A stretch of DNA of 64,000 nucleotides from a virus: positions 1 through 64,000 of the IMG/VR virus record IMGVR_UViG_3300022910_000005. One strand, given 5' to 3'. The notes beneath the pieces were generated by a model that worked only from the letters and a program-made list of their open reading frames with translations, was not told where the DNA came from and made no database searches. A program made the translations under genes and the position numbers. Shown one piece after another: positions 1 to 64,000 of this stretch (within the stretch, counting starts at the first letter, position 1; the number at the start of each line of letters is the position of its first letter).

Positions 1-292
1 GTCCTACGCGCGGGGGCGGCGCGGGGGCACCCCCCTGGGTGCGCGCGGCGCGAGCGAGGCCGACACGCCCGACCGCGTTGTGGGGCTGACCTGCGGAAAC
101 GAGGGTCGGACTTGACAGTACGCCCCGGCTTGAGGCAGAGTGGTCCTCAGCACCACAGCGAGGCACGCAGAGCGAGCACACGCTGAGGTGGGCAGCACCC
201 CCGTAGTGCAGGGGGCAGCACGGGCCTCGCCCCTCTGCTACCCCCTCCACAGGGCGCACCACATGCACCCCCTGCACCACAGCACCCCCCGC

Positions 293-321
293 TTGACAAG
301 CGGGTGACAAGGCAGTAGCGT
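293..321 (+). promoter_or_regulatory. promoter, TTGACA-17-TAGCGT
   Basis: The -35 TTGACA is at 293-298 and the -10 TAGCGT at 316-321, with a direct repeat TGACAAG in the spacer as in the other promoters of this family. No clear gene follows, so an RNA product is possible. Confidence 0.6.
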
Positions 322-648
322 ACTACCCAGCACCACAGCAGCACCCCCGCCGGGAGGCGGCACGAACACCCCTGCGAGCCAGGGCCTCACGTTGATCGGC
401 ACTCCCCGTATGGACGCCCATACGGTCGGGGGGTTCCGGGCGGCGTGGGCACACCAGCCGGGCGGGGCAGAGCGCACATGCAATCGCTGACACGAGGCAT
501 CGGGACATGCGTGATCCACGGGCTGTCCGTTGGATCTCCGATAAAGCCGGGCGACCATGCGAAACGCTCAAGCACAATCCCCTTGCACCACAGGGGAGCG
601 TGCCGAGAGCCCCTCTCCACACGGAGGGTGGCCGTCGGGACGCTCCGC

Positions 649-677
649 TTGACAAGCGAGTGACAAGCCTGTAGCGT
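649..677 (+). promoter_or_regulatory. promoter, TTGACA-17-TAGCGT
   Basis: The -35 is at 649-654 and the -10 at 672-677, followed by ACTACCC. It drives the gene starting at 718. The spacer carries the repeated half-site TGACAAG. Confidence 0.75.
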
Positions 678-717
678 ACTACCCAGCACGACAACGACAA
701 CGGAAGCGAGGCACACG

Positions 718-945
718 ATGGAACGTGACCTGAGCAGCACCGATGAGCGAGAGATCGCTCTGGTCAACGAGATGGTCAAGACGCCCGGCCAACAGGTCCA
801 CATCCTGATGGGCCCGTGGGCCGCAGGCAACGGCCGGACGATCCGGGCCAACGGCAACGCCGTGACGGTCTGGGTGTTCCGGGCCGGTTGCGAGGTCGAG
901 TACGACGTGTCCGATCTGGACATCGACCGGACGGCCGCGAAGTGA
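718..945 (+). CDS. hypothetical protein, 75 aa
   Basis: No family recognised. It is a small acidic protein with a charged N-terminal helix followed by a strand-rich second half containing VTVWVFRAG. ATG 718 lies 40 bases after the promoter at 649-677 with a weak AGCGAGG ribosome site. Its TGA overlaps the GTG of the next gene, so the two are translationally coupled. Confidence 0.65.
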   Translation: MERDLSSTDEREIALVNEMVKTPGQQVHILMGPWAAGNGRTIRANGNAVTVWVFRAGCEVEYDVSDLDIDRTAAK

Positions 946-1139
946 GCCGGGTCACGATCGACATCGATACGGCGCGGTGGGCAGCCGAGAGCCTGGCGAA
1001 CCACGCCATCGAAACCCAGAGCGCCTATGAGGCGCTCTGCGCCATCAGGATGTACGACGCCATCGTGAAGGCGGGCGGCAGTTCCGCCGTCAAGCACGTC
1101 CTGTCCGACCTGGCAGAACTGGCTCACGTCGATCTGTGA
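942..1139 (+). CDS. hypothetical protein, 65 aa
   Basis: GTG 942 overlaps the stop of the preceding gene (GTGA). The protein is predicted to be mostly helical and has no motif that I recognise. It is followed directly by the first of six GCACAAGT-loop hairpins. Function unknown; probably an early small phage protein made together with its upstream partner. Confidence 0.6.
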   Translation: MSRVTIDIDTARWAAESLANHAIETQSAYEALCAIRMYDAIVKAGGSSAVKHVLSDLAELAHVDL

Positions 1140-1145
1140 AAGGCC

Positions 1146-1181
1146 CGGCCGGACGGCACAAGTCGTCCGGCCGTAGCATCC
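1146..1181 (+). promoter_or_regulatory. GCACAAGT hairpin element, copy 1
   Basis: A perfect 10-bp stem CGGCCGGACG/CGTCCGGCCG with loop GCACAAGT is followed by TAGCATCC. It sits between a stop codon and the ribosome site of the next gene. It could be a terminator without a U-tract, an RNA-processing site or a regulator binding site. Confidence 0.6.
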
Positions 1182-1223
1182 AACCGTAAGCGAGCCGCTT
1201 GGCTCACGTCGAAAGGCAACCTC

Positions 1224-1487
1224 ATGAAGCGCACTCTGTCCGCCATCGCCCTGTCCGTCGCCCTGATCGCCGGAGGAGCGACGTCGGCCCAGGCCCAGCC
1301 GCACCACGTCGACCCGGTCAAGACCTGCGAGCGGTACCTGAAGTGGGCCGACCGCAAGCACACCGAGGCTCGTGCCGACCGGGCCGTGATCGTCTGCGGC
1401 CGGACCGTGCGGACTGAGCGGCAGGCTGAGCGGCTCTACGCTTGGGCCGCTCACCAGTCGCCGTACATCCGCGACCTGATCGGCTGA
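1224..1487 (+). CDS. small secreted protein, 87 aa
   Basis: The N-terminus is a classical Sec signal peptide: MKR, a hydrophobic stretch of about 15 residues, then a likely cleavage after the AQA of SAQAQP. The mature part of about 60 residues is charged and has two cysteines (KTCER and IVCGR), probably one disulfide. A GAAAGG ribosome site precedes ATG 1224. An exported protein in an early phage position could act at the envelope, for example in superinfection exclusion; this is inference from location only. Confidence 0.65.
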   Translation: MKRTLSAIALSVALIAGGATSAQAQPHHVDPVKTCERYLKWADRKHTEARADRAVIVCGRTVRTERQAERLYAWAAHQSPYIRDLIG

Positions 1488-1510
1488 AAGACCGCACGTC
1501 GCTAGACGGT

Positions 1511-1543
1511 CCGGCTGGCACAAGCCAGCCGGGCCTAGCATCC
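1511..1543 (+). promoter_or_regulatory. GCACAAGT hairpin element, copy 2 (variant)
   Basis: Stem CCGGCTGG/CCAGCCGG with loop CACAAG, followed by TAGCATCC. Base changes in both arms keep the pairing, which suggests that the RNA or cruciform structure is what is conserved. Confidence 0.55.
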
Positions 1544-1568
1544 AACCGAAAGCCCCTTCGAACGGCGC

Positions 1569-1597
1569 TTGACAAGCGCATGACAAGCCTGTAGCGT
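1569..1597 (+). promoter_or_regulatory. promoter, TTGACA-17-TAGCGT
   Basis: The -35 is at 1569-1574 and the -10 at 1592-1597, followed by ACTACCC. The spacer has the same GCATGACAAGCC word as the 649 promoter. It drives the gene at 1628. Confidence 0.75.
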
Positions 1598-1627
1598 ACT
1601 ACCCAACGACAGAGAGCGAGGCACACA

Positions 1628-1867
1628 GTGAAGCGACCGGAGCACACCAGCAACGTGAACGACATCCGGCTGATTGAGAAGTACCTCAAGGCGCACCGCA
1701 AGCCGGTGTGGGTGGTCCACACCCCGCCCGAAAGCCGTCTGCTGGGTGGCTTCGCCTGCGAACTGATCGACTCGTCCGGGAACCGGATGTGGAAGGTCAA
1801 GATCGCCAACGGCGACATCCTGACCGTCGATCGGCGTGAGATCTCAATGCAGATCGGGGAGTGGTGA
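1628..1867 (+). CDS. hypothetical protein, 79 aa
   Basis: Starts at GTG 1628, 31 bases after the -10 box. The protein is basic with a C-terminal half of alternating hydrophobic strands, like a small SH3-type barrel. No family recognised. The gene ends within the ribosome site of the next gene, so they form a two-gene unit. Confidence 0.6.
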   Translation: MKRPEHTSNVNDIRLIEKYLKAHRKPVWVVHTPPESRLLGGFACELIDSSGNRMWKVKIANGDILTVDRREISMQIGEW

Positions 1868-1869
1868 GC

Positions 1870-2097
1870 ATGGCCAACATCGAGATGCGGTTCCTGATCG
1901 GGGACCTGAGCGAGACTGCCGGAACCCGCCGGATCACCCAGCCGGACGGCGGGACGTTCGTCCTCGGCCGATCCTGCCGCGTACCGGATGAGGCGACGTC
2001 GGCACTGGCCAACGGTCTGCTGGCCGACGTCAAGGTATCGGTCAACTTCTGTAACGACGTCGTCCGGATCTGGGATGTCAAGCCCGTAGCACGCTGA
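1870..2097 (+). CDS. hypothetical protein, 75 aa
   Basis: I chose ATG 1870 because a GGGGAG ribosome site sits at the right distance; GTG 1861 and GTG 1864 are possible but too close to it. The product looks strand-rich (MANIEMRFLIGDL at the N-terminus). No function can be given. Confidence 0.6.
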   Translation: MANIEMRFLIGDLSETAGTRRITQPDGGTFVLGRSCRVPDEATSALANGLLADVKVSVNFCNDVVRIWDVKPVAR

Positions 2098-2102
2098 TCG
2101 TC

Positions 2103-2138
2103 CGGCCGGGCGGCACAAGTCGTCCGGCCGTAGCATCC
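2103..2138 (+). promoter_or_regulatory. GCACAAGT hairpin element, copy 3
   Basis: Stem CGGCCGGGCG/CGTCCGGCCG with one G-T pair and loop GCACAAGT, then TAGCATCC. The following leader with GGAAGGGG before the GTG start is identical to that after copy 4. Confidence 0.6.
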
Positions 2139-2165
2139 AAGCCGCACAACCGGAAGGGGTCCATC

Positions 2166-2447
2166 GTGGCCATCCACAGCAAGAACCGCGCCATCATCCT
2201 GTCCAAGATCCAGGACCGCGACAACTTCGCGGTAGCCAGCATGTCGGGAGGCGTGTTCTGCGGAACCGGGCGACTCTCGCCCGAACTGGCGGACGAGATC
2301 AAGGCGGACAAGCCGGTCTACGTCGTCTACTCGTACGGAACGCCGATCGGCTGGGTCCTGCCCGACAACCGGGCCAAGGTGCCTACCGTGTCCTACTCGG
2401 CGACAACGTCCGCCCACCAAGGCATCGTACGCCAGGCTCTGCTCTGA
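2166..2447 (+). CDS. hypothetical protein, 93 aa
   Basis: GTG 2166 follows a strong GGAAGGGG ribosome site in a leader that is duplicated upstream of the next gene. The protein has a strand-rich core and no recognised motif. The shared leader and the similar MAI starts of this gene and its neighbour suggest that the regulatory cassette, rather than the whole gene, was copied. Confidence 0.6.
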   Translation: MAIHSKNRAIILSKIQDRDNFAVASMSGGVFCGTGRLSPELADEIKADKPVYVVYSYGTPIGWVLPDNRAKVPTVSYSATTSAHQGIVRQALL

Positions 2448-2453
2448 AACGCC

Positions 2454-2489
2454 CGGCCGGGCGGCACAAGTCGCCCGGCCGTAGCATCC
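2454..2489 (+). promoter_or_regulatory. GCACAAGT hairpin element, copy 4
   Basis: Perfect stem CGGCCGGGCG/CGCCCGGCCG, loop GCACAAGT, then TAGCATCC. The downstream leader including the ribosome site and GTG matches that after copy 3 exactly. Confidence 0.6.
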
Positions 2490-2516
2490 AAGCCGCACAA
2501 CCGGAAGGGGTCCATC

Positions 2517-2747
2517 GTGGCCATCGTCGAGACAGTTACAGCCAAGATCGTCGAGAGCGAACTGCTCAAGAACTCTGCGAGTGGGGCGGCGCGCTACCGG
2601 ATCACCTTCGACGACGGGGTGACCCGAACGAGTAGCAGTGACGCATCGTGGGTATGGGGATTCGGGAATCCCGGAATGCGCAACGGCGACAAGGTGACCA
2701 TGACCTTGACCCGTGCGGGCTACATCTCGCACATGTCGCCAGCCTGA
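2517..2747 (+). CDS. hypothetical protein, 76 aa
   Basis: GTG 2517 with GGAAGGGG ahead of it. The sequence alternates strands (TAKIVESEL, YRITFDDGV, DKVTMTLT), typical of a small beta-barrel. It shares the word (Y/W)(R/K)(I/V)TFDD with the protein at 4222-4446, which may be a diverged relative. Function unknown. Confidence 0.6.
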   Translation: MAIVETVTAKIVESELLKNSASGAARYRITFDDGVTRTSSSDASWVWGFGNPGMRNGDKVTMTLTRAGYISHMSPA

Positions 2748-2753
2748 AACGCC

Positions 2754-2789
2754 CGGCCGGGCGGCACAAGTCGCCCGGCCGTAGCATCC
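2754..2789 (+). promoter_or_regulatory. GCACAAGT hairpin element, copy 5
   Basis: Perfect 10-bp stem with loop GCACAAGT and TAGCATCC. Here it is followed by a promoter instead of directly by a ribosome site, consistent with a transcript-end function. Confidence 0.6.
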
Positions 2790-2807
2790 AAGCCGCACGA
2801 ACCGCAG

Positions 2808-2836
2808 TTGACAACCGCTTGGCAAGCCTGTAGAGT
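2808..2836 (+). promoter_or_regulatory. promoter with palindromic operator
   Basis: The -35 TTGACA is at 2808-2813 and the -10 TAGAGT at 2831-2836. The -35 is part of TTGACAACCGCTTGGCAA, an imperfect form of the palindrome TTGACAA-N4-TTGTCAA seen at many promoters here. Confidence 0.75.
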
Positions 2837-2864
2837 ACTACCCATGACGACGACGGAGGCCACG

Positions 2865-3524
2865 ATGACCGAGACAACACCGGCAGTGAAGCGCAAGGCG
2901 CTCTCCCTGGACGCCCTCCTGCCCAGCAAGGGCGAGATGACCGGCCGCATCCTCGCCACGTACAACGCGGCGAACGAGGACCAGATGCTCGATGGCAAGT
3001 CCTGGTACAGCACTGCGCATCACCTGGCCGTCCGGCTCGACCCTGAGTCACCGATCAGAGCGGCTGGTGTGATCGCGGCGCTCTCTCCACAGATGGACTG
3101 GGAGCGCAACATGTTCCTGGCCGAGCGGACCTACGCCGAGGGTCTGGCGTACGGATGCCTCGGGGTGTCCTGCCGTAAGGCGAACGAGATCTACAACGGC
3201 AACGGCTCCGAGGTTGACGTGATGCGGCTGCTGAACGCGCCGAAGACGCAGGCTTTCGCCGCGACCATCGCGAACCCGGACCATGAGGATGCCGTGGTGA
3301 TCGACCGGCACGCCGTGAGCATCGCTCTCGGTCGACCGTCCGACGACGCCGACGTGGCCACGCTCGGCCGGAAGGGTGCCTACGCCTACTACGCCGCTGC
3401 CTACCGGGCCGCCGCCGAGGTTGCCGGTGTGTCGCCGTCCACGATGCAGGCCGTGACCTGGGTGGTCTGGCGCGAGACGTCCATCCGCACGGCCGCCGCC
3501 GTCCGAGCGAAAGCCGGTCGCTGA
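2865..3524 (+). CDS. phage protein, possible DUF7178-like family
   Basis: A 219-residue protein. ATG 2865 has a GGAGG ribosome site five bases upstream; a leaderless start at ATG 2844 is also possible because that ATG lies seven bases after the -10. Motifs include AGVIAALSPQ near residue 69 and VVIDRHAVSIALG near residue 144. This pattern recalls an actinophage family (I think DUF7178) whose core resembles helix-hairpin-helix DNA glycosylases. The catalytic role is not established and the family call is from memory. Confidence 0.6.
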   Translation: MTETTPAVKRKALSLDALLPSKGEMTGRILATYNAANEDQMLDGKSWYSTAHHLAVRLDPESPIRAAGVIAALSPQMDWERNMFLAERTYAEGLAYGCLGVSCRKANEIYNGNGSEVDVMRLLNAPKTQAFAATIANPDHEDAVVIDRHAVSIALGRPSDDADVATLGRKGAYAYYAAAYRAAAEVAGVSPSTMQAVTWVVWRETSIRTAAAVRAKAGR

Positions 3525-3601
3525 CAGGTCGAAACGAGGGCCGGGAAACCGGCTTTCGTCCACGGGTGAGGCCCGTGCTGACGAGACCAGAGGAGAAGCA
3601 G

Positions 3602-3889
3602 ATGCCCGACAAGGTGACGTACGACGTGTTCCGCGACTGGATGAACCGGCCGGTCAAGCCGTACCGCAGTGAGGCGCTCTACCGGCCCGACCTGCGCAAG
3701 GCCATGATGGCCAAGATCGCCGCTCCGCTTCAGGTGATCCGCGAGCGTGGCGATGCGGAATGGACCGACGCGACCAAGATCCGTTACGAACAGGTCGACC
3801 CGGAGATGGGCATGGTCCGGTTCGTCGTCCGGCTGGCCGACGGCACCGAGCACACGGTGTCGGAGGACCGTGTCCGCGTCCGTCCCTGA
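3602..3889 (+). CDS. hypothetical protein, 95 aa
   Basis: ATG 3602 has an AGAGGAG ribosome site. The C-terminal half (MGMVRFVVRLADGTEHTVSE) looks like paired beta strands; the N-terminal half is helical and basic. Its TGA overlaps the ATG of the next gene. No function assigned. Confidence 0.6.
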   Translation: MPDKVTYDVFRDWMNRPVKPYRSEALYRPDLRKAMMAKIAAPLQVIRERGDAEWTDATKIRYEQVDPEMGMVRFVVRLADGTEHTVSEDRVRVRP

Positions 3890-4179
3890 TGCCGCCGCAG
3901 TGGGAGGCCACGCTCACGCCGAAAGACGGGAGCGTGGTCAACGGCGACAAGCGCGAGATCGGCGTCGTGAGCGTCGTCCGGCTGGACAGCCCGGACGCCG
4001 ATCCGGTCAAGGTGGCCAGCCGTGAGGTTCGCGCGCTCACCTTGATCGGCCTGCGACGCAAGGCGGATCGAATCGCGAACGACCTGATTGACCGTGATCG
4101 GCGCAAGGTGAAGGCGGCCATCCAAGCCAAGATCGACCGCAAGCAAGCCGAACTTGACAAGCAGTTGTCAAGCCAGTAG
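3889..4179 (+). CDS. hypothetical protein, 96 aa
   Basis: ATG 3889 overlaps the preceding stop (TGATG). A strand-rich N-terminal half is followed by a long basic helix from about residue 45 (RRKADRIAND through KQAELDKQL) that could form a coiled coil. The 3' end of the gene contains the next promoter at 4154, so the -35 box and operator lie inside coding sequence. Confidence 0.6.
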   Translation: MPPQWEATLTPKDGSVVNGDKREIGVVSVVRLDSPDADPVKVASREVRALTLIGLRRKADRIANDLIDRDRRKVKAAIQAKIDRKQAELDKQLSSQ

Positions 4180-4182
4180 AGT
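4154..4182 (+). promoter_or_regulatory. promoter with perfect palindrome
   Basis: The -35 TTGACA is at 4154-4159 and the -10 TAGAGT at 4177-4182. TTGACAAGCAGTTGTCAA is a perfect 7-4-7 inverted repeat over the -35. It lies inside the end of the upstream gene. Confidence 0.8.
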
Positions 4183-4221
4183 ACTACCCATCAGCCCGAA
4201 CGAGCAGAGAGCGAGACCACG

Positions 4222-4446
4222 ATGAGCATCAAGATCGTCCGCAAGGTCGTCACCAAGGTCGAGCGCAAGAGCGCCACCCGCAACGGCCGCATCGTCTGGA
4301 AAGTCACCTTCGACGACAACACGGTGGCCACCACCAAGCCGAACTCACACTTCGGCCTGACCGTCACCCAGAACGAGCAGGGCCTGTACTCGGTCGAGTT
4401 CGACGACTACGGCCGGATCGTCGGCTGGGAGAAGGAGGAAGCCTGA
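4222..4446 (+). CDS. hypothetical protein, 74 aa
   Basis: ATG 4222 lies behind the 4154 promoter with an AGAGCGAG ribosome-like site. The protein is a basic N-terminal strand region followed by WKVTFDDNTV and a C-terminal acidic tail. It resembles the 2517-2747 product in the WKVTFDD segment. Its stop overlaps the ATG of the next gene. Confidence 0.6.
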   Translation: MSIKIVRKVVTKVERKSATRNGRIVWKVTFDDNTVATTKPNSHFGLTVTQNEQGLYSVEFDDYGRIVGWEKEEA

Positions 4447-4649
4447 TGGCCGCCCGGGGCGAAGCGCAGGCGATGAAGGTGGACGGCGTGTTGATGCTGG
4501 TCTGCCAGTACTTCGGGGCCTGCACGAACGGCACCCTGAGCGCCTACGACCATCCGGTGCTCGGACCTGTGCCGACGTGCGTCCGCTGCGCTCGCAAGAT
4601 GCGCATCGCGAACGACCTGAAGCCGATCGAACTGGTGGTCGAGAACTGA
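4446..4649 (+). CDS. small zinc-ribbon-like protein, 67 aa
   Basis: ATG 4446 is coupled to the previous stop and has a GGAGG ribosome site inside that gene. Cysteines in the pattern C-x5-C (CQYFGAC) and C-x2-C (CVRC) could bind one zinc ion. Such ribbons are common in small phage proteins that bind host transcription or translation machinery, but no specific role can be named. Confidence 0.6.
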   Translation: MAARGEAQAMKVDGVLMLVCQYFGACTNGTLSAYDHPVLGPVPTCVRCARKMRIANDLKPIELVVEN

Positions 4650-4655
4650 ACTGCC

Positions 4656-4691
4656 CAGCCGGGCGGCACAAGTCGCCCGGCTGTAGTATCC
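4656..4691 (+). promoter_or_regulatory. GCACAAGT hairpin element, copy 6
   Basis: Stem CAGCCGGGCG/CGCCCGGCTG with loop GCACAAGT, then TAGTATCC. The outer pair is changed from G-C to A-T in a compensated way, which supports a structural role. Confidence 0.6.
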
Positions 4692-4698
4692 AACAGAG

Positions 4699-4727
4699 TT
4701 GACAAGCAAGTGACAAGCCTGTAGCGT
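4699..4727 (+). promoter_or_regulatory. promoter, TTGACA-17-TAGCGT
   Basis: The -35 is at 4699-4704 and the -10 at 4722-4727, with the direct-repeat spacer GTGACAAGCCTG. It drives the genes from 4760 into the helicase. Confidence 0.75.
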
Positions 4728-4759
4728 ACTACCAACGACGACGAAGGGAAGTGAGCATC

Positions 4760-5041
4760 GTGGGCAACCGGATGCGGTTCAACGCACGGGAGAAGGAACT
4801 GCTCGCCAGTGGCGTGCTGGACATCGAGGTGTCCTACGGCTCCGGCCAGTGGATCGCCTTCCGGCTCTCCAGCACCGAGACCGAGAAGTCGGTCGACGGC
4901 TACTGGCGCACCGCCGTCGGCATCATCGTCAGCGACATGAACACCAAGGGCCAGAGGTCCAAGGTGATCGGCAAGGGCTGGCAGATGCGCGGCACGCCCG
5001 GCCACATCCGCCCGGTCGGCTCCGACTGGAAGGTGACCTGA
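4760..5041 (+). CDS. hypothetical protein, 93 aa
   Basis: I prefer GTG 4760 over GTG 4751 because the AAGGGAA ribosome site directly abuts 4751. The protein has an amphipathic helix and then strands. It sits two bases upstream of the next gene, in the helicase transcription unit. No family recognised. Confidence 0.55.
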   Translation: MGNRMRFNAREKELLASGVLDIEVSYGSGQWIAFRLSSTETEKSVDGYWRTAVGIIVSDMNTKGQRSKVIGKGWQMRGTPGHIRPVGSDWKVT

Positions 5042-5042
5042 G

Positions 5043-5318
5043 ATGGCGCAGCAGTTCAAGATCCTCGGGCACGAGACCTGGTACGAGGTCACAGAAGTGA
5101 CCGCGCAGCAGGCGCACAACGCTGGATGCCCGACCGCGACGCACCGGATCGAAGGACCGCGCACCCACTCGCTCTACTGGGGCCGGTTCGAGTGGAACGG
5201 CAAGCGCGTCAGCAAGATCCCCGGAACGACCAACAGGCACGGCATCAAGGCCGTGTTCCACACCGAAACCCCAGGCACGGACGATGTCCGGTTGCCTGGT
5301 CACCTCACCACCGACTGA
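5043..5318 (+). CDS. hypothetical protein, 91 aa
   Basis: ATG 5043 follows the previous stop almost directly. The sequence is rich in aromatic and histidine residues (WYEV, HTHSLYW-like segments, VFHTE) and seems strand-rich. Unknown function; its location next to the helicase gene suggests a role in nucleic-acid metabolism, but this is only positional. Confidence 0.55.
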   Translation: MAQQFKILGHETWYEVTEVTAQQAHNAGCPTATHRIEGPRTHSLYWGRFEWNGKRVSKIPGTTNRHGIKAVFHTETPGTDDVRLPGHLTTD

Positions 5319-5334
5319 GAAGGGAGGCACCACG

Positions 5335-6669
5335 ATGGCCAAGACGCCGTCCGACATCCAGAACGAATGCATCAAGGCGCTACGGCGCGACTTCGCGGCC
5401 GGGCTCAACCGCTTGGCCATCGTGCTGCCGACCGGCACCGGAAAGGGCTTCGTGATCGCCATGTGCGCGGCCACGTTCGCGGCCGGTAAGCGTGTGCTGG
5501 TGCTGGCCAACTCCGGCAAGTTGATGCGCCAGATCGAGGAGGACATCCGGGAACTGCTGCCGAACGCCTCGATCGGCTGGGTCAAGGCGGGCCGCAACGA
5601 GGTCAGCGCCGAGATCGTCATCGCCAGCGTGCAGTCGATGTCCGAGAAGCGCTGCCACGAGATAACCAACGTCGGGCTGGTGCTTGGCGACGAGACGCAC
5701 TACGCGGTCGCCCCGTCATGGATGCGGGTGTTCGCTCACTTCGGCTGCTTCGAGCCGGGAAGTTCTTCCACGCCGTACATCGGCTTCACGGCCACGCTGG
5801 TGCGCAACGATGAGAAGGGCATGGGTGACCTGTTCCAGAAGGTGTCGCTTCAGCGTGACCTGAAGTGGGCCATCAAGAACGGCTACGTGCTCCCCGACCG
5901 GCGGATCGACGTGGCCATGCCGACGCTCGACCTGCGGAACGTGCCGCAGGATACGGAAGGAGAGTACAACCAGGAGGTGATCGGCGCGATGCTGGCCGAT
6001 CCGTCGGCTGGCCGGTTCATCGCCCGCACGTTCAAGCACTACGCAAGGGGCAAGCGCGGGATCGTCTACGCCCCGTCCAAGAAGGCCGCTCACGCGCTCG
6101 GTGAGTTCTTCACCGAAGCCGGGATCACGAACGCGGTGATCACCGGGGACATGCCGGAGGACGAGCGGGAGGAGATCTACGCCGCAGCACGCCGAAACGA
6201 GATCCAGGCGCTGATCAACGTGGGCGTGTTGATCGCCGGGTTCGACGATCAGGGCATCTGGCTGGTCCTGGTGGCGACGATGACGAAGGCGCAGAGTCGC
6301 CTGACGCAGATCGCTGGCCGGGCCATGCGGATCGACCGCAGCGACCCGACGAAGACCGAGGGCCTGGTCGTCGTGATGCAGGGCGTCGAGGCCGAGATCG
6401 CCACGATCGTCGACCTGAAGCGAACCGGCGCAAAGAAGCCGACCCGGACGGCGTCCGCCAAGCGGGCCAGTCTGGCGAAGATCCCGGCCAGGATGCTGGA
6501 CGGCCAGTACAAGGCGCGGCGTGACGGTGGCTACCTGGTGGTGACCCGGCTGCATCCAGACCCGATGGAGATCTACCGCGTGCCAATGCCAACGAAGGGA
6601 GGCGAAGAGATCGCCGCGAAGGTGATCCGGCTGGACCAACTCCAGCGCAACAAGGCCAAGAAGCGTTGA
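5335..6669 (+). CDS. SF2 DNA helicase (RAD25/ResIII type)
   Basis: A 444-residue superfamily 2 helicase. Motif I is PTGTGKG at residues 32-38, motif II is DETH at 119-122, motif III FTAT at 151-154, motif V NVGVLIAGFDD near 295-305 and motif VI QIAGRAMR at 325-332. These are the motifs of the type III restriction/RAD25-like group found in many phages, which unwind or translocate along DNA with ATP. ATG 5335 has a GGGAGG ribosome site; an upstream in-frame start at 5284 would overlap the previous gene. Probably acts in replication or repair of the element. Confidence 0.9.
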   Translation: MAKTPSDIQNECIKALRRDFAAGLNRLAIVLPTGTGKGFVIAMCAATFAAGKRVLVLANSGKLMRQIEEDIRELLPNASIGWVKAGRNEVSAEIVIASVQSMSEKRCHEITNVGLVLGDETHYAVAPSWMRVFAHFGCFEPGSSSTPYIGFTATLVRNDEKGMGDLFQKVSLQRDLKWAIKNGYVLPDRRIDVAMPTLDLRNVPQDTEGEYNQEVIGAMLADPSAGRFIARTFKHYARGKRGIVYAPSKKAAHALGEFFTEAGITNAVITGDMPEDEREEIYAAARRNEIQALINVGVLIAGFDDQGIWLVLVATMTKAQSRLTQIAGRAMRIDRSDPTKTEGLVVVMQGVEAEIATIVDLKRTGAKKPTRTASAKRASLAKIPARMLDGQYKARRDGGYLVVTRLHPDPMEIYRVPMPTKGGEEIAAKVIRLDQLQRNKAKKR

Positions 6670-6694
6670 CAACCGCCTGACAAGAGAGTAGAGT
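6666..6694 (+). promoter_or_regulatory. promoter for leaderless mRNA
   Basis: The -35 TTGACA is at 6666-6671 and the -10 TAGAGT at 6689-6694. ATG 6702 begins eight bases after the -10, so the transcript should begin at or next to the start codon. Confidence 0.75.
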
Positions 6695-6701
6695 ACACCC
6701 C

Positions 6702-6887
6702 ATGAAGAACTACTGGCTACGCGACGGCGGCGGCGGCACCTGGCCGATGTCCTTCAGGAACAACGAAGAGGCGATCAACTTCGCGTTCCGATCGCAGTCC
6801 TTCCAGCGCAAGGACCAGGTCGTCTCGGTGCGAGACGCCGACCACAACCTCATCTGGGCCACGACAACCGAAAGGAAGTCTTCATGA
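6702..6887 (+). CDS. hypothetical protein, 61 aa (leaderless)
   Basis: No ribosome site precedes ATG 6702; translation is probably leaderless from the 6666 promoter. The protein has a glycine run (DGGGGTW) and a strand motif VVSVRDADHNLIW. Its end overlaps the next start (ATGA). Function unknown. Confidence 0.65.
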   Translation: MKNYWLRDGGGGTWPMSFRNNEEAINFAFRSQSFQRKDQVVSVRDADHNLIWATTTERKSS

Positions 6888-7195
6888 TCAAGAACATCGC
6901 CACCATGCACACCACGAGCATCAGCGGCCTGCCGCTGCTGGTCGTGTTCCTGCCGCCCGGCACCTGGGCCGGGTATCCGGCCGCGAAGTCCGACAAGCCG
7001 CTGGTGGAGTTCTACGACACCCGCTACGACCACACGCTGTTCGGCCAGTTCACGGGCGGACGCTACTACGCCGACGAACTGCTGACGGTCGACCGACCGG
7101 ACCGGGGCCTGGCCCTGGAGAGTGGCGTTCGTGACTGGACGATCAGCGCCACCGAAATCGCCAAGATCCGCACCTGGGTAGAGGACTTGATATGA
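6884..7195 (+). CDS. hypothetical protein, 103 aa
   Basis: ATG 6884 overlaps the preceding stop and has GAAAGGAAG upstream. Features are a hydrophobic patch LPLLVVFLPPG near residue 17, not long enough for a clear membrane helix, and several tyrosines and aspartates (EFYDTRYDH). A possible globular beta/alpha protein of unknown role. Confidence 0.6.
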   Translation: MIKNIATMHTTSISGLPLLVVFLPPGTWAGYPAAKSDKPLVEFYDTRYDHTLFGQFTGGRYYADELLTVDRPDRGLALESGVRDWTISATEIAKIRTWVEDLI

Positions 7196-7431
7196 CGTAC
7201 GACGAGTTCCAGTACCACACGCCCGCCGCGAAGGCGGGCACCCTGTTCATCCGCGCCCTGCCGGACGACGAACTGAAGCAGGCAATGGATCAAGGCACGC
7301 CTGCCTACAACAAGGTGATGGCGATGCTCGGTCCGGACACGAACCCGTTCTGGATCACCTCGCTGGCCGCCGAGACGGCCTACTTCCGAAACCTCATCAG
7401 CGAGAAAGAGTTCGACTGGAGGACCGAGTGA
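7192..7431 (+). CDS. hypothetical protein, 79 aa
   Basis: ATG 7192 overlaps the preceding stop by four bases. Mostly helical and acidic. Part of a tightly packed run of five small genes that ends at the terminator at 7777. No motif recognised. Confidence 0.6.
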   Translation: MTYDEFQYHTPAAKAGTLFIRALPDDELKQAMDQGTPAYNKVMAMLGPDTNPFWITSLAAETAYFRNLISEKEFDWRTE

Positions 7432-7598
7432 CCAACCGATTCGGGATCGACGACGAGCACCTGCCGGACCTGCGGGACGTGCAAGGCGGCCGACCGGCCC
7501 CGGAACCGTCGTTCGCCCGTCGCGTCTGGGACGCGAAGACGGACCCGTGGGCACCGCAGTACGACCCGGCGTGGGTCGGGACGGAGCCTCCGTCGTGA
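7428..7598 (+). CDS. hypothetical protein, 56 aa
   Basis: A short frame from GTG 7428, coupled to the upstream stop (GTGA) and to the next gene through GTG 7595. The product is proline- and tryptophan-rich in its C-terminal half (VWDAKTDPWAPQYDPAW). The four-base overlaps at both ends support it as a real gene. Confidence 0.55.
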   Translation: MTNRFGIDDEHLPDLRDVQGGRPAPEPSFARRVWDAKTDPWAPQYDPAWVGTEPPS

Positions 7599-7762
7599 GC
7601 GGCGAACGGCGAACGATCTACTGGTACCGGGGCGTCGCGTACGCAGCCGACGGCACCGCGCTCGGCTGGATGAGCCTGAGTGAGGCGGCGATGCTGACCG
7701 CAGCGGCCGGTGACCGGGCAGGCGACATGGCGTTCGTGCGGATCGGCCTGCCGCCTACCTGA
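7595..7762 (+). CDS. hypothetical protein, 55 aa
   Basis: GTG 7595 overlaps the previous stop. It starts with a basic, strand-forming segment (RRTIYWYRGVAY) followed by an alanine-rich helix. It is the last gene before the terminator at 7777-7810. Function unknown. Confidence 0.55.
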   Translation: MSGERRTIYWYRGVAYAADGTALGWMSLSEAAMLTAAAGDRAGDMAFVRIGLPPT

Positions 7763-7776
7763 CGGAAGTACCTGAG

Positions 7777-7810
7777 AGCCCGGCCAGCAGACTCTGCTGG
7801 CCGGGCTTTT
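7777..7810 (+). terminator. intrinsic terminator between convergent genes
   Basis: A 13-bp stem AGCCCGGCCAGCA/TGCTGGCCGGGCT with loop GACTC is followed by TTTT on the plus strand. It separates the convergent gene sets ending at 7762 (+) and 7816 (-). Confidence 0.85.
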
Positions 7811-7815
7811 CGGCG

Positions 7816-8043
7816 TCAGTCGAGGATCGTGCCGCTCCAACCGGCTCGGCGCAACTGTGCCCGCAGGTTCTTCTTCCAGCGCGCCCGGTCGCCGGGCGAG
7901 CAGGGGATCATGATGATCGGCCCGTTGTCCGGTGGGTAGACCTTGGTGTGCTTGCCGCCTTCGGCCTGGAGGCTGACCCGCCAGCCGGGTAGGGACGCCA
8001 GTTCCTTCTCCAGCGACTTGATGACCTTCTGCTCGGAACTCAT
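7816..8043 (-). CDS. HicA-like mRNA interferase fold, orphan
   Basis: A 75-residue protein. GGKHTKVYPP carries the conserved histidine of the HicA double-stranded-RNA-binding fold, followed by a strand and the helix DRARWKKNLRAQLRRAG typical of the family. HicA toxins cleave mRNA and are normally paired with HicB. No HicB-like gene is adjacent; the upstream partner is an HNH nuclease that overlaps by four bases. GAGGAAGG precedes ATG 8043. It may be a solitary phage RNA-binding member rather than a toxin. Confidence 0.65.
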   Translation of the reverse strand: MSSEQKVIKSLEKELASLPGWRVSLQAEGGKHTKVYPPDNGPIIMIPCSPGDRARWKKNLRAQLRRAGWSGTILD

Positions 8044-8513
8044 CGACCTTCCTCTCGTTCGGCCGCACGCCGTAGGCGACGTTCTGCGGCTGCTGCGGCT
8101 CTCCGGGCACGATCGGCCCGTGCCTGGCTCAGTTCGGGCGCGAGCGGAGCGCTGGGGGCCGCTGGTGACCAGTCCTTGCCGTGGCCCTTCAACGCCGCCG
8201 CCCGCCGGTTGCAGCGTCCGCGATGCTCCGGCCCGCCGTACCGGCCGTCGTCCAGGTGACCGAGGTCCCACTCCTCGCCCGGCAGGATCAACCCACCGCA
8301 GCGCCAGCAGGTGACGAGCCCGGCCAGCACTGCCGGGGCCGCCTCCACTCGCGCGGCGACATGCTTCGCGTCGTACCCGCGCTCCTGCCGAGAGCCGCGC
8401 CGCGCTTCGTACGCCTGCGCGTGCGGCTCGCACCGGTTGCCGTTAGTTGCCGGGAAAGGACATCTGGAGTTGTCCGTCACTTTCTCCGCGCAGGTCCGCT
8501 TCGCTCTTGGCAT
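8040..8513 (-). CDS. HNH endonuclease (phage type)
   Basis: A 157-residue protein. The N-terminus has a cysteine/histidine cluster ending in CEPH, then EARRGSRQERGYDAKH, a hallmark of actinophage HNH proteins. The nuclease core is CWRCGGLILPG followed by WDLGH and HRGRCNRRAA, giving the zinc-binding CxxC, the catalytic DLGH histidine and the CN motif. The tail is a basic alanine/arginine helix. Family members often sit next to the terminase and nick DNA during packaging. The start at ATG 8513 fits the usual family N-terminus although it overlaps the upstream gene by 71 bases. Confidence 0.85.
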   Translation of the reverse strand: MPRAKRTCAEKVTDNSRCPFPATNGNRCEPHAQAYEARRGSRQERGYDAKHVAARVEAAPAVLAGLVTCWRCGGLILPGEEWDLGHLDDGRYGGPEHRGRCNRRAAALKGHGKDWSPAAPSAPLAPELSQARADRARRAAAAAERRLRRAAEREEGR

Positions 8514-9006
8514 TCTTCACCGCCTTGTCCAACTGGCTCCAATTGCAATTCATGACCAGGCGGCGATTCTTCAGGATCATCCCGGAATCCCATCCGTTCT
8601 TCACCCAATGCCCGACGTACGTCATGTCGCCGTGCTGAATGACGACCCGGACGGAATCCACGGGGCCGACCCGTTCGCTGCCGACCTGTTTACGAGCAGC
8701 CTTTCCAGTGGGCGTCTCCTCGCCGGTCGGTTCCATGATCGCAACGCTCAACGGAAGCCCGGTCGACGGAGTGATGTCCTCACCGACGGCGTGCGTGATC
8801 CGAACGTTCGCGCGCATCTCGATCCCCAACGTTGCGAGACGGCGAGCGTTGGGCGGAACGATCGGAGCGTGGGCCGTCACCTCGATCGCTCGCTGCACCG
8901 GCTCCGGATGAACGATCGCAACGTACGTCGTCTTGCCCCACGTTCGACCGTCGACCGGAACGCTCTCCAACGTTGGGTCGAGGTGAGCGTTGTGATCGTC
9001 AGCCAC
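8443..9006 (-). CDS. hypothetical protein, 187 aa
   Basis: GTG 9006 overlaps the stop of the upstream gene (CGGTGGCTGA), so I start it there. The protein begins with a loop-rich region, then hydrophobic strands (TTYVAIVHP, ADVRITHA-like) and ends with a helix and a polar tail. The C-terminal part (MNCNWSQLDKAVKNAKSEADL) looks helical. No family recognised. The first 70 codons lie in the first AACGTT cluster, where the motif recurs in more than one codon phase. Confidence 0.6.
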   Translation of the reverse strand: MADDHNAHLDPTLESVPVDGRTWGKTTYVAIVHPEPVQRAIEVTAHAPIVPPNARRLATLGIEMRANVRITHAVGEDITPSTGLPLSVAIMEPTGEETPTGKAARKQVGSERVGPVDSVRVVIQHGDMTYVGHWVKNGWDSGMILKNRRLVMNCNWSQLDKAVKNAKSEADLRGESDGQLQMSFPGN

Positions 9007-9086
9007 CGCAGAGCCTCCGGAACGAATCCATCGCAACGTTGTCGGGTCGAACGTTGAACTGGACGTGGGCCGGTGCGACGAACGTT
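8803..9086. repeat. AACGTT cluster 1
   Basis: Six copies of the palindrome AACGTT lie within 284 bp (8803, 8828, 8969, 9035, 9050, 9081), with many one-base variants such as AACGCT and AGCGTT between them. They fall inside two minus-strand genes. At this GC content roughly six copies would be expected in the whole window by chance. Confidence 0.75.
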
Positions 9087-9403
9087 CGGTTGAACCGGCT
9101 GCGGCTGTCCGTCTCACGGAAGTACTCGCCGATGTCAACGAACCGGCCAGCGTTGACGGCGTAGCGATGCGGTCCAGCCCGGCCGACGCGGTGACGGGCG
9201 GCGGCGCGCGCGACGAGGATCACCGGCCCTCGGCCCGGCTCGCCGTCCGCATCGTCCTCGATCACCCACCAGGCGGACATCCCGGCCAGGGGCTTGGCTA
9301 CCGCCCAGATCCGCCCGTAGCAGTCCGTCTCGTCGCCGTTGCCGTCGATGTCACGCCACGTAATGGACTTCGGCTCGCTTGCGGGGGGTTCTCTGGTTGC
9401 CAT
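8999..9403 (-). CDS. hypothetical protein, 134 aa (leaderless)
   Basis: ATG 9403 begins seven bases after a TAGGAT -10 box, so a leaderless transcript is likely. The protein has a central strand-rich region (YGRIWAVAKPLAG, AWWVIEDDADG, RGPVILVARAAAR). An acidic patch is followed by arginine-rich segments. No family recognised. The 3' third overlaps AACGTT cluster 1. It is the first gene of the minus-strand unit that includes the HNH nuclease. Confidence 0.65.
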   Translation of the reverse strand: MATREPPASEPKSITWRDIDGNGDETDCYGRIWAVAKPLAGMSAWWVIEDDADGEPGRGPVILVARAAARHRVGRAGPHRYAVNAGRFVDIGEYFRETDSRSRFNRTFVAPAHVQFNVRPDNVAMDSFRRLCGG

Positions 9404-9410
9404 GTGTCAC

Positions 9411-9440
9411 ATCCTACTCCGGTTGACAACCGCTTGTCAC
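9411..9440 (-). promoter_or_regulatory. minus promoter with operator palindrome
   Basis: On the minus strand GTGACA (9440-9435) and TAGGAT (9416-9411) are 18 bp apart. The plus-strand reading TTGACAACCGCTTGTCA is a near-perfect inverted repeat. A TGTGACA word lies between the -10 and the ATG at 9403. Confidence 0.65.
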
Positions 9441-9536
9441 CTGTCCCTTGTGTCCGATTCGCCCGGCTATGCCCCGACAATCCCGGCCAGTGATGCAGCC
9501 CACACTTCTCGTTGGCCGAATCGGGAACAAGATCCA

Positions 9537-9625
9537 CTGTCACAGGTGTCACAGGCAACTTATTAGTTTTCTAGCAGATTTTGCCTCGCAGGGAACGAAT
9601 CTAGAGCCTGTGACACCTGTGACAC
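9537..9625 (+). repeat. 89-bp duplicated element, copy A
   Basis: The unit is bounded by CTGTCACAGGTGTCACAG on the left and its mirror GCCTGTGACACCTGTGACA on the right, which gives four TGTGACA heptamers around an AT-richer core with TTTTCTAG and AATCTAGAG. It matches 45617-45705 with only six differences. It lies in a 350-bp intergenic control region. Candidate replication origin, recombination site or regulator site. Confidence 0.8.
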
Positions 9626-9718
9626 CCCAGGTCCAGGCTGTGTCACAGCCCCCGTAACCGAACCGATGCGGCACGCGCCCTTGAATGGCCGGGCTCTGTC
9701 AAGCGGTCGGTGTGACGC

Positions 9719-9747
9719 TTGCTGTGACACCCCTCGCCGAGGACAAT
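9719..9747 (+). promoter_or_regulatory. promoter overlapped by TGTGACA sites
   Basis: TTGCTG (9719-9724) and GACAAT (9742-9747) are 17 bp apart and the ATG follows eight bases later at 9755. A TGTGACG at 9711 and a TGTGACA within the spacer suggest control by the protein that binds the 89-bp element. Confidence 0.5.
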
Positions 9748-9754
9748 TCGGCGC

Positions 9755-10045
9755 ATGAAGCAGCCGCGAGTGAATCCTCCTCGAACCCCGCTCACGTTCA
9801 CGCAGCGTGACTATGACCGTGCCGACATGGCCGGTCTGATGGTCCGCCTGGACGGCCGCCGGGCGGTCCTGGTGAACGAGGAAGGCTCCCACCACGACTA
9901 CCGGGTGGTGGGCGAACTGCGATCCAGTGCGCTGGCTGTGGTGGTGGACGTGGTGCGCGATGAGGCGTGGTGGCGGCACAAGCACCTGGCGATGCGCATG
10001 GAGCCCATCCGCTGGCCTGCCGCTGCCGTCTGGGTGGAGATGTAG
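9755..10045 (+). CDS. hypothetical protein, 96 aa
   Basis: ATG 9755 appears leaderless behind the TTGCTG/GACAAT promoter. The protein has a proline-rich N-terminus, several strands (LMVRLDGRRAVLV, SALAVVVDVV) and a tryptophan-rich end. It stands alone between the 89-bp element and convergent minus genes. Its isolated place in a control region makes a regulatory or replication-linked role possible, but no DNA-binding motif is visible. Confidence 0.6.
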   Translation: MKQPRVNPPRTPLTFTQRDYDRADMAGLMVRLDGRRAVLVNEEGSHHDYRVVGELRSSALAVVVDVVRDEAWWRHKHLAMRMEPIRWPAAAVWVEM

Positions 10046-10136
10046 GCACCCGGCCGCAGGTCGGGGGCCTGATGTCCGTAAACGGGCATACGGGCCGCCT
10101 GGATGTCCGGGAAGTGCCTGATGGTGGACATGAGGA

Positions 10137-10175
10137 GGGGCTCCGGGGAGGCATAAGCCGTCAACCCGGAGCCCC
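10137..10175. terminator. hairpin, probable bidirectional terminator
   Basis: GGGGCTCCGG and CCGGAGCCCC form a perfect 10-bp stem with a 19-base loop between the convergent genes ending at 10045 (+) and 10336 (-). There is no U-tract. The rest of the 290-bp gap shows no gene. Confidence 0.5.
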
Positions 10176-10335
10176 ACGCGGTCCGTCCTGCACCTGCCGC
10201 AACGCCTCCGCCGACCCTGCACCCGGTGGAAACGCTCGCCATGCTTGAACTGAACCGCCTGTCGAGCGTACCAGCGATGTCAAGTTCTTGGTAACGCTGC
10301 TATCGGTTCAGCCCTACCCGGCGGCCGGGGGTGGC

Positions 10336-10443
10336 TCAGCCGAGAAGTGCGTAGGCGCAGGTCAGGAAACCGAGCGCGATCCCGATGCCCAGCCCGAGGC
10401 AGAAGCCGGTCCAGAAATCCTCCGGCGTGTTCACCAGATCCAT
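10336..10443 (-). CDS. tiny membrane protein, 35 aa
   Basis: ATG 10443 overlaps the stop of the upstream gene. The product is a short polar head (MDLVNTPEDFWTGF) and one hydrophobic helix of about 20 residues ending at the C-terminus. It is the last of a four-gene overlapping run. Small single-helix proteins in phages can be holins, antiholins or exclusion proteins; nothing here decides. Confidence 0.55.
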   Translation of the reverse strand: MDLVNTPEDFWTGFCLGLGIGIALGFLTCAYALLG

Positions 10444-10613
10444 CCGAGCCAGCGGTCCATGAGGTGCCAGCCGAACCACCAGGTGGGGACGGACACGGCC
10501 GCCCCGGCCTGAAGTCCGACGTACCAGAGCGCCAGCGTCTGCCAGGTCGCCCGCCCGCCTCGGTGCACGGCGGCCCGGGGTGGCGCGATGATCTCGTCGA
10601 AGGTGCTGGTCAC
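10431..10613 (-). CDS. small membrane protein, 60 aa
   Basis: GTG 10613 overlaps the preceding TGA. A basic N-terminal third is followed by a hydrophobic stretch (LALWYVGLQAGAAVSV) and a tryptophan-rich end (WWFGW, WLGWIW), suggesting one or two membrane passes. It is translationally coupled on both sides. Function unknown. Confidence 0.55.
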   Translation of the reverse strand: MTSTFDEIIAPPRAAVHRGGRATWQTLALWYVGLQAGAAVSVPTWWFGWHLMDRWLGWIW

Positions 10614-10702
10614 AGGCCCTTCCTTCCGTTGATCAGCATGGCCAGCCCGGTCACACCGGAGCCGATCATGATCAGGACCAGCCAGATGACGTTCACGTCC
10701 AC
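10610..10702 (-). CDS. tiny membrane protein, 30 aa
   Basis: GTG 10702 lies inside the end of the previous gene, with GGAGGA seven bases upstream as ribosome site. The 30 residues are nearly all one membrane helix (VIWLVLIMIGSGVTGLAML) and a short basic tail, so the N-terminus should face outside. Very small, but the ribosome site and both overlaps support it. Confidence 0.5.
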   Translation of the reverse strand: MDVNVIWLVLIMIGSGVTGLAMLINGRKGL

Positions 10703-10968
10703 GGTCCGTCCTCCTTCAGGTTGGGCGGGGTGAGGTTCAGGTAGATGTCCGACATGCCGTTCCTGCTGGTCAGGCGCAGGGCGTCTTGGCCGTTCAGCAG
10801 CAGCCGTTCGGCGGTGTGAGCCTGCTGGAGCGCTCCGAGCGCCTCGGAGAGGGTCCACATGCGCCGGGGGCCGCCGAGCCAGCCGGTGACGCTGTGGGCG
10901 GCGGTGGCCCACAGCAGCGGCTCGGCGTCCACCTTCCGCATGACGATCACGAAATCCTTGCGCTTCAT
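10693..10968 (-). CDS. hypothetical protein, 91 aa
   Basis: ATG 10968 overlaps the stop of the large upstream gene (ATGA). A basic N-terminus (MKRKDFVIVMRKVD) is followed by helices. No family recognised. It links the 261-residue protein upstream to the three small membrane proteins downstream in one transcript. Confidence 0.6.
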   Translation of the reverse strand: MKRKDFVIVMRKVDAEPLLWATAAHSVTGWLGGPRRMWTLSEALGALQQAHTAERLLLNGQDALRLTSRNGMSDIYLNLTPPNLKEDGPWT

Positions 10969-11750
10969 GACCAGACCCGCTGGACGGACTTCAGTTCGGT
11001 CTGCCGCCCGTAGTGCTTGTGCTCGACGTGCGCGGCAACGACAGCGTTGACGGTGACCTCCTCGCCGAGTTCGACAACGTTGGCCCACGCGGCGCTGCTG
11101 GTCATCTTCAACGCTGACCCGTCGCTGGCCTCCAGGATCACCAGAACGTTCGGCTTCCGCTCGCCGTAGCGACTGGGCAGCGTTGCAACGTTCGTGACGC
11201 GACCGGCGAACGTTCCGCCCTCCCCAACGCTGCCGACGTAGGAACGTTGCGGCGTCTCGAACGCTTCGCTCAACGCTCGGTCCAGCAGGAGGCTGACGGC
11301 GTAACGTTCCTGCGTAACGTTGAGGGGCATCTGGATCGCACGCAGCGCCAGCGACAGCAGCGTCGGATCAACGTTGCGGTCGCTGCCGGAACGTACGACG
11401 GCCAGCAGGTAGGCCACATCAGGCACGCGGGCGGCCCATTCGTCGATGTCCGCGAGCCTTTCCAGTTCCTTCTTCTTGGCGTATGTCATGGGCGAGTTCT
11501 CGAATCGGATGCGCTTGCGCAGCACCTCCTTCATGCGGAATTCCGATCCGGCGAGCCGGAGGATTTCTGATCCACCGCAGCGCGGGCAGCGGTCATGGTC
11601 GATCCCCGGGCAGAATTCGTACCAGGCGTCGTTCTCGGCCTTCAGGAGGGTTTTACCGTTGACGTCGTAGGCGAGGTATTCCTGTCCGTTCATGGGCCAG
11701 CGGGGATCGTGAAGGAGGGTCGGGCTGATCGCGATGGTTGAGGTTGGCAT
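10965..11750 (-). CDS. hypothetical protein, 261 aa, zinc motif
   Basis: ATG 11750 is the only start that fits the promoter: the TAGCGT -10 ends seven bases before it, so the mRNA is leaderless. Near residue 55, CPRCGGSEILRL is half of a zinc ribbon (CxxC), with an earlier cysteine in EFCPG. The C-terminal 90 residues are strand-rich and resemble an OB-fold (VLVILEASDGSALKM, EEVTVNAVVAAHV), which could bind nucleic acid. The 3' half carries AACGTT cluster 2. Function unknown; a nucleic-acid-binding role is inference. Confidence 0.65.
   Translation of the reverse strand: MPTSTIAISPTLLHDPRWPMNGQEYLAYDVNGKTLLKAENDAWYEFCPGIDHDRCPRCGGSEILRLAGSEFRMKEVLRKRIRFENSPMTYAKKKELERLADIDEWAARVPDVAYLLAVVRSGSDRNVDPTLLSLALRAIQMPLNVTQERYAVSLLLDRALSEAFETPQRSYVGSVGEGGTFAGRVTNVATLPSRYGERKPNVLVILEASDGSALKMTSSAAWANVVELGEEVTVNAVVAAHVEHKHYGRQTELKSVQRVWS
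11076..11375. repeat. AACGTT cluster 2
   Basis: Eight AACGTT palindromes occur in 300 bp (11076, 11145, 11187, 11209, 11243, 11303, 11316, 11370), again with AACGCT and AACGTA variants between them. All are inside the 261-residue protein gene. Confidence 0.8.
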
Positions 11751-11757
11751 GGGTAGT

Positions 11758-11786
11758 ACGCTACAGAAGGGCGCTTGACTTGTCAA
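11758..11786 (-). promoter_or_regulatory. minus promoter for leaderless mRNA
   Basis: TTGACA (11786-11781) and TAGCGT (11763-11758) on the minus strand are 17 bp apart, followed by ACTACCC and ATG 11750. A second TTGACAAG copy lies further upstream at 11808-11801. Confidence 0.75.
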
Positions 11787-11816
11787 GCCCCTACCAACCG
11801 CTTGTCAACTAGAGAG

Positions 11817-11844
11817 GCCCGGCCCCCACGATCGGGAGCCGGGC
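11817..11844. terminator. GC-rich hairpin after minus gene
   Basis: GCCCGGC and GCCGGGC pair across a loop that can extend the stem. It follows the stop of the 11859 gene on the minus strand. Confidence 0.5.
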
Positions 11845-11858
11845 TGGTGGACGGTGGG

Positions 11859-12317
11859 TCAGCGGGTGACGATCGTTCCCTTCGTCGTGCCGGGGCCGTA
11901 GGCGTACACCGAGGCCGCGTAGGCGGCACCCTCGGGATGCACCTGCTGCGCGTAGTTGAAGATCCGCGCCGTCTCCAGGGCGACCTCCTTGTCCGACGTG
12001 ATGGTGACCGGCGGCGCGCTCAGGTTGTCGACCACGACCGCATAGTGGGTCGGCTTCTCGAACGGGATGTACCGGGTCGCTCGCATGGTCCCCACCGACC
12101 GGTCGTCGTCCAGCACCCGCTCCGCGTTCCGCTTCTGCCGTTCGGTGAGCGTGAGTCGCGGCGACGTTCCCCGCGCCTGGAACGCCTCCTGCCGGTACTC
12201 GTCTTCGAGCCTGCGGTGCCGGGCGGCTTCCTCAGGACCCCAGCGAGAACTCGGTCGCCTGGCGCAGTGCAGGAGGAAGGCGAAGTCGCCCATCGAGATG
12301 TTCATGTTGTGCGTCAT
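11859..12317 (-). CDS. hypothetical protein, 152 aa (leaderless)
   Basis: ATG 12317 lies eight bases after a GAGAGT -10 box. A charged, helical N-terminal half (EEAARHRRLEDEYRQEAF) is followed by an alternating strand/helix region (THYAVVVDNLSA, VALETARIFNYAQQV). No family recognised. It faces the divergent plus-strand gene at 12394 across overlapping promoters. Confidence 0.6.
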   Translation of the reverse strand: MTHNMNISMGDFAFLLHCARRPSSRWGPEEAARHRRLEDEYRQEAFQARGTSPRLTLTERQKRNAERVLDDDRSVGTMRATRYIPFEKPTHYAVVVDNLSAPPVTITSDKEVALETARIFNYAQQVHPEGAAYAASVYAYGPGTTKGTIVTR

Positions 12318-12324
12318 GGGATGT

Positions 12325-12387
12325 ACTCTCTCACAGTTGATAGCCGCTTGGCAAGGACTTGACAACTCAGGTGATCAGGAGCACGAT
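12325..12387. promoter_or_regulatory. divergent promoter pair
   Basis: Minus strand: TTGCCA (12354-12349) and GAGAGT (12330-12325), spacer 18, for ATG 12317. Plus strand: TTGACA (12359-12364) and CACGAT (12382-12387), spacer 17, for ATG 12394. Both starts are 6-8 bases past the -10, so both transcripts look leaderless. TGACAA/TTGTCA-like words overlap both -35 boxes. Confidence 0.6.
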
Positions 12388-12393
12388 CGAGTC

Positions 12394-12633
12394 ATGACGA
12401 AGCGAGAGAGGATCGTGACCATTGCGAATGAGCATGGCTGGCGCGAGACGAACTACAGCACCGCCCTGGCTCTGCAACTGGAGCGTGGGGACGAACTGCT
12501 GACGGTCGGCATTCTCCCACTGGACGGCGGCCTGGGGCCGATCAGCGTCGGCGACTCCGCGACCCAGACGTCCCGGATGCTGCGTTCCGGTCTGCCCGGC
12601 CTGCTGGCGATCGTCCGCAAGTCCCGCCCGTGA
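12394..12633 (+). CDS. small GW-motif protein, paralogue 1 (79 aa)
   Basis: First of four tandem genes whose products begin with a helix of the form R-x2-(I/L)-(V/L)-x2-A-x3-G-W (here RERIVTIANEHGWRETNY) followed by about 60 residues of strands. ATG 12394 is leaderless. Copies overlap by four bases. The family is unknown to me; sequence divergence between copies is large, so the duplication is old or fast-evolving. Confidence 0.65.
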   Translation: MTKRERIVTIANEHGWRETNYSTALALQLERGDELLTVGILPLDGGLGPISVGDSATQTSRMLRSGLPGLLAIVRKSRP

Positions 12634-12887
12634 GCCGCCGCGAGGAGATCGTCGAGTACGCCCGGCGGATGGGCTGGCGCGAGTTCCGGCGGCCGGGCGA
12701 CTCGATCCACATGCTGAACCTGAACGCCGACCAGCCGAAGCGCGTTCATCTATCCGTCCACTTCAAGATCGACAGCGGGCACATCGACCTGGCGATCGGG
12801 GCGGCCGAGAACGGCACCGTTCAGGCCATCACGGGCGGCGTCCGTGAAGTGAAGCGATTCCTACGAGAGAGGCGGCACCGCAGGTGA
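12630..12887 (+). CDS. small GW-motif protein, paralogue 2 (85 aa)
   Basis: GTG 12630 overlaps the previous stop. The N-terminus RREEIVEYARRMGWREF matches the helix-GW pattern of its neighbours. The C-terminal part (HIDLAIGAAENGTVQAITGG) aligns well with paralogue 3 (RVDFAIAFVRGVGEQRITGG), with a final basic helix in both. Function unknown. Confidence 0.65.
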   Translation: MSRREEIVEYARRMGWREFRRPGDSIHMLNLNADQPKRVHLSVHFKIDSGHIDLAIGAAENGTVQAITGGVREVKRFLRERRHRR

Positions 12888-13135
12888 GCACCAGAAGCGA
12901 ACTGCTGGACCAGGCGCTCCAGCATGGCTGGACGCAGGAGACCACGTTCGGGGACAAGGAATGGTTCCTGGAACTGGAGAAGAGCACGCCCAACGAGCGC
13001 AAGGTCCGGCTGCGGGTGGAGTTCACCGAGTCCGGCCGCGTCGACTTCGCCATCGCCTTCGTGCGCGGCGTCGGCGAGCAGCGGATCACGGGCGGCCGGA
13101 CGGCTGTCCTGCGCTACATCAAGGCCGCGAAGTGA
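12884..13135 (+). CDS. small GW-motif protein, paralogue 3 (83 aa)
   Basis: GTG 12884 overlaps the previous stop. Starts with RSELLDQALQHGWTQE and shares KRVHL/RKVRL strand and ITGG turn positions with paralogue 2, its closest relative. Probably a compact alpha-beta protein. No known family. Confidence 0.65.
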   Translation: MSTRSELLDQALQHGWTQETTFGDKEWFLELEKSTPNERKVRLRVEFTESGRVDFAIAFVRGVGEQRITGGRTAVLRYIKAAK

Positions 13136-13392
13136 ACCCCGTCGGCTCGCACGAGAACAAGATCCTGGTGGCGGCCCAGCAGTTCGGCTGGGACGTCGAG
13201 CACGAGCGCAACGGCTGGATCGTGCTGACCCGCCCGCCGGGGCCGATGATCCATCGCACGCCCCGCGACCGGATCTGCGTGCAGTTGAACGTCGGCGGCC
13301 GGTTGATGGGCGCTTTCTACGGCACGGAAGGCCAGCCGTACCAGGTGCCCAATCCGCTGATCAGCAACGTCCTGGAGATGATCGCCCGATGA
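13132..13392 (+). CDS. small GW-motif protein, paralogue 4 (86 aa)
   Basis: GTG 13132 overlaps the previous stop. NKILVAAQQFGWDVEHERNGWIVLTR keeps the helix-GW start and adds a second GW. A later RICVQLNVGGRLMGAFYG strand pair corresponds to VYFNDANGRVRAAYFQ in the more distant copy at 16002. Function unknown. Confidence 0.65.
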   Translation: MNPVGSHENKILVAAQQFGWDVEHERNGWIVLTRPPGPMIHRTPRDRICVQLNVGGRLMGAFYGTEGQPYQVPNPLISNVLEMIAR

Positions 13393-13616
13393 AGCGTCCG
13401 AGCAGGGTACGCAGTGCGTTCGGCACGCCGGTCGAGGTGGAACTGGAGTGGGAGGAGGACGGGCAGTACTCGCACTTCATCCTGGACGGCTACCGGTACC
13501 AGATGGGTCCGCGCGGCACCTGCACCACCGCGCCGAAGGGCCGCCCGAGGTACACCGTCGACTGGACGGACCTGCGGGTGGCGCTGGCGCAGACCGGCTG
13601 GGACATCGTCCGGTGA
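13389..13616 (+). CDS. small YQMGP protein, paralogue A (75 aa)
   Basis: ATG 13389 overlaps the previous stop. It is half of a second pair: both this and the next product have a strand ending in EW, then a tyrosine/lysine strand with the word YQMGP, and end with L-x2-AL-x3-GW-x-IV. The C-terminal helix-GW resembles the N-terminal helix of the preceding family, so the two groups may be permuted or fused relatives. Confidence 0.65.
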   Translation: MKRPSRVRSAFGTPVEVELEWEEDGQYSHFILDGYRYQMGPRGTCTTAPKGRPRYTVDWTDLRVALAQTGWDIVR

Positions 13617-13837
13617 GGCTGCCGGTGAAGGTCGTCAGCCGGTTCGGCCGGGTGCAGCGGCAGATCGAGTGGCAGCAGGAGGGCGGCATGTCTGTCGGCC
13701 TGCTGGACGGGAAGAAGTACCAGATGGGTCCGGGTCGTGTCGTGCGCGTCTGGAGCCTGAGCGTGGCATCCGACGTCCAGGATTACGCCTACCTGGAGAA
13801 GGCGTTGCACGACAACGGCTGGCACATCGTCGCCTGA
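13613..13837 (+). CDS. small YQMGP protein, paralogue B (74 aa)
   Basis: GTG 13613 overlaps the previous stop. RQIEWQQEGGMSVGLLDG, KKYQMGP and YLEKALHDNGWHIVA align with paralogue A. It is the last gene of the six-gene array; the terminator at 13963 follows. Function unknown. Confidence 0.65.
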   Translation: MRLPVKVVSRFGRVQRQIEWQQEGGMSVGLLDGKKYQMGPGRVVRVWSLSVASDVQDYAYLEKALHDNGWHIVA

Positions 13838-13962
13838 TTCTTCGGGTCGGCCGCCGATTCCAAGGCGGCGGCCGGTCCCTGTGGTCGCGTCAACCTCACC
13901 GCCCTGATTCCAATAGGGGAGCCCGGAAGGATGGCAGGAAGTCTGCCAGCGCGAAGGAGTAG

Positions 13963-14004
13963 AGCCCGGCCAGGTGCGCGCCAATGCCCTGGCCGGGCTC
14001 CTCT
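13963..14004 (+). terminator. terminator after the paralogue array
   Basis: AGCCCGGCCAGG/CCTGGCCGGGCT stem with a 13-base loop, followed by CCTCT. The 13838-13962 part of the gap shows no supported gene. Confidence 0.7.
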
Positions 14005-14016
14005 GCATCCAGTGAG

Positions 14017-14045
14017 TTGACAACTCCATGACATGCATGTAGAGT
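14017..14045 (+). promoter_or_regulatory. promoter for leaderless mRNA
   Basis: TTGACA (14017-14022), spacer 17, TAGAGT (14040-14045); ATG 14053 starts eight bases later. Confidence 0.75.
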
Positions 14046-14052
14046 TCTGCTC

Positions 14053-14190
14053 ATGGAGAACAGCGAGAGGGTCCGCCGGACTCTGGAGCGTCGCCGCAGC
14101 GGGGCCGCCGGTAAGCATGGCGACCGGCGCACGAAGCGGCTCCGCTCTCGGTCCGCCATCAAGAGTCACGCGATCAAGGAGGCACGATGA
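14053..14190 (+). CDS. small basic protein, 45 aa
   Basis: A leaderless frame exactly placed behind the 14017 promoter, with its TGA overlapping the next ATG. About a third of the residues are arginine or lysine (RVRRTLERRRSG, DRRTKRLRSRS), with no acidic balance beyond four residues, so nucleic-acid binding is likely. No family recognised. Confidence 0.65.
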   Translation: MENSERVRRTLERRRSGAAGKHGDRRTKRLRSRSAIKSHAIKEAR

Positions 14191-14519
14191 GCGACAAGAA
14201 CGTGGACATCACCCTGGTGGCCAGTTTGATCGACAGCGCCAGCCGCACGACGGCGGGCATCCTGATCGAGAACCTGGAGCCGCGCACGCTGAACCTCCCC
14301 GAGCGGACCGCCGCCCGGATGGTCATCAACCGGCTGCCGGGCATGGCGTTCGAGGTGGACGTGAACCGGCACGGCCAGGACGTGGCCGGTCTGCTTCAGG
14401 CCCTGGAGGCGTGCGGCAAGGAGTTGAAGCGGCTGTACGGCCGGGTCGAGGGCCTGGAGGCGCTGGCCACCCAGGACCGCGCCGACAAGGCCGCCCTGCG
14501 ACGCCTGATGGGCCTCTGA
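14187..14519 (+). CDS. hypothetical protein, 110 aa, C-terminal coiled coil
   Basis: ATG 14187 overlaps the preceding stop and has GGAGGCACG upstream. The first 60 residues are mixed, and the last 45 are a helical, leucine/alanine-rich stretch (LLQALEACGKELKRLYGRVEGLEALA) able to form a coiled coil. Function unknown; a structural or adaptor role is possible. Confidence 0.6.
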   Translation: MSDKNVDITLVASLIDSASRTTAGILIENLEPRTLNLPERTAARMVINRLPGMAFEVDVNRHGQDVAGLLQALEACGKELKRLYGRVEGLEALATQDRADKAALRRLMGL

Positions 14520-14758
14520 TGGCGGCCACGGCGAAGCCGATCGTCTGGATTGAGACTCGGTTCGGCATGAAGATCGGCCGGGTCGGCGGCCGGGCCCTGT
14601 TCAGCATCATGAAGTCCACGAAGCGTGGCGACCATCGGGTGATCCTGTCCACCAGCCTGCCCGACCACGGCCTGAACTACTACGCCGACAGCGAGATCAA
14701 GGCGATGCAGATGGCCGGGACGATGATGCGCGAGTTCATCGCGGAGGCGACCGAGTGA
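14519..14758 (+). CDS. hypothetical protein, 79 aa
   Basis: ATG 14519 overlaps the previous stop. The product is basic in the first half (KPIVWIETRFGMKIGRVGGR) and methionine-rich near the end (AMQMAGTMMREF). No family recognised. Part of a chain of eight overlapping genes from 14053 to 15412. Confidence 0.6.
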   Translation: MAATAKPIVWIETRFGMKIGRVGGRALFSIMKSTKRGDHRVILSTSLPDHGLNYYADSEIKAMQMAGTMMREFIAEATE

Positions 14759-15021
14759 AAACCCTCCTGAAGGCCCTGATCGAGTCCGGCAAGAAAGGCT
14801 CGATGACCCTGAACGGCCTGCGGGTGAACCAGTACAAGAACGGCGTGATCAACGTGATCGAGCCGGATGGGACCCTCACCCGCGCCCGCCTGGACGAGTT
14901 CCGGGCGGCCCTGACCGCCGCCGGTTACCGCGAGAAGGAGTCGTGGGTCGCCTCGCAGGGCGTCTCCTGGCTGTCGGATGGCGTTTTCGCTGGCGTGTCG
15001 ATGCGACTGGAGAAGATCTGA
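14755..15021 (+). CDS. hypothetical protein, 88 aa
   Basis: GTG 14755 overlaps the preceding stop. The middle LDEFRAALTAAGYREK resembles the helix-G-aromatic motif of the 12.4-13.8 kb array, so it may be another distant member. Function unknown. Confidence 0.6.
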   Translation: MKTLLKALIESGKKGSMTLNGLRVNQYKNGVINVIEPDGTLTRARLDEFRAALTAAGYREKESWVASQGVSWLSDGVFAGVSMRLEKI

Positions 15022-15152
15022 TGAGCCGCGCTCGCCTGCGGGTGTGCCTGGCGCTGATCCTGACGTCCGCTCTGCTGAACCTCGCCACCGGCCTGATCAT
15101 CGTCTGGCCCTACATCGGAAGGCTCGAATCATGGCTCAATGGCCGACCCTGA
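15021..15152 (+). CDS. single-pass membrane protein, 43 aa
   Basis: ATG 15021 overlaps the prior stop. A basic head (MSRARLR) and one hydrophobic helix of about 22 residues (VCLALILTSALLNLATGLIIVW) predict an inner-membrane protein with the N-terminus inside. The last 20 bases overlap the next gene. Confidence 0.55.
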   Translation: MSRARLRVCLALILTSALLNLATGLIIVWPYIGRLESWLNGRP

Positions 15153-15412
15153 GCACCAACCAGCGGGACGCACTGATTGCCATCGCGGTTGAGCGGGTGG
15201 AGTTCTCCTGCATGACGAACGCGCAGGGCGTCAAGTACAGCATCGGCGGCCTGGGCGGCCCCCGCATCAAGCCGGTGACGATCAGCGCGCTGGCGAAGAA
15301 GGGCCTGATCAACGCCGAGTCGACCAACGACCGGATGTTCGGCCGGTCGCGGGTGATCCACCTGACGCAGTTGGGTTATCGGATGGTCACCTACTACGGC
15401 TGGAGCAGTTGA
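15131..15412 (+). CDS. winged-helix-like protein, 93 aa
   Basis: ATG 15131 overlaps the end of the membrane protein gene. The order helix (STNQRDALIAIAVE), helix (TISALAKKGLIN) and wing strand (SRVIHLTQLGYRM) resembles MarR-type winged helix proteins, in which KPVTISALAKKGL would be the recognition part. It could be a repressor for the palindromic promoters, though nothing ties it to them directly. Confidence 0.6.
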   Translation: MAQWPTLSTNQRDALIAIAVERVEFSCMTNAQGVKYSIGGLGGPRIKPVTISALAKKGLINAESTNDRMFGRSRVIHLTQLGYRMVTYYGWSS

Positions 15413-15438
15413 CAACCGCTTATCAACTCTGGGAGAAT
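15409..15438 (+). promoter_or_regulatory. promoter for leaderless mRNA
   Basis: TTGACA (15409-15414) overlaps the upstream stop codon; GAGAAT (15433-15438) is 18 bp downstream; ATG 15444 follows six bases after it. TTGACAACCGCTTATCAA is an imperfect operator palindrome. Confidence 0.65.
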
Positions 15439-15443
15439 GGCAC

Positions 15444-15695
15444 ATGGCAACCACAGAGAAGCGCAACCTCAGCGACATTGCCCGCGAGATCAAGGCCATC
15501 TGGTCCCGGATCGGCAACGGCGTCAGCCCGTACGCGAAGCCGTACCTCGACGCGATGATGGAACTCGATTCGGTCGACCAGGCGTACTACGCCGAGGACG
15601 GCCGCACACAGGTCCGCTACTTCCTGTCCAACGCCCAGTCGTTCCGGGGCGCGGACGCGAAGCGCCTGAAGGCCGAACTGAAGGCCCTGCTGTGA
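15444..15695 (+). CDS. hypothetical protein, 83 aa (leaderless)
   Basis: ATG 15444 follows the -10 box by six bases. Predicted as four short helices (LSDIAREIKAIWSRI, YLDAMMELDSVDQAY, VRYFLSNAQSFRG, AKRLKAELKALL). The end overlaps the next GTG. No family recognised. Confidence 0.6.
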   Translation: MATTEKRNLSDIAREIKAIWSRIGNGVSPYAKPYLDAMMELDSVDQAYYAEDGRTQVRYFLSNAQSFRGADAKRLKAELKALL

Positions 15696-15850
15696 GCGTC
15701 GTCCTGACCGAACTGGAGTGGAAGCGAATCAAGAGGACCCGCGACCAGGCGATCGTTGATCTCGACGGCGTGATCGCGATGACGAACGATCTGTCCGTCG
15801 AGGACCGGATCAAGAAGATCCAGGCTGACCTGAAGGCGGGCGTGAAATGA
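15692..15850 (+). CDS. hypothetical protein, 52 aa
   Basis: GTG 15692 overlaps the preceding stop. The whole product looks like two long helices (ELEWKRIKRTRDQAIVDLDG and SVEDRIKKIQADLKAG), a possible helical hairpin. Function unknown. Confidence 0.55.
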   Translation: MSVVLTELEWKRIKRTRDQAIVDLDGVIAMTNDLSVEDRIKKIQADLKAGVK

Positions 15851-16005
15851 GGCATCAGCGCATCCGTTCCGGCTGGTGGATCATCGGCCCGTACATCGTG
15901 AAGCGAGTCGAGCCGAATCTCTGGCAGGCAACCCTGAACGGCTCCTGGGTCACCACCCGACCCACCCTGCGTGCCGTGATCGAAGACTTGGAGGCCGGAC
16001 GATGA
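15847..16005 (+). CDS. hypothetical protein, 52 aa
   Basis: A frame from ATG 15847 with four-base overlaps at both ends. Strand pairs (WWIIGPYIVKRV, WQATLNGSWVTT) precede a C-terminal helix (LRAVIEDLEAGR). The pattern strand-strand-helix is typical of small double-stranded-RNA-binding-like or integrase-arm-like folds, but the similarity is only topological. Confidence 0.55.
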   Translation: MRHQRIRSGWWIIGPYIVKRVEPNLWQATLNGSWVTTRPTLRAVIEDLEAGR

Positions 16006-16241
16006 AGACCGACAGCCGTAAAGCCCTGCACACTGCCGCCGTCCACAACCGCTGGGACGTGAGGCTGCTCGGCGGGCCGTTTACCCTCTCCCGGCCGGGC
16101 GTGGCGATCACCGTCTACTTCAACGACGCGAACGGCCGAGTCCGGGCGGCTTACTTCCAGACCACCGAGAACCAGCACCCGGAGCGCATTCTCGGCGGCG
16201 TCCCGGCGATCGTCGCTGAACTCAAGCGGTTCGGCGGATGA
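16002..16241 (+). CDS. small protein related to the GW array (79 aa)
   Basis: ATG 16002 overlaps the prior stop. RKALHTAAVHNRWDVRLLGG corresponds to the helix-(G/R)W start, and VYFNDANGRVRAAYFQ to the strand pair of the 13132-13392 product. The C-terminal helix PAIVAELKRFGG is also shared. A dispersed fifth member of the array family. Confidence 0.6.
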   Translation: MKTDSRKALHTAAVHNRWDVRLLGGPFTLSRPGVAITVYFNDANGRVRAAYFQTTENQHPERILGGVPAIVAELKRFGG

Positions 16242-16750
16242 TCCCCGTGGAGACCACCGTGGCAACGACGCCCGAAGTTCTCCAGGGGCCGTGGGAAGCG
16301 CTCGCCGAGCAGGTCGCCCGGCGGGCCCACGGCACCACCCGCAACAAGCATGACGGCACGCTCTACATCCTCCACCCGCAGTGGGTGGTCGAGTACCTGC
16401 GCCGCCGGGGATCGTCCGACATCCGCCTGGCCATCGCCTGGCTGCATGACGTGGTCGAGGACACCAGCCTGACCCTCGAAGATCTGTCCTGGATCTTCCC
16501 GATGATCATCGTTGAGGCGGTCGACGCGCTGACGCACCGGCCGGGCGAATCCCGCAAGGACTACTGCGCCCGGGTCGGGGCCGTCCTGGACGCGCTGATC
16601 GTGAAACTGGCTGACCTGCGCCACAACACGGACCGCTCCCGCCGGGAAGGACTGCCGCCCCTGGTGGTGACCCGGCTGGACCTGAAGTACACCGAAACGC
16701 ACCTGGAACTGAATCAATGGATCATCTACCACCTGGAGAACCCAGCATGA
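16238..16750 (+). CDS. HD-domain, alarmone-hydrolase-like protein
   Basis: A 170-residue protein. Histidines 31 and 46 (LHP), the pair H70-D71 within WLHDVVEDT, and KLADLRHN at 123-130 are the metal-binding and substrate motifs of the RelA/SpoT HD hydrolase domain, which removes pyrophosphate from (p)ppGpp. No synthetase domain is present, so it resembles stand-alone small alarmone hydrolases. In a mobile element it could lower host stringent response or counter a toxic alarmone. ATG 16238 overlaps the upstream stop. Confidence 0.8.
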   Translation: MIPVETTVATTPEVLQGPWEALAEQVARRAHGTTRNKHDGTLYILHPQWVVEYLRRRGSSDIRLAIAWLHDVVEDTSLTLEDLSWIFPMIIVEAVDALTHRPGESRKDYCARVGAVLDALIVKLADLRHNTDRSRREGLPPLVVTRLDLKYTETHLELNQWIIYHLENPA

Positions 16751-17583
16751 GCAACGAGAAGCCGCACGCCGACCCGGCTGAGAACGCTGTCGGCGACAAG
16801 CCGACCGACTGGGGCACGAACGTCGGCCGACAGAGCCTGGACGATGACGTGGCCGCGCTGGCTGCCGCGTCCGGCACCCCGCAGGCGCTGCTGACGCCCG
16901 CCGCCGACCAGAAGATCGACGACGACGACGATCTGATCGTCTCGGACGCGCAGACGCTGCGCATGCTGATGGTGGAGCGGGCGGCGAAGGTGCTCGTCGA
17001 CCTGGCCGAGCGGCCGGGCTTCGGTCGCCGGGCGGCCGTCGACCTGGAGGACGTGCTGGAGTTGGCCGACTACTACATCGGGGACGAGGACTACCCGATG
17101 AAGAACGTGGTGGTGGACGAGGGCAAGCGCTTCTTCGACCAGATGACCCAGCAGGCCGACTTTCGCCCGAAGATCGCCCCCTGGCTCGACGGCGTCCTCA
17201 GCCCGTCGTCGGAGTCGTTCATTGCCGACCGGGCGGCGGCGCAGGCCGAGCAGGCGCGCCTCTACCGCGAAGGCACCGGCGGCCTCTTCCACTCGATGAT
17301 GAAGCCGGGCGCGCGCCACCCCAGGTCAACGACCGGCAAGGAGCCGACATTCGCTGAGCGGATGGACAGCCTGTTCGGCAAGCCGGTGCAGGCGAACATC
17401 CGGGTCGAGGAACTCCAGGTCGATGACCTGGTGACCAGCCACGGCGACGTGGTGATCGGCCAGCCGACCTGGGACGGCCGAGCCGAGCGCTGGGTGGTCG
17501 ACGTCTACTGCCCGAAGAAGGACGAGACCTACACCCACCGCGCGAAGGTGGACGACAGGGTCGACATCTTCAACGAGCGGTAA
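16747..17583 (+). CDS. hypothetical protein, 278 aa
   Basis: ATG 16747 overlaps the HD gene's stop. The first 70 residues are acidic and low in complexity (DDDDDLIVSD near 58); a helical middle follows (LMVERAAKVLVDLAERPGF, VVDEGKRFFDQM). The last 75 residues are strand-rich (VRVEELQVDDLV-like, ERWVVDVYCPKKD). No family recognised. It closes the unit that begins at 15444. Confidence 0.6.
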   Translation: MSNEKPHADPAENAVGDKPTDWGTNVGRQSLDDDVAALAAASGTPQALLTPAADQKIDDDDDLIVSDAQTLRMLMVERAAKVLVDLAERPGFGRRAAVDLEDVLELADYYIGDEDYPMKNVVVDEGKRFFDQMTQQADFRPKIAPWLDGVLSPSSESFIADRAAAQAEQARLYREGTGGLFHSMMKPGARHPRSTTGKEPTFAERMDSLFGKPVQANIRVEELQVDDLVTSHGDVVIGQPTWDGRAERWVVDVYCPKKDETYTHRAKVDDRVDIFNER

Positions 17584-17600
17584 CCGATCCACCACAGACG

Positions 17601-17634
17601 AGCCCGGCCAGGCAACCGCCCGGCCGGGCTTCTC
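17601..17634 (+). terminator. terminator
   Basis: AGCCCGGCC/GGCCGGGCT stem with loop AGGCAACCGCCC, followed by TCTCTGTGTT. Confidence 0.75.
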
Positions 17635-17649
17635 TGTGTTGCCAACGAG

Positions 17650-17680
17650 TTGACAACCGCTTGTCACTCTGATTGACTGT
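17650..17680 (+). promoter_or_regulatory. promoter with operator palindrome
   Basis: TTGACA (17650-17655) lies in TTGACAACCGCTTGTCAC; the -10 is weak (GACTGT, 17675-17680). It drives the gene at 17712, which has its own leader. Confidence 0.6.
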
Positions 17681-17711
17681 ACTCATCGAACCAAGCGAAA
17701 CGGAGACCACC

Positions 17712-18206
17712 ATGAAGGCCAGCGAGATCCGGACGGACGGCACCGAGTACGCCTACCAGCGCAACGTCCACTCCTACGGACGCCGGGTGAAGGTGCTCCA
17801 GAAGGCCACCGTCCCCAGTTACGGCTACAACATGGCGCAGTCCGGTTGGCTGGTGGAGTTCCTCGACCAGCCGGTGTCCAGCGACCGGCGCGGCACTCCG
17901 AAGGGGCTCACCAAGGCCGTCACCAGCCGCCAGATCACCGCCCTGTGGGAGGTGTTCGACGCGCAGGCCAAGGCCGACCGTGAGCAGCGCGCTGCCGAGA
18001 AGGCCGCCTACGACGCAGAACTCGCCAAGCAGGAGCAGGCAGTGAAGGCGCTCGGTGCCCTGTTCGAGCAGTACGGCATCGCTGAGGGCATTCGACCGAC
18101 CAGCCGGATGCGCTTCACCGCGTTCGACTTGAACAGCCTCCTGGAGGATCTGATGACCGCCGTCACCAACGAGTACGTGGGCGATTCGACCACCGAGAAG
18201 TTCTGA
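17712..18206 (+). CDS. hypothetical protein, 164 aa
   Basis: ATG 17712 is 32 bases after the -10. A strand-rich first half (VKVLQKATVP, SGWLVEFLDQPV) is followed by a long alanine- and glutamate-rich helix from about residue 85 (AQAKADREQRAAEKAAYDAE) that could form a coiled coil, then a short helical end. No known family. Confidence 0.6.
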   Translation: MKASEIRTDGTEYAYQRNVHSYGRRVKVLQKATVPSYGYNMAQSGWLVEFLDQPVSSDRRGTPKGLTKAVTSRQITALWEVFDAQAKADREQRAAEKAAYDAELAKQEQAVKALGALFEQYGIAEGIRPTSRMRFTAFDLNSLLEDLMTAVTNEYVGDSTTEKF

Positions 18207-18248
18207 CCAGCAAGGTTTTATGTCCGACCCGACAACGAGAATGGAATC

Positions 18249-18800
18249 ATGAGCATCGACCAGGACCCCATCTTCAAGCCCACCACGACCGCCGCCCCGT
18301 ACCGCACGAAGGGCGTCGCGACCGGCGGCTCCAGCGCTGACGGATCGTCCGCCGACCGGGCGCTGCGGGAGGCCGGAGACGGCACCCTGTCCGCCCGCCA
18401 GGTGACGATCCTCCAGATCCTCGAACAGGCCGGACCGACCGGCCGCACGTACATCGAGATCGCCGACGCCACCAAGTCACGCGGCGGGGCGGTGACCGGC
18501 GCGCTGTCCGTCCTGCACAAGGCGGGCCTGGTGGCGGCGCTGAAGACGGACGGCATCCCGAACAACTCCCGCAACGGCTGCGGCATCTACGTCCTGCCCG
18601 AGCACGTCAACGGTCGGATCACCCGCAAGTTCACCGGCAACAAGAAGGTGGACGCCCGCCCGCGCCTGAACGACGCCGAGCGGGAACTGGTGAAGACCCT
18701 GAAGGCGGCCCTGCCGCAGTACAACGACCGGCCGTCGATGCCCCTGCGTCCGGCGTCCGTGAAGACCCTGGTGGCCGCCCTCGAACGGCTGGACGGCTGA
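18249..18800 (+). CDS. winged-helix DNA-binding protein, 183 aa
   Basis: A disordered N-terminal 45 residues precede a winged-helix region: SARQVTILQILEQAG, then YIEIADATKSRGGAVTGALSVLHKAGLVAAL, the usual helix-turn-helix with a recognition helix, and a wing at GCGIYVLPEHV. A basic linker and a C-terminal helical segment with SVKTLVAALERL follow. Likely a transcription regulator; targets unknown, but the shared palindromic promoters are candidates. The stop overlaps the next ATG. Confidence 0.7.
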   Translation: MSIDQDPIFKPTTTAAPYRTKGVATGGSSADGSSADRALREAGDGTLSARQVTILQILEQAGPTGRTYIEIADATKSRGGAVTGALSVLHKAGLVAALKTDGIPNNSRNGCGIYVLPEHVNGRITRKFTGNKKVDARPRLNDAERELVKTLKAALPQYNDRPSMPLRPASVKTLVAALERLDG

Positions 18801-19045
18801 TGCTGCCGACGAAGATCCGCTCGATCAAGCAGCCGAACTGGACTGACGAACTGACCTGGTCCGTCCACCAGAGCGGCCGGTGCGTGGCCGACGTCGACCA
18901 TGACTGGCGTGTCTCCTGCGACGTGAACGGCAACGACGCCGTCTACTGGAACAAGGGCACGCCGTTCAATCGCACGTACTGCGCGACGCTGGTCAAGGCG
19001 CTGTCTGCCCTCGACTACCGGCCCGACGGGCAAGCCCGTTCCTGA
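18800..19045 (+). CDS. hypothetical protein, 81 aa
   Basis: ATG 18800 overlaps the preceding stop. Rich in tryptophan and aromatic residues (WTDELTWSVHQSG, DWRVSCDVNG) with three cysteines that do not form an obvious zinc site. No family recognised. Confidence 0.6.
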   Translation: MLPTKIRSIKQPNWTDELTWSVHQSGRCVADVDHDWRVSCDVNGNDAVYWNKGTPFNRTYCATLVKALSALDYRPDGQARS

Positions 19046-19079
19046 CGTCGGAGGCCCGAACCGCTGGCCGGACTGGTGC

Positions 19080-19253
19080 ATGGGCTACCAGCCCTACAGT
19101 TCGGCCAGCGAGCCCCGGCTGCGGGTGCTGCCCGGTTTCCGATTCCGGGCCGAGCAGTTCGCTGAGGCGGCCGAAGAACTCACGAAGATCCCGATGGAGG
19201 TCTGGCGCGACCGCGCCGGGCACTGGTCCGTTTCACCGAAAGAGAGCGACTGA
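19080..19253 (+). CDS. hypothetical protein, 57 aa
   Basis: ATG 19080 to TGA 19253, where the stop overlaps the next ATG. The only strong ribosome site (CGGAGG near 19049) is too far upstream, so the start is uncertain. The sequence has a strand (RLRVLPGFRF) and a helix (AEQFAEAAEELTK). Confidence 0.45.
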   Translation: MGYQPYSSASEPRLRVLPGFRFRAEQFAEAAEELTKIPMEVWRDRAGHWSVSPKESD

Positions 19254-19477
19254 TGCTGAACACGAACCGCAAGCCGAAACCGCCCACCTGGGCGGAAGGC
19301 TGGCTCCCGATCTGGACCGAGGGGCAGTGGATCGTCCAGTTCACGGACGAGCAGGCCGCCCGGTTCGCCCTGAGGGAGATCCGCACGGCCGACAAGGACC
19401 TGCTGTTCCCGATGCTGGCCGCCGCCCCGTACCCCGGCGGCGGAAACTCCTGGTACATCGGCGAAGTGCATCCGTGA
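19253..19477 (+). CDS. hypothetical protein, 74 aa
   Basis: ATG 19253 is coupled to the previous stop with an AGAGAG site. Contains WAEGWLPIWTEGQWIVQF, a tryptophan-rich strand, then a helix with AARFALREIRTA. Function unknown. Confidence 0.6.
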   Translation: MLNTNRKPKPPTWAEGWLPIWTEGQWIVQFTDEQAARFALREIRTADKDLLFPMLAAAPYPGGGNSWYIGEVHP

Positions 19478-19791
19478 GCGCCAGCAGGGCTGCCGTCAGC
19501 CGTGCGTCCGGCGGCACGAACAAGGCCACCAGCGTCGGCGCTCGCACGCTGCCGAAGACCCGCTCGACCAGCAGCCACACGAAGGGCAACATCCCCGCTT
19601 ACCGCTACTGGGAGCAGGGGTACGGCACGATCACCATCTACGGCCGCCGCGTGGTGCCGTTCCTGTCGGAGGAGACCTGCCGCCGGATCGCCCGCAACGC
19701 GGAGCGGGAGATGAAAGAGCCGATGGACGTACGTAATCCGCCCGGTACCGACCTGTGGGTCTACCGGCCTGTTGACGAGGAGCGACTGTGA
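19474..19791 (+). CDS. hypothetical protein, 105 aa
   Basis: GTG 19474 overlaps the previous stop. The first 45 residues are rich in serine, threonine, arginine and lysine and probably disordered; the rest has short strands (YGTITIYGRRVVPF) and a helix (TCRRIARNAEREM). Function unknown. It precedes the membrane protein in the same unit. Confidence 0.55.
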   Translation: MSASRAAVSRASGGTNKATSVGARTLPKTRSTSSHTKGNIPAYRYWEQGYGTITIYGRRVVPFLSEETCRRIARNAEREMKEPMDVRNPPGTDLWVYRPVDEERL

Positions 19792-20684
19792 AGAAGAACC
19801 GCCGCCGCATCCTGCCGACCGTCGGCCGGATCTGGGGCTACCTCGGTGTGGCCCTGGCGCTGGGCACCAGCCTGGCCGGGAACGTTCAGTCCGCCCGCCT
19901 GCACACCCCGCTGGTCGATCCGTCCTGGACGGAGTACGCCTTCAGCGCCCTGCCGCCGCTCGTTGCGTTCGTCGGCATCGAACTGGTGAATCACAACCCG
20001 TGGACTCGCATCTGGTGGGGCAAGTACATCACCCGGGTGCTGTTGTTCGTGGTCGTGCCCGGCAGCGCTCTGGTGTCGTTCGCTCACCTGACGCTGGTCG
20101 GCTTGGACGCTTCAGCGGTGAAGGTGCCGGACGGGTTGCAGGACGTGCTGAACATCGCGACGGCGATCCTCACGTCGCTGTTGGTGGACGGCATGATCCT
20201 GGGCGGTACCGGTGCGCTGCTGCTGCCGACGAAGGTGGAGGACGAGCCGGAGGTGGTCGACGTGGTGCCGGTGGCGGCGATCGAGGCTTACCCGGACTGG
20301 CGTGGCGAGATGGAGCGCCTGCTGGCGACCGGGCGGACGGGTGAGCAGGAACTGCTGGGCCGCATCGCCGCCCTGACGGAGAAGATCGAGAACCTCCCCG
20401 TCGCCCCGGCGCCGACCCCCCGGCGCGAGAAGGTCGTGAAGGCGACCCTGGCTCCGCAGGAGTCGCAGGACAAGAAGGACCAGGTCCGCTGGCCGATCGG
20501 CACGCACCCGCTGTGGAAGGCGTGGCTGGCGGCCCGGGGCACGAAGGACGCCTGGGACGCCGACCGGTACGTGCTGGAAACGAAAGAGCACCTGCACCGC
20601 GACATCAAGCAGAGTGCCGGGCAGACGGCGCTCAACCGGTGGGAGAACGCACTGAAGGCGGACCCGAGCCTGCTGAACGCCTGA
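19788..20684 (+). CDS. DUF2637-like membrane protein (Spd-like), 298 aa
   Basis: GTG 19788 overlaps the previous stop. Hydrophobic segments near residues 15-32, 50-66, 82-105 and 125-148 include AGNVQSARL, LPPLVAFVGIELVNH, SFAHLTLVGL and SLLVDGMILGGTGALLL. Together these recall the DUF2637 membrane domain that Streptomyces plasmids carry among spread (spd) genes. The C-terminal half is soluble, with a coiled-coil stretch and a charged end. Location a few genes upstream of the HNH-FtsK protein fits a role in DNA transfer between cells. The family call is from pattern memory. Confidence 0.65.
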   Translation: MKKNRRRILPTVGRIWGYLGVALALGTSLAGNVQSARLHTPLVDPSWTEYAFSALPPLVAFVGIELVNHNPWTRIWWGKYITRVLLFVVVPGSALVSFAHLTLVGLDASAVKVPDGLQDVLNIATAILTSLLVDGMILGGTGALLLPTKVEDEPEVVDVVPVAAIEAYPDWRGEMERLLATGRTGEQELLGRIAALTEKIENLPVAPAPTPRREKVVKATLAPQESQDKKDQVRWPIGTHPLWKAWLAARGTKDAWDADRYVLETKEHLHRDIKQSAGQTALNRWENALKADPSLLNA

Positions 20685-20700
20685 TCGTTCCTCCGCGACA

Positions 20701-20733
20701 AGCCCGGCCAGCCCCGCCGCTGGCCGGGCTTTC
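20701..20733 (+). terminator. terminator
   Basis: AGCCCGGCCAGC/GCTGGCCGGGCT stem, loop CCCGCC, followed by TTCGTTT. It ends the 18.2-20.7 kb unit. Confidence 0.8.
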
Positions 20734-20735
20734 GT

Positions 20736-20765
20736 TTGACAGGCGCATGACAAGGGTAGTAATGT
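20736..20765 (+). promoter_or_regulatory. promoter
   Basis: TTGACA (20736-20741), then TAATGT (20760-20765) at 18 bp. The spacer holds GCGCATGACAAG as in the other family members. Drives the lipoprotein and the HNH-FtsK gene. Confidence 0.65.
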
Positions 20766-20799
20766 TGAGACATCACCTGCACACGATCAAGGGGTCACC

Positions 20800-21081
20800 A
20801 TGAAGAACCTCCGCAGCGTCGTCCTGTCGCTCGGCCTGGTCGCTGGCGTCGTCCTGCTGTCCGCCTCCTCCTGCGACGAGGACAGCAAGTACAGCCAGCA
20901 CAACAACGACGCTCCGACCGCCAAGGGCAACCACGACAAGGCCGACGTCGGCTACATGCCGGACGGCTTCAGCAACTACGCCACGAAGTGCGACCGGCCC
21001 GGCATCCGGGTGTACGTCCTGTTCCACGAGGACGGCGCGTTCGGCTCCATCAGCGCCATCGCCGACCCGGCCTGCAAGTAA
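20800..21081 (+). CDS. putative lipoprotein, 93 aa
   Basis: A signal peptide (MKNLRSVVLSLGLVAGVVLLSASSC) ends in a cysteine at residue 25 that fits a lipobox-like site (SASSC), followed by an acidic, probably unstructured stretch and two further cysteines. The mature protein would be anchored on the outer face of the membrane. It is the first gene of the unit that contains the HNH-FtsK translocase, so it may act in entry exclusion or as an envelope partner; this is inference. Confidence 0.65.
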   Translation: MKNLRSVVLSLGLVAGVVLLSASSCDEDSKYSQHNNDAPTAKGNHDKADVGYMPDGFSNYATKCDRPGIRVYVLFHEDGAFGSISAIADPACK

Positions 21082-21353
21082 TGGCCGCCGACCGCCGCAA
21101 GGACACCAGCGAGGCGCTGACCGAGATCCGCACGGTGCACAGCCGCGCCTGGTCGGCGCTCGATCGGCTGGCCATGAACAACGGCCTGAGCGAGACGCGC
21201 CGGATCGAAGCGTCGTACGACGAGGACGGCGAGTACGTCCCGCCCAGCATCGAGAACTACCGCGACCCGGACGCCGACGAGATGGTGGCTGCCCTGGAGG
21301 CTTTCGTGGCCGCCACCGCCAAGTGGGCGAACCGCAAGCGTAAGGGGCTCTGA
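21081..21353 (+). CDS. hypothetical protein, 90 aa
   Basis: ATG 21081 touches the previous stop (TAATG). Helical at both ends (TEIRTVHSRAWSALDRLAM and ADEMVAALEAFVAATAKWA) with an acidic loop between them. Overlaps the next gene by one base. Function unknown. Confidence 0.6.
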   Translation: MAADRRKDTSEALTEIRTVHSRAWSALDRLAMNNGLSETRRIEASYDEDGEYVPPSIENYRDPDADEMVAALEAFVAATAKWANRKRKGL

Positions 21354-21472
21354 TGGATCACTGGTACTGGGCCGGTGGATTTCAGGTCGCCGTCTGGGGA
21401 ACGCTCATCCTCCAGGTCGCCACGGGCATCGTCCGTAGCATCGTCAGGGCGGCGAAGGAGGGCAAGAAGTGA
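21353..21472 (+). CDS. single-pass membrane protein, 39 aa
   Basis: ATG 21353 overlaps the previous stop and the TGA overlaps the GTG of the HNH-FtsK gene. One hydrophobic helix (FQVAVWGTLILQVATGIV) and a basic tail (RSIVRAAKEGKK), so the N-terminus should be outside. Probably a membrane partner of the translocase made from the same transcript. Confidence 0.6.
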   Translation: MDHWYWAGGFQVAVWGTLILQVATGIVRSIVRAAKEGKK

Positions 21473-23136
21473 GCCAGACGAAGATCACCGGCAGCCTCCG
21501 GCAGCAGGTGTTCGACATCCGGCAGAACCCGCGCAAGCCGTCCGAGTTCCGTTGCGACGGCTGCGGCAAGTACTTCGTGCGCACGGCGCTTCAGGTCGAC
21601 CACATCGTCCCGGAGGCGGACTCGCGCCCGGAGGACCGGCTGGACCCGGACAACCTCCAGTTGCTCTGCTACACCAAGGGCTCCACCCGCTGGAATTCCT
21701 GCCACAAGCGGAAGACCTACGAGGAGCATCGACGGCGTGCGGTCCGCAACCGGCCGAAGAAGGACTGGGGGCCGTTCTGGCGGCGGGCTGCCGTGTGCGG
21801 CCTGGTCTTCCCGGCCACCTGGAACTTCTGGGTCAACGGTCAGCAGGAGATGATCGACGACCTGGTGAACGGCGTGCTGATCGAGGCCACCCTCTTCTCC
21901 ACCTATTTGGTCCAGAAAGGTTGGCGGATGCGCCGCCCCCGGCGGATCATTTCGGCCGACCCGGAAATGCTCGACGAGCCCGGCCAGGAGGAGGCGATCG
22001 ACACGCAGCGGATCGTCGAAGCAGCCCGCGAGGTGATGGGCCTGAAGGGCAGCGTGACCGCCCGAGGTGGCCATGAATCGTTCGTGCTGTCCTACGCCGG
22101 AACAGGTTTCGCCGACCATGAGTCGGACAAGCGGTGGAGCCTCCAGGAGAAGATCACCGCGAAGATCGGCGACCGGTGGATCGTCGACTGGAACACGGCG
22201 GAGGACAAGGCCACGTTCACCCGCCGACCGCCGCTGCCGCGCAAGGTGCATCATCCGGGCCTGGACCCGAAGCGGAAGTGGCACGTCCTGCCCGTCGCTG
22301 ACGGGGCCGAGTTCGACCTGCTGGTGACGCCGCACATCCTGATGGCCGGGGAGACGATGTCCGGCAAGACGGCCATGATGCGGGCGATGCTGATCGCCGC
22401 CAGCCAGTCGGCCGCGACCAACGACAACGTCGAGATGAACCTGCTGGACCCGAAACAGATCGAGATGATCGGCTTCCAGGGCTGGCCGGGCGTGAAGAAG
22501 ATCGTCACCGACCCGCACGACCTGTGGGCCTTCGCGATCGGCATGAAAGCCGAGATGGACCGCCGGTACCGGGAAGTGAAGGCTGGCCGGGCGGTGATGT
22601 CCCAGTTCAAGAAGATCATTAACTTCTGGGACGAGCAGGAAGAGTTCTACAACGCCATGCTGGAGTTGTGGCAGAGCGGTGAGAAGGACGAGAACGGTGA
22701 GCCGTACAAGCGCTCCGGAGAACGGGTTCCGCGTGCAGTGCGGGCCGTGGCCAGCCTGCTGGCCATGTCCCGTCGGTGCGGCATCCACAACGTGATCGCC
22801 ACGCAGTCACCGGACGCGCTGATCTTCGGCAAGTCCGGCGTCCGCCAGAACATGCCCGGCCGGGCCAGCGTCGGCGCGATCGACGGCATCCGGGCGGGCT
22901 GGCTGTATGGCGACAGCAGTGTCGGCCGCGACATCCCCTCGAACCTGAAGGGTCGCGCGACGATTCAGATCGGCGACGGCAAGCCGTTCGAGGTGCAGAC
23001 CTTCTGGGTGCCGGACCCGTCCGACGGCGACGCGAACTACGACAACGACCAGGAAGACTGGGCGACCCTGCTGCGGCTGGGGATGCCCACCGAACAGTTG
23101 CCCGAGAAGTTCAATCACCTGCTGGAGGCGGCGTGA
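21469..23136 (+). CDS. HNH nuclease-FtsK/TraB-like DNA translocase fusion
   Basis: A 555-residue protein. Residues 29-82 form an HNH nuclease domain: CDGC (29-32), VDHIVP with H45, DNLQLLC with N62 and C67, and CHK (78-80). Two hydrophobic segments (about 104-121 and 131-149) suggest a membrane hairpin. The rest is an FtsK/SpoIIIE-type ATPase: Walker A GETMSGKT (294-301), LLDPKQIEM near 325, Walker B IINFWDEQ (383-390), and SRRCGIHNVIATQSP near 435-448. FtsK-type proteins pump double-stranded DNA; TraB relatives alone drive conjugation in Streptomyces plasmids. Fusion to a nuclease suggests cutting and transport in one enzyme. GTG 21469 overlaps the prior stop. Confidence 0.9.
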   Translation: MSQTKITGSLRQQVFDIRQNPRKPSEFRCDGCGKYFVRTALQVDHIVPEADSRPEDRLDPDNLQLLCYTKGSTRWNSCHKRKTYEEHRRRAVRNRPKKDWGPFWRRAAVCGLVFPATWNFWVNGQQEMIDDLVNGVLIEATLFSTYLVQKGWRMRRPRRIISADPEMLDEPGQEEAIDTQRIVEAAREVMGLKGSVTARGGHESFVLSYAGTGFADHESDKRWSLQEKITAKIGDRWIVDWNTAEDKATFTRRPPLPRKVHHPGLDPKRKWHVLPVADGAEFDLLVTPHILMAGETMSGKTAMMRAMLIAASQSAATNDNVEMNLLDPKQIEMIGFQGWPGVKKIVTDPHDLWAFAIGMKAEMDRRYREVKAGRAVMSQFKKIINFWDEQEEFYNAMLELWQSGEKDENGEPYKRSGERVPRAVRAVASLLAMSRRCGIHNVIATQSPDALIFGKSGVRQNMPGRASVGAIDGIRAGWLYGDSSVGRDIPSNLKGRATIQIGDGKPFEVQTFWVPDPSDGDANYDNDQEDWATLLRLGMPTEQLPEKFNHLLEAA

Positions 23137-23330
23137 GTAAGGAAAACGCACCGACCGACGATCGTCATCCGTGGTGCGACACCTGCAAGAGCCCGGCCGT
23201 CTGGAGGGAGGGCCAAGGCTGGATGCATTCGACGCCCGAGCATCCGTTCGGCGTTTGGTCCGACACGTCCGGCCACGAGGTGACCGCCCGCGAGTGGAAC
23301 GCGAAACCACGACCAGGATGGGAGTTCTGA
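23133..23330 (+). CDS. hypothetical protein, 65 aa, CxxC
   Basis: GTG 23133 overlaps the translocase stop. WCDTCKSPAVW gives one CxxC pair and later histidines (HSTPEHPF, SGHEV) could complete a zinc site. The C-terminus is ARxWN-like (AREWNAKPRPGWEF). Function unknown. Confidence 0.55.
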   Translation: MSKENAPTDDRHPWCDTCKSPAVWREGQGWMHSTPEHPFGVWSDTSGHEVTAREWNAKPRPGWEF

Positions 23331-23464
23331 TGGCAGTCTGCGAAGGCTGCGGCAGCAAGCGCGGCAAGAAGATGCTCGACCCGTACGAGGAGGACGTGAA
23401 CGACAAGAAGGTCGAGGTCGTCCTCTGCAAGAAGTGCGTTGAGGCTCTCTGCGAGGAGATCTGA
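23330..23464 (+). CDS. small zinc-ribbon protein, 44 aa
   Basis: ATG 23330 overlaps the preceding stop. Two pairs, CEGCG near the N-terminus and CKKC near the C-terminus, separated by about 25 charged residues, form a classic four-cysteine zinc ribbon. Its stop overlaps the next ATG. A partner in nucleic-acid or protein binding is likely; the target is unknown. Confidence 0.6.
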   Translation: MAVCEGCGSKRGKKMLDPYEEDVNDKKVEVVLCKKCVEALCEEI

Positions 23465-23904
23465 TGGCGGACCTGCCGACACCGGAGACGGTGGTCCTGG
23501 AGTGGCGGAAGTTCGCTGCGGCACAGCAGATCCCGGTGAACATGCTGGAGAACCTGGAGTTCAGCGTCCATCATGACCACTTCTTCCGGCTGCTGCTGAT
23601 GCGGCTGACGAAGTCCGTGCTGGCTGAGCATCTGGCTGAGGAGGAGTACAGCGCTCGCGCTCGCTTCCCGGCCACCTGGTGGGACCACTGGAAGGAGACG
23701 CATGGGCAGACCTGGCTCGGTCCGCTGTGGATGCGGAAGTGGCCGCCCCGCTTCACGTATCGGGAGGCGACGATGAAGATCGAGCATGCCTTCCTGTATC
23801 CGGAGGCGAACGTCCCGCGTCCGCCAGACATCGGCAAGCCCGTTCGTTACGACCAGATCACCGGACCGTACTGGACCGACGAGAACCAAGGAGACACGCA
23901 GTAA
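23464..23904 (+). CDS. hypothetical protein, 146 aa
   Basis: ATG 23464 is coupled to the preceding gene. A helical first half (TVVLEWRKFAAAQQIPVNML, KSVLAEHLAEEEYSAR) is followed by a tryptophan-rich basic stretch (FPATWWDHWKETHG, WPPRFTYREATMKIEHAFLYPE). I have seen similar sequences in actinophage genomes without a known role. Confidence 0.6.
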   Translation: MADLPTPETVVLEWRKFAAAQQIPVNMLENLEFSVHHDHFFRLLLMRLTKSVLAEHLAEEEYSARARFPATWWDHWKETHGQTWLGPLWMRKWPPRFTYREATMKIEHAFLYPEANVPRPPDIGKPVRYDQITGPYWTDENQGDTQ

Positions 23905-24342
23905 ATGAGCACCAAGACTGGTCCCGCGCACGGCACGTCACGCCGGTACGGCGACCCTCGCTGGATGTGCCGGTGCGACGTGTGCACGGACGGCAATTCC
24001 CGGCGCGCGAAAGAGGCGCGGGACAAGCGGTTCGGCCAGGAGCCGCCGGAGCATGGCGCGTCCGGCTACGCGAACTACGGCTGCACCTGCACGGTCTGCA
24101 CGGAGGGCAACCGGCAGATGCTGGCCGACAAGCGGAACGCGGCCGGACCGGGCGTCAACCGGCGCAAGGAATGGACGGACGCGGAGATCAAGAAGATCAC
24201 CGCGAAGAAGGACGGCCGCCGGTACCAGAAGACGGCGTACCAACTGGCCAAGGAACTGGGCCGGTCGGTCGGTGCGGTGAACCAGCAGCGGTCCATGTGT
24301 AAGGTCAAGTCAGCCACGAAAACCCGCGCCCCCCAGCGGTAG
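23905..24342 (+). CDS. zinc-binding protein with C-terminal helix-turn-helix, 145 aa
   Basis: Two repeats with cysteine pairs (CRCDVCTDGNSRRAKEARDK and CTCTVCTEGNRQMLADKRNA) lie at about residues 23-45 and 59-80. The end has YQLAKELGRSVGAVNQQRSM, a typical helix-turn-helix of the Myb/SANT or RNA-polymerase-sigma type. This architecture is seen in actinophage DNA-binding proteins. Probably a regulator. It is the last gene before the terminator at 24351. Confidence 0.7.
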   Translation: MSTKTGPAHGTSRRYGDPRWMCRCDVCTDGNSRRAKEARDKRFGQEPPEHGASGYANYGCTCTVCTEGNRQMLADKRNAAGPGVNRRKEWTDAEIKKITAKKDGRRYQKTAYQLAKELGRSVGAVNQQRSMCKVKSATKTRAPQR

Positions 24343-24350
24343 ATCCACCA

Positions 24351-24387
24351 GAAGCCCGGCCAGGTGCGCGTCGCCCGGCCGGGCTTC
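24351..24387 (+). terminator. terminator
   Basis: GAAGCCCGGCC/GGCCGGGCTTC stem of 11 bp, followed by TTGCGTTG. The next promoter begins within six bases of it. Confidence 0.8.
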
Positions 24388-24392
24388 TTGCG

Positions 24393-24422
24393 TTGACAAC
24401 CGCTTGCCAACTGTGAGAGACT
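24393..24422 (+). promoter_or_regulatory. promoter for leaderless mRNA
   Basis: TTGACA (24393-24398) and GAGACT (24417-24422), spacer 18; ATG 24429 follows seven bases later. TTGACAACCGCTTGCCAA is a near-palindromic operator. Confidence 0.65.
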
Positions 24423-24428
24423 ACATCC

Positions 24429-24671
24429 ATGAGAACAGTAGTCATCATGGAGCACGACGGCACCGGCTACAAGGCCATGCCGATCGCGGTCCTCCAGGTG
24501 GAGGACGCGGACCAGGACTGGCGCGTCAAGGACTGGCTGGAGAGAAACGGCTGGTCCGACATCTACACCCCCGAGGGCAGCGCCTGGTCCAAGTTCGTGC
24601 CGGGCATCTACGGCGGCGAGCGCCGGTTCGCTGGCATCAGCGAACCGATCTTCGTGACGGAGGTGAACTGA
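24429..24671 (+). CDS. hypothetical protein, 80 aa (leaderless)
   Basis: ATG 24429 is placed exactly behind the -10. Strands (RTVVIMEHDG, MPIAVLQVED), then a helix with LERNGW and a GE-rich end. DWLERNGWSDIYT recalls the helix-GW pattern of the 12.4 kb array. Starts the nine-gene unit running to 26681. Confidence 0.6.
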   Translation: MRTVVIMEHDGTGYKAMPIAVLQVEDADQDWRVKDWLERNGWSDIYTPEGSAWSKFVPGIYGGERRFAGISEPIFVTEVN

Positions 24672-24850
24672 TGCAGAAGGAGATCCGGTCCTGGGCCGAG
24701 GTGTCCCACGACCGCGACGACGGCACCGACGTCGGCGTCTACGTGCAGATCAAGGGCCACCGCGTGTGGCTCACCACCGACGAGGCGCAGCGCCTGATGA
24801 TGCGCATCAATGCAGCCACCGTCCAGGCCACGCAGGCGAACAAGCGATGA
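24671..24850 (+). CDS. hypothetical protein, 59 aa
   Basis: ATG 24671 overlaps the preceding stop. Two strands (DGTDVGVYVQIKG and HRVWLT) and a long C-terminal helix (TDEAQRLMMRINAATVQATQANK). Function unknown. Confidence 0.55.
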   Translation: MQKEIRSWAEVSHDRDDGTDVGVYVQIKGHRVWLTTDEAQRLMMRINAATVQATQANKR

Positions 24851-25077
24851 CCACCTGTCTCCTCCCCTACTTCGGCGACGAGCCGTGGTCCGCCACCTGT
24901 ACCCGCTCGCTTTACCACGACGGCGACCATGAAGGCCCCGCCTTCGACGTCGAGCCGCTCGGCGTGGTGGTGACCGACGGCATCTCCCTGCCGCCCGGCG
25001 CGGTGGTGTCCGGTCACTACCGGAGAATCGAACTGGGAACGAAGCGCTGGAACGACAACCAGGAGGTACAGCAGTGA
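24847..25077 (+). CDS. hypothetical protein, 76 aa
   Basis: ATG 24847 overlaps the previous stop. The N-terminus has cysteines (TTCLLP, SATCTRS) and a SLYHDGDHEG segment with two histidines, perhaps one metal site. The rest is strand-like. Function unknown. Confidence 0.55.
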   Translation: MTTCLLPYFGDEPWSATCTRSLYHDGDHEGPAFDVEPLGVVVTDGISLPPGAVVSGHYRRIELGTKRWNDNQEVQQ

Positions 25078-25310
25078 ACGATCCGAAGTACGTTCGGCTG
25101 GTTGGTGGATACTTCGACGCCATGAAGGTGTCCGATCCGGGGATCACTATGCACGAGGATCACCTGATCGAGATCCTCCGGCCGAACGGCGACCGGCATC
25201 CGTACCTGATCGACGACGAAGGCGCGGCGGTCAAGGTCCACATCCGCTCGCACGCCGCCCGCAACGCGGCAGTCACACACACCGTGAACCAGGAGGACTT
25301 GCAGCCATGA
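25074..25310 (+). CDS. GG-x-SG family small protein, member 1 (78 aa)
   Basis: GTG 25074 overlaps the previous stop. VRLVGGYFDAMKVSDPG at the N-terminus matches the pattern hydrophobic-strand, GG, aromatic, then a variable loop, seen in five following genes, and all end near a Q/E-EDL tail (VNQEDLQP here). Likely a small beta protein. Similar GG(P)xDG-starting proteins occur in many actinophages; no function is known. Confidence 0.65.
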   Translation: MNDPKYVRLVGGYFDAMKVSDPGITMHEDHLIEILRPNGDRHPYLIDDEGAAVKVHIRSHAARNAAVTHTVNQEDLQP

Positions 25311-25582
25311 CCATGAAGGACAGTCCGCTGATCCCGATCGTCTCCGGTCCGTACAGCGGCCGGTCGATCAGCGACCCGGAGGTGCGCTTCCACGAGGAGG
25401 ACGTCATCCGGATCATGAAGGGCAACGCGCCGACCAACATCCGGCAGGCGTTGAAGGGCGCTCCGGACCCGACCGACGATGCCTTCGTGATCATCAACGA
25501 GAACGGCGAGGCCGTCGACACCAGCGGCCGGAAGAAGTGCTACGGCAAGCGGCACGAGATCTGGGAAGGGGACCTGCCATGA
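25307..25582 (+). CDS. GG-x-SG family small protein, member 2 (91 aa)
   Basis: ATG 25307 overlaps the preceding stop. IPIVSGPYSGRSISDPEVRFHEEDVIRIM aligns with member 1 (DPGITMHEDHLIEIL). The tail WEGDLP corresponds to the EDL ending. The middle is an insertion relative to the others. Confidence 0.65.
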   Translation: MTMKDSPLIPIVSGPYSGRSISDPEVRFHEEDVIRIMKGNAPTNIRQALKGAPDPTDDAFVIINENGEAVDTSGRKKCYGKRHEIWEGDLP

Positions 25583-25803
25583 TCATCAAGTTCAGCGGCG
25601 GCATCGCGAACGGCGGTGGCATCGACATGGGTGATCGGTCGGTGAAGACCGGCGACGGCATCCGGGTCACCTGCTCCGGCCTGCCGAACAGCAACTACAA
25701 GGTGTACGCCAACGGTGTCGCCCGCGAGGTGGACGGCCGGTACGTCACCGCCAGCAACGGCCTTAACTGGGTCGTCAGAGGAGAGGATGTGATCGACCTG
25801 TGA
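25579..25803 (+). CDS. GG-x-SG family small protein, member 3 (74 aa)
   Basis: ATG 25579 overlaps the previous stop. IIKFSGGIANGGGIDMGD starts the family pattern with an altered SG motif; it ends VVRGEDVIDL. The strand YKVYANGVAREVDGRYV matches YKVARGGKAVNL of member 4. Confidence 0.65.
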   Translation: MIIKFSGGIANGGGIDMGDRSVKTGDGIRVTCSGLPNSNYKVYANGVAREVDGRYVTASNGLNWVVRGEDVIDL

Positions 25804-26008
25804 AGATCAAACTGATCGGCGGATCGTTCAGCGGAAGGCGGGTCGAATCGGACCTGAAGCCCGGCGACCTGCTGCACGTCACGGACCACTGGACCCCGCT
25901 CATCGGCCCGGCCGTCTACAAGGTGGCCCGGGGCGGCAAGGCGGTCAACCTGACCGGCATCGCCTCGAACAAGGCCGCGCACCAGGTGGTCAGGAAGGAA
26001 GACCTGCT

Positions 26009-26012
<4 letters not shown>
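25800..26012 (+). CDS. GG-x-SG family small protein, member 4 (70 aa)
   Basis: GTG 25800 overlaps the previous stop. KIKLIGGSFSGRRVE is the clearest form of the motif. It continues with PGDLLHVTDH, which aligns with [10 protein letters not shown] in member 6. Ends VVRKEDLL. Confidence 0.65.
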
Positions 26013-26681
<669 letters not shown>

Positions 26682-26699
26682 TCCGATTACTCTGGGGGT

Positions 26700-26715
26700 C
26701 CTAGCGTGTGCTAGG
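26700..26715 (+). promoter_or_regulatory. inverted repeat before virion genes
   Basis: CCTAGC-GTGT-GCTAGG is a perfect 6-4-6 inverted repeat, and its TAGCGT equals the -10 box of the early promoters but lacks a good TTGACA at the right spacing. A candidate activator- or repressor-controlled late promoter. Confidence 0.45.
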
Positions 26716-26741
26716 CCCTTCAGACGTTTAGGAGCACCACC

Positions 26742-27167
26742 GTGGCCAACCAACTCCTGGGACCGGGACGAGAGGGCTTCCTGCTCGGCGAGATCGACTG
26801 GGACACCGCGACCATCAAGATCTCGGCCGTCCGTGGCTACACCTTCTCGTCCAGCCACAAGTTCGTCTCCGACGCGACCGGCGCAGGCGCGACCCTGGTG
26901 GCCACGGCCACCCTCGGCTCGAAGACCGGCACGAACGGCACCGCCGACGCGGCCGACGCAACGTTCACCGCCGTGGCCGCAGGCGCAGCGATCACCAGCC
27001 TGCTGATCTACCAGGCCAGCGCCGTGACCGGCGGCGCGGACGTCGCTTCCAGCGCGCAGCGTCTCATCGGCTACATCGACACGGCCACCGGTCTGCCGGT
27101 CACGCCCAATGGTGGGGACGTGGTAGTACAGTTCGATAACGGCAGTAACAAAATTTTTACCCTCTAG
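26742..27167 (+). CDS. phage virion-associated protein, 141 aa
   Basis: GTG 26742 follows a GGAGC ribosome site. A helical start (LLGPGREGFLLGEIDWDTATIKISAV) is followed by strands and the hallmark SAQRLIGYIDTATGLPVTPNGGDVVVQFDNGSNKIFTL. This C-terminal GLPVTPNGGD...FDNG...IF segment is common in a family of phage proteins found among head and tail genes. Probably a structural protein of the particle; which part is not clear. It starts the three-gene virion-type set. Confidence 0.75.
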   Translation: MANQLLGPGREGFLLGEIDWDTATIKISAVRGYTFSSSHKFVSDATGAGATLVATATLGSKTGTNGTADAADATFTAVAAGAAITSLLIYQASAVTGGADVASSAQRLIGYIDTATGLPVTPNGGDVVVQFDNGSNKIFTL

Positions 27168-27216
27168 GGCCGTAGCCGCCTCTGCCGCAGCACTTCTCAC
27201 CCGATAGGAGCCCCAG

Positions 27217-29505
27217 GTGCCCGGTCTCATCGGCCCCTGGGGCTTCGAGGGTCAGTCCAGCGGGACGCAACCGTCTGTCGCGAACTCGGACGACTTCGGC
27301 GACCCGGCGTTCTCGTCGGTCTCGACCGGCGGTGGCATGTGCACGTACTCATCGGCGCAGGCCAAGTACGGCACGATGTCGCTGCGGTTCAACATCACGA
27401 CGGCGGCAACGGCGGCGATCGTCGACTCGGCGGACACCGCCTCGTCCAGCGTCGCCGCGCACTGCTGGATCTACATCGGCACATCACCCGGCGGCGAGAT
27501 CCAGGGCCCGATCGTGTTCCGGAACGCTGCCGGTGCGGTGAACGTCGCTCGCGTGCAGATGACCGCGACGAACCAGTTCCGCAACGTCTTCATCACGGGC
27601 GGCACCGGGACGGCCAGTACCGCGACCATCTCGACGGCCGGTTGGTATCGGGTCGAGGCCGTGGTGACCGGCGCGACCGGCGTCGCGTCGGCGCTGAGCA
27701 TGACGTCGAACGTGTACGACTCGTCCGGCTCCCTGGTGGTGGCCGTCCCGGCATTGACCGGCGGCACGGGCGGCAACATCGACACGATCCGCTGGGGCAA
27801 GGCAGGCGGTTCGTTCACCGTCGACTTCTGGCTCGACGACCTGCGGATGAACTTCGGGTCCGGTACCGAGATCGGCATCCCGACCCAGACGTTGACCCCG
27901 GCTGGCCTGGCGACCGTCGAATCGTGGGGCACGCAGGTGCTCACCCCCGGCTCGGTGAACGTCACCCCGGCCGGGATCATCGCGGCCGAGCAGTGGGGCA
28001 GCGCCCTGCTGACGCCCGGTTCGGTGGCCGTGGCCCCGACCGGCCTGGCGACCGGCGAGACGTTCGGCTCCGACACGGTGACGCCCGGCCAGGTGGCTGT
28101 CTCCCCGGCGGGGATCGCGTCGGCCGCCGCGTTCGGCTCCGACACGGTCGCGCCCGGTTCCGTCAGCGTCGCGCCGTCCGGCCTGGCGACTGGCGAGGCG
28201 TTCGGGTCGGCCACGGTCACCAGCAAGGCGACGATCAGCCCGGCCGGGGTCGCGTCGGCCGAGGCGTTCGGGTCGGCGACCGCTGGCATCGTCGTGGTCG
28301 CCGTCAGCCCGTCCGGGCTGGCCAGCGGTGAGGCGTTCGGCAGCAGCATGGTGGTGCCCGGCCAGGCGGCTGTCGCCCCGGCGGGGATCGCGTCGGCCGC
28401 CGCGTTCGGCAGCGCCACGGTGGCCGCTGCGGCTGCCGTCATCGCTCCGGCGGGGATTGCGAGCGGCGAGGCGTTCGGGGCCGGGAGCGTCCAGCCTGGG
28501 GCTGCTGTGGTGGCACCGAGCGGGCTCGCCTCCGGCGAATCGTGGGGCACCGCGACGATCCGCAGCAGCGTCACGCCCACCGGCCTGGCCAGCGCGGAGG
28601 CGTTCGGGTCGGCCACCATCGTCAGCGTCGTCGCGCCGGGTGGGGTGGCGACCGGCGAACAGTGGGGCGCACCGGCCATCAGCCGGGCGCTGACGGCCTC
28701 CGGCATCGCGTCGGCCGAGGTGTTCGGGACCGCGTCCGTCGTGCCGGGAGCGTCCAACGTCGCGCCGTCCGGCGTGCCTACTGGGGAGACGTGGGGCGAG
28801 CCATTCGTCGGCGCGGGCGGGGCCCGGCTCAGCCCCGTCACGATCCCCACCGGGGAGCAGTGGGGAACCGCCGCGCTCATCCCCGGCCCGGCACCGACGA
28901 TCCTCCCGCCGCCGATCGCGACCGGCGAACAGTTCGGCACGCCCCGGATCGACACCGGCCCGGCGCTGCCCGTCGGCCTGCCGTCCGCCGAAGCGTGGGG
29001 CGAGACGGCGGTCAAGCCGCAGCCGGTCGTCATCAGCGTGGCCGGGATCGCCAGCGCGGAAGCGTGGGGCCAACCGGACACGCTGCCGGGGGCCGCCGTC
29101 ATCTCCCCGGCAGGCATCCCGTGGGGGCAGGCGTGGGGAAGCCCGATCGTCGGCCCCGGCTACACCCCGATCATCCCGGCCAGCATCACTACGGGCGAGG
29201 CGTTCGGCACGCCATCCATCAGCACCCGGGCGACCATCTCGCCGTCCGGGATCGGCACCGGGGAAGCGTTCGGTCTGCCGACGCTGCACCTGCGGCTGCG
29301 CCTGGCCGGGATCGGCACCAGCGCTGCCTGGGGCTCGCCGACGATAGTCCTGGGTGTCGACCCGGACGGCCGGGACGTGGACCTGGTGGGCATCCTCGCT
29401 GACCAGGGCCGCATTGGCACTATCCTGGCTGAACAGGGCCGCGTCTCAACAGGACTCGCGACACAGGGGCGGATCACCGCCGGATTGAGGGACCAGGATG
29501 GCTGA
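27217..29505 (+). CDS. minor tail or fibre protein with about 22 repeats (762 aa)
   Basis: Residues 1 to about 225 form a strand-rich domain resembling a concanavalin/LamG-like carbohydrate-binding sandwich (WGFEGQSSG start, WYRVEAVVTG, FWLDDLRMNFG). Then about 22 tandem repeats of 20-24 residues follow, each with the core P-(A/S)-G-(I/L)-A-(S/T)-(A/G)-E-x-(F/W)-G, and the end (LVGILADQGRIGTILAEQGR) has two to four copies of an (A/T)xQGR word. Repeats of this sort are seen in virion fibres or decoration proteins. A role in host binding is inference. GTG 27217. Confidence 0.75.
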   Translation: MPGLIGPWGFEGQSSGTQPSVANSDDFGDPAFSSVSTGGGMCTYSSAQAKYGTMSLRFNITTAATAAIVDSADTASSSVAAHCWIYIGTSPGGEIQGPIVFRNAAGAVNVARVQMTATNQFRNVFITGGTGTASTATISTAGWYRVEAVVTGATGVASALSMTSNVYDSSGSLVVAVPALTGGTGGNIDTIRWGKAGGSFTVDFWLDDLRMNFGSGTEIGIPTQTLTPAGLATVESWGTQVLTPGSVNVTPAGIIAAEQWGSALLTPGSVAVAPTGLATGETFGSDTVTPGQVAVSPAGIASAAAFGSDTVAPGSVSVAPSGLATGEAFGSATVTSKATISPAGVASAEAFGSATAGIVVVAVSPSGLASGEAFGSSMVVPGQAAVAPAGIASAAAFGSATVAAAAAVIAPAGIASGEAFGAGSVQPGAAVVAPSGLASGESWGTATIRSSVTPTGLASAEAFGSATIVSVVAPGGVATGEQWGAPAISRALTASGIASAEVFGTASVVPGASNVAPSGVPTGETWGEPFVGAGGARLSPVTIPTGEQWGTAALIPGPAPTILPPPIATGEQFGTPRIDTGPALPVGLPSAEAWGETAVKPQPVVISVAGIASAEAWGQPDTLPGAAVISPAGIPWGQAWGSPIVGPGYTPIIPASITTGEAFGTPSISTRATISPSGIGTGEAFGLPTLHLRLRLAGIGTSAAWGSPTIVLGVDPDGRDVDLVGILADQGRIGTILAEQGRVSTGLATQGRITAGLRDQDG

Positions 29506-29794
29506 CGAACTCACGCAGTGGAGTGTCGCTGCGGAGACCAAGGAGTGGGTCGGCCCGATCACGGTGACCGCCGACGGTGTGCCGACGAGCGCCTTCGAGG
29601 TGACCCTGACGGAGCCGGGCGCTCGCCCGGCCGACTGGGTGACGGCCACCCTGCTGGACGGCGGCCGGGGCATCCTGATCGGCGAAGGCACCGACTTCAC
29701 CCTGGTGGCCGGACGCAAGTACACGGTGTGGATCAAGTTCACGGACGACCCGGAGATCCCCGTGCAGCGCGTCGGCAACGTGAGGACGTACTGA
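29498..29794 (+). CDS. small Ig-like virion-type protein, 98 aa
   Basis: ATG 29498 overlaps the end of the fibre gene by eight bases. Alternating strands (WVGPITVTADGVP, AFEVTLTEPG, RKYTVWIKFTD) and a final threonine-tyrosine end resemble a small immunoglobulin-like phage protein. Such proteins often decorate or join virion parts. Confidence 0.6.
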   Translation: MADELTQWSVAAETKEWVGPITVTADGVPTSAFEVTLTEPGARPADWVTATLLDGGRGILIGEGTDFTLVAGRKYTVWIKFTDDPEIPVQRVGNVRTY

Positions 29795-30150
29795 TGTACG
29801 ACTATCGGGCTCGGCTGGTGCGCCTGATCGACGCGGACACGTTCGTGCTGGACATCGACCTGGGCTTCTACGTCCACACCGAACAGCACATCCGCCTGCT
29901 CGGCATCGACTGCCCGGAAGGCAGGACGCCGGAAGGCAGGCGGGCCACCGAGTTCACCCGCTCCTGGTGGGCGGCCCGAGGCGACGAAGCGGTCGTCGTG
30001 ACCGCGAAGCGGCCGACCCGCTCGCTGGAACGGTTCGTGGCGCAAGTGCTGACCGCCGAGCAGATCGTGCCCTCGCCGCCGTTCGACAAGAACCTCGACG
30101 CCTGCCTGCGCCTGGCCGGTCACTTCAAGCCGGTCGAACACCTGGGGTGA
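29794..30150 (+). CDS. staphylococcal-nuclease-like (thermonuclease) protein, 118 aa
   Basis: ATG 29794 overlaps the previous stop. RLIDADTFVLDIDLGF, RLLGIDCPEGRTPEGRRAT and SLERFVAQ match the OB-fold nuclease core: the catalytic arginine and aspartate of RLLGIDCPE, a glutamate nearby and the second arginine of the LERF region. It would cut DNA or RNA with calcium. Unlike secreted versions there is no signal peptide, so it acts inside the cell, perhaps in DNA processing. Confidence 0.75.
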   Translation: MYDYRARLVRLIDADTFVLDIDLGFYVHTEQHIRLLGIDCPEGRTPEGRRATEFTRSWWAARGDEAVVVTAKRPTRSLERFVAQVLTAEQIVPSPPFDKNLDACLRLAGHFKPVEHLG

Positions 30151-30225
30151 AGGCCACCCTGCGCTTGGCTTCCCGGCCACCCTGCGGCTGTGGCGCGAGG
30201 TAAGGAGAGCCGTACCGAGTCCCCG

Positions 30226-30516
30226 TCACCACACGCCGGGGTTCGGCTTGCGGCGACGCTTCAGTTCCCGCAGGGACGTCTTCGGCCCGATCAGCCCGTA
30301 CTCCACCCCGTACCAGGCGGCCAGCCTCGGCACCAGCCGCTCCACCGACCACTGAACCGTTTCGAGAGAGTGGTCGAGCAACTGCACGCCGATCTCGTTC
30401 CAGTCGATCCTGACCGGCTGGACGAGAACCGGCTCCAGGTAGTACCTGGTCTTGTCCGGCAGAGTGATGAAGGTTTCATGCCACCTGTGGCCCGGCTCCA
30501 GCCGGACGACCCTCAT
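30226..30516 (-). CDS. hypothetical protein, 96 aa
   Basis: ATG 30516 overlaps the upstream stop. Strands with tryptophan and histidine (RVVRLEPGHRWHETFITL), a helical middle (VQLLDHSLETVQWSVERLVPRLAAWYG) and a basic tail (ELKRRRKPNPG). Last gene of the minus unit that starts at 33239. Function unknown. Confidence 0.6.
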   Translation of the reverse strand: MRVVRLEPGHRWHETFITLPDKTRYYLEPVLVQPVRIDWNEIGVQLLDHSLETVQWSVERLVPRLAAWYGVEYGLIGPKTSLRELKRRRKPNPGVW

Positions 30517-30707
30517 ACCGGCGGCTCCTCGTACAGTTGGATCGCCTCTTCGGCAACCAGCACCCGGCCGAGGCCGACGTGCGCCTGCCGGACGTAGTAG
30601 ACGACGCCGTCGACCCGCACCCGGTTCGGCTTCGCGCCGTCCGGGATGCGCACGCGCTTCGGCTCGCCGTCACGGGGGCCGCCGACGAAGGTCATCGACT
30701 CGATCAT
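30513..30707 (-). CDS. GGPRDG-type small protein, 64 aa
   Basis: ATG 30707 overlaps the JAMM gene's stop. MTFVGGPRDGEPKRVRIPDG places it in the same broad group as the 25-26 kb array (strand, GG, x-D/S-G), here in the more usual GGPxDG form. It ends with a strand pair and PPV. Unknown function. Confidence 0.6.
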   Translation of the reverse strand: MIESMTFVGGPRDGEPKRVRIPDGAKPNRVRVDGVVYYVRQAHVGLGRVLVAEEAIQLYEEPPV

Positions 30708-31525
30708 CGGATAGCCGGTTCCATCGTGATCTCGATGTTCGGCGGGAACGCCTTGTGCAGCGCGTCCAGCAGGGACGGCAGCGCCATCACGTCGGACCCG
30801 GCCAGGAGGGTCTTCGCCTCCCCGGCGTACGAGCGCAGTTCCGAGCGGACTGCCTTGCCGCGCAACGATTCACGCAGGACGTGGATGCTGCGGATGCGTG
30901 CGAGGGGGATCTGCTTGGCGGCCATCTTCTTGTCCGGGTCGAGCCGCACCACGTCGCCGTCGCAGTCGATGACGTGCGCCACGTTGGTGGACAGCGGCCG
31001 GTTCGTGGTCCGCTGGTAGGAGATCCGCACGTAGTTGCCTTCGGCCAGCGCCCACGGCCCGGCCGGGAGCGTCATGGCCTGCATCATGCTGTTCGCCTGG
31101 ACGCTGATCGGGATCTCGATCGAGATGCTGTTGCCGATGAAGTGCTGTACCTGGTAGGCGCGGGCGCGAGGTTTCGTCTCCGCGAAGGACAGCACCAGGT
31201 ACGCCAGGGACGTGTCGGCCGCCATCCGCAGGTCCGTGTCGGACAGGATCGGCTCGCTGGTTGGGTGGCTGTGAAACATCGCCACCGGCTCCTCGGCGGC
31301 CAGGTCGAAGTCGGCGTACGCCAGCCGGACTTCCTCCGGGTGCATCTTGAACGTGGTGATCGGCTTCTCGGACACGTTGCGCATCCAGTGCACGCGCACG
31401 CCGAGGCTGGAGCCCTTCTCGGCGACGATGAAGCCGCACGACTCCTGGGGTCGCTGGAGCCTGCACATCCGGATCATGTTCTGCATGGTGCTGGCCGTCA
31501 TGGTCAGCGAGCCGGGAACGCTCAC
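30704..31525 (-). CDS. JAMM/MPN metalloprotease-domain protein, 273 aa
   Basis: Glutamate 28 in QESCGFIV, then H85-S-H87-P and D98 within FHSHPTSEPILSDTD give the JAMM metal motif (E, HxH, ten residues, D, with S95). Family members remove ubiquitin-like tags or process tail proteins; lambda gpK carries such a domain. The C-terminal half has strands (SYQRTTNRPLSTNVAHVIDCDG, VVRLDPDKK) and an extra helical end. No NlpC domain is fused. Since no ubiquitin-like gene is seen nearby, the substrate is open. GTG 31525. Confidence 0.8.
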   Translation of the reverse strand: MSVPGSLTMTASTMQNMIRMCRLQRPQESCGFIVAEKGSSLGVRVHWMRNVSEKPITTFKMHPEEVRLAYADFDLAAEEPVAMFHSHPTSEPILSDTDLRMAADTSLAYLVLSFAETKPRARAYQVQHFIGNSISIEIPISVQANSMMQAMTLPAGPWALAEGNYVRISYQRTTNRPLSTNVAHVIDCDGDVVRLDPDKKMAAKQIPLARIRSIHVLRESLRGKAVRSELRSYAGEAKTLLAGSDVMALPSLLDALHKAFPPNIEITMEPAIR

Positions 31526-32083
31526 TCAGGTGCCTCCGCTGGAAAGGATGATCAGGACCCCGTACCAGACGGCGACCATCCCTCCGAGCATTTGCACGCC
31601 GGTCACGAACCGGTCTTCGCTTTTCGAGCCGGTCACCATCCAGCCGATGCGGATCTTATGCTTGACCAGCGGATATAACAAGCCCACGCCGTCCACGGTG
31701 AGCATGTCGATGAAGATGTGCAGCCCCCAGCCGATCGCGACCGCGTGAGCCAGCGTCCAGTTGCTCAGCAGCCAGCCGGTCAGGCCCCACGCGAACAGCA
31801 CGGAGAGAGCGGAGTGGGTGAGCATCCGGTGCCCGCCCATCAGGCCCCTGATCCAGCGGGGCACGTACCGGCCGACCGTCGAGTTGTGGTGGTCGAGGTC
31901 CGGCAGGAACGACGCCAGCCCGGCCAGGATGAAACCCGCCAGCGCGTCCTTCATGCCCTGGCCGGGCAGGAGGATCGTCGTGCCAGCCAGGTGGGCCGAC
32001 GACCAGACGGGAGCCGACACGGTCACCGGCAGGCTGGCGAACCAGCCGACCCATGCCGTGTTGACTCCCGCCCGCGCGTTCAC
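31526..32083 (-). CDS. YdjM-type membrane-bound metal-dependent hydrolase, 185 aa
   Basis: Starts at GTG 32083. Four to five hydrophobic segments surround LASFLPDLDHHNSTVGR, HRMLTHSALSVL, LHIFIDMLTVDGV and LYPLV, the metal motifs of the DUF457/YdjM family (PDxDH, HRxxTHS, HxxxDxxT). Bacterial YdjM is an inner-membrane protein induced by DNA damage; its substrate is unknown. It lies between two beta-barrel-like small proteins and the JAMM protein. Confidence 0.75.
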   Translation of the reverse strand: MNARAGVNTAWVGWFASLPVTVSAPVWSSAHLAGTTILLPGQGMKDALAGFILAGLASFLPDLDHHNSTVGRYVPRWIRGLMGGHRMLTHSALSVLFAWGLTGWLLSNWTLAHAVAIGWGLHIFIDMLTVDGVGLLYPLVKHKIRIGWMVTGSKSEDRFVTGVQMLGGMVAVWYGVLIILSSGGT

Positions 32084-32292
32084 TTCAGGACCAGCATGTA
32101 ATGCGGTAGCACCTGCTCGGTGAGGCGGCCCGGCCGGATGTTCAACTGGCCGTCGATTTCGGACCGAACCTGGACGGCGACGGTGGTGCCCATGATGTCC
32201 TTCACCCGCCCGATGGCGGCACCGCCGCCCGGCCGGAGGACGGCCACGTTGCAGCCGACGGTGACCTCCTCGCCGATCCGATCGAACATCAT
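32080..32292 (-). CDS. hypothetical protein, 70 aa
   Basis: ATG 32292 overlaps the preceding stop. Strand-rich (GEEVTVGCNVAVLRPGGG, AIGRVKDIMGTTVAVQV), like a small SH3 or KOW barrel; it resembles the upstream product in its KDIMGTT/VKILGMSS segment, so the two may be paralogues. Confidence 0.6.
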   Translation of the reverse strand: MMFDRIGEEVTVGCNVAVLRPGGGAAIGRVKDIMGTTVAVQVRSEIDGQLNIRPGRLTEQVLPHYMLVLK

Positions 32293-32528
32293 GATGGAAT
32301 CCTTACCTGTTCGTGGGTTTTCACGACGTGCGCCCGATGCAGGCGGACGACAGGGTGCCCGGTCTGGTAGACGAGCGGACCACCGAGGTTGGCGGTGGCG
32401 ATCACTTCGGCGTCGATCATGCTGCTCATGCCGAGGATTTTGACGATCTTCCCGAGCACCACGTCGTTGCCCGCGTAGGCGGCGACCAGGTCGTCCACCT
32501 TGATCTGCGTTCCGACGGCGTCTTTCAC
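32289..32528 (-). CDS. hypothetical protein, 79 aa
   Basis: GTG 32528 overlaps the previous stop. VGTQIKVDDLVAAYAGND, VVLGKIVKILGMSSMI and DAEVIATANLGG suggest a small beta barrel. Similar in layout to the following 70-residue protein. Function unknown. Confidence 0.6.
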   Translation of the reverse strand: MKDAVGTQIKVDDLVAAYAGNDVVLGKIVKILGMSSMIDAEVIATANLGGPLVYQTGHPVVRLHRAHVVKTHEQVRIPS

Positions 32529-32716
32529 GGCTTGATCACCCACTTCGCGTCCGGGACGGTGTCGACGTACTTGGCCTTGCTGCGCCAAAAGTGACCGTGC
32601 AGGGCGCACCAGATCTCGCTGTAGTCGGACGGCGTGACCTTGTAGCCGTTGAAGGCGGACTGGTTGCAGTTGCGCATGGTCACCACCCAGTTCTGCTTGT
32701 CCTTGCAACGGTTCAT
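32525..32716 (-). CDS. hypothetical protein, 63 aa
   Basis: ATG 32716 overlaps the preceding stop. Three cysteines (NRCKDK, MRNCNQ, WCALHG) and two histidines (LHGHFW) may bind a metal. Basic and aromatic. Function unknown. Confidence 0.55.
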   Translation of the reverse strand: MNRCKDKQNWVVTMRNCNQSAFNGYKVTPSDYSEIWCALHGHFWRSKAKYVDTVPDAKWVIKP

Positions 32717-32925
32717 GCCCGGTCCTTCCTGAATCTCCAGAGAGGCTTGCGGTCGGACTGGTCCTGGTGGACCAGGTAGGCGATCGGCACCGCGAGCAGC
32801 GTGACCGGAAGCATTTCCGGTGCCCATTTCGCGATGCCGATCGCGCCCAGGACGCCCAGGCCGGTGACGAACCAGCGGCCGGGCTGCGTTTCCGAGAGGT
32901 CGATGACCCAGTGACGTTCCGGCAT
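32713..32925 (-). CDS. small membrane protein, 70 aa
   Basis: ATG 32925 overlaps the preceding stop. Residues 18-32 (WFVTGLGVLGAIGIA) and 37-53 (MLPVTLLAVPIAYLVH) look like two membrane passes, with a basic cytoplasmic tail. Function unknown. Confidence 0.6.
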   Translation of the reverse strand: MPERHWVIDLSETQPGRWFVTGLGVLGAIGIAKWAPEMLPVTLLAVPIAYLVHQDQSDRKPLWRFRKDRA

Positions 32926-33239
32926 CAGTGCTCGATGTACCAGACGGTGACGTCCACGGTGCCGACCTTGCCGGTCCGGCCGTAAGCCTTGCCGATCAGG
33001 CGCATGACCTGCTCGATGGCGGTCGGCAGGCTGAGCGCGTTGGCGACGTGGAGCATGACGCCTTCGTCCTTCACCTGGATGTGCAGGGCGTTGCGGCCCT
33101 GCACCCGAAGGTCGACCAGGCCGTTCTTCAGGTGCGGCCGACGGTCGATCTCGGCCAGCACCAGGTCGATGACCGCAGCACTGGTGTCGACGGAGGCGTT
33201 CTTCAGGGTGATGGTGCTGATCTCGGTCTTCTTCGTCAT
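32925..33239 (-). CDS. hypothetical protein, 104 aa (leaderless)
   Basis: ATG 33239 begins seven bases after the TAAACT -10, so the mRNA is leaderless. Mixed helix/strand: KTEISTITLKNASVD, helix with AAVIDLVLAEIDRR, strands with VDLRVQGRNALHIQV and a final VGTVDVTVWYIEH. It resembles no family I know. First gene of a ten-kilobase-scale minus set containing the JAMM protein. Confidence 0.6.
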   Translation of the reverse strand: MTKKTEISTITLKNASVDTSAAVIDLVLAEIDRRPHLKNGLVDLRVQGRNALHIQVKDEGVMLHVANALSLPTAIEQVMRLIGKAYGRTGKVGTVDVTVWYIEH

Positions 33240-33245
33240 GACTTG

Positions 33246-33275
33246 AGTTTACCAACGCCGAAGGGGACTTGTCAA
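33246..33275 (-). promoter_or_regulatory. minus promoter inside a long hairpin
   Basis: TTGACA (33275-33270) and TAAACT (33251-33246) with an 18-bp spacer, ATG 33239 six bases later. The -35 lies in the arm of the perfect hairpin 33258-33297. Confidence 0.65.
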
Positions 33276-33297
33276 CTGTATGACAAGTCCCCTTCGG
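33258..33297 (-). terminator. 17-bp perfect hairpin, terminator-promoter overlap
   Basis: CCGAAGGGGACTTGTCA and its exact complement flank the loop ACTGTA. It follows the minus gene 33304-33420, so it can end that unit, and it contains the -35 of the next unit. No U-tract follows. Confidence 0.6.
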
Positions 33298-33303
33298 GTG
33301 GTG

Positions 33304-33420
33304 CTACCGCGTCCTCGGGCTCGGCGTGCGGACCGGCGGGCTCCCGGTGCCCGGCCTCGGCGGCGGCGTCCCAGGCCCCGGGTTCGGAGCAATGGGCGAC
33401 GGTCCAGGGTCACGGCTCAT
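33304..33420 (-). CDS. small proline-rich protein, 38 aa
   Basis: ATG 33420 has an excellent GGAGGAGGTGAT ribosome site. About one third of the residues are proline with glycine and arginine (PNPGPGTPPPRPG, TPSPRTR), so it is unstructured. The strong ribosome site and codon composition support expression. Function unknown. Confidence 0.5.
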   Translation of the reverse strand: MSRDPGPSPIAPNPGPGTPPPRPGTGSPPVRTPSPRTR

Positions 33421-33441
33421 CAGCGATCACCTCCTCCCGAA

Positions 33442-34248
33442 TCAGTACTTCTTCACCCACGGCAGCCGCAGGAACGTCGCCCGGCGGCCGACCGCCGCCG
33501 CGTAGTACCCCGGCTCGATGATCCCGGCGACCTTCATCGCCTTCAGCAGCCGCCGATACTTCCACCAGGGCATCGGCACGTCGATCAGCAGGTGGTAATG
33601 GCCCTCCGTGCTGGAGCCGATCACCTTCACCTCGTGGTCGATGTCGATCGCGACGGTGTGCATGTTCTCGTGCTTGACCATCCGGATCGGCGGCAGCCCG
33701 AACGGGTCGTCGCTGTCGTCCAGGATCAGCCCGGGGCCGAACTCGAACAGGTCGACCGTGCCGTCCACCTCAGACGAGTAGCAGTTCGCCAGCGGGCCGA
33801 ACGGGATCTGCGCCCGGTTGCGCTCGCTGTCGGCGTTGTAGTCCTCGTCGTTCCATTCCTGATCGGCCCGGGACTCCAGGTCGACGATGTACGCCTTGTG
33901 CGGCCAGCGCGACAGCGAATCCCATTCGTCCTGGTGGGTTTTCGGCAGCCGCTCGTTGATGTAGGTGGCCGCCTCGACGAAGGACCCGGCCAGCAGGACC
34001 CGGCCCCGGCGGAACGCGACGATGTCCCGGCGCTTCTTCAGGTCGTCCAGGGCCACCTCGACCACAACCCATTTGCCTTCGGTGCGGGGTCCACGAGCGA
34101 ACAGTCGGTCGTCGCCGAGTCCCCACAGCAGACCGACGTACTCGTTCATCAGGCCGAAGGCGTCGACCGGTGGCTGGTCGAAAGCCTCACCTGCGGCGGG
34201 CAGTTCGTCGTTCTCGTCCTCCACGAGCACCAGCACAAGATCACTCAC
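33442..34248 (-). CDS. hypothetical protein, 268 aa
   Basis: GTG 34248 has GGAGGAAG upstream. The product starts with a strand (SDLVLVLVED) and has an acidic centre (EWNDEDYNADSERN). It contains EGHYHLLIDVPM near residue 210 with a HxH pair, then a basic C-terminal helix (WWKYRRLLKAMKVAG). The HYHLLID/PMPWWKYR region recalls family segments seen in actinophages, without a known role. No catalytic assignment. Confidence 0.6.
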   Translation of the reverse strand: MSDLVLVLVEDENDELPAAGEAFDQPPVDAFGLMNEYVGLLWGLGDDRLFARGPRTEGKWVVVEVALDDLKKRRDIVAFRRGRVLLAGSFVEAATYINERLPKTHQDEWDSLSRWPHKAYIVDLESRADQEWNDEDYNADSERNRAQIPFGPLANCYSSEVDGTVDLFEFGPGLILDDSDDPFGLPPIRMVKHENMHTVAIDIDHEVKVIGSSTEGHYHLLIDVPMPWWKYRRLLKAMKVAGIIEPGYYAAAVGRRATFLRLPWVKKY

Positions 34249-34511
34249 GATCTTCCTCCCGTGATCTGGTCCAGTCCGGCGTCGTTGAAACGCCAGTGGA
34301 AGTCGTGGAGGGTCATGGAGTGGAACCAGGCGTCCGCCAGTTCCAGGATCATGTGCGCTACCAGCGGCCGGTTGCACATCGGACAGCGCATCAGCGACAC
34401 CTTCTCGAACTTGACGACGACCAGCGGTTCCATCGAACCCCAGACGCGCCAGGTGAATTCGATGTCGTTCTCAACCTCGGACGCCAACCCCTCCAACAGG
34501 CCGGTCGTCAC
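34245..34511 (-). CDS. hypothetical protein, 88 aa
   Basis: GTG 34511 overlaps the exonuclease stop. VSLMRCPMCNRPLVAHMILE has a CxxC pair plus a histidine, and a later HDFHW offers further ligands. The rest is strand-rich. Perhaps a small zinc protein acting with the exonuclease. Function unknown. Confidence 0.6.
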   Translation of the reverse strand: MTTGLLEGLASEVENDIEFTWRVWGSMEPLVVVKFEKVSLMRCPMCNRPLVAHMILELADAWFHSMTLHDFHWRFNDAGLDQITGGRS

Positions 34512-35074
34512 AGCGCGCCTCCCATCACCGCGTCGTGGTTGGCGATCGTCCACAGCACGTCGCCCATCGCGGTGTGCCGGTCGAACAGCGTTGGGTCCAC
34601 ACCGACCAGCCGGGACAGTTCGTCGGAGTCGATCGGGAACGGCACCGACACGCCGCGCCCGGCCAGGAATCCCCGCAGGAGGGTCTCCACGTCGGTGATG
34701 TGGTAGTGCCACGGCGACTTCGACCGCGTCACGCCCATCAACTGCCGCAGTCCGGCCGTGTCGAAATCCGGTACGGCACCGATCAGTTCGTGGCGCGGCT
34801 CGCCGTCGACTCGCGCGAACAGGTCCCACAGCAGGGTGCTGGCCCGGCGGCGGCTGACGGCCTGGACCGGGTCGTACCGCCGCAGGTAGTCGGTGAGGAA
34901 CGGCTCCGGCAGCCGCATCGCCTTGTCGACGTCATGCTCCACGAACAGGTGCAGCGACTCCATGTGCGGCATCAGTTCGGTGCCCCGCTTGACGGCGGCC
35001 AACTCCCAGATCTCGTCCATGCCGTTGTCCGGGTCGAGCCCGGTCGTCTCGGTGTCGAGGAAGATCTTCGCCAT
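34508..35074 (-). CDS. DnaQ-like 3'-5' exonuclease, 188 aa
   Basis: D7 and E9 in FLDTETTGLD, an aspartate in IGAVPDFDTAGL near 104, and HTAMGDVLWT near 168-177 give the DEDDh active site of the DnaQ/RNase T family. These enzymes degrade single strands from the 3' end for proofreading or repair. The IGAVPDFD...WHYHITDVE spacing is typical of actinophage versions. ATG 35074 overlaps the upstream stop. Confidence 0.85.
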   Translation of the reverse strand: MAKIFLDTETTGLDPDNGMDEIWELAAVKRGTELMPHMESLHLFVEHDVDKAMRLPEPFLTDYLRRYDPVQAVSRRRASTLLWDLFARVDGEPRHELIGAVPDFDTAGLRQLMGVTRSKSPWHYHITDVETLLRGFLAGRGVSVPFPIDSDELSRLVGVDPTLFDRHTAMGDVLWTIANHDAVMGGAL

Positions 35075-35421
35075 CAGACGGGCCGCGTCCGGACGAAGAC
35101 CTCGTACTCGACGCCTTCGTAGTCGGCGATCGTGAAGGTGCCCGTGGTGCCGGACATCAGGGTCACCGGCCCGGCCAGGTGCGCCTTCGGCTCGACGGCG
35201 AAGTCGGTCACCTCGGACAGGACGGCTCGCACAGCGTTGGCCATGCTGACGCCTTCGATGTCCGAGTCGGCGAACGACGCGGCCACCTGGTCGTTCGTAG
35301 CGAACGTGCCGGAGATCGGCACGCCGTCCACGTCACAGCCGGTGAAGGTGGCGTTGAATTCCGGACGCTTCGGGACGTTGCTGCCCTCGTTGTCCGGCTC
35401 GCTGCTGTACTGCTGGGTCAC
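35074..35421 (-). CDS. hypothetical protein, 115 aa
   Basis: GTG 35421 overlaps the preceding stop. After a disordered N-terminus, strands (FNATFTGCDVDGVPISG, TDFAVEPKAHLAGPVTLM, TGTFTIADYEGVEYEVFV) predominate. No recognised motif; likely a small beta protein. Confidence 0.6.
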   Translation of the reverse strand: MTQQYSSEPDNEGSNVPKRPEFNATFTGCDVDGVPISGTFATNDQVAASFADSDIEGVSMANAVRAVLSEVTDFAVEPKAHLAGPVTLMSGTTGTFTIADYEGVEYEVFVRTRPV

Positions 35422-35594
35422 TGCGGTGCCTCCTGTTTCGGTCCGAACTGCTGGACGGCGAGAACCCTGTGGCTCTCGATCGGACAGTCGTGGTCGTACT
35501 GTTCGACGAGCGACCCGGCGCAGCAGGCGGCACAGTGATCGATCGTCGGATGCCCGAAGGCGGGCGTCGTGCACGGGACGCAGGTGCAGGTCAT
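35418..35594 (-). CDS. cysteine-rich small protein, 58 aa
   Basis: ATG 35594 overlaps the preceding stop. MTCTCVPC and HCAACC plus a later HDCP give seven cysteines and several histidines in 50 residues, enough for one or two zinc sites. Function unknown. Confidence 0.6.
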   Translation of the reverse strand: MTCTCVPCTTPAFGHPTIDHCAACCAGSLVEQYDHDCPIESHRVLAVQQFGPKQEAPQ

Positions 35595-35776
35595 GGCGCG
35601 ACCCGGTTGGTGATCTTGCAGACTCGCTTCTCGTAGTCCTCGGGGCTGACGCCGCCGCCGCACTCGAAGGTCCACTCCGCGCCCTGCTGGGTGTCGTTGT
35701 AGGTGACCCGGCCAGACTTCTCGTCCAGCCACACCTTGTCGCCCTCGCTGTCGGTGCCGAACAGGGAGACCTTCAT
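35591..35776 (-). CDS. hypothetical protein, 61 aa
   Basis: I prefer ATG 35776 because GGAAGG lies six bases upstream; ATG 35782 is too close. Strand-forming (KVSLFGTDSEGDKVWLDEKSG, GAEWTFECGGG). First gene of a unit running to the proline-rich protein at 33304. Confidence 0.55.
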   Translation of the reverse strand: MKVSLFGTDSEGDKVWLDEKSGRVTYNDTQQGAEWTFECGGGVSPEDYEKRVCKITNRVAP

Positions 35777-35823
35777 GATCATCCTTCCATCGGGGGCAGT
35801 CGTCTCGGTCGCTCAATGAGACA

Positions 35824-35853
35824 ACAGTACTCCAGTTGACAAGCGGTTGTCAA
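35824..35853 (-). promoter_or_regulatory. minus promoter with perfect palindrome
   Basis: TTGACA (35853-35848), spacer 18, TACTGT (35829-35824). TTGACAACCGCTTGTCAA is a perfect 7-4-7 inverted repeat and directly abuts the stop codon of the endonuclease VII gene. Confidence 0.7.
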
Positions 35854-36426
35854 CTACTCCTTGATCACCGAGTGCGCGAAGTTCTCTTCCAGGTAGCCGA
35901 CGATCCGCCGGGCCATCGCCACGTCCTTGATCTTCCCGAGAATCGCGTAGTTGCAACCCCACTCCTGGCCGGGGCAGAGCAGGCCACGCACCTCGTTGGA
36001 GTTGTGATCGTGGTCGGTGGCCATCCGCTTGCCGATCGAACGACGACCGCAGATCCGGCACTTCCCGTCCTGCTCCTTGAAGAGGATCTTGTAGTCCTCC
36101 CCGGTGAACGGCCTGCCGTGGATGGTGTACGTCCGGCGCAGGTACGAGTCCCAGTTCGCCAGCGAGGCGCACGCCGAGCAGCGGGACTTCGTGCATTCGG
36201 TCAGTCGCCGGAAGGACTGGCAGCCAGCACACCAGCGCCGTCCCACCGGCCATTCGGTGGCGGGCACCACCGCCCGCCGTAGCGGCTCCGGCACGCACGC
36301 CAGGCGCTTCTCAGCGGCCATCTCCTGGATCTCTGGAGCCTGCTCCAGCAGCCAGCACTCCTCGCACTTCTGGCCGCCGGGTCGCTTGTTCGACGCGCCG
36401 CACTTCACGCACATCTTCGTCGCCAC
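35854..36426 (-). CDS. recombination endonuclease VII-like, 190 aa
   Basis: Starts at GTG 36426. The N-terminus has CVKCG...CEEC (zinc), a second pair CAGC...CSAC lies near 86-105, and the C-terminal CRICGRRS, MATDHDHNSNEVRGLLCPGQ and CNYAILG form the T4 endonuclease VII/HNH fold, in which DHDH holds the catalytic histidine. Such enzymes resolve branched DNA before packaging. It is a stand-alone gene between two regulatory sites. Confidence 0.85.
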   Translation of the reverse strand: MATKMCVKCGASNKRPGGQKCEECWLLEQAPEIQEMAAEKRLACVPEPLRRAVVPATEWPVGRRWCAGCQSFRRLTECTKSRCSACASLANWDSYLRRTYTIHGRPFTGEDYKILFKEQDGKCRICGRRSIGKRMATDHDHNSNEVRGLLCPGQEWGCNYAILGKIKDVAMARRIVGYLEENFAHSVIKE

Positions 36427-36447
36427 GCAGGGTCTCCAGAATCAGAA

Positions 36448-36479
36448 GGGGCCGGGCAACCCGAAGGTTACCCGGCCCC
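36448..36479 (-). terminator. minus terminator with UUCG loop
   Basis: GGGGCCGGGTAACC-TTCG-GGTTGCCCGGCCCC on the minus strand forms a 14-bp stem closed by the stable UUCG tetraloop, followed by TTCTGATTCT. It follows the gene ending at 36496. Confidence 0.8.
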
Positions 36480-36495
36480 GCCGACGATCAGTGGA

Positions 36496-36843
36496 TCAGA
36501 ACTGGCCGAACTCGCCCTCGGACGGCGTGCCCTCCGGCACGATGACCTGCGCGGGCGGCTGCTCCACGACGTTCTCGGACCGGCCGTCCACGAACAACTG
36601 GGTCCGCTCGATCAGCGCCTGCTCGGCGGCGATCTTCACCTCCAGGTCGACCACCTTGGCCTTGGCGGCGTCGACCGCCTTCTGCTTGGCGGCGGCGGCG
36701 GCCTTCTGGGCGTCCTCGGCGACGGTGACCTTCTTGGCGGCCTCGACCTTCTTGGTCTCCAGGGCCGACTTGCGGGTCTTCGCGGCCTCGATCGTGTCGT
36801 TGGCCTGCTTGAGGAACTTGCTGGGGTCGAATTCCTTCGGCAT
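36496..36843 (-). CDS. coiled-coil protein, 115 aa
   Basis: ATG 36843. After MPKEFDPSKFLKQAND, residues 15-80 are one alanine/lysine/valine-rich helix (TRKSALETKKVEAAKKVTVA, AAAAAKQKAVDAAKAKVVDL) strongly predicted as a coiled coil. The tail is proline-rich and acidic (PPAQVIVPEGTPSEGE). A scaffolding or multimerising role is possible. It lies between the possible single-strand-binding protein gene and endonuclease VII. Confidence 0.65.
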   Translation of the reverse strand: MPKEFDPSKFLKQANDTIEAAKTRKSALETKKVEAAKKVTVAEDAQKAAAAAKQKAVDAAKAKVVDLEVKIAAEQALIERTQLFVDGRSENVVEQPPAQVIVPEGTPSEGEFGQF

Positions 36844-36980
36844 GATTCTCTGAATCCTTCTCTGTCGCAGGGAAAGTCGTTCGCTGGGTGCCCCGTGTGC
36901 ACACGGCCGGGGCCACGCCGCCTGGCTGGCTCTGAGCAACAGCCTGCCGGGCCGTCAGGCCGGGATGCAAGCGTGGTGGA

Positions 36981-37760
36981 TCAGAAGGGCGGCGGCTTCT
37001 GCTCGGCGTCGGCCTTGACGGCTTCCGGCCCCTTGTACGGGTCGGCCCCGTCCTGGCGGTCCTCTGCGTCACCGGCCTCGGCCCGCGCGTTGTCGACGTA
37101 AGCCTGCACCTGGGCGCGGGTTTCGTCGGTCGGCGGGTCGATGTGCACCTCGTAGTGCGAGGTCTTGCCGGGCTTGCCGACGTTCGGAACGCGGTCGACG
37201 AGCGTGACGGTCCAGGTCTGGCCGACCTGCGGGGCACCGTCGGTGGCCCGGATGCGACGCAGTTCCTTGTTGGCCGCCTCCCGCAGGTTCTGCGAGGAGA
37301 GGATCACCCGACGCTCGGTGACGCCGGACAGTTCCACCTCGTCGTCCTGCAACCGCAACTTGGCGTTGTCCGAGACGAACTCGCCGCCGCTGTAGGTGGT
37401 GGCCATCGTGATGCTGGTGCGGGAGACGCGACCGGCACCCTTGGGAATCGGCAGGTCGGGCCACATCTCGGCGAACTTCTGCTCGGTGACCGGCCGCTTG
37501 GAGCCCTTGAGGTCGTTCTTCGGACGCCAGACCATCCAGCCCTTGTCGTCCGGGTCGGTGTCCGTGCCCTGCTGGTACTCGCCGACCATCTTGTAGCCCT
37601 TGTCGGGCCGCTTGACCGGCTCGGGCGGAACCACGACGCCGACGAACTTGTCGCCGGGGCGGGAGTAGTTCCAGGAGATGACCGGCGCTCCGGCGCTTCC
37701 GCCCTGAGCCGCGTACGGGTCGTAGTACTCGTCCTCGTCGTAACCGTTTTCGTCGCTCAC
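36981..37760 (-). CDS. hypothetical protein, possible DNA-binding replication factor, 259 aa
   Basis: GTG 37760 after GACACA. The acidic start has DEDEYYDPYAAQGG, like DELYDPYAKKK at the start of the Cas4-like protein. The middle is strand-rich with basic patches (SWNYSRPGDKFVGVVVPP, WTVTLVDRVP), suggestive of an OB-type domain, and the end is disordered and acidic with PPPF. An acidic tail ending in F after a beta core recalls single-strand DNA-binding proteins. The family assignment is inference. Confidence 0.6.
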   Translation of the reverse strand: MSDENGYDEDEYYDPYAAQGGSAGAPVISWNYSRPGDKFVGVVVPPEPVKRPDKGYKMVGEYQQGTDTDPDDKGWMVWRPKNDLKGSKRPVTEQKFAEMWPDLPIPKGAGRVSRTSITMATTYSGGEFVSDNAKLRLQDDEVELSGVTERRVILSSQNLREAANKELRRIRATDGAPQVGQTWTVTLVDRVPNVGKPGKTSHYEVHIDPPTDETRAQVQAYVDNARAEAGDAEDRQDGADPYKGPEAVKADAEQKPPPF

Positions 37761-37840
37761 TGTGTCTCGTCTCGTTGTCGTTTCTTCTCTGTGGTGCAGC
37801 CATGAGTCTACAGGTCGTTGATAGGTCACGGCAAGCGAAA

Positions 37841-37877
37841 GGCCCGGCCAGCGGAGGGAAAGCACACCGGCCGGGCC
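37841..37877 (-). terminator. minus terminator
   Basis: GGCCCGGCC/GGCCGGGCC stem; on the minus strand it is followed by TTTCG. It lies after the beta-helix gene. Confidence 0.75.
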
Positions 37878-37886
37878 ACGAATCGG

Positions 37887-38993
37887 TCAGTATCGGACGG
37901 TGATCGCGGTGCCGTCGATGTACGAGCAGTTGGTGACCGTCGCGCGGCCGGTCCAGGTGCCACCGAAGTTCACCGTCTGCCCCTGCACGGCCTGGCTCTT
38001 GTCGAACACCAGCCCGTCGTAGAGGCCCATGCTCGCGGTGCCGCCGGGCGACGGGTTGCCGCCGCCGTTGAAGGCGTACTGCCCGCCGAGGAACAGCGTG
38101 TTCACGATCCGATGCTCGCCCGTGTAGCCCTGGCTGACGGTGCCGAACATCAGGCAGGCGTTGTCCGGCCCGTTGATCCTTCCCCGGCTCAGCAGGCCGG
38201 TCCCGTTGTCCTCCCACGGCAATGCCCTGGCCGGGTGCGTGGAGTCTCCGGCGAAGGCGTACGGTCCGCCGTCCGGCAGCGAGCCCATCGGCACGCTGAT
38301 CGGCTCATACGTGTCCGGGAGGTTGTACGCCTCGGCCTCGGTGAAGACGTGCCCGCTGGAGTCCATCAGCCACAGGTGGCCCGCCTGGCGGGCTGGCCGG
38401 GCGTCGATCACGCTGTCTTCGATGTCCATGCCGAGGCCGCCGAACAACTGGATGCCGTCGTTGTGGCTGATTGTGTCGGACGGATGGACGATCCCGCGAG
38501 CGTTGGCCGTCCACTTCGTGAGGCGGCGAATCATGGTGCGGCGCAAGATGATCCCGCACTGCCACCCGGCACCGGTCGCGTTGAACTGGTTCGAGTTGTT
38601 GACCGAGATGCCGTCGGTGGTCTTCTCGATCAGGCAGTCGTAGAACTCAAGGTCGTGCCCGTTGAAGGCGTTGCGGTTACGGATGAACTTCGGGGAGAAG
38701 ACGCACCGGTTGAACTTGATCCGCTTGGCGTTGATGTTCGTCGCCGTGTAGATCGGATTGTCGGTGTCGTCGCCCTCGAAATAGCAGTCGTTGTAGGTCA
38801 AGTCGGCCACGTTGCCGTTGACCCGGGCGAACCGGATGTTGTTGAACGTCTGCCCCGGGGTGTTGTGCGAGACATTCGCGACGGCCGTCGCGGGCACCCC
38901 GGCCACGACGGCGGCCACGTTGACTCCGGCGATGAAGACCTTCTTGGTGCCGACCAGGCCGGACTGGTCGGTGCCGGTCAGCGTGGTCGGCAC
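37887..38993 (-). CDS. right-handed beta-helix protein, likely virion depolymerase or fibre (368 aa)
   Basis: GTG 38993. The sequence alternates short strands with asparagine- and glycine-rich turns (FNNIRFARVNGNVADLTYND, IKFNRCVFSPKF, LEFYDCLIEKTTDGISVNNS, GIQLFGGLGMDIEDSVID), the pattern of pectate-lyase-like beta helices. Phage proteins with this fold bind or cleave host surface polysaccharide. No signal peptide is seen. Location in the replication half of the genome rather than with the tail genes is odd. Confidence 0.7.
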   Translation of the reverse strand: MPTTLTGTDQSGLVGTKKVFIAGVNVAAVVAGVPATAVANVSHNTPGQTFNNIRFARVNGNVADLTYNDCYFEGDDTDNPIYTATNINAKRIKFNRCVFSPKFIRNRNAFNGHDLEFYDCLIEKTTDGISVNNSNQFNATGAGWQCGIILRRTMIRRLTKWTANARGIVHPSDTISHNDGIQLFGGLGMDIEDSVIDARPARQAGHLWLMDSSGHVFTEAEAYNLPDTYEPISVPMGSLPDGGPYAFAGDSTHPARALPWEDNGTGLLSRGRINGPDNACLMFGTVSQGYTGEHRIVNTLFLGGQYAFNGGGNPSPGGTASMGLYDGLVFDKSQAVQGQTVNFGGTWTGRATVTNCSYIDGTAITVRY

Positions 38994-38994
38994 G

Positions 38995-39228
38995 TCAGGC
39001 AGTGAAGGTGAACGTGGCCAGCGTGCCGGTGTCGGACACCTTCGTGAGCGTCTTGGCCGGGCTGATGGACAGGAAGCCCTGACCGATGACCAGGGTGTTG
39101 GTGCCGATGTTGCCGTCCTGGTCGGTGCCGGTCAGGACGTAGGTGCGCGGGTCGTAGTCGACGGTGACCGTGACCAACTGGCCGGGCAGCGGCGCGAGCG
39201 GGGTGAACGAGACGACGGGATTCGCCAC
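38995..39228 (-). CDS. small Ig-like protein, 77 aa
   Basis: GTG 39228 has an AGGAGAAAC ribosome site. Strands (VVSFTPLAPLPGQLVTVTVD, TYVLTGTDQDGN, TLATFTFTA) give an immunoglobulin-like or beta-sandwich fold, and the words VLTGTDQDG and TLTGTDQSG are shared with the start of the next gene. It is probably a virion add-on expressed with the beta-helix protein. Confidence 0.6.
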   Translation of the reverse strand: MANPVVSFTPLAPLPGQLVTVTVDYDPRTYVLTGTDQDGNIGTNTLVIGQGFLSISPAKTLTKVSDTGTLATFTFTA

Positions 39229-39251
39229 GGTGTTTCTCCTGGGGACGCAGA

Positions 39252-39283
39252 GAGGGGCGCCGTCCTGGTGGACGACGCCCCTC
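39252..39283 (-). terminator. hairpin after the vWA gene
   Basis: GAGGGGCG and CGCCCCTC with inner GTC/GAC pairs form a stem between the vWA stop and the next gene's ribosome site. No U-tract. Confidence 0.55.
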
Positions 39284-39312
39284 ACGCTACTGCGAAGTAG
39301 TTGAGCCCTGCT

Positions 39313-40356
39313 CTACAGCATGACCAGCACCTTCGTGAAGGCGACCAGGCCACGGTTCGGCGCGGTCGACTGCACGAAGATGTCGTAGTCGGGGTTCGGG
39401 TCGGCCTTCTGGCTGACCGTCATGTCCGGCAGGCCGATCATGTCCCGGATCTCCTGCTGCGTTCCGACGAAGACCTTGTCGGTCTTCTTCTCGACGATCG
39501 CGAGACCCTTGCCGGGCTGCACCTTTTCGCGCTTGTTCCACTGGTAGTAGCAGGTACCGAGCACGAACTTCATGCCGCAGTCGTCCTTGATGAACTTGTC
39601 GACGCGGATCTTCGGGTACTGGCCGGTCTTCGGGTCCTTCGCCGCGCCGTCCTGCGGGGCGACCGGGATCAGCCGGTACTTGTCACCGGCCAGCGGCGTG
39701 AGCGCGGCCCGGACGGTCGCCTTGTTGACGGTATCGGCTCCAGTTGAGAAGATCGCCCGGCTGCCGCGCACGCCCTGCTGGCGCATCGTCATGAAGTTGT
39801 CGGTCGCGGCCTTGATCGAGGCACCGGCCGTCTCCACGTTGCTGGTATCCCAGGTGGCGATGTTGTCCGGCGGGAAGCCCGCCTGCGCGGCCAGATGGAC
39901 GCTGCGGTGGTCGGGAACGAGCGTCGCAACGGAGTAGTTCTCCGGCAGGCCCGCGAGCAGGTTCCGCAGGGTGTCGGCCGACGCCATCGAGCGGTTCTCC
40001 TGCCCGTCGGTGACGACGAACGTCAGGAACGCATGGTCACCGTAGATGACCGACGTGGTCTTCAGGTCCCGCTGCGATTCGATGGTCGCGTCCCGCAGGG
40101 CGGTCATGCCGGACGGCCGGTACAGCGCGCCGATCGACGGGAGCCGCAGCACGTCCTTGTCGAAGATCAGGCACTTCACCTGGTCAGCGAAAGAGTAGAC
40201 GGACACGCGGACTTCGCGGTCCAGGTCGGTCGAACGCTTCGCCAGGTAGGCGATCTGTCCGTCGACCACCTTCACGACGTCGCGGCGCAGGCCGTTCATC
40301 GAACTGCTCGCGTCCATGACGATGGCGATGTGGTCGATCTGGTTCTGGGTTTCCAC
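39313..40356 (-). CDS. von Willebrand factor A-domain protein, 347 aa
   Basis: GTG 40356. D15-A-S17-S-S19 is the MIDAS metal site, with a threonine in SGMTALRDAT and an aspartate in VVTDGQENRS completing it. The first 200 residues form the vWA fold; the rest is a separate basic strand-rich domain. Intracellular vWA proteins usually assemble complexes, often with AAA+ ATPases, yet none is next to it. Members occur in actinobacterial plasmids and phages. Confidence 0.8.
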   Translation of the reverse strand: METQNQIDHIAIVMDASSSMNGLRRDVVKVVDGQIAYLAKRSTDLDREVRVSVYSFADQVKCLIFDKDVLRLPSIGALYRPSGMTALRDATIESQRDLKTTSVIYGDHAFLTFVVTDGQENRSMASADTLRNLLAGLPENYSVATLVPDHRSVHLAAQAGFPPDNIATWDTSNVETAGASIKAATDNFMTMRQQGVRGSRAIFSTGADTVNKATVRAALTPLAGDKYRLIPVAPQDGAAKDPKTGQYPKIRVDKFIKDDCGMKFVLGTCYYQWNKREKVQPGKGLAIVEKKTDKVFVGTQQEIRDMIGLPDMTVSQKADPNPDYDIFVQSTAPNRGLVAFTKVLVML

Positions 40357-40410
40357 GGTGCGGTTCTCCTTGGTTTTCGAGGTGGATCTCAGTGTTCGTT
40401 CTCTACGATT

Positions 40411-40989
40411 TTACTGCGGGGGTACGACAGTTTCGGTGGCGTTCTCCTGGATCAGGCAGCCGTCGATGTACGCGGTCGGCCTGCCGTTGCCGTCCACCGA
40501 CCACGGGTCGGTGTCACTGTGGCGGTGTCCAACCCGAGACTCCATCGGCGCGCCTACGGCCACCTCGGGAGTAGTCACGACGACCGGCACGGCCGAGTCG
40601 CCTTCGGTGGCAGCCAGGAACTTGTCGATCTTCACGTCGCTGGCGATCGGGCCGAGCGTGCCGAGCCGCCGCGCGTCCACGTCCTGAATCTTCTTGAACA
40701 GCAGACGGAAAGCGTCGCCCCGGTTGCCGGTGATGTGTTCCACCACGCCGAGCGCGGTGATCGCCCAGTCGAGCGACTCCTCCTGAACGTCGAGGATGTT
40801 CGCCGTCACGCCCTTGCGGGGGTTCTGGCCGGACATGCCGATGATCTCGGCCGCCGCTTCGCCCCGCTCCTCATGGATCTTCAGGAACCGCGTCAGCAAC
40901 TGCTCCAGCGGCGTCTTGTCCGCGTTGTGGTCGTCGATCCATTTGCTCAGGGCCGTCAGCCGGGACTGCGCCTCGTCGAAATTCGTCAC
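40411..40989 (-). CDS. MazG-like nucleotide pyrophosphohydrolase, 192 aa
   Basis: GTG 40989 overlaps the stop of the Cas4-like gene. LLTRFLKIHEERGEAAAEIIGMSGQNPRKGV followed by DVQEESLDWAITALGVVEHITGN is the MazG pattern (EExxE, then ExxD) used to hydrolyse NTPs or dNTPs. The C-terminal 70 residues carry a second, strand-like extension without clear similarity. In phages MazG proteins can modify nucleotide pools or lower ppGpp. It sits with the replication genes. Confidence 0.75.
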   Translation of the reverse strand: MTNFDEAQSRLTALSKWIDDHNADKTPLEQLLTRFLKIHEERGEAAAEIIGMSGQNPRKGVTANILDVQEESLDWAITALGVVEHITGNRGDAFRLLFKKIQDVDARRLGTLGPIASDVKIDKFLAATEGDSAVPVVVTTPEVAVGAPMESRVGHRHSDTDPWSVDGNGRPTAYIDGCLIQENATETVVPPQ

Positions 40990-42170
40990 GCCGTGATCTC
41001 CTTCGGTGCGTTGATGACGGCCAGGCGAGCCGAGGCGTGCGCGATGAGCGCCGGGCTCCAATGGTCGCCGGGGTACTGGTGCCAGAGCGCTTCCAGTTCC
41101 GCCTGGCTGCCGGTCTGGTCGATGATCCGCCACAGGTTCGGGACGGCCGTGAACTGGACCATCCAGTCGTTTTCCCGCTGGTGGTCACGGATCAGGGGGA
41201 TCAGCGACACGGCGCGGAAGATGCCCCGCGCGATGTCCACCCAGCGCAACGTCGCTTCGCCTTCGCCTTCCGGCGGGATCGAGATGACGATCCCCCGGTG
41301 CGGGCAGACGTCCGGCAGGTCGTACCGGTCGGCTCCCTTGCCGTCAGGCCACGGAACGTACAACTTGGACCGGCTATAGATGCCCAACTGAATGCCGGTC
41401 TTTCGCTGGGCGTGGATCAGTCCGGTCAGGCTGGACGTCTTCAGGTCGGCGATGTAGTTGCGCCGCCCGCAGATGTCGCACGGCAGGTACTCGAACAGCC
41501 GGTCGAACGTCCCGGCCAGGTGGATCATGATCGGGTTGCCCTGGTCGTCGTACATCGGCTGGCCGAACTGATCGAGCCGCTGCGCGTCGAGCGCCACGAA
41601 GCATTCCACGCCCGGCTGGCCGGTCGGCAGGTCGACGATCTTCAGGTACTTCGTCAGTCGCACCCACTCCGTGAGGACGTACTCGTACTCCTCGATCGGC
41701 GTGAAAGGGATTCCCAGGTCGTAGTTCTCGGTCATCGTATGCTTCATGGTGCCGAGCCGGTCAGCGTCGAACACCAGGCGCAGAGCCTTGTCGTTGACCT
41801 TGTCGTGGCCGTCCTTATCGACATCAGGCCCGGCCAGGACGGACCGCTCCGCCCGCAGCGTCACACCCTGCTGGCCGGTGTCGAAGTAGCCGGACACCGT
41901 CTTGCGCGTCTTCCAGGCCGCCAGCCGCTCGCTGTTGTCGCCCGGTTCGCCCCAGCCGGACGGGCGACCGTAGTACTTCATCTTCTTCCCGTCCGGCAGC
42001 CACAGTTTCGGGCTGCCGTTCCCGCCGTGGCGCGGGATCAGGTCTTCAGTCCGCAGCGGCCGGTCCGGGTCCTCGCGGTCGGCCGGGTCCAGCAGCGCGG
42101 GGATGCCCTTGCTGCTGATCTTCTTCTTGGCGTACGGGTCATACAGTTCGTCGTCCGGATCGTTGCTCAT
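40986..42170 (-). CDS. Cas4-like PD-(D/E)XK exonuclease, 394 aa
   Basis: AGTFDRLFEY and NYIADLKTSSLTG give the D...DxK nuclease core near residues 215-250, with CDICGR between them, and later segments carry helices and cysteines. Phage relatives serve as recombination exonucleases with an Erf- or RecT-like partner, and replication helpers. Its N-terminus DELYDPYAKKK echoes the possible single-strand-binding protein at 36981. ATG 42170. The gene stop overlaps the MazG start. Confidence 0.8.
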   Translation of the reverse strand: MSNDPDDELYDPYAKKKISSKGIPALLDPADREDPDRPLRTEDLIPRHGGNGSPKLWLPDGKKMKYYGRPSGWGEPGDNSERLAAWKTRKTVSGYFDTGQQGVTLRAERSVLAGPDVDKDGHDKVNDKALRLVFDADRLGTMKHTMTENYDLGIPFTPIEEYEYVLTEWVRLTKYLKIVDLPTGQPGVECFVALDAQRLDQFGQPMYDDQGNPIMIHLAGTFDRLFEYLPCDICGRRNYIADLKTSSLTGLIHAQRKTGIQLGIYSRSKLYVPWPDGKGADRYDLPDVCPHRGIVISIPPEGEGEATLRWVDIARGIFRAVSLIPLIRDHQRENDWMVQFTAVPNLWRIIDQTGSQAELEALWHQYPGDHWSPALIAHASARLAVINAPKEITA

Positions 42171-42200
42171 AGGCCAAGTCTCCCAGTGGGGTACGACATT

Positions 42201-42494
42201 TCAGAGAGGCTTCGGTTCCGTCATACCGTTGATCGTCAGGGTCTCGCCCGGGTGGACTTCCTGATCCTGGCTGATGCGGTACAGCAGTTCGCCGTCCAGA
42301 CCGAACACACCGGCACCGGTCCAGGGCCGGAGTCCGGAGACGAACGTCCATTGCGTCGGTCCGCCGACGTGCAGCACCTTGGTCTCCATCCAGTGCGGAC
42401 GGTTGGACGGCCTGGTGAAGATCCGCACGCGGCACGGCTCGACGGCCACCGGCTCGTCCCCGACCATCGGCCGGACGTGCGCAAGGATGATCAT
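42201..42494 (-). CDS. hypothetical protein, 97 aa
   Basis: ATG 42494 overlaps the previous stop. Strand-rich (MIILAHVRPM, EPCRVRIFTRP, ETKVLHVGGPTQWTFV, GVFGLDGELLYRI), perhaps an OB- or SH3-like barrel. No family recognised. Confidence 0.6.
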   Translation of the reverse strand: MIILAHVRPMVGDEPVAVEPCRVRIFTRPSNRPHWMETKVLHVGGPTQWTFVSGLRPWTGAGVFGLDGELLYRISQDQEVHPGETLTINGMTEPKPL

Positions 42495-42802
42495 TGGCGA
42501 GCCTTCAGGTCGATCCTGACGGGCGACTTCGCGAGGCCGACGGACGCCCAGTCCTCCTTGTTGATGGCCTGTCCGAGGCGGGCCTTCTTGAGGACGGCGT
42601 ACATCGCCCGGTTCGCGGCGACCATCACGTTCCGCTCGGTGACGAAGCCTTCCAGCATGTCCGCGTTGATAATCAGGTCGGTCGGCTTGCCGTCCGGCCC
42701 CCACTCGATGCTCAACTGGTTGGTCTCGGTGTTGCGCCGGATGATCGGCACTGCGGCGGGGATCAGGTCCCCCAGGTCGATCTCAGGCATGTCGTTGCTC
42801 AC
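42491..42802 (-). CDS. hypothetical protein, 103 aa
   Basis: GTG 42802 overlaps the stop of the small membrane protein. The product has IDLGDLIPAAVPIIRRN, a strand pair (QLSIEWGPDGKPTDLIIN) and a helical end (RNVMVAANRAMYAVLKKAR). Function unknown; made from the 42980 promoter. Confidence 0.6.
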   Translation of the reverse strand: MSNDMPEIDLGDLIPAAVPIIRRNTETNQLSIEWGPDGKPTDLIINADMLEGFVTERNVMVAANRAMYAVLKKARLGQAINKEDWASVGLAKSPVRIDLKARQ

Positions 42803-42921
42803 TTGCGGAACTCCTTGATGGTGGCCAGCACGATGGCCGCCACGACAACTGCCACCACTACGACGACTCCGATGACGAACAGGGCCTGAGCGGTGTAGGT
42901 CAGGAGCAGGCTCCAGGACAC
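42799..42921 (-). CDS. single-pass membrane protein, 40 aa
   Basis: GTG 42921 has a GGGAGGATTAC ribosome site. After SWSLLLTYTAQ a long hydrophobic helix (ALFVIGVVVVVAVVVAAIVL) spans the membrane, ending in a short basic tail. Four-base overlap with the next gene. Role unknown. Confidence 0.6.
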   Translation of the reverse strand: MSWSLLLTYTAQALFVIGVVVVVAVVVAAIVLATIKEFRK

Positions 42922-42941
42922 GTAATCCTCCCAACATAGAA

Positions 42942-42984
42942 AACCGGCTGTCACCTGCAAGAATATCGCAGGTGACAGCCGGTT
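42942..42984 (-). terminator. 17-bp perfect hairpin, terminator of the primase gene
   Basis: AACCGGCTGTCACCTGC and its exact complement enclose a 9-base loop; on the minus strand the stem ends in GGTTTTC. It follows the primase stop at 42997 and overlaps the -10 of the next promoter. Confidence 0.7.
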
Positions 42985-42989
42985 GTCAA
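42960..42989 (-). promoter_or_regulatory. minus promoter overlapping a hairpin
   Basis: TTGACA (42989-42984), spacer 18, TATTCT (42965-42960). A second TTGACA lies at 43000-42995. The transcript would begin inside the hairpin, which therefore could act both as operator and as attenuator. Confidence 0.6.
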
Positions 42990-42996
42990 TTGGTTG

Positions 42997-45561
42997 TCAA
43001 TCCATCTCGTCCCGCTTGAACCGCAGGCCACGGAACACCCGGGCGCGCGCCGGGAGCGGCGGCTGGGCCGACGAGAACGTCACGTTGGGAGCCATCGGCG
43101 GCCGGGAGATGTCCGAGGAGGCCGTCCGCACCTGGCCCTCCGTCACCCCGGCCGAGCGGACCAGTTCATGCACCCGGAACCGGCCCAGGAACGTCTCGCT
43201 GCTCCACTTCGAGTGGTTCTGGGCTACCAGGAAGTTGACGAAGTCGGTGAACAGATCCTGCCGGGCGACCATGCCGTCTGGGTCCACCTCCAGCCGGTCC
43301 ACGAAGTAGGCCATGATCCGGTCCGCCTCCATCTGCCAGCCCTTCACCGCCTCGGACACCTCCAGCGGCCGACGCTCCACCTCCACCAGCATCGGGTCCG
43401 CGAAGTAACGCATCGCGCCCTCCACCAGCCAGGTGATGATCGCGTCATGCTGATCGTCGGTGTTGTCGCGGATGCGCCGCTTCAGCGTCGGATCGCCGAC
43501 CCGGTCGTTCTCGGCCTCCGGCTTCTCCTTGAAGGTGTACGGGAAGTCCACCAGCAGCAGCCGACGCCATGTGCCCCAGTCCACTTCGGCCACCGACGGC
43601 TTCGAGTTGGACGTCACGAACATGCTGTGGCTGGCCGGGAAGGTGATCGGGTTCTGGTGCAGCATCCGGGCCGTGATGTAGCCGGTGTCGGTGATCCGCT
43701 TGATCTCCTCCACCGAAAGCGCGTGCGACTCAGGCAGTTCCTCGATCAGCGCGAACCGAACGCCCCGCAGGCTGGCCCGGTCCGGCGTCGCTCCGGTGCC
43801 CTGGCCCTTGGAGATCAGCGTCGGCTGGGCCATGTGCGCGTAGTCGCCGAGCGCCGGGAAGACGCCCTCCGTGGTGTACGCGGACTTTCCGTTGTTGCCG
43901 GTGCCGACCAGGAAGATCGCGTCCTTGGCGTTGTGGCCGGTGGCCGCCTGCCCCATCCGGATCTGCATGTAGTCGGCCTGCTCCGGCGGCAGGGCCATCA
44001 GCGCCTTGTCCCAGTCCGGATGCCGGAAGCCCTGCCGGTAGCGGCCGTTCGTGACCTTGGTGAAGTACAGGTCCGGGTCATGCTTGGAGAACTTGCCGGT
44101 CCGCAGGTCGACCACGAAGTTCGGCGTGTTCAGCAGTTCGGCGTGCGCGTCCAACTGCGCCGGGTCGGCGAACACGCCGTCGATGATCGCCAGGGTGTTG
44201 CGGATCGCGTTCATCTTGGAACGGGCCTGGAACGAGCGGTACGCCTTGGCCAACTTCAGGTACTTGTCGTCCTCGGTCTTCTTGAACTTGTCGACCATCG
44301 CCCGGAACTGCTTGGTGTAGAAGCGGGCGATCATGTTGTCGATGGCGTCCTCAGAGACTGGTGCCCACCGGCAGCCGTCCCAGCGGTGCCAGCCGACGCC
44401 GTCGGCGTGCAGCACCCGGGTGCCCATCTTCTCGGCCAGGTGCTGCGCCTGCCCGACGTCCGTGGCCCAGTCGGACAGGGCCTGCGACTCCTTGTCCTCC
44501 GGCACCGGGGGAGCACCGAGCGGCTGTGTGCCCTCAGGAGCCTCCAGATCCTCAGGCGTGACCATCTGCTCGGGATCGGCCACGATCGTCGCGTAGGCGG
44601 ACGTCCCGGCGGCCTGGGCGGGCACCGCGACGGCGGCGCTCGCGGACTTCGTGGGAGCGCCAGGGTTGATCGGCTTCTCCCAGGCCCGCTTGTTGGCCAT
44701 GCCGTCCTTCACTCCCCTGATGATCGTCGAGTTCATCGACGTCATGTCCGCGTTGCTGCGGAACGTCCAGCCAGCGATGGCGTCCAGCAGGCGGCCGATC
44801 ACCTCGTCCTCGTCCAACTGCCCGGCCCCGACGTACTGCCCGCACCAGAAGGCGATCCGGCTGGCCGTCGCGTTCCCCTGCCCGTCCGGGGCCGCCTCCA
44901 ACTGCCCGGCCAGGTCTTCGAGCCGGTCGAGCACCTCCTGCTCGGCCGCGATCGGGCCGGACTGCACCCGCTCCGGCCGCTGGACGTCCTTGCACATCTC
45001 GATCAGGTGCTCCGGCAGGTACATGAACGGCATGTCCTTGAACAGCCGGTACTGGCCGGTGCGGGGAAGGCCGGTCTTCGGGCTGATCTCCGTCACGACG
45101 GACGGCGGGGCGATCACGTAACCGTTGCCCCGGGTGTCCACGTCCGGGCCGATGCCACGCCCGGCCGCCCGGCCGCTGGTGTTGCGCAACTGCATCCCTT
45201 CCGGCATCAGGTACCAGAAGTGCAGGCCGCCGGTCCAGGACTGGACGGTGTACGTGTCGACGAAGCCGTGCTCGCCGCAGATCTTCGCCCAGGTCTCGCC
45301 GCCGACCTTGCCCTTCTCCTGGTCGGTGTCCACGTCGACCATGTAGAGCCCGGACGCGGCGGCCGAGACGCCGACGTTGGCGTAGGTGGCGTCTCTCCAC
45401 ATCCGTTCGATGATCGCCGGGTCGCTGGTCGCTTCCAGGTGGCCGTTCGATCCGTTGAGCGGGGCCTTGCTACGCGGAGTGAGCGGGAAGACCTTCAACC
45501 CCCGGCCAGCCAGGTCCAGGGCGGCCTTCTTGGTGTCTCCAGCGTCAAGTTGATAGTTCAA
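42997..45561 (-). CDS. Prim-Pol/SF3 helicase (P4-type primase), 854 aa
   Basis: The start is TTG 45561 with AAGGAG eight bases upstream. The N-terminal Prim-Pol domain has ALDLAGRGLKVFPLTPRSKA, the acidic pair D76/D78 in MVDVDTD and H114 in WTGGLHFWY, so it makes primers. The C-terminal SF3 helicase has Walker A GTGNNGKS (553-560), Walker B FALIEELPE (near 604-611) and motif C SMFVTSN (646-652). This one-piece replication protein is typical of phages and plasmids that initiate their own replication. It lies directly beside copy B of the 89-bp element. Confidence 0.9.
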   Translation of the reverse strand: MNYQLDAGDTKKAALDLAGRGLKVFPLTPRSKAPLNGSNGHLEATSDPAIIERMWRDATYANVGVSAAASGLYMVDVDTDQEKGKVGGETWAKICGEHGFVDTYTVQSWTGGLHFWYLMPEGMQLRNTSGRAAGRGIGPDVDTRGNGYVIAPPSVVTEISPKTGLPRTGQYRLFKDMPFMYLPEHLIEMCKDVQRPERVQSGPIAAEQEVLDRLEDLAGQLEAAPDGQGNATASRIAFWCGQYVGAGQLDEDEVIGRLLDAIAGWTFRSNADMTSMNSTIIRGVKDGMANKRAWEKPINPGAPTKSASAAVAVPAQAAGTSAYATIVADPEQMVTPEDLEAPEGTQPLGAPPVPEDKESQALSDWATDVGQAQHLAEKMGTRVLHADGVGWHRWDGCRWAPVSEDAIDNMIARFYTKQFRAMVDKFKKTEDDKYLKLAKAYRSFQARSKMNAIRNTLAIIDGVFADPAQLDAHAELLNTPNFVVDLRTGKFSKHDPDLYFTKVTNGRYRQGFRHPDWDKALMALPPEQADYMQIRMGQAATGHNAKDAIFLVGTGNNGKSAYTTEGVFPALGDYAHMAQPTLISKGQGTGATPDRASLRGVRFALIEELPESHALSVEEIKRITDTGYITARMLHQNPITFPASHSMFVTSNSKPSVAEVDWGTWRRLLLVDFPYTFKEKPEAENDRVGDPTLKRRIRDNTDDQHDAIITWLVEGAMRYFADPMLVEVERRPLEVSEAVKGWQMEADRIMAYFVDRLEVDPDGMVARQDLFTDFVNFLVAQNHSKWSSETFLGRFRVHELVRSAGVTEGQVRTASSDISRPPMAPNVTFSSAQPPLPARARVFRGLRFKRDEMD

Positions 45562-45616
45562 CGAGTTCTCCTTCGCGTGTCCGATTTGATGCGATTCACT
45601 CGGTCACTCTCTGTGC

Positions 45617-45705
45617 CTGTCACAGGTGTCACAGCCAACTTATTGATTTTCTAGAGGATTTTGCCTCGCAGGGAACGAATCTAGAGCCTGTGACACCTGT
45701 GACAG
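45617..45705 (+). repeat. 89-bp duplicated element, copy B
   Basis: Same layout as 9537-9625, in the same orientation, with six differences; the last 45 or so bases are almost identical. It lies 56 bp upstream of the primase TTG, within an intergenic region that also has a further TGTGACA at 45826-45832 and the inverted repeat GATACG...CGTATC near 45757-45778. Best candidate for a replication origin or control site of the primase. Confidence 0.8.
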
Positions 45706-45849
45706 TAGCCCATCCCTCCAGGTCAGAGCAACGGTGCCGATTCTCTTGTTGATCTTGATACGAACCCTGAGACGTATCACGGTGCGCGACCGGCGGGGCG
45801 GGCGTGCCACTGGCCGGGCTCTGCGTGTGACAGGCGTCGGTGAAGCGCT

Positions 45850-46356
45850 TCACAAGGTGTCCAGCCGAAGGATGACCGGCGGCGTGGGGTGCGCTCGCCG
45901 TCCCATCCGGATCGTCTGCCAGGTGCCGGAGCGTCGCTGCCGGGGGTCGTCCTCCGCGCCGATCGGGAAGCCGACCAACTGGTTGCTGTTGTCGACGATC
46001 GACTGGTTGCGGTCCTTGTAGGTGCTGCCGGGCGGCATGTGGATCACCTGGACGGCGTGGCCGAACGGCAGCCACCATCGGTCGGTGAACGATTCGTTGG
46101 CGGGCACGATCACCAGGTGGTGGCGGCCGGGGAACTTCTCGGCGCAGTATTCGCCGACGATGGTGTCCAGTCCTCGGCAGGCTCCGGTCACGAAGCCGTG
46201 CGCGTACTCGCCGAGCCGGTCCAGGTGGCCGTACAGCCGGTCGACGGTACGTGCGTCGGGCGTGAAGCGGCTGCCGGTGAAGCCGAGGATCAGTTGTGGT
46301 CGGTCGGGTGCCGGACCGCTAGATGTAGTGTTCACTTCTTGACCGTACGCGGACAT
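45850..46356 (-). CDS. SLOG/DprA-like Rossmann protein, 168 aa
   Basis: LILGFTGSRFTPDARTV, HGFVTGACRGLDTIVGEY, HLVIVPANES and VIHMPPGSTYKDRNQSIVDN are the strands and glycine loops of the SLOG superfamily (DprA/DUF2493/LOG). Members bind nucleotides, DNA ends or signalling nucleotides. The IVDNSNQLVGFP segment and a RQRRSGTWQTIRMGRR end are characteristic. It lies beside copy B and may act in replication control or defence. ATG 46356. Confidence 0.75.
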   Translation of the reverse strand: MSAYGQEVNTTSSGPAPDRPQLILGFTGSRFTPDARTVDRLYGHLDRLGEYAHGFVTGACRGLDTIVGEYCAEKFPGRHHLVIVPANESFTDRWWLPFGHAVQVIHMPPGSTYKDRNQSIVDNSNQLVGFPIGAEDDPRQRRSGTWQTIRMGRRAHPTPPVILRLDTL

Positions 46357-46381
46357 GCAGGTGTCCTTCCGGAGATAACGA

Positions 46382-46410
46382 GGCCCCCGCCACTGATGAT
46401 GGCGGGGGCC
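46382..46410. terminator. hairpin terminator
   Basis: GGCCCCCGCCA/TGGCGGGGGCC, an 11-bp perfect stem with loop CTGATGA, between the minus genes ending at 46425 and starting at 46356. Confidence 0.7.
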
Positions 46411-46424
46411 TGACCTTACGCCGC

Positions 46425-46679
46425 TCAGACGACTGGCGCGTTCCGCTCCGGCTTGATGACGGCCAGAGCCCTCGCCACGGTCTCGTCGAACGTCTGCCCC
46501 TCGGGCAGCGCGGTCTCGTCGGCCGGGTCGAGCCCGAACAGCATGTTGATCCCGGCCCGCACGACCTCGGCCTTGCCCTCGATCGCCGGGTCGGCCGCGT
46601 CGGTCGCCTTGATCAGTTCGTGCTGAAGACCGGTCATCACCGAACCGAACTGGTCGGTGTACTTGCGCGCCTTACCCAC
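46425..46679 (-). CDS. hypothetical protein, 84 aa
   Basis: GTG 46679 has GCAGGAGG upstream. Helical throughout (KARKYTDQFGSVMTGLQHEL, EGKAEVVRAGINMLFGLD, ETVARALAVIKPE). The long leader from the promoter contains a small hairpin (GCAGGGC/GCCCTGC near 46707-46725). Function unknown. Confidence 0.6.
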   Translation of the reverse strand: MGKARKYTDQFGSVMTGLQHELIKATDAADPAIEGKAEVVRAGINMLFGLDPADETALPEGQTFDETVARALAVIKPERNAPVV

Positions 46680-46735
46680 TCGGGCCTCCTGCTCATCGTG
46701 CTCTGAGCAGGGCCGGATGCCCTGCTGACAACGAG

Positions 46736-46777
46736 ATCTTATGGGACTTGTCATTCGATTGTCAACTGTGCAAGACT
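46736..46777. promoter_or_regulatory. divergent promoter pair
   Basis: Minus: TTGACA (46765-46760) and TAAGAT (46741-46736), spacer 18, for the gene at 46679. Plus: TTGTCA (46748-46753) and AAGACT (46772-46777), spacer 18, with leaderless ATG 46784. The TTGTCA-N6-TTGTCAA words over both -35 boxes suggest shared control. Confidence 0.6.
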
Positions 46778-46783
46778 CCGTGC

Positions 46784-47089
46784 ATGACAACGCGACCTGA
46801 GCCTGCGCGGCTCGACACCGTCCGGGGCACCACTCGGCAGATCATCGGCCTGACCCGCAACCTCGGCAAGAAGGCCGTCGAGGACATCGACCTCCAGCAG
46901 AAGGAGGCTGTCGTCGTCCTGGAGTCGGTCCGAGTGCTGATCGCTTCCTACGAGTCGCTGCTGGCCGTCTGTTCCGACAACGGCATGGTTGGCCAGGTGC
47001 TCGCACCTGAGCAGGAGGACTACCGTGCGGCCAAGCACTACCTGCGCATCCTGGATGGGCTGTACGGCCCGAAGGCGGCGAACTCATGA
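46784..47089 (+). CDS. hypothetical protein, 101 aa (leaderless)
   Basis: ATG 46784 is six bases past the -10. Almost fully helical (RQIIGLTRNLGKKAVEDIDL, QKEAVVVLESVRVLIASYES). The end overlaps the next ATG. No family recognised. It starts a seven-gene run of small proteins ending at the terminator 48744. Confidence 0.6.
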   Translation: MTTRPEPARLDTVRGTTRQIIGLTRNLGKKAVEDIDLQQKEAVVVLESVRVLIASYESLLAVCSDNGMVGQVLAPEQEDYRAAKHYLRILDGLYGPKAANS

Positions 47090-47277
47090 AGATGACCACC
47101 AACGGCAACTACGCGCACAAGCGCGGCCGGTGGACCGAGGTCGACCGGGTGAAGAACAAGAAGGACGGCATCGACTACCTGAAGTTCCAGTTGGGGTACA
47201 TCGAGGGCCTTTCCGACGACCGGTACCTGGAGATCCTCAAGGAGACCGGCGTCACCGTCACATTCGAGGAGGACTGA
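47086..47277 (+). CDS. hypothetical protein, 63 aa
   Basis: ATG 47086 overlaps the preceding stop. Basic start (KMTTNGNYAHKRGRWTEVDR) and an acidic C-terminal helix and strand (YLEILKETGVTVTFEED). Function unknown. Confidence 0.55.
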   Translation: MKMTTNGNYAHKRGRWTEVDRVKNKKDGIDYLKFQLGYIEGLSDDRYLEILKETGVTVTFEED

Positions 47278-47423
47278 TGGACCCGAACGCCTGCCTGAAG
47301 TACCTGCGCCAGGCCGTCGCTGACGGCGAGGCGGACCGTGCGCTCGAACTGCGCGAGGCCCTGCACCTGTGGGTCGCTCGTGGTGGTTTCGAGCCGGACG
47401 ACCCGAACTGGCGCTCGGCATGA
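47277..47423 (+). CDS. hypothetical protein, 48 aa
   Basis: ATG 47277 is coupled to the previous stop. Two helices (NACLKYLRQAVADGEADRAL and ELREALHLWVARG) form a TPR-like hairpin. Function unknown. Confidence 0.55.
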   Translation: MDPNACLKYLRQAVADGEADRALELREALHLWVARGGFEPDDPNWRSA

Positions 47424-47623
47424 GCGACACCTACAACCTCGGCTACCTGCCGACCGGCCGCAAGGCACACCTGTTCTACGGTTCGCTGGCCGGGTCCGCC
47501 GTCTGTGGGATCTTCAGCCCGAACGTCTGGATGGGCACCGGCAGCCAGGCCGAGTACGAACGGGCGAAAGCCCTGCCCCCATGCCGCCGCTGCGCGAACC
47601 TCGTTGCAGCGGGCCACATTTAA
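47420..47623 (+). CDS. hypothetical protein, 67 aa, CxxC
   Basis: ATG 47420 overlaps the previous stop. Glycine-rich strands (GYLPTGRKAHLFYG, AVCGIFSP) and a C-terminal PPCRRCANL pair plus a histidine at AGHI could bind zinc. Function unknown. Confidence 0.55.
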   Translation: MSDTYNLGYLPTGRKAHLFYGSLAGSAVCGIFSPNVWMGTGSQAEYERAKALPPCRRCANLVAAGHI

Positions 47624-47632
47624 GGAGAAGTG

Positions 47633-48007
47633 ATGGCAAGCAAGGACGTTCTGATGGTGCCCTGGTCGACGGGGCTGACCTACTCCGGCCAGAGGAACCT
47701 GCGCGTCGCCGCCGGGAGCCTCCTGGAGTACGCCCGGTACAACCCGGACTCCGGGTTCTCGGACGAGTCCGTCGCCTGGCGGCCGAACGAGGTCTTCTCC
47801 GGCTCGCTCCGGCTGGAGGACATGGAGCGCGGCCGGTCGGCCGCCCGGTTCATCTGGCGCTCGGACGACGGCCGGACGTATCCGATGTTCATGTCCGGCC
47901 TGCTGGACCTGGTCAAGACGCACGGCATTCAGCCGGGCGGCCTCGTCCACACCCGCTGGACCGTCGCGAAGCGTGGCAGCAACTTCGGACTGGTGGTGGC
48001 GAAATGA
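47633..48007 (+). CDS. hypothetical protein, 124 aa
   Basis: ATG 47633 has AAGGAG five bases upstream, better than GTG 47630. The centre has repeated arginine-tryptophan strands (ESVAWRPNEVF, ARFIWRSDDGRTYPMFMSG) and the last part WTVAKRGSNFGLVVAK. No family recognised. Confidence 0.6.
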   Translation: MASKDVLMVPWSTGLTYSGQRNLRVAAGSLLEYARYNPDSGFSDESVAWRPNEVFSGSLRLEDMERGRSAARFIWRSDDGRTYPMFMSGLLDLVKTHGIQPGGLVHTRWTVAKRGSNFGLVVAK

Positions 48008-48471
48008 GCAACTGGAGGGACGTCCATCGGGGCTTCATCGTGAAGGACAAGACCGGCCAGGAGTGGCTGGTGCTGGAGCGCAAGCCCGGCCAGGTCTTCA
48101 CGATCAGCGCGCCAGGTCGCAGCGAGTACACCGGCCCGTTCCAGGGTGAGGTGGAGATCGTGAGACGGCCCGCGCCGCAGTCCGATCCGCGTGTCCAGGA
48201 CGTCATTGCGCGCGGTCTGATCGCCACCAAGTTCGGTGGCGTTGAGATCGGTAAGCAGGGGAAGGACAAGACGCAGCCGTGGATGACTCCGGTCGACTTC
48301 ACGGACCCGGGCGCGATGCTGGCCCACCTGCGGATCTTCCACAACGGCATGAGCGACGACCCGACCCTGGCCGGGCTCGTCAAGTATCACGCCACGCTGC
48401 ATCACCCGAAGCAGAAGGCGGCGGATCTGTATGAGCCGCACGTCCACACTCCCGACTTCGACGAGTTGTGA
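48004..48471 (+). CDS. hypothetical protein, 155 aa
   Basis: ATG 48004 overlaps the preceding stop. A first domain of strands (RGFIVKDKTGQEWLVLERKP, VFTISAPGRSEY, GEVEIVRRP) looks like a KOW/SH3 barrel. The second half has a helix (AMLAHLRIFHNGM) and a histidine-rich segment (LVKYHATLHHPKQ, EPHVHTPDF) that may bind metal. Function unknown. Confidence 0.6.
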   Translation: MSNWRDVHRGFIVKDKTGQEWLVLERKPGQVFTISAPGRSEYTGPFQGEVEIVRRPAPQSDPRVQDVIARGLIATKFGGVEIGKQGKDKTQPWMTPVDFTDPGAMLAHLRIFHNGMSDDPTLAGLVKYHATLHHPKQKAADLYEPHVHTPDFDEL

Positions 48472-48731
48472 GCAACGGAAAGCGTTGTGGGCGAACGGGT
48501 AAGGTCAGATTCCGGGATGACGATGAGGCGAAGGCTGCACTGAGCCGCATCAGGTCCGACCGGGGAGAGCGGCGGGCGAAGGTGCCGGTGCGCTGGTACG
48601 ACGACTGCGAGTACTGCGGTGGCGTGCATCTGACCAGCCAGGAGTACCACAACGCGAACGGGACGATCTGGGAAGAGGAGGACGGCCTGCACGGGTTCCA
48701 TCCGCTGCCGGACGCCGACCGGGACTACTAA
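48468..48731 (+). CDS. small zinc-binding protein, 87 aa
   Basis: GTG 48468 overlaps the previous stop. RCGRTGKVRFRDDDEAKAAL, VPVRWYDDCEYCGGVHLTSQ give C-x(n)-C-x2-C with a histidine; this arrangement is common to small actinobacterial phage proteins with a zinc ribbon. Last gene before the terminator at 48744. Confidence 0.6.
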   Translation: MSNGKRCGRTGKVRFRDDDEAKAALSRIRSDRGERRAKVPVRWYDDCEYCGGVHLTSQEYHNANGTIWEEEDGLHGFHPLPDADRDY

Positions 48732-48743
48732 CTGAACGCAGCC

Positions 48744-48774
48744 GCCCGCCACCTCGTAGTAAGAGGTGGCGGGC
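48744..48774 (+). terminator. terminator
   Basis: GCCCGCCACCT/AGGTGGCGGGC, an 11-bp perfect stem with a 9-base loop, followed by TTCTGCGTT. Confidence 0.75.
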
Positions 48775-48781
48775 TTCTGCG

Positions 48782-48810
48782 TTGACAAGCGGTTGTCAAG
48801 TCTGTTACCT
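48782..48810 (+). promoter_or_regulatory. promoter of the secretion-channel operon
   Basis: TTGACA (48782-48787), spacer 17, TTACCT (48805-48810). TTGACAAGCGGTTGTCAA is a perfect 7-4-7 palindrome over the -35. Unlike most others the gene has a normal leader with a GGGAGG ribosome site. Confidence 0.75.
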
Positions 48811-48843
48811 TGATAGCAAGTTAGCAACCACGGGAGGAACCCC

Positions 48844-49137
48844 ATGAACCACCTGCACACGCTGGCCGTGCTCGCGGCTGCCCCCAACATCAGCGTCGAC
48901 AAGATCAAGCAGTCGGCGCTGATGATTCTCACCGCCCTGATCTGCATCGGCCTCGCCTACATGACCCTCAAGGTCATCTGGAAGGACACCGACGACGGCG
49001 ACTACAGCAGCGTCGCGAAGAAGGTGCTCACCTCGATCATCGGGATGATCCCCTTCGTCATGGCCGGATCGCTGGCCATCGCCGCCGGGTGGGCGACCGC
49101 GCTGCTGAGCCTGCTGACCGGGCTGGTCTCGAAGTGA
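48844..49137 (+). CDS. VirB2/pilin-like small membrane protein, 97 aa
   Basis: ATG 48844 follows GGGAGGAACCCC. A short N-terminal segment ending AVLAAAPNIS could be a signal peptide; then two hydrophobic helices (near 27-44 and 66-92) are separated by a polar loop (KDTDDGDYSS). This two-helix layout is that of VirB2/TrbC-type pilins or TcpD-like channel parts. Being first gene of an operon with VirB3-, VirB4- and VirB6-like products supports this. Sequence alone is too short to be certain. Confidence 0.6.
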   Translation: MNHLHTLAVLAAAPNISVDKIKQSALMILTALICIGLAYMTLKVIWKDTDDGDYSSVAKKVLTSIIGMIPFVMAGSLAIAAGWATALLSLLTGLVSK

Positions 49138-49946
49138 GCCCCGTGCAGCGGAACGACGACGACGGACGCCAGATCCGGCAGCCGTGGCTGGGCGCGAAAG
49201 GCGCACGCTGGCCGATGGACTGGACCTACGACGAGTGGGCGCTCGGCCTGTTCGGGTTCATCGTCGGCGGGACGCTGATCACCTGGGTGGTCCCGGCTGC
49301 CGTCATGGCGTTCATCGTGATCCGTTCCGCTGCACGGTTCATCTCGATCCGCAACAACCCGCACGCGCCCCGCAAGACGTACCTGCTCGTCGTGGCGATG
49401 ATGACGACGCTCTGCCTGATCCTGTCCGTCAACCCGATGTTCTGGCTCAAGCCGATCTTCCTGCCGTTCGCGCTGGTCGCGTCGCTGTTCATGCCCTCGC
49501 GCACCGTGAAGGCGTACGGCAAGTACGTCGGCTGGAACCGGCCGCTGTCCTACTGGATCGCCATGCCGTTCCGGATCGCCCGGGGGCCGCGCCTGGTGCC
49601 CACCGACACGATCAACCCGGCGATGCTCGGCATGGGCCTCGACCTGGAGAGCCTCGACCGCGATGACACGGCCGACCTGGTGCCCGGCCGGATCGTCACG
49701 ATCCCCCGGCTGAAGGCCCCGGCCAGGAAACCTGCGCCGCAGGCGCTTGCCCCCAAGCCCGTCAAGGCGACCATCACCAGCGCACCGAAGAAGACCGCCC
49801 GCGTCGCCCGCACCCCGCTGACCGAGCGCCGCCTCGTCGCACCGGGCGCTCCGGTCCGCCACCGCACCCGCAAGCAGAACCTGATCTACCGCACGCCGAC
49901 CGGCCTGATGGTCTTCGGCACCGAGTACCGGATGGAGAGCCGCTGA
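49134..49946 (+). CDS. VirB3/PrgI-like membrane protein with basic tail, 270 aa
   Basis: GTG 49134 overlaps the preceding stop. Hydrophobic helices near 40-65 (LGLFGFIVGGTLITWVVPAA) and 90-125 (YLLVVAMMTTLCLILSV, FLPFALVASLF) sit in the first half. The second half is a soluble tail rich in proline, alanine, lysine and arginine (PARKPAPQALAPKPVKA). Its place right before the VirB4-like gene and the N-terminal membrane pair match VirB3/PrgI subunits in actinobacterial secretion systems. It ends overlapping the VirB4 start. Confidence 0.6.
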   Translation: MSPVQRNDDDGRQIRQPWLGAKGARWPMDWTYDEWALGLFGFIVGGTLITWVVPAAVMAFIVIRSAARFISIRNNPHAPRKTYLLVVAMMTTLCLILSVNPMFWLKPIFLPFALVASLFMPSRTVKAYGKYVGWNRPLSYWIAMPFRIARGPRLVPTDTINPAMLGMGLDLESLDRDDTADLVPGRIVTIPRLKAPARKPAPQALAPKPVKATITSAPKKTARVARTPLTERRLVAPGAPVRHRTRKQNLIYRTPTGLMVFGTEYRMESR

Positions 49947-52633
49947 TGGGCCTGTTCGCCGCCCCCAAGAAGACGACCTGGACGACACCGGTCCGCAAGA
50001 CGATCGCTCTCGCGCCGACGGCCAAGCAGGTGGTGCGCAACCTGATCCTGCTGAAGGACGGCAGCGTGCTGGCCGGTTACCGGATCGGCGACGCACGCTG
50101 GGACTTCACCGGCAAGGACGCGAAGATCATGCGGATGGACCAGGACGCGGACGTGTTCGCCGCGCTGGTCGGCCGGTCCTACCACGAGCGGGTCACCACC
50201 CGCCCGCACCCGGTCGCGACCTGGGCCGGGAACCTCGACAAGCGGACGCCACGCCCGACGCCCGACATCCACACCTGCGACCTGAGCGCGGGCCTTTCCC
50301 AGGGCGACCTGCTGAACGGCCGGTGCGGCTGCGAGACGTGGGGCCGTCACCTGATCCGCCAGCAGGACGTCATCGCCCGTTCCGGCATGAACGACAAGAT
50401 CGTCTTCCGCTACTTCGGCCTGACCGTGAAGGTGTCGCCGCGCACCGACCTTCGCAAGCAGATCAACGAGTTCGTGAAGACCGGCAAGGCGTCCGGCGTC
50501 GTGGCTCGGCTGATCGCCGACGAGAAGCGCGTCAGCGACATCGTGACCGGCTGGCCGGGCTCCAAGCGGATGAGCGAGTACGAGCAGGGCTGGCTGCGGG
50601 TCCGCTCGCTGTCGCCCGGCGTCATCCCCACCGGCATCCACAGCAAGGACCGGGGCGGCTGGGACGAACTGGCCCTGCCTGCCCTCGCGTCCGACACCCG
50701 GTGGGCCGAGACGCCTTTCGGCCGGACCGTGACCGTCACCTCGTTCGCCGACGGCAAGCAGGTCGAGTCGGCCGTGCGCGTGCTGACGATGGCGCGGATG
50801 GCCGACCTGAACTACCCGGAGAACGGGATGCCGCCGTGGCAGGTGCACGGCGAGTCCGTCCTGGACGCTTCCGGCCGCCCGTTCCCGGTGGAGTGGTCGG
50901 TCGTCGGCCGTCTGCGCTCCGGCGAGGAACTGGCCAAGGAGGTGGAATTCGAACTGCGGCGCGTCCAGCACGTCAAGGGCGACTACGAGGATCACAGCGA
51001 ACTGCCGCCGTCGAACGTCGGCAAGGCCATCGCCGTCGCCGTCGACACCCGCGACCAGGTCACCACCGGCCAGGCTGCTGTCGCCGCCAGGTTCCAGGGA
51101 CAGATCAACGTGATCATCTCCGGCCAGGCGACCGAGAACCTCACCGCCGAGCAGGTGGTCGAGGAGCGGTGCGCCGCGTTCACCCGGATGTACGCCAACG
51201 CTGGCCTGCGGATGGACTTCACCGGCTCCGACAGCCAGTCGTTCATGCTGGCCAGCACGGTGCCCGGTGAGCCGTACGACCGGCTCGGCTTCCAGCGTCG
51301 CCTGCGGCTGCCGTTCCTGACGGCCGGGATGCCGAACGTCTCCTCGTCCGTCGGTGACGGCGTCGGCCCGTACCTGGGCCACACCCGGGGAGCGACCCGG
51401 CGCGCGGTGCAGCACGACCCGCACTTCGCCACGGAAGGTCTGCGGACCGGCCGGGGCCAGAACATGCACGTCGTGCTCGGCACGCTCGGTGCCGGGAAGT
51501 CCGTCGTGACCGGCTCCATCGGCTACAACGCCGTCCGCCGGGGCATCCGCACGGTCATCTCCGACCCGTCCGGCCCGCTCGCGGCGCTGACGAAAATGCC
51601 GGAGATCGCGGACGTTTCGCAGGAGATCAACCTGCTGAACGGCGCGCGGGGCATCCTGTCCCCGGCCGCACTGATCCGCGACCCGCTGCTGACCGAGTAC
51701 GACGAGCCCGGCCAGTTCGCGGAGGCCCTGGGCCAGGCGGCGGCCGAGCGGCGGGACCTGATGGTCGACATGGCCAAGCGCTGCCTGCCGGACTACCTGA
51801 TGAAGGACCAGGCCGAAGCCCGCACGGAGGCGGCCCTGCGCCTGGCCGCTCGCCAGCACGCCGAGACGCGGGACGGCTGGAAGCAGACCGACACCATGTG
51901 GGACCTGATGCGTCCGCTGAAGGACAGCACCGACGACTGGGCGAAGGCCGTCCACGGTGCGCTGACGGACGCCTCCACCGCTCCGCTGCTGCGCCTCATG
52001 TTCCCGGAGCCGGGCGCTCCCGGCAGCATCGGGCACTACGACAAGACGCTCACGGTGATCACTACCCCTGGCATCGTGCGGGCCGTGGACGGCACGCCGC
52101 GCAAGGACTGGAACCCGCTGGAGGTCGGGGCCGACGTGGTGCTGCGCCTGGTCGGACTGTTCACCGACCGGCTGATCTACTCGAAGACCCGCAGCGAACG
52201 CTGCATCGCGATCTTCGACGAGGCCGAGTCGCTGACGGACTTCGGGCCGGGCCGGTCCATGCTGTCCCGGCTGGGCCGCGACCACTCCAAGTGGAACATC
52301 GCCGTCTACCTGGCCGTGAAAAGCATCAACCCGCAGATGCTTTCGGGGGAGTTGAAGAACTTCCTCGCCAGCGTGTTCGTCGGCCGGATGGCATCGCGCG
52401 AACCGGCCGAGGCCGCGCTGGAACTGCTGGGGCTGACCGACAAGCGGTACGCGCAGGTGCTCATGGGCCTGTCCACGTACGTGCCCGGCGAGTTCGTCCA
52501 CGCCGACGTGGCCGGGAACGTGGGGATGCTGAAGGTCGACGTGGACTACCACCCGGCCCTGAAGGACGCACTGCTGACCGACCCGACTCCGGAAGGCTCC
52601 GGCCACTGGACCCTTGAAGAGGAGATCGCCTGA
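49946..52633 (+). CDS. VirB4-like conjugation ATPase, 895 aa
   Basis: ATG 49946 overlaps the preceding stop. Walker A is GTLGAGKS (512-519) and Walker B CIAIFDEAES (753-762, D758-E759), followed by LGRDHSKWNIAVYLAVKSIN and a region (FVGRMASREPAEAALELLGL) as in VirB4/TraC/TcpF ATPases. The first 450 residues form the usual N-terminal docking part. VirB4 proteins power assembly of type IV secretion channels and pili. A length near 800-900 is normal. Next to VirB6- and VirB8-like genes, this is the strongest evidence that the operon encodes a conjugation-type channel. It is not a packaging terminase: no nuclease motif is seen. Confidence 0.85.
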   Translation: MGLFAAPKKTTWTTPVRKTIALAPTAKQVVRNLILLKDGSVLAGYRIGDARWDFTGKDAKIMRMDQDADVFAALVGRSYHERVTTRPHPVATWAGNLDKRTPRPTPDIHTCDLSAGLSQGDLLNGRCGCETWGRHLIRQQDVIARSGMNDKIVFRYFGLTVKVSPRTDLRKQINEFVKTGKASGVVARLIADEKRVSDIVTGWPGSKRMSEYEQGWLRVRSLSPGVIPTGIHSKDRGGWDELALPALASDTRWAETPFGRTVTVTSFADGKQVESAVRVLTMARMADLNYPENGMPPWQVHGESVLDASGRPFPVEWSVVGRLRSGEELAKEVEFELRRVQHVKGDYEDHSELPPSNVGKAIAVAVDTRDQVTTGQAAVAARFQGQINVIISGQATENLTAEQVVEERCAAFTRMYANAGLRMDFTGSDSQSFMLASTVPGEPYDRLGFQRRLRLPFLTAGMPNVSSSVGDGVGPYLGHTRGATRRAVQHDPHFATEGLRTGRGQNMHVVLGTLGAGKSVVTGSIGYNAVRRGIRTVISDPSGPLAALTKMPEIADVSQEINLLNGARGILSPAALIRDPLLTEYDEPGQFAEALGQAAAERRDLMVDMAKRCLPDYLMKDQAEARTEAALRLAARQHAETRDGWKQTDTMWDLMRPLKDSTDDWAKAVHGALTDASTAPLLRLMFPEPGAPGSIGHYDKTLTVITTPGIVRAVDGTPRKDWNPLEVGADVVLRLVGLFTDRLIYSKTRSERCIAIFDEAESLTDFGPGRSMLSRLGRDHSKWNIAVYLAVKSINPQMLSGELKNFLASVFVGRMASREPAEAALELLGLTDKRYAQVLMGLSTYVPGEFVHADVAGNVGMLKVDVDYHPALKDALLTDPTPEGSGHWTLEEEIA

Positions 52634-54429
52634 TGTTGAAGGGTTTTCACCGCTACGTGCGGCTGGCCCAGTTATCGGTGGTGCTGATGCTGGTGGCGTT
52701 CGCACTGATCATCCACGCCGCCTCGGCCCACGCTTCCGCCCCGGCCGGGATCGACGTGCCGGGCGTGGAGGTATGCCCGAAGGAGGCACCGTTCGCGCAG
52801 ACGCCGGAGTCCGGGCTGGCCGGGCTTCTCGGTGAGCGTCCGCTGAAGATCACCACCGACAACTCCCCCGATCACATCTGGACGACGGGCGGCTTCGCTG
52901 GCCTCCAGTCGAACACCTACGACCTCGGCTGTGGCATGAACCCCGGCAACTGGGTGAAAATCACCAGCGCGCACACCGGTTCGTCGATGAGCAACTTCTT
53001 CCTGTCGGCCGGGGACTCGATGGTGTCGCTGACGGACTCGATCGACCGGCGGGCGTGGCAGCCGCAGTGGCTGCTGTCGTTCCTGGACGACTTCATGTTC
53101 CGGGTGACGGGGATGACGAACACGCTCATCCTGCTGCCGTTCCTGGGCCTGGCGCTGGCGCTGGTCGGAGTGATCCTCGTCTGGAAGTCCAACGATGGTG
53201 ACTATGCCGCTGCCGCAACGAGTGTCGGCTGGATCTTCATCGTCCTTGCCATCACGTCGCTGCTGGTGACGACGCCGCTGATCGTCGCGAAGTTCGGCAC
53301 GAGCGTCGGCTCCACGTCGGTCGCGGTGCTGAACGGCGGCGCGAACGCCTCCGACGCCGTCACCAACCAGGTGGTCAAGAACGTCGAGTACCAGGGCTGG
53401 CTGCGTCGCAACTTCGGCCCGTCGGACACGGAGGTCGGCAAGAAGTACGGGCCGGAACTGCTGGCGGCCAGCCGGGTTTCGTGGGCGGAACTGGACAAGG
53501 TCAACGCCCTGCCCGCCGACAAGCAGTCGCAGGCGCGTTCCGATCTGACGGACGCGAAGGCGAAGAAGTTCAAGGACATCGCCGCGAAGGTGAAGGACGA
53601 AGACCCGACGGCCTACAAGTACCTGACCGGTGAGATCATCGGCACCCAGGAGAGCATCGTCGAGGTGATCTTCCTGTTCATGGCGTGCGCGCTGCGGATG
53701 ATGGTGGCGATCCTGATGATCGCCTGCGTGATCAGCCTGGCCCTGATCAGCATCCTGTGGGTGCTGCTGACGCCGGTCCTCATCCAGCCGCCGTTCAAGA
53801 TGCTGGACGGGCGCACACTCGGCACCGGCCTGCTGAACGGTTCGATGCGCGCCCTGCTGTACGTCGGCGAAGCGGCGCTCGGCGCATGGCTTTACGGCTT
53901 CTTCCTCCAGGCGTGCATGGCCCCGGGCCTGAACCTCTGGTGGTCGCTGCTGCTGCTGACGATCGGCACGCTGATCGCCTGGTTCATGATCGGCCCGTTC
54001 GGCAAGTTGATGGCGATCCTGTCGCTGGGCCGGGCCGACACCGGAGCCTCCTACGTCGGCAAGGCCGTGAAGGGCGCGCTGATGGCCTGGGGCGGCGGCC
54101 TGATCGCCGGGCTGGCGGCGGCGAAGTCGGTCAACGATCACGAGGACGAGGAGCGGGCGGCGGCCCCAGAGCGGCTGTCTGAGACGATCCAGCAGCCGCA
54201 GGTCGTGCACGCCACCGTCTACAACCCGTGGGAGCACCAGATGGACGACACGGTGCGCACCGAGCACTTCCCCGACGCAGACCGGACGCTGCCGACCGGC
54301 GGCACCCCGGAACTGCCGATGTACCGGCGCGGTGCCGAACCGGCCCCGCCGCCGGACGAGACCGCCAGCCCGTACGCCACGTACGAGCGGGAAAGTTCTT
54401 CTGATGACAACGAGGGAGCGCACCTGTGA
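52633..54429 (+). CDS. VirB6/TrbL-like polytopic membrane protein, 598 aa
   Basis: ATG 52633 overlaps the VirB4 stop. A signal peptide (LSVVLMLVAFALIIHAASAHASA, about residues 14-36) comes first, then an extracytoplasmic part, membrane helices near 162-182, 197-218, 340-385, 410-450 and 475-490, and a cytoplasmic tail with acidic and proline-rich stretches. This matches the topology of VirB6/TrbL-like channel proteins of Gram-positive conjugation systems. The soluble domain at about 220-330 carries repeated helices (SRVSWAELDKVNALP). Sequence similarity itself was not tested. Confidence 0.75.
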   Translation: MLKGFHRYVRLAQLSVVLMLVAFALIIHAASAHASAPAGIDVPGVEVCPKEAPFAQTPESGLAGLLGERPLKITTDNSPDHIWTTGGFAGLQSNTYDLGCGMNPGNWVKITSAHTGSSMSNFFLSAGDSMVSLTDSIDRRAWQPQWLLSFLDDFMFRVTGMTNTLILLPFLGLALALVGVILVWKSNDGDYAAAATSVGWIFIVLAITSLLVTTPLIVAKFGTSVGSTSVAVLNGGANASDAVTNQVVKNVEYQGWLRRNFGPSDTEVGKKYGPELLAASRVSWAELDKVNALPADKQSQARSDLTDAKAKKFKDIAAKVKDEDPTAYKYLTGEIIGTQESIVEVIFLFMACALRMMVAILMIACVISLALISILWVLLTPVLIQPPFKMLDGRTLGTGLLNGSMRALLYVGEAALGAWLYGFFLQACMAPGLNLWWSLLLLTIGTLIAWFMIGPFGKLMAILSLGRADTGASYVGKAVKGALMAWGGGLIAGLAAAKSVNDHEDEERAAAPERLSETIQQPQVVHATVYNPWEHQMDDTVRTEHFPDADRTLPTGGTPELPMYRRGAEPAPPPDETASPYATYERESSSDDNEGAHL

Positions 54430-54923
54430 TCACCTGGATGTTCCAGAGCCCCGACCGGCTGAAGCGGGTGGCGATCACCTTCGCGCTGACCTGCGTGACG
54501 CTGACGATCCTGCTGACGATCGTCCGGGTCCACGACCTGGCTTCCCACCGGCCGACCGCCGAGCCGACCTACGGGGCCACCACGGAATCGACCGCTACCG
54601 GCCTGCTGCCGCCGTCTCCCAGCCCCGAACCGGCTCCGGCGACCACGGAGTACGGACCGGCCACGCCGATCGCCCTGGAGGCCGCTCAGGCGTTCCTCCA
54701 GGGGGACCGGAGCCGGTTCGCTGAACTGGCCCAGCCGGACGTCGTCGAGTCCGCCAACGAAGCGCCCACGCCCGGCGGGCAGATCACCGCGCCCGGCCGC
54801 GTCCTGCTCGGCGGGCCGACCCAGCAGAAGATCCTGGTGCCGACCAGCGAAGGCGACCTGACCCTCACCATGATCGTCATCGACGGGGCCTGGAAGGTCG
54901 CCGGGATGGAGTACGCGAAGTGA
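54426..54923 (+). CDS. VirB8/TcpC-like single-pass protein, 165 aa
   Basis: GTG 54426 overlaps the VirB6-like stop. One membrane helix (VAITFALTCVTLTILLTIV, about 14-33) is followed by a proline-rich linker and a C-terminal alpha/beta domain with a helix (ALEAAQAFLQGDRSRFAELA) and strands (LTLTMIVIDGAWKVAGMEY). That layout fits the NTF2-like periplasmic domain of VirB8/TcpC proteins, which link channel parts outside the membrane. At 165 residues it is shorter than most. Confidence 0.65.
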   Translation: MITWMFQSPDRLKRVAITFALTCVTLTILLTIVRVHDLASHRPTAEPTYGATTESTATGLLPPSPSPEPAPATTEYGPATPIALEAAQAFLQGDRSRFAELAQPDVVESANEAPTPGGQITAPGRVLLGGPTQQKILVPTSEGDLTLTMIVIDGAWKVAGMEYAK

Positions 54924-55051
54924 GCCGGTCGCAGCGGAGGATAGAACTGGACCTGAAGTACGGAATTGTCACCATGATGATCGTCGAGGCGGCCTGCTTC
55001 GCCGTTCCGTTCTGGCTGCTGGTTGCGCTCGTCCGGTGGTGGGCGGCGTGA
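54920..55051 (+). CDS. single-pass membrane protein, 43 aa
   Basis: GTG 54920 overlaps the preceding stop. RRIELDLKYGIVTMMIVEAA and CFAVPFWLLVALVRWW give one membrane helix of about 24 residues. Its place inside the channel operon suggests a small accessory subunit; no family recognised. Confidence 0.6.
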   Translation: MSRSQRRIELDLKYGIVTMMIVEAACFAVPFWLLVALVRWWAA

Positions 55052-55248
55052 GCAACTGGGTGCCGCCGCACATTCCGATCCGGGACCATCCCGGGCCGCC
55101 CCGCTGCTGGATGTGCAACCGGCGGCTGCGCTGGTGGCAGATGACCACCTGCCGGACCTGCTCGCCGCACTTCCACGACTTCATGTGGCTGCACAACCAC
55201 ATGGGCCGCAACACGTTCGCCCCACCCGACCGATGGAGGAACCGATGA
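55048..55248 (+). CDS. small zinc-ribbon protein, 66 aa
   Basis: GTG 55048 overlaps the previous stop. CWMC and CRTC, 13 residues apart, with histidines nearby (SPHFHDF, WLHNH) form a zinc ribbon, rich in tryptophan and arginine. Its role in the channel operon is unknown. It overlaps the next gene by four bases. Confidence 0.6.
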   Translation: MSNWVPPHIPIRDHPGPPRCWMCNRRLRWWQMTTCRTCSPHFHDFMWLHNHMGRNTFAPPDRWRNR

Positions 55249-56228
55249 AGATCTGGATCGCTGCGGGCGCAGCCAGCCTGGCCGGGCTCGTCGCGGTTCC
55301 GCTCGCCATCACCAGTCTGATGTTCGGCCCACCGCCGCTGCCCGCGCTCAGCATCGCCACCCAAGAGGTCTCCTCCTGCACGGTGCAGATCCCGGCCAGC
55401 GCGCGCACGGCCGGAGCACTGTCGGCCGAGCAGGTCGCGAAATATGCGTACGCGGCCGGTTTCCGTGGGCAGGACATCAACATCGCCGTGGCCGTGGCCC
55501 GCGCCGAGTCCGGCTGGCGGCCGACCGCAACCCTGCTGAACACCAACGGCAGCACCGACCACGGCCTGTTCCAGATCAACTCGATCCACGCGGCGATCCT
55601 CGCGGAAGGGAACTGGGCTGACCCGGCCGACAACGCGAAGATGGCGTTCAAGGTCTGGACGCAGGCGGGCGGCAAATGGTCCCCGTGGGTGACGTACTGG
55701 CGCGGCACCTACAAGCAGTACCTGACGGACGTCGACCCGAAACCCACCTGCACCACACCGAAGTCGACCGGCCCGTGCAAGAAGGTGAGCGGTGAGTTCT
55801 CCAACGGGCTCATCCCGGCCAGCGCGCTCTGCACCCTGTGGACCAACCGCCACCACCGCCTGCGGGCCGACGCCGCCAACTCGTTCGACGCGATGAGCCG
55901 GGCGTACATGGCGAAATTCGGTGTGCGGCTGTGCCTTACGGACTCCTACCGGCCGCTGTCCGTGCAGATCGACCTGAAGCGGCGGAAGGGTTTCCTAGCC
56001 GCGAAGCCCGGCACGTCCAACCACGGCTGGGGTCTGGCTGTCGATCTGTGCGCTCGCGGCAGCCAGGAGAACCCGCAGCCGTGGAACCGTGGCACCGAGG
56101 ACGACGTGTGGCTGCACCAGAACGCACCGAAGTTCGGCTGGGTCCACCCCGGCTGGGCTGAGCCGTCCGGCTCGAAACCCGAACCCTGGCACTGGGGTTA
56201 CAACCTCGACAAGGAGCACGCACCGTGA
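55245..56228 (+). CDS. bifunctional cell-wall hydrolase: lytic transglycosylase-like plus VanY-type peptidase, 327 aa
   Basis: A membrane anchor or signal (residues 5-28) comes first. Residues 60-150 form a lysozyme-like domain with the catalytic glutamate E88 in VARAESGW and DHGLFQINS. Residues 195-320 match the D-alanyl-D-alanine carboxypeptidase/VanY fold: TDSYRPLSVQ, SNHGWGLAVDL (H260, D267) and PWHW (H316). VirB1/TcpG-type wall hydrolases open peptidoglycan for conjugation channels. Alternatively it could serve the phage in particle entry or lysis, but the operon position favours the channel. ATG 55245 overlaps the previous stop. Confidence 0.85.
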   Translation: MKIWIAAGAASLAGLVAVPLAITSLMFGPPPLPALSIATQEVSSCTVQIPASARTAGALSAEQVAKYAYAAGFRGQDINIAVAVARAESGWRPTATLLNTNGSTDHGLFQINSIHAAILAEGNWADPADNAKMAFKVWTQAGGKWSPWVTYWRGTYKQYLTDVDPKPTCTTPKSTGPCKKVSGEFSNGLIPASALCTLWTNRHHRLRADAANSFDAMSRAYMAKFGVRLCLTDSYRPLSVQIDLKRRKGFLAAKPGTSNHGWGLAVDLCARGSQENPQPWNRGTEDDVWLHQNAPKFGWVHPGWAEPSGSKPEPWHWGYNLDKEHAP

Positions 56229-56473
56229 GCGATCCGCTTGACCTTCTGGGTGTTGCCGCCATGCGAAAACTACGGGCCCAGCAGGAACTTGCCGCAGCGA
56301 ACGCCTCCCTGGCAGCCGCCCTGCGACTCATGGCAGCCCGGCCTGGCGAACCGAAGTGCAGGGTCGGGCAGCACGCACGGGCCTACCTCGGCCTGCATGG
56401 ATTCGGACCAGAAGAGATGACGGCGCTCGGTATTTCGGACAGCAGTGTCAGGAACATGCTCGACGCGGGGTAG
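56225..56473 (+). CDS. hypothetical protein, 82 aa
   Basis: GTG 56225 overlaps the preceding stop. A long helix (AMRKLRAQQELAAANASLAA) is followed by HARAYLGLHGFGPEEMTALG and SDSSVRNML, which looks like a small helix-turn-helix. It ends the channel operon; perhaps its regulator. Confidence 0.55.
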   Translation: MSDPLDLLGVAAMRKLRAQQELAAANASLAAALRLMAARPGEPKCRVGQHARAYLGLHGFGPEEMTALGISDSSVRNMLDAG

Positions 56474-56481
56474 GCAGCGAA

Positions 56482-56513
56482 AAGCCCGGCCAGGCAACCG
56501 CCCGGCCGGGCTT
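56482..56513. terminator. bidirectional terminator
   Basis: AAGCCCGGCC/GGCCGGGCTT stem with loop AGGCAACCGCCC, between the plus channel operon and the minus lysis/tail genes. Confidence 0.8.
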
Positions 56514-56543
56514 CGTCGTGTTCGCGACCTGCCAGACGAAGGA

Positions 56544-56786
56544 TCAGACGTCAGACAGCGTGCTGGCCGAGTCCGGGTTGCCGACCTGCTTGGCCACGAA
56601 CACCTTGACGGAGTTCAGACCGGCCAGGATGATCGGGGCCGACCAGATCGGCAGATCGAGGGAGTCGATCGACAGCAGGACGGACGTCACGACACCGTAG
56701 GACGTGGTCCAGAAGATCCGCTCCAGGGCGTCCTTCATGAACTTCGGCTGACGGTACCGGGGGACGGCCGGGGTTTCGTTGGTCAC
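56544..56786 (-). CDS. holin-like membrane protein, 80 aa
   Basis: GTG 56786 has AGGAGAAAAC upstream. A basic N-terminus (RYRQPKFMKDALERIFW), one or two hydrophobic segments (SYGVVTSVLLSIDSLDLPIWSA, IILAGLNSV) and the ending FVAKQVGNPDSASTLSDV are typical of actinophage holins. Holins make pores through which the endolysin leaves. Directly downstream of the amidase gene. Confidence 0.75.
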   Translation of the reverse strand: MTNETPAVPRYRQPKFMKDALERIFWTTSYGVVTSVLLSIDSLDLPIWSAPIILAGLNSVKVFVAKQVGNPDSASTLSDV

Positions 56787-56803
56787 TGGTTTTCTCCTGA
56801 GGG

Positions 56804-57835
56804 TCAGACCGAGCGGGATTCGCCGGTCGGGTTGGACGGGATCAGCGTACTCGCCAGGTCGTTGACCTTGCCTTCGATCGTGGCCAGGGAGAGCGCCGTC
56901 GCCTCGCGGGCGGCCTTCTCCTCGTCCAGCGCGGCGGTCAGCGTCACCAGCAGGTTGTAGACCCGCTCGGCGGCCGGGCCGCCCCACTTCGCGAGCCGGT
57001 CGTAGGTCAGTTCGTCGCCCAACTTCCACGGCGTGGCGCTGGGGCCGTTGTTGCTGTTCATCTGGTCGACCATGTACTGGCTGGTCAACTTGACGGACAG
57101 GTCGTCCTTGGTGAGTGCGGCCACGCTGGGCTCCTTCGGTGGGTCCGGCTTCTCGACCGGAGGCTTGGGCTTCGGGGGGTTGAGCGCGCTCACGACGCGC
57201 GGGATGACGATCGCCTTCAACTGGGCGATCCGGGCGGGACCGGGGCAGCCCTTGCCGACCGCGCCAGACCACTGCACGCCGCCCTTCACCAGCCAGCCGG
57301 AGCCGGACGGCTTGAAGCCGGTCGAATGCTTGCAGCCCTGCCGGTGGTAGGCGATCCCCCGGCGGCCGGGCTTCGTGTCCGGCACCAGCCTGGCCGGGAT
57401 TCCGACCTTGTGGCACTCGAAGTGGCTCGGGCAGTCCTTGTGGGCTTCCTTCGAGCAGAGCCAGGTCACCAGCCGGACGATCGCGTCGATCTGCTCGGGC
57501 GTCCATCCGGCGATGTCCTCGACGAGACGCGGTGCGTTGTCAGCGGTTTCGATGGAGATGACCCCCATGTTTCCGTTGAGGTTCGCGTCGGCCTTGTACG
57601 CCGTGTCGCCCCATTGGTAGACGACGCCGTTGAGGTCGGCGGCCTTGTCGCCGCCCCACTTGCCGCCGACACCGAAATGCGATTCGGTGCCGGACCAGCC
57701 GTTCTGGTGGAACATCGCGTCGGTCGACGTGAGGAAGCCGACCATTGTGTGCAGGCAGATGAAATCGTGCGACGTCATCGCCGCCTGGTGACCGGCGGCG
57801 AGCGGTCGCCACCGGGCTCGGGAGTACCTAGCCAT
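56804..57835 (-). CDS. endolysin, N-acetylmuramoyl-L-alanine amidase, 343 aa
   Basis: Residues 20-175 form an amidase_2 (PGRP-like) domain: CLHTMVGF (H29), SHFGVG, VVYQWGD and HFECHKVG. A proline-rich linker (NPPKPKPPVEKPDPPKEP) leads to a C-terminal helical part with LTSQYMVDQM and a coiled-coil stretch. It cleaves the bond between muramic acid and L-alanine to release progeny. Start ATG 57835. The gene overlaps the next upstream gene by eight bases. Confidence 0.85.
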   Translation of the reverse strand: MARYSRARWRPLAAGHQAAMTSHDFICLHTMVGFLTSTDAMFHQNGWSGTESHFGVGGKWGGDKAADLNGVVYQWGDTAYKADANLNGNMGVISIETADNAPRLVEDIAGWTPEQIDAIVRLVTWLCSKEAHKDCPSHFECHKVGIPARLVPDTKPGRRGIAYHRQGCKHSTGFKPSGSGWLVKGGVQWSGAVGKGCPGPARIAQLKAIVIPRVVSALNPPKPKPPVEKPDPPKEPSVAALTKDDLSVKLTSQYMVDQMNSNNGPSATPWKLGDELTYDRLAKWGGPAAERVYNLLVTLTAALDEEKAAREATALSLATIEGKVNDLASTLIPSNPTGESRSV

Positions 57836-58262
57836 CCTGTCGGTCCTTCATCTCGTCAGTCCGGGCACCGAGCCTGGTCACCTGGGCCAGCAGCGCGTCG
57901 TATCGCAGGTTCGCTTCGGCGCGTTCGGTGCGGATCTGGTTCTCCAATCGTGCCACATCGGCACGAAGTCGCTCCTGATCGAACAGCCAGCGGGCGCGCT
58001 CGGTCGCGTGCCGGGCTTCGTCGGCGATGCGCTGCGAACGCTCCTCGGCGAGCATCTCTCTCAACCGAGCCACGTCCTCGCCCAGTTCGTCGCGCGCTCG
58101 CGCGACGGTGGCGATGTTGGCGTCGACAACTCCGGCATAGCGCATTTCCTTTGGGGGTTCGGCCCGCCAGGCTCGGAAGGCGTCGTAGGCATACTTGACG
58201 CCCCCTCCTGAGAGTACCGCGAGAAACACGGTCACCCACGGGTCCGGTGTGGGGGTGGCCAT
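57828..58262 (-). CDS. membrane-anchored coiled-coil protein, 144 aa
   Basis: ATG 58262 overlaps the previous stop. One hydrophobic segment near 9-26 (WVTVFLAVLSGGGVKYAYDA) is followed by a long charged helix (IATVARARDELGEDVARLRE through NQIRTERAEANLRYDALLAQ) predicted as a coiled coil. Position next to the lysin suggests a lysis accessory (spanin-like or antiholin), though Gram-positive hosts lack an outer membrane. Function uncertain. Confidence 0.65.
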   Translation of the reverse strand: MATPTPDPWVTVFLAVLSGGGVKYAYDAFRAWRAEPPKEMRYAGVVDANIATVARARDELGEDVARLREMLAEERSQRIADEARHATERARWLFDQERLRADVARLENQIRTERAEANLRYDALLAQVTRLGARTDEMKDRQDG

Positions 58263-58720
58263 CAGCAGTCCTTGCGTCGGGTACGGACAATCTCCTTGAT
58301 CAACGCGGCCTCCTGCTCTTTCAGCCACCACCCCCGCAGTAGGCATACGCAGCCGACCGTGAAGAAGAACGCCGCCGTGGCCCCGGCTCGGCCCCAGGTC
58401 GACGCTCCGATCACCGCGACCGAGAAGGCCACGAGGGTCGTTGCGAACAGGTACAGACCACTGGCGATCAGCCCGAGACGCCGGGATGCGATCCCGAACG
58501 CCACGGAAGAGCCAGCCATGATCATCATTACGGCCCAGACAAGTTCCAACTTGTCCGGCAATGCTTGCAGGCTCACCGACGGAGAGTTGCCGGTGATGAT
58601 GTTCATGACGATCGCTGCCGCCCAGATCACCAGGCCCATCTCCAGGCCGTATTCACCGATCGCGTGCGGAAGCCGCCTCCTGAGGACGAACCGTCGCGCC
58701 CTTGCTCGCCACGGAGACAT
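58262..58720 (-). CDS. membrane protein, 152 aa
   Basis: I choose ATG 58720, which has GGAAGG six bases upstream. Four hydrophobic helices (GLVIWAAAIVMNIIT, ELVWAVMMIMAGSSVAFGIA, LGLIASGLYLFATTLVAFSV, GATAAFFFTVGCVCLLRG) with short loops and a basic tail. In this position between lysin and tail genes, similar proteins are counted as lysis-cassette membrane proteins. Its stop shares one base with the next gene's start. Confidence 0.7.
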   Translation of the reverse strand: MSPWRARARRFVLRRRLPHAIGEYGLEMGLVIWAAAIVMNIITGNSPSVSLQALPDKLELVWAVMMIMAGSSVAFGIASRRLGLIASGLYLFATTLVAFSVAVIGASTWGRAGATAAFFFTVGCVCLLRGWWLKEQEAALIKEIVRTRRKDC

Positions 58721-58790
58721 CAAGATCCTTCCACCACAACGATTCGAGCCTGGACCCTGATCGTATGTCAACCCGCCGGTAACGTGCGGA

Positions 58791-59507
58791 TCAGAACACC
58801 TGCGTGGGCGTCACGTACATCCGGCTGGCCGTCGAAACGGTCGTGGTGTTCGCGTTCGAAGCACCCTGAGCCCACTGCCACTGCAACGTCCCGGCCGCCG
58901 TCACGGTCACCAGCATGTCCTCATGCAACACCGACGCGGCCAGGCCAGCATCCAGACCGATCCGCACGGCGGTCGCGAACCCGTGGCCGGACGCCCGGCT
59001 GACTGATCCGGCCGACTGACCCTCGGCCGCCGTCGTGTTCTCGCCCGGACCCATCACCGAGCGGCCGTTCGAGGATATCGTCCCGCCCGTGAAGGCCCAG
59101 GCCGTCCGCAGGTCCGGGACGTCGGACGGCGATGAGCAGTGAGCGAACAGTTCGATCCGGTACGTGCCGATCGACAGCGGCCACGCCAAGTCCGTGTCGT
59201 TCACCAGCGTGGTCGACGAAGTGACGCCCTGGCTGGCCAGTTTCCGCTTGCAGATGGTGCCGGACGGGATGCCGGACAGGCGACCGCCGACGATCCACGT
59301 CGACTTCTGCTTGACCATCCACACCCGGTCGCCGACCAGCAGTTGCGAATCCTGGTCTCGCGCAAGCCATGCCAGGTCCGTCTGGTCGGTGCGCACCTTC
59401 CGGGCCGCGCCCGTGTCGATCGCGGTGATGACGCCGATTCGCAGGTCGGCCGTCGGCTCCTTGTCGGCCAGGAGCCCGGCCAGGTCTTGCGTCTGGTCAA
59501 TGCTCAC
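58791..59507 (-). CDS. minor tail protein-like, 238 aa
   Basis: GTG 59507 overlaps the previous stop. Helix (QDLAGLLADK), then strands with LRIGVITAIDTGAARKVRTD and LLVGDRVWMVKQKSTWIVGG (an OB-like barrel as in base-plate proteins), then a galactose-binding-like strand domain with a TRP-rich end. The DQDSQLLVGDRVWMVKQ pattern is common in actinophage tail proteins downstream of the DUF5047-like gene. Confidence 0.7.
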   Translation of the reverse strand: MSIDQTQDLAGLLADKEPTADLRIGVITAIDTGAARKVRTDQTDLAWLARDQDSQLLVGDRVWMVKQKSTWIVGGRLSGIPSGTICKRKLASQGVTSSTTLVNDTDLAWPLSIGTYRIELFAHCSSPSDVPDLRTAWAFTGGTISSNGRSVMGPGENTTAAEGQSAGSVSRASGHGFATAVRIGLDAGLAASVLHEDMLVTVTAAGTLQWQWAQGASNANTTTVSTASRMYVTPTQVF

Positions 59508-60619
59508 GTAATGGCCTCCTCGCACCGCAGGCGCGTGTGGTCGCCCTGCACGTTCACCAGCGGGATCGTTCCGCTGATCACCTTGTACCGGCCGTCGGTG
59601 GACGAACGGTTGTCGATCACGTTGATCACGTCGTAGATGTCGTGGCCGGGATGTCCACGGGTGAAGATCTCGACCTCCTGCTTCATTCCGCTGACGCGGG
59701 GCAGGGTTTCAGCAGCGATGGCGGCGGCCTGCACGTCGTTGACGATGATGTCGGACCAGACGCCGTACGGACGGCGGCCGAAAGGTCCGTCCGAATAGGT
59801 GGCACTGTTCGGGTCCGTGTCCCACAGTTCAGCGCGGATCGGCAGGTAGTCGGGATGCTGGCCGCGCACGATGACGCCGGAGTAGACCGCGTCCACCGGC
59901 CGGAACCTCCTGGACACATTCATCAGCACGCTGTGCAGACCGGTGGTGTACGTGACCCCGGTGTCCACTTCGGTGATCGGTTCGACGACCGCCTGCCCCA
60001 ACTGGTCGAAATAGCAGACGTACGAGGATGCTTCGCACAACGCACGGATCGCATCCCACGGCGACGTCAGCCGGTCGAACACCACCTCGGGCGTCACCCA
60101 CGCTGACGTGGTGACGCGGATGGCGACCGTCGGCATCCGGGCGGCGATGATCGCTGCGATGGCCGTGTGGATCGGCGTGCCGTCCTCCACCACCCACGGG
60201 TCCTCGAACCGCCTGCTGCGCAACGAGTCGACCCGGTCGAACCCCTTGATCTCCACGACGGTGCCGTCCGAGTGCGAACGCACCTCCGGCTCGCTGATCC
60301 CGAACACGCCCATCGGAACGTATTCGTAGCCGGACACTCCTTCGTCGTCGGTCACCCACAGACCGCGATAGATCTTCAGTTCCGTGCCTTTTGGCGTGAG
60401 CAGGTCGGTCGCCTTCGTGGGCGTCAGTTCGCCGTCCGCGTCGCTGATCGTGAAGTGGGCCTCCCGCCGCACCGCAACGTCGTCGATGCCGATGTAGCCG
60501 GAGATCAGCACGTCCAACGTTGTGATGAGCGTGTCCGCGTACAGCACGTCGATCTTCGTCGACCATCTCCGGGTGGAGTCGAGCAGCGCAAGGTCGAACG
60601 CCTTGCTGGTCCTCCACAC
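59504..60619 (-). CDS. DUF5047-like phage tail protein, 371 aa
   Basis: GTG 60619. After an N-terminal helix, it has TTLDVLISGYIGIDD, REAHFTISDADGELTP and KIYRGLWVTDDEG, then FGISEPEVRSHSDGTVVEIKGFDRVDSLRSRRFEDP and a C-terminal part DNRSSTDGRYKVISG. These are hallmarks of the tail protein group annotated DUF5047, thought to be a base-plate hub component. It sits between the fibre and the 58791 gene as usual in actinophages. Confidence 0.8.
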   Translation of the reverse strand: MWRTSKAFDLALLDSTRRWSTKIDVLYADTLITTLDVLISGYIGIDDVAVRREAHFTISDADGELTPTKATDLLTPKGTELKIYRGLWVTDDEGVSGYEYVPMGVFGISEPEVRSHSDGTVVEIKGFDRVDSLRSRRFEDPWVVEDGTPIHTAIAAIIAARMPTVAIRVTTSAWVTPEVVFDRLTSPWDAIRALCEASSYVCYFDQLGQAVVEPITEVDTGVTYTTGLHSVLMNVSRRFRPVDAVYSGVIVRGQHPDYLPIRAELWDTDPNSATYSDGPFGRRPYGVWSDIIVNDVQAAAIAAETLPRVSGMKQEVEIFTRGHPGHDIYDVINVIDNRSSTDGRYKVISGTIPLVNVQGDHTRLRCEEAIT

Positions 60620-62441
60620 TCACTGCCTCCCGAGCGTTGGGTCGATCTCGATGTAGTCGACAACGATGTTGCGATGCCGCTGTGCCTCAACGTTGTACTT
60701 GCGCCGGATCAGCCGAGCGAAAATGATCGCACCGACGGGACTCTGAAGGACGAACGTTGCCGTCCGATCCAGAACGCTCGTTGCGTATTCGATGTCGGCA
60801 GCCTTCACGAAGATGGTCAACGTTCCGGTGGCCGCCTGAAGTCCTTCAGTGTCAACGATCGGGTAGAAGCGTCCGGCCGGACGGTGAACGCTGGACGACT
60901 CGTCGTCCGTCCGATCGTGACCGACAACGTAGCCGTACAGTTCCGCTTCGTCAGCGCTGTCGCAATCGCGGATACCCCAACGTTCGGCCTCCAGGCTGAT
61001 CGTGGCCAGCGCTGACGAACCGCTCGACAGCGTGCTGCCCTGCCCCTGGTCGATGTCGGTGAACGCACGGTAGATCACGTCCTTGCCGAACGGCATCAGC
61101 CGGTCGTACGCGATGGCGATCTGGCGCAGGTTCGGCTTGATCCGCTCCAGGATCGTCGCGAACGTTGTCCCACCGTCATCGCTACGCTCCACCCGCAGCG
61201 TCTCGTTCTGAGCGAAACCTCCCGGCTGGTAAGCAACGACCCGGCCAGGGTGAAAAGACACGTACCCGACGTAGAACACCTCGGACGCTGCTGCCGTGCT
61301 CAGCACCTCCAGGACGACCCGGGCCAACACTGCGCCGACCGGAGCGACGTCCGTAACGTTCGCCTGAGCGTAGGCCGCGTTCGTTGCGTTGACCTGGCTG
61401 GACACCGTCGTTGAGATCAACGTTCCGGTGCCGTCGTCGTCGTCGTACCAGCGGATCGAAACGCGGGCCGCCCGCGTCGTTGTCGCTGCCCGGAACGACG
61501 CCATCAACGTATACGCTGTGCCTTCCTGCACCGGGAACGACAATGGTCGCAGCGGAGCCGGTTCGTCAGCGGTCGGCGGCGGCGGGTCGCCCACCACAGT
61601 GCGAGCGGCCATCGTCCCGGCCGCAACGCTGGTCATCTTGAATCCGATCAGCAGACCGGCCCCGGTGTCCTCGATCTGGTCGGCCAACGTAACGTTCGCG
61701 TCCGACTCCCAGCCGGTCGCACTGCCGTCCTGGTCGGCCGTCAGGAACGACGACTGGCCGGTCAGGTCCAGGCGAGCGCGCGGGACGCCAGACACAAAAT
61801 CGATTGAGTCCACCACCTCCACCAGCGGGCCGGACGGCGGCGTGACGAAGATGCTGAAGGACGAGTAGACCCAGTCGCTGGCGATGGCGGCCACACTCGT
61901 CGCCCGAACGTACGCCCGATACGAAACGTTGTTCGTCAGCGGCAGTTCGATGCGCGCTGACCTGGCGACACTGGAGCCGACCACGCCGGACGTCCACACC
62001 GCGCCGAGCGGGTCCGTCGGTGAGATGCCCGGCCCCTCCGGCACGATGCGGATCTCGTAGTCCCGTTGCGCGTCGAGGCTGGAGTACGTCCACTGCACCA
62101 GCGGCGTGCTCTCCTCGTACACCACGTTCGTCGGGTCGGTCACCACGACGATCGGGCTGGCCGCCGAGATGACGGTGCGCGGGCTCGTGAAGGCGCTGGA
62201 TGAGCCGCTGCTGGACACCACCTGGATCGCCCAGGTGTACGTGACGCCGTTCGTCCACTTGCTGGCCGGGAACGTCACCTGCGACGGGTTGTCCGGGTCC
62301 GTGGTGTTCGTGACCGTGCCGGACTGGAACGCTTGCGTCGTCGCGTTCCAGTACTCCGTCGTTCCACCGTTGACCCGCTTGAACACGTACCCGGCCTCGG
62401 CGTCGCCGGGCGCGATCGGGTTGTACGTCCAGGTGAACGTT
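60516..62441. repeat. AACGTT cluster 3
   Basis: Twelve AACGTT copies, ten of them between 60689 and 61930 (60689, 60753, 60819, 60979, 61161, 61355, 61419, 61691, 61925 and nearby), within the C-terminal part of the 1041-residue fibre gene. AACGCT, AACGAT and AACGTA variants are also frequent. In this gene the word appears in all three codon phases. Confidence 0.75.
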
Positions 62442-63745
62442 CCGCCCAGCGCCAGGTTCAACTTCGCGCCGCTGGCCGGGCTCTCCAGGGTTGGCGTTGG
62501 TGGCGTCCGCACCAGCGTGGTGAGGATCGCCGAGTTCACCGTGTAGACCACGGGATTCGTGCCGGTGATGATCGTGTAGAGGTATGGGATCGTGTTCCGC
62601 TGCGGGTGCCGGGGCAGCGACACCTGCCCGTCCACCGTGGACGGGCTGCGGGCGATCAGCACCGACCAGGCTGACCAGGTCAGCAGCGAGCGGGTGAACT
62701 TGCTGTACCGCACGTCGCCGTCGCCCTGGTCGTGGAAGATCAGGTAGATGTCGTCGGTGACCGGGTCGCACGCCAGGGAGAGCCCGGCCAGTTGGGTGGT
62801 GCCGCCCGGGAGCGCCGGGGGTGAGCGGGTCACCGGGGCGGCCACGCCGTCCCATTCGACGACCGAGATGGAGTTCGCGTTCGCCGACCAGGCGAACATG
62901 TACCGCGCGCCGTCCCACACGCCGCACAGCGTCGTCTTCGGCACGCTGCCGGTCGCCAGGACCACCGGGGTTCCCCAGGTCCACACGCCGCCGCTGTAGG
63001 CCGCCCGGTTGAGCCGGATGCCGCCGGACGCGCCGTACAGGCCGGTCCCCAGGAACAGGTGAGGGGTCGCTGACGGGGTGATGCCGTCGCCCGTGTGCGC
63101 GAACTCCAGGCTGCCGAACTGGGTCGCCTCCAGGCCGCTGGACGGACCCATCGTCGTCGCGCCGACGCTCAGCACGCCCTTGTTGGAGATGTTGACCCGG
63201 GCCACCTGGCAGCCGCCGGTCGTGCCGATCGAGTAGCAGAGGAACGCCGTCCAACCGGTGCCGTTGCGGAAGGCGATCGGGTCCGAGTCGATTGCCAGGC
63301 GGCCACCGGCCGGGCTGATCTTCAGCGTCTTCCAGGACCAGCCGGGGATGTAGTTGCCGCTGGCCAGATCCTTCGCGCTGACGACGGTCGACGTGCCGCC
63401 CTGGAGCGTGGCCGTGTTGTTCGGGGCCTTCGTCGGCGTGCCCCGCGCGTAGATGATGACCTGCGGGTCCAGGTCGTACTGGACGAACGACAGGTGCGCG
63501 TAGCCGTCCTGGTCGACGTACATCGACGGGTTGGCCTTGTTCTGGCCGAGATTCAACTCGGACGTCGGACTCCAGTGCCAGGTGTTACCGGAGTCCCTGC
63601 TGTAGTAGAACTTGGCGACGCCGCCGGTCGAGCCGGACGCGGAAACCACGACGGCCCAGAAGAACCCGTCCTTGTCCTCCATGATCCGCTTGTCCGGCGA
63701 ACCCTGGAGGGCGAACGTGTTGTTGCCGACGAAGACTTTCGCCAC
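60620..63745 (-). CDS. large tail fibre/minor tail protein with FN3-like domains, 1041 aa
   Basis: ATG or GTG 63745. The N-terminal 350 residues have sialidase-like blocks (FYYSRDSGNTWHWSP, GYAHLSFVQYDLDP), typical of beta-propellers. Residues 415-640 hold two fibronectin III-like repeats (PPTPTLESPASGAKLNLALG, SPIVVVTDPTNVVYEES). The last 350 residues form a jelly-roll carbohydrate-binding part and a base-plate-like end (YDRLMPFGKDVIYRAFTDID). Likely the main host-recognition protein of the tail tip. The AACGTT-rich section covers roughly its last third. Confidence 0.8.
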   Translation of the reverse strand: MAKVFVGNNTFALQGSPDKRIMEDKDGFFWAVVVSASGSTGGVAKFYYSRDSGNTWHWSPTSELNLGQNKANPSMYVDQDGYAHLSFVQYDLDPQVIIYARGTPTKAPNNTATLQGGTSTVVSAKDLASGNYIPGWSWKTLKISPAGGRLAIDSDPIAFRNGTGWTAFLCYSIGTTGGCQVARVNISNKGVLSVGATTMGPSSGLEATQFGSLEFAHTGDGITPSATPHLFLGTGLYGASGGIRLNRAAYSGGVWTWGTPVVLATGSVPKTTLCGVWDGARYMFAWSANANSISVVEWDGVAAPVTRSPPALPGGTTQLAGLSLACDPVTDDIYLIFHDQGDGDVRYSKFTRSLLTWSAWSVLIARSPSTVDGQVSLPRHPQRNTIPYLYTIITGTNPVVYTVNSAILTTLVRTPPTPTLESPASGAKLNLALGGTFTWTYNPIAPGDAEAGYVFKRVNGGTTEYWNATTQAFQSGTVTNTTDPDNPSQVTFPASKWTNGVTYTWAIQVVSSSGSSSAFTSPRTVISAASPIVVVTDPTNVVYEESTPLVQWTYSSLDAQRDYEIRIVPEGPGISPTDPLGAVWTSGVVGSSVARSARIELPLTNNVSYRAYVRATSVAAIASDWVYSSFSIFVTPPSGPLVEVVDSIDFVSGVPRARLDLTGQSSFLTADQDGSATGWESDANVTLADQIEDTGAGLLIGFKMTSVAAGTMAARTVVGDPPPPTADEPAPLRPLSFPVQEGTAYTLMASFRAATTTRAARVSIRWYDDDDGTGTLISTTVSSQVNATNAAYAQANVTDVAPVGAVLARVVLEVLSTAAASEVFYVGYVSFHPGRVVAYQPGGFAQNETLRVERSDDGGTTFATILERIKPNLRQIAIAYDRLMPFGKDVIYRAFTDIDQGQGSTLSSGSSALATISLEAERWGIRDCDSADEAELYGYVVGHDRTDDESSSVHRPAGRFYPIVDTEGLQAATGTLTIFVKAADIEYATSVLDRTATFVLQSPVGAIIFARLIRRKYNVEAQRHRNIVVDYIEIDPTLGRQ

Positions 63746-63757
63746 CGAGCGCCATCC

Positions 63758-64000
63758 TTACTGGCGACGGATCGCCGTGAGCAGATCGTTGGCCAACTGG
63801 CCGCTGGCCCCATCGAACGCCTGCCGGGCCTCGGCCGGGCTGACGCCGTCTCCGACCTGCACCACAACCGACCCGGGGGCAAGGGTCACTGTAGTTGACC
63901 CCCCGCCCTGGCCGGTGCCCGTCGTGCTCGCGACCGCCCGGAACGAGCCTCCGGTGCCCAGGCCCATCGACATCACGTCAGCGATGTCGCGCGCTGCCGC
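63758..64000 (-). CDS. tail protein, partial, probably tape measure C-terminus
   Basis: The frame is open to the window edge and ends at TAA/TAG near 63758. Its last residues (GSGGSFRAVASTTG-like glycine-rich segment, VTLAPGSVVVQVGDGVSPAEARQAFDG, LANDLLTAIRRQ) resemble the C-terminal ends of tape measure proteins, which determine tail length. The upstream remainder lies outside the window. Confidence 0.6.
   Translation of the reverse strand, partial: AAARDIADVMSMGLGTGGSFRAVASTTGTGQGGGSTTVTLAPGSVVVQVGDGVSPAEARQAFDGASGQLANDLLTAIRRQ

Follow-up and report, generated by a model that had tools for sequence, protein, structure and literature searches.

What does a type IV secretion channel do in a tailed phage? 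The question arises from positions 48844-56473 of the window, the whole analysed stretch of 64,000 nucleotides from IMG/VR record IMGVR_UViG_3300022910_000005 (hereafter G000). These positions hold a compact operon of seven genes that almost certainly encodes the channel of a Gram-positive type IV secretion system (T4SS), as judged from sequence. Its products are two small two-helix membrane proteins, VirB4, a VirB6-like and a VirB8-like protein, a hydrolase with SLT and VanY domains and a small conserved protein.

The 80,684-bp record is a real tailed phage: TerL, portal, major capsid protein, protease, tape measure and lysis genes are all present, as in tailed dsDNA phages. The initial annotation had the operon adjoin lysis and tail genes, and gene annotation confirms this; in L004, the tape measure, major capsid protein, portal and TerL genes come after them. 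On the other flank of the operon, the first large replication gene encodes a PrimPol-D5 helicase. Replication is phage-like, and a search for ParA (AAA_31), the mark of phage-plasmid partition, returned none. The major capsid protein stands at 63% to those of Arthrobacter phages Eileen and Bridgette, which have the same capsid type, and TerL at about 47-55% to various actinophages. VirB4 is absent from all actinophage records searched, unlike this phage. Related phages were to be searched for the same operon, and seven further contigs, from other metagenomes, indeed have both this phage backbone and this operon, joined at the same point. Together with G000 they make up a clade of eight phages (G000-G007), which are uncultured soil viruses with apparently actinobacterial hosts; ten operons were compared in all. 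The features discussed below are as follows.

21469-23136, plus strand: HNH nuclease and FtsK/SpoIIIE translocase (Pfam), 555 aa, proposed coupling protein
42997-45561, minus strand: PrimPol-D5 helicase (Pfam Prim-Pol and D5_N; phrog_1156, E=2.6e-94)
48735-48783, plus strand: strong hairpin upstream of the operon, 24-nt arms, 88% complementary
48782-48817, plus strand: promoter-like region of the operon, with the 18-bp palindrome TTGACAA-GCGG-TTGTCAA and TACCTT at -10 distance
48844-49137, plus strand: 97-aa membrane protein, two transmembrane (TM) helices, TcpD-like position, found in 10 of 10 operons
49143-49946, plus strand: VirB3/TcpE-like protein, two TM helices, immediately 5' of virB4
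49946-52633, plus strand: VirB4-type ATPase (TcpF-like), 895 aa, assigned by AAA_10, TcpF, Walker motifs and plasmid homologues
52633-54429, plus strand: VirB6-like polytopic membrane protein, 598 aa, assigned by plasmid homologue and AF2 model
54426-54923, plus strand: VirB8-like protein, 165 aa, single TM helix and one NTF2-like domain (AF2 pLDDT 80)
55245-56228, plus strand: VirB1-like wall hydrolase, SLT and VanY (D,D-carboxypeptidase), catalytic motifs intact
56225-56473, plus strand: small soluble protein, 82 aa, last operon gene, 4-bp overlap with the hydrolase gene
56482-56515, no strand assigned: strong two-way hairpin that separates operon and convergent lysis genes, fold z=-3.7 (plus) and -5.8 (minus)
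56544-63745, minus strand: lysis and tail genes (membrane/holin-like, amidase endolysin, tail), adjoining the operon

The 895-aa protein has intact Walker A (GTLGAGKS) and Walker B (IAIFDEAE) motifs. It matches Pfam AAA_10 over the cut-off (E=7.6e-19); in NCBIfam it scores best against the conjugal ATPase TcpF (E=1.2e-13, under that model's very high cut-off). Tblastn finds matches in linear plasmids of Streptomyces, the best at E=1e-76. PADLOC returned generic motor matches only. The VirB4 type first proposed for this ATPase is thus upheld.

The two small proteins upstream were identified by profile comparison. The 97-aa protein had initially been labelled 'pilin-like', for which we found no evidence; it matches instead the small protein that opens actinobacterial T4SS operons (hhalign 69.5% against a chromosomal counterpart, with mismatched-pair controls at 0.1-0.2%). 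Its neighbour reaches 88.0% against its chromosomal or plasmid counterpart (controls 0.2%) and is thus VirB3/TcpE-like; it gave no Pfam TcpE match, and a PDB profile search was empty.

Downstream of virB4, the identities initially read as VirB6 and VirB8 are borne out by sequence profiles of counterparts and, weakly, by fold. The VirB6-like protein, with an N-terminal helix and about five more TM helices, matches the gene that follows virB4 in plasmids of Streptomyces (tblastn E=1e-15). Its low-confidence AF2 model resembles TrwI/VirB6 8rt9 in Foldseek with prob 0.99 but E=0.23; for the copy in G008, a match to the CD3337/EF1877 mobilome membrane family stays below cut-off, and the PDB profile search was empty. 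The VirB8-like protein aligns with its counterpart at 94.8% in hhalign, and its model retrieves NTF2-like folds, including IcmL-like, OrfG and PrgL VirB8 domains (E 0.01-0.06). As first described, the wall hydrolase combines a lytic transglycosylase with VanY, both over Pfam cut-offs (SLT_3 E=2.9e-19, VanY E=2.6e-14); its start, however, had been placed at 55023 and is corrected to 55245, the other genes being confirmed where they had been placed. The 82-aa protein is conserved in G000-G004 and G007 and has no family match in profile searches. For VirB4, VirB6, VirB8 and the hydrolase, dN is lower than dS. VirB4, VirB6, VirB8, VirB3/TcpE-type and VirB1-like members of an MPF-FA channel are thus all present, and the earlier interpretation is supported: a phage with a conjugation channel of Gram-positive type, which may serve conjugation-like movement or export.

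Successive operon genes are spaced by 5, -1, -1, -4, 321 and -4 bp. These short gaps, and the hairpins on both flanks, suggest that the operon is likely a single transcription unit. The upstream hairpin (RNA fold of 48728-48795, -41.7 kcal/mol, z=-7.7) is likely a terminator insulating it. The exact palindrome of the promoter-like region occurs at 18 sites genome-wide, against 0 expected in 20 shuffles. A simple scan for sigma-70 consensus sites made no call here; the argument for a promoter is conservation, most relatives having a similar arrangement, TTGWCA-N17/18-TATGNT, before the first operon gene. The operon lies on the late-gene strand in seven of the eight phages. We considered its apparent inversion in G000 as an invertible segment and rejected this: long inverted repeats around the operon and a serine recombinase are both absent.

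What might the channel carry? The initial annotation had seen no relaxase, and this stands: neither TrwC nor Relaxase families were found in seven records, nor any relaxase among the large ORFs scanned. It had overlooked, however, an FtsK-type candidate coupling protein at 21469-23136. This protein joins an N-terminal HNH domain (E=4.6e-9) to FtsK_SpoIIIE (E=7.3e-13). Its best plasmid matches are the FtsK genes of T4SS-bearing plasmids (up to 77-80% of length, E to 1e-26), whereas other phage FtsKs match more poorly (44% of length, E=1e-10). Within IMG/VR it occurs only in contigs that also bear the operon, and an FtsK-type translocase was found in the clade's four longest genomes. It is, as far as homology tells, a candidate coupling protein of the T4SS, and its presence strengthens the inference that phage DNA is moved.

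We give an even chance to the reading that this phage has a Gram-positive T4SS of the MPF-FA/TcpF kind, with its own FtsK-type coupling protein, moving phage DNA between cells without a relaxase. The operon would be driven by its own promoter, apart from the late genes. VirB3, VirB6 and VirB8 would form, with the VirB4 motor, a membrane and wall channel, for which the SLT-VanY hydrolase would open the cell wall. HNH-FtsK would then recognize and cut phage DNA and feed it to the channel, probably as a double strand, and a touching cell would receive it, a route that would suit mycelial hosts. We infer all four of DNA as substrate, its double-stranded form, the HNH role and the cell-to-cell direction. 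The full version, in which the HNH-FtsK fusion cleaves the double-stranded phage genome and drives it through the virus's own T4SS as a second, particle-free route of spread, is tentative and on balance doubtful.

Several points argue against DNA transfer. Besides the missing relaxase, the coupling-protein gene is not adjacent to the operon in the G000 group (in G000 it lies about 26 kb away, outside the operon transcript), FtsK-like genes are also present in phages without a T4SS, and phage HNH proteins often serve packaging. G023, a relative of the same capsid type, lacks the operon, which is therefore dispensable in the wider group. Moreover, Patescibacteria retain relaxase-less T4SSs, apparently for other purposes (PMC12102498), and the Cmd proteins encoded on chromosomes, which include a VirB4-like one, function in sporulation and not in plasmid transfer (PMC2782261).

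The channel may export a phage-encoded protein and no DNA, for example one that excludes or kills competing phages or neighbouring cells. We regard this as improbable, if worth weighing: the absence of the relaxase families, the Patescibacteria precedent and the conserved small protein of no recognized function that ends the operon are all in its favour, but no effector-like or toxin-like gene was recognized in the operon, and a DNA translocase with homologues on T4SS plasmids recurs in the clade's longest genomes.

We hold it similarly improbable that the infected cell itself is the target of the complex, either through remodelling of the envelope (lysis, superinfection exclusion) or through interference with septation and chromosome segregation in a filamentous host, in the manner of the chromosomal Cmd operon of Streptomyces. 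The position beside the lysis genes, mostly on the late-gene strand, is consistent with such a role, as are the defects in sporulation and segregation of Streptomyces Cmd mutants (PMC2782261). Yet a hairpin separates the operon from the late genes, the operon has its own promoter-like site, and a VirB3/4/6/8/1 set with a coupling translocase exceeds the needs of lysis. Furthermore, homology of its VirB4 to SLP2, the plasmid that defines the Cmd comparison, is undetectable beyond Walker A.

Far less probable is a conjugative element (ICE or plasmid) inserted in a phage, or an assembly chimera, a reading that is largely refuted. Phage records do contain fragments of ICEs that bear VirB4: among 50,697 of these, the phage VirB4 matches only one annotated conjugative transposon protein, in IPP61, and two unannotated records. 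In addition, G008 and G009, the only two with an integrase, could be prophages beside an ICE. For the G000 group, however, eight contigs from different metagenomes share one junction, and the VirB4s of G000-G007 form one clade (support 100/100) with chromosomal VirB4s outside. VirB4 divergence follows that of tail proteins (Mantel r 0.89), as do VirB6 distances; this co-divergence and the shared junction argue for excluding a chimera or a recent ICE insertion, and the assembly error considered initially fails as an explanation. No Phage_integrase or Resolvase was found in G000, G001, G002, G005 and G006, and ParA and relaxase are likewise absent from the G000-group records searched. A search for lysogens in 84,980 species found no G000-type VirB4 above 33% identity.

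It is practically untenable that the 895-aa ATPase should be a motor of the packaging or FtsK type, with unrelated membrane proteins as neighbours: although Walker motifs alone do not separate these families and the VirB6 and VirB8 Foldseek E-values are weak, AAA_10 and TcpF matches rule it out, each gene has a collinear homologue in actinobacterial T4SS operons, and the phage has a separate TerL.

DNA movement by phages and by conjugative elements is treated as two separate routes, which would be united by a T4SS that is conserved and vertically inherited in a group of phages that apparently do not integrate. If DNA transfer is true, the virus could spread by contact, without particles, which would be useful in mycelia. 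Double-stranded transfer without a relaxase could also be studied in this operon, a compact T4SS that has a partner of FtsK type. We found no description of such a phage T4SS in the open-access literature, and a recent review of T4SS nomenclature does not mention phages.

Among known systems, the closest operons lie on linear actinobacterial plasmids (Streptomyces NZ_CP029542, pRVR2, pSM17C, 891-h and NBC_01304; Nonomuraea NZ_CP107854), in the same order: small TM proteins, VirB4, VirB6, VirB8 and wall hydrolase. A gene of FtsK/SpoIIIE or T4CP type is found near these operons, and the plasmids inspected are non-mobilizable according to MOB-suite. Their VirB4s, however, are only 27-30% identical to the phage VirB4, their hydrolase is NlpC/P60 (C40) where the phage has VanY, no HNH domain is present in the FtsKs scanned, and most of the plasmids have ParA. 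Collinear homologues of the channel genes also occur in T4SS operons of Kineosporia, Nocardioides, Micromonosporaceae and Glycomyces (VirB4 30-33% identical), on bacterial chromosomes and not in phages.

MPF-FA systems (pCW3 Tcp, Tn916, ICEBs1) have a TcpF-kind VirB4 preceded by two small VirB3-type proteins, a large VirB6, a VirB8, an SLT-type hydrolase and, in a subset, the FtsK-like coupling protein TcpA (PMC12857230). The phage operon agrees in its VirB4 kind, two small upstream proteins, VirB6, VirB8 and SLT hydrolase. It differs in a single-domain VirB8, against the two-domain BETA class of the Tn916 superfamily, in VanY instead of CHAP/NlpC, in the HNH fused to FtsK and in that no relaxase was found.

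SLP2 unites an FtsK, a wall hydrolase and a VirB4-like ATPase. The Cmd family was compared through SLP2 proteins; NC_004934, which is pSV2, was set aside. The SLP2 FtsK is related to that of the phage (hhalign 97%), whereas only Walker A aligns with the phage VirB4 (17%) and no homology is detectable at the VirB6 and VirB8 positions; we therefore rejected SLP2/Cmd as direct homologues and regard them as analogues only. In Streptomyces conjugation, double-stranded DNA is carried by FtsK-type translocases, and TcpA is similar to FtsK (PMC12857230). TraB-type conjugation and SLP2 are relaxase-independent and use an FtsK-like translocase, as proposed here for the phage.

The record under study (G000; IMG/VR, 80,684 bp, the first 64,000 of them forming the window) belongs to a tailed actinophage, as seen from gene calls made over the whole record with a simple custom caller and from profile scans. 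The early half encodes a PrimPol-D5 helicase, an exonuclease, a helicase and numerous small genes. Profile scans place the late genes as follows:

56,544-80,541, minus strand: late genes, from endolysin to large terminase
within 56,544-80,541, minus strand: amidase endolysin and tail genes
within 56,544-80,541, minus strand: tape measure (phrog_58, 2e-58)
within 56,544-80,541, minus strand: major capsid protein and maturation protease
within 56,544-80,541, minus strand: portal (phrog_104, 4e-97)
within 56,544-80,541, minus strand: large terminase (phrog_19179, 5e-142)

The host is most likely an actinobacterium, since the major capsid protein shares 63% identity with that of Arthrobacter phages, TerL shares 47-55% with that of several actinophages, and the GC content is 66.6%. 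A GC-rich (72-74%) gene at 27217-29505, distant from the tail module, encodes a 762-aa repetitive tail-fibre-like protein (phrog_13352, seven stretches) and adjoins a gene pair that is 58-70% conserved in the related contig G001.

This phage carries a type IV secretion operon with intergenic gaps of 5, -1, -1, -4, 321 and -4 bp; two small, unconserved ORFs occupy the 321-bp gap.

48,844-56,473, plus strand: operon of seven genes
gene 1: 97-aa protein with two TM helices
gene 2: VirB3-like protein, 267 aa
gene 3: VirB4-type ATPase, 895 aa
gene 4: VirB6-like protein, 598 aa
gene 5: VirB8-like protein, 165 aa
gene 6: SLT+VanY hydrolase, 327 aa
gene 7: conserved protein, 82 aa

VirB4 scores above the Pfam AAA_10 cut-off, and Streptomyces and Nonomuraea linear plasmids encode its closest plasmid relatives (27-29% identity, with 95-97% of the length covered, E to 1e-76). 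Its top NCBIfam hit, to TcpF from the MPF-FA class (1.2e-13), falls under that model's own cut-off; the PDB profile matches, to TrwB and a VirB4-like protein, are marginal in both cases (E about 1e-3). In Streptomyces plasmids, the gene directly following virB4 is a match for the VirB6-like protein (E=1e-15), whose low-confidence AlphaFold model has TrwI/VirB6 of R388 as most probable fold match (probability 0.99, but E=0.23). The VirB8-like protein yields an NTF2-like model (pLDDT 80) with many NTF2 hits, including the VirB8 domains of PrgL, OrfG and an IcmL-like protein. In profile-profile comparison with collinear chromosomal operons, the VirB8 pair scored 94.8%, the VirB3 pair 88.0% and the 97-aa pair 69.5%, versus 0.1-0.2% for six mismatched control pairs. 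Because of this last match, the 97-aa product, initially annotated as pilin-like, fits better as the leading member of the pair of small membrane proteins encoded ahead of virB4 in MPF-FA systems than as a pilin. A collinear operon (loci L133-L210) is widespread among Nocardioides, Kineosporia, Glycomyces and Micromonosporaceae, where it is chromosomal.

In IMG/VR, profile scans identified seven more contigs of the same backbone (G001-G007), from other metagenome datasets, that carry the operon; all members of the group are metagenomic contigs. That the gene order of G002 crosses the ends of G000 indicates that the latter is near complete. In all eight, the operon lies downstream of the tail/lysis genes and, in contigs that extend so far, ahead of the replication side. 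In G001-G007 it runs on the same strand as the late genes; G000 alone has it inverted, and there the breakpoints of the inverted block (48735-56515) are close to the flanking hairpins. The eight VirB4 proteins form a single clade (support 100/100), whose exact neighbour is unsure since long branches meet. Pairwise distances of VirB4 and VirB6 correlate with distances in one tail protein (Mantel r=0.89 and 0.88, p<0.001) and in a second one (0.68-0.70, p<0.005). VirB4, VirB6, VirB8 and the hydrolase all have dN lower than dS; the 97-aa protein evolves too fast for a dN/dS verdict. G023, which is more distantly related (capsid 68%), covers the junction but has no operon there, so that the module is accessory in the wider phage group.

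An 18-bp palindrome, TTGACAA-N4-TTGTCAA, stands immediately upstream of the first operon gene. G000 has 18 such sites with at most two mismatches (shuffle mean 0, 20 shuffles), at window positions 293, 649, 1569, 2808, 4154, 4699, 6666, 9423, 12348, 15409, 17639, 17650, 24393, 35836, 42972, 42983, 46748 and 48782. All but one are intergenic and none falls within structural genes. The palindrome occurs at early promoters, is also abundant in G001 and G002, and is absent from G005; we read these sites as a putative phage-wide regulon. A divergent gene cluster (8443-9403 and 9755-10045) with a palindrome between its arms, conserved in G001, G002 and partly G005 and without Pfam match, is a candidate regulatory switch. 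Most relatives have a similar -35/-10 arrangement ahead of the first operon gene, and the operon is bounded on both sides by strong hairpins (z=-7.7 upstream; -5.8 and -3.7 downstream). The simplest reading would be that the operon forms a transcription unit shielded from late transcription and under a regulator in common with the early genes.

G000, G001, G002, G005 and G006 yielded no tyrosine integrase, resolvase or ParA, and no relaxase from the TrwC and Relaxase families. No lysogen is known, since none of 84,980 species genomes has a VirB4 of this type above 33% identity. Among 50,697 phage records, VirB4 matches are confined to Streptococcus phage IPP61, whose gene bears the annotation of a conjugative transposon protein, and to two Enterococcus records that lack annotation. 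Two unrelated virus records, G008 (IMGVR_UViG_2923649072_000003, 25150-36032) and G009 (IMGVR_UViG_3300018946_000033, 505-12251), carry a different branch of the same system, an integrase, and an FtsK gene a few kilobases from the operon. They may be further phage systems or prophages beside an ICE; because their provirus borders are uncertain, we leave them out of the firm phage cases. Four more virus records, L228 (IMGVR_UViG_3300012351_000007), L229, L230 and L231, have a distant VirB4 (28-30%), with a terminase in two.

Profile scanning also revealed a gene overlooked in the initial annotation:

21,469-23,136, plus strand: HNH nuclease domain fused to an FtsK/SpoIIIE motor, 555 aa

Its HNH residues (DH...N...H) and Walker A motif (GETMSGKT) are intact. 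The fusion is present in G000, G001, G002 and G005, and a scan of IMG/VR gave, besides G000 itself, the other three and no further carriers; all four bear the operon. Among plasmid genes, the top matches are FtsKs from Gordonia, Streptomyces and Rhodococcus plasmids (E to 1e-26, spanning up to 77-80% of the length), several of which also bear this secretion system (NEAU-S7GS2, 891-h, SN-593, CP049837, CP123383, CP088909); none of four plasmid FtsKs scanned has an HNH domain. Matches to other phage FtsKs are confined to the motor (44% of the length, E=1e-10).

As judged from their sequences, these parts suit a VirB4-powered channel fed by an FtsK-type motor. Such a complex might instead affect the envelope or division of the infected cell itself, as the Cmd operon of S. 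coelicolor, which has a VirB4-like member, influences sporulation and chromosome segregation (PMC2782261); we consider this unlikely. Export of protein through the channel seems to us similarly improbable. The data show the parts and their motifs, together with synteny, co-inheritance and the link to FtsK; by analogy, we propose that phage DNA is passed through the channel to contacting cells, and substrate, strandedness and direction belong to this proposal. VirB4 would power the channel, the FtsK-type motor would feed DNA into it, and the HNH domain would make the break otherwise made by a relaxase. Delivery would then resemble the relaxase-free dsDNA transport by TraB of Streptomyces, and the dsDNA transfer that has been suggested for pCW3 TcpA on account of its likeness to FtsK (PMC12857230).
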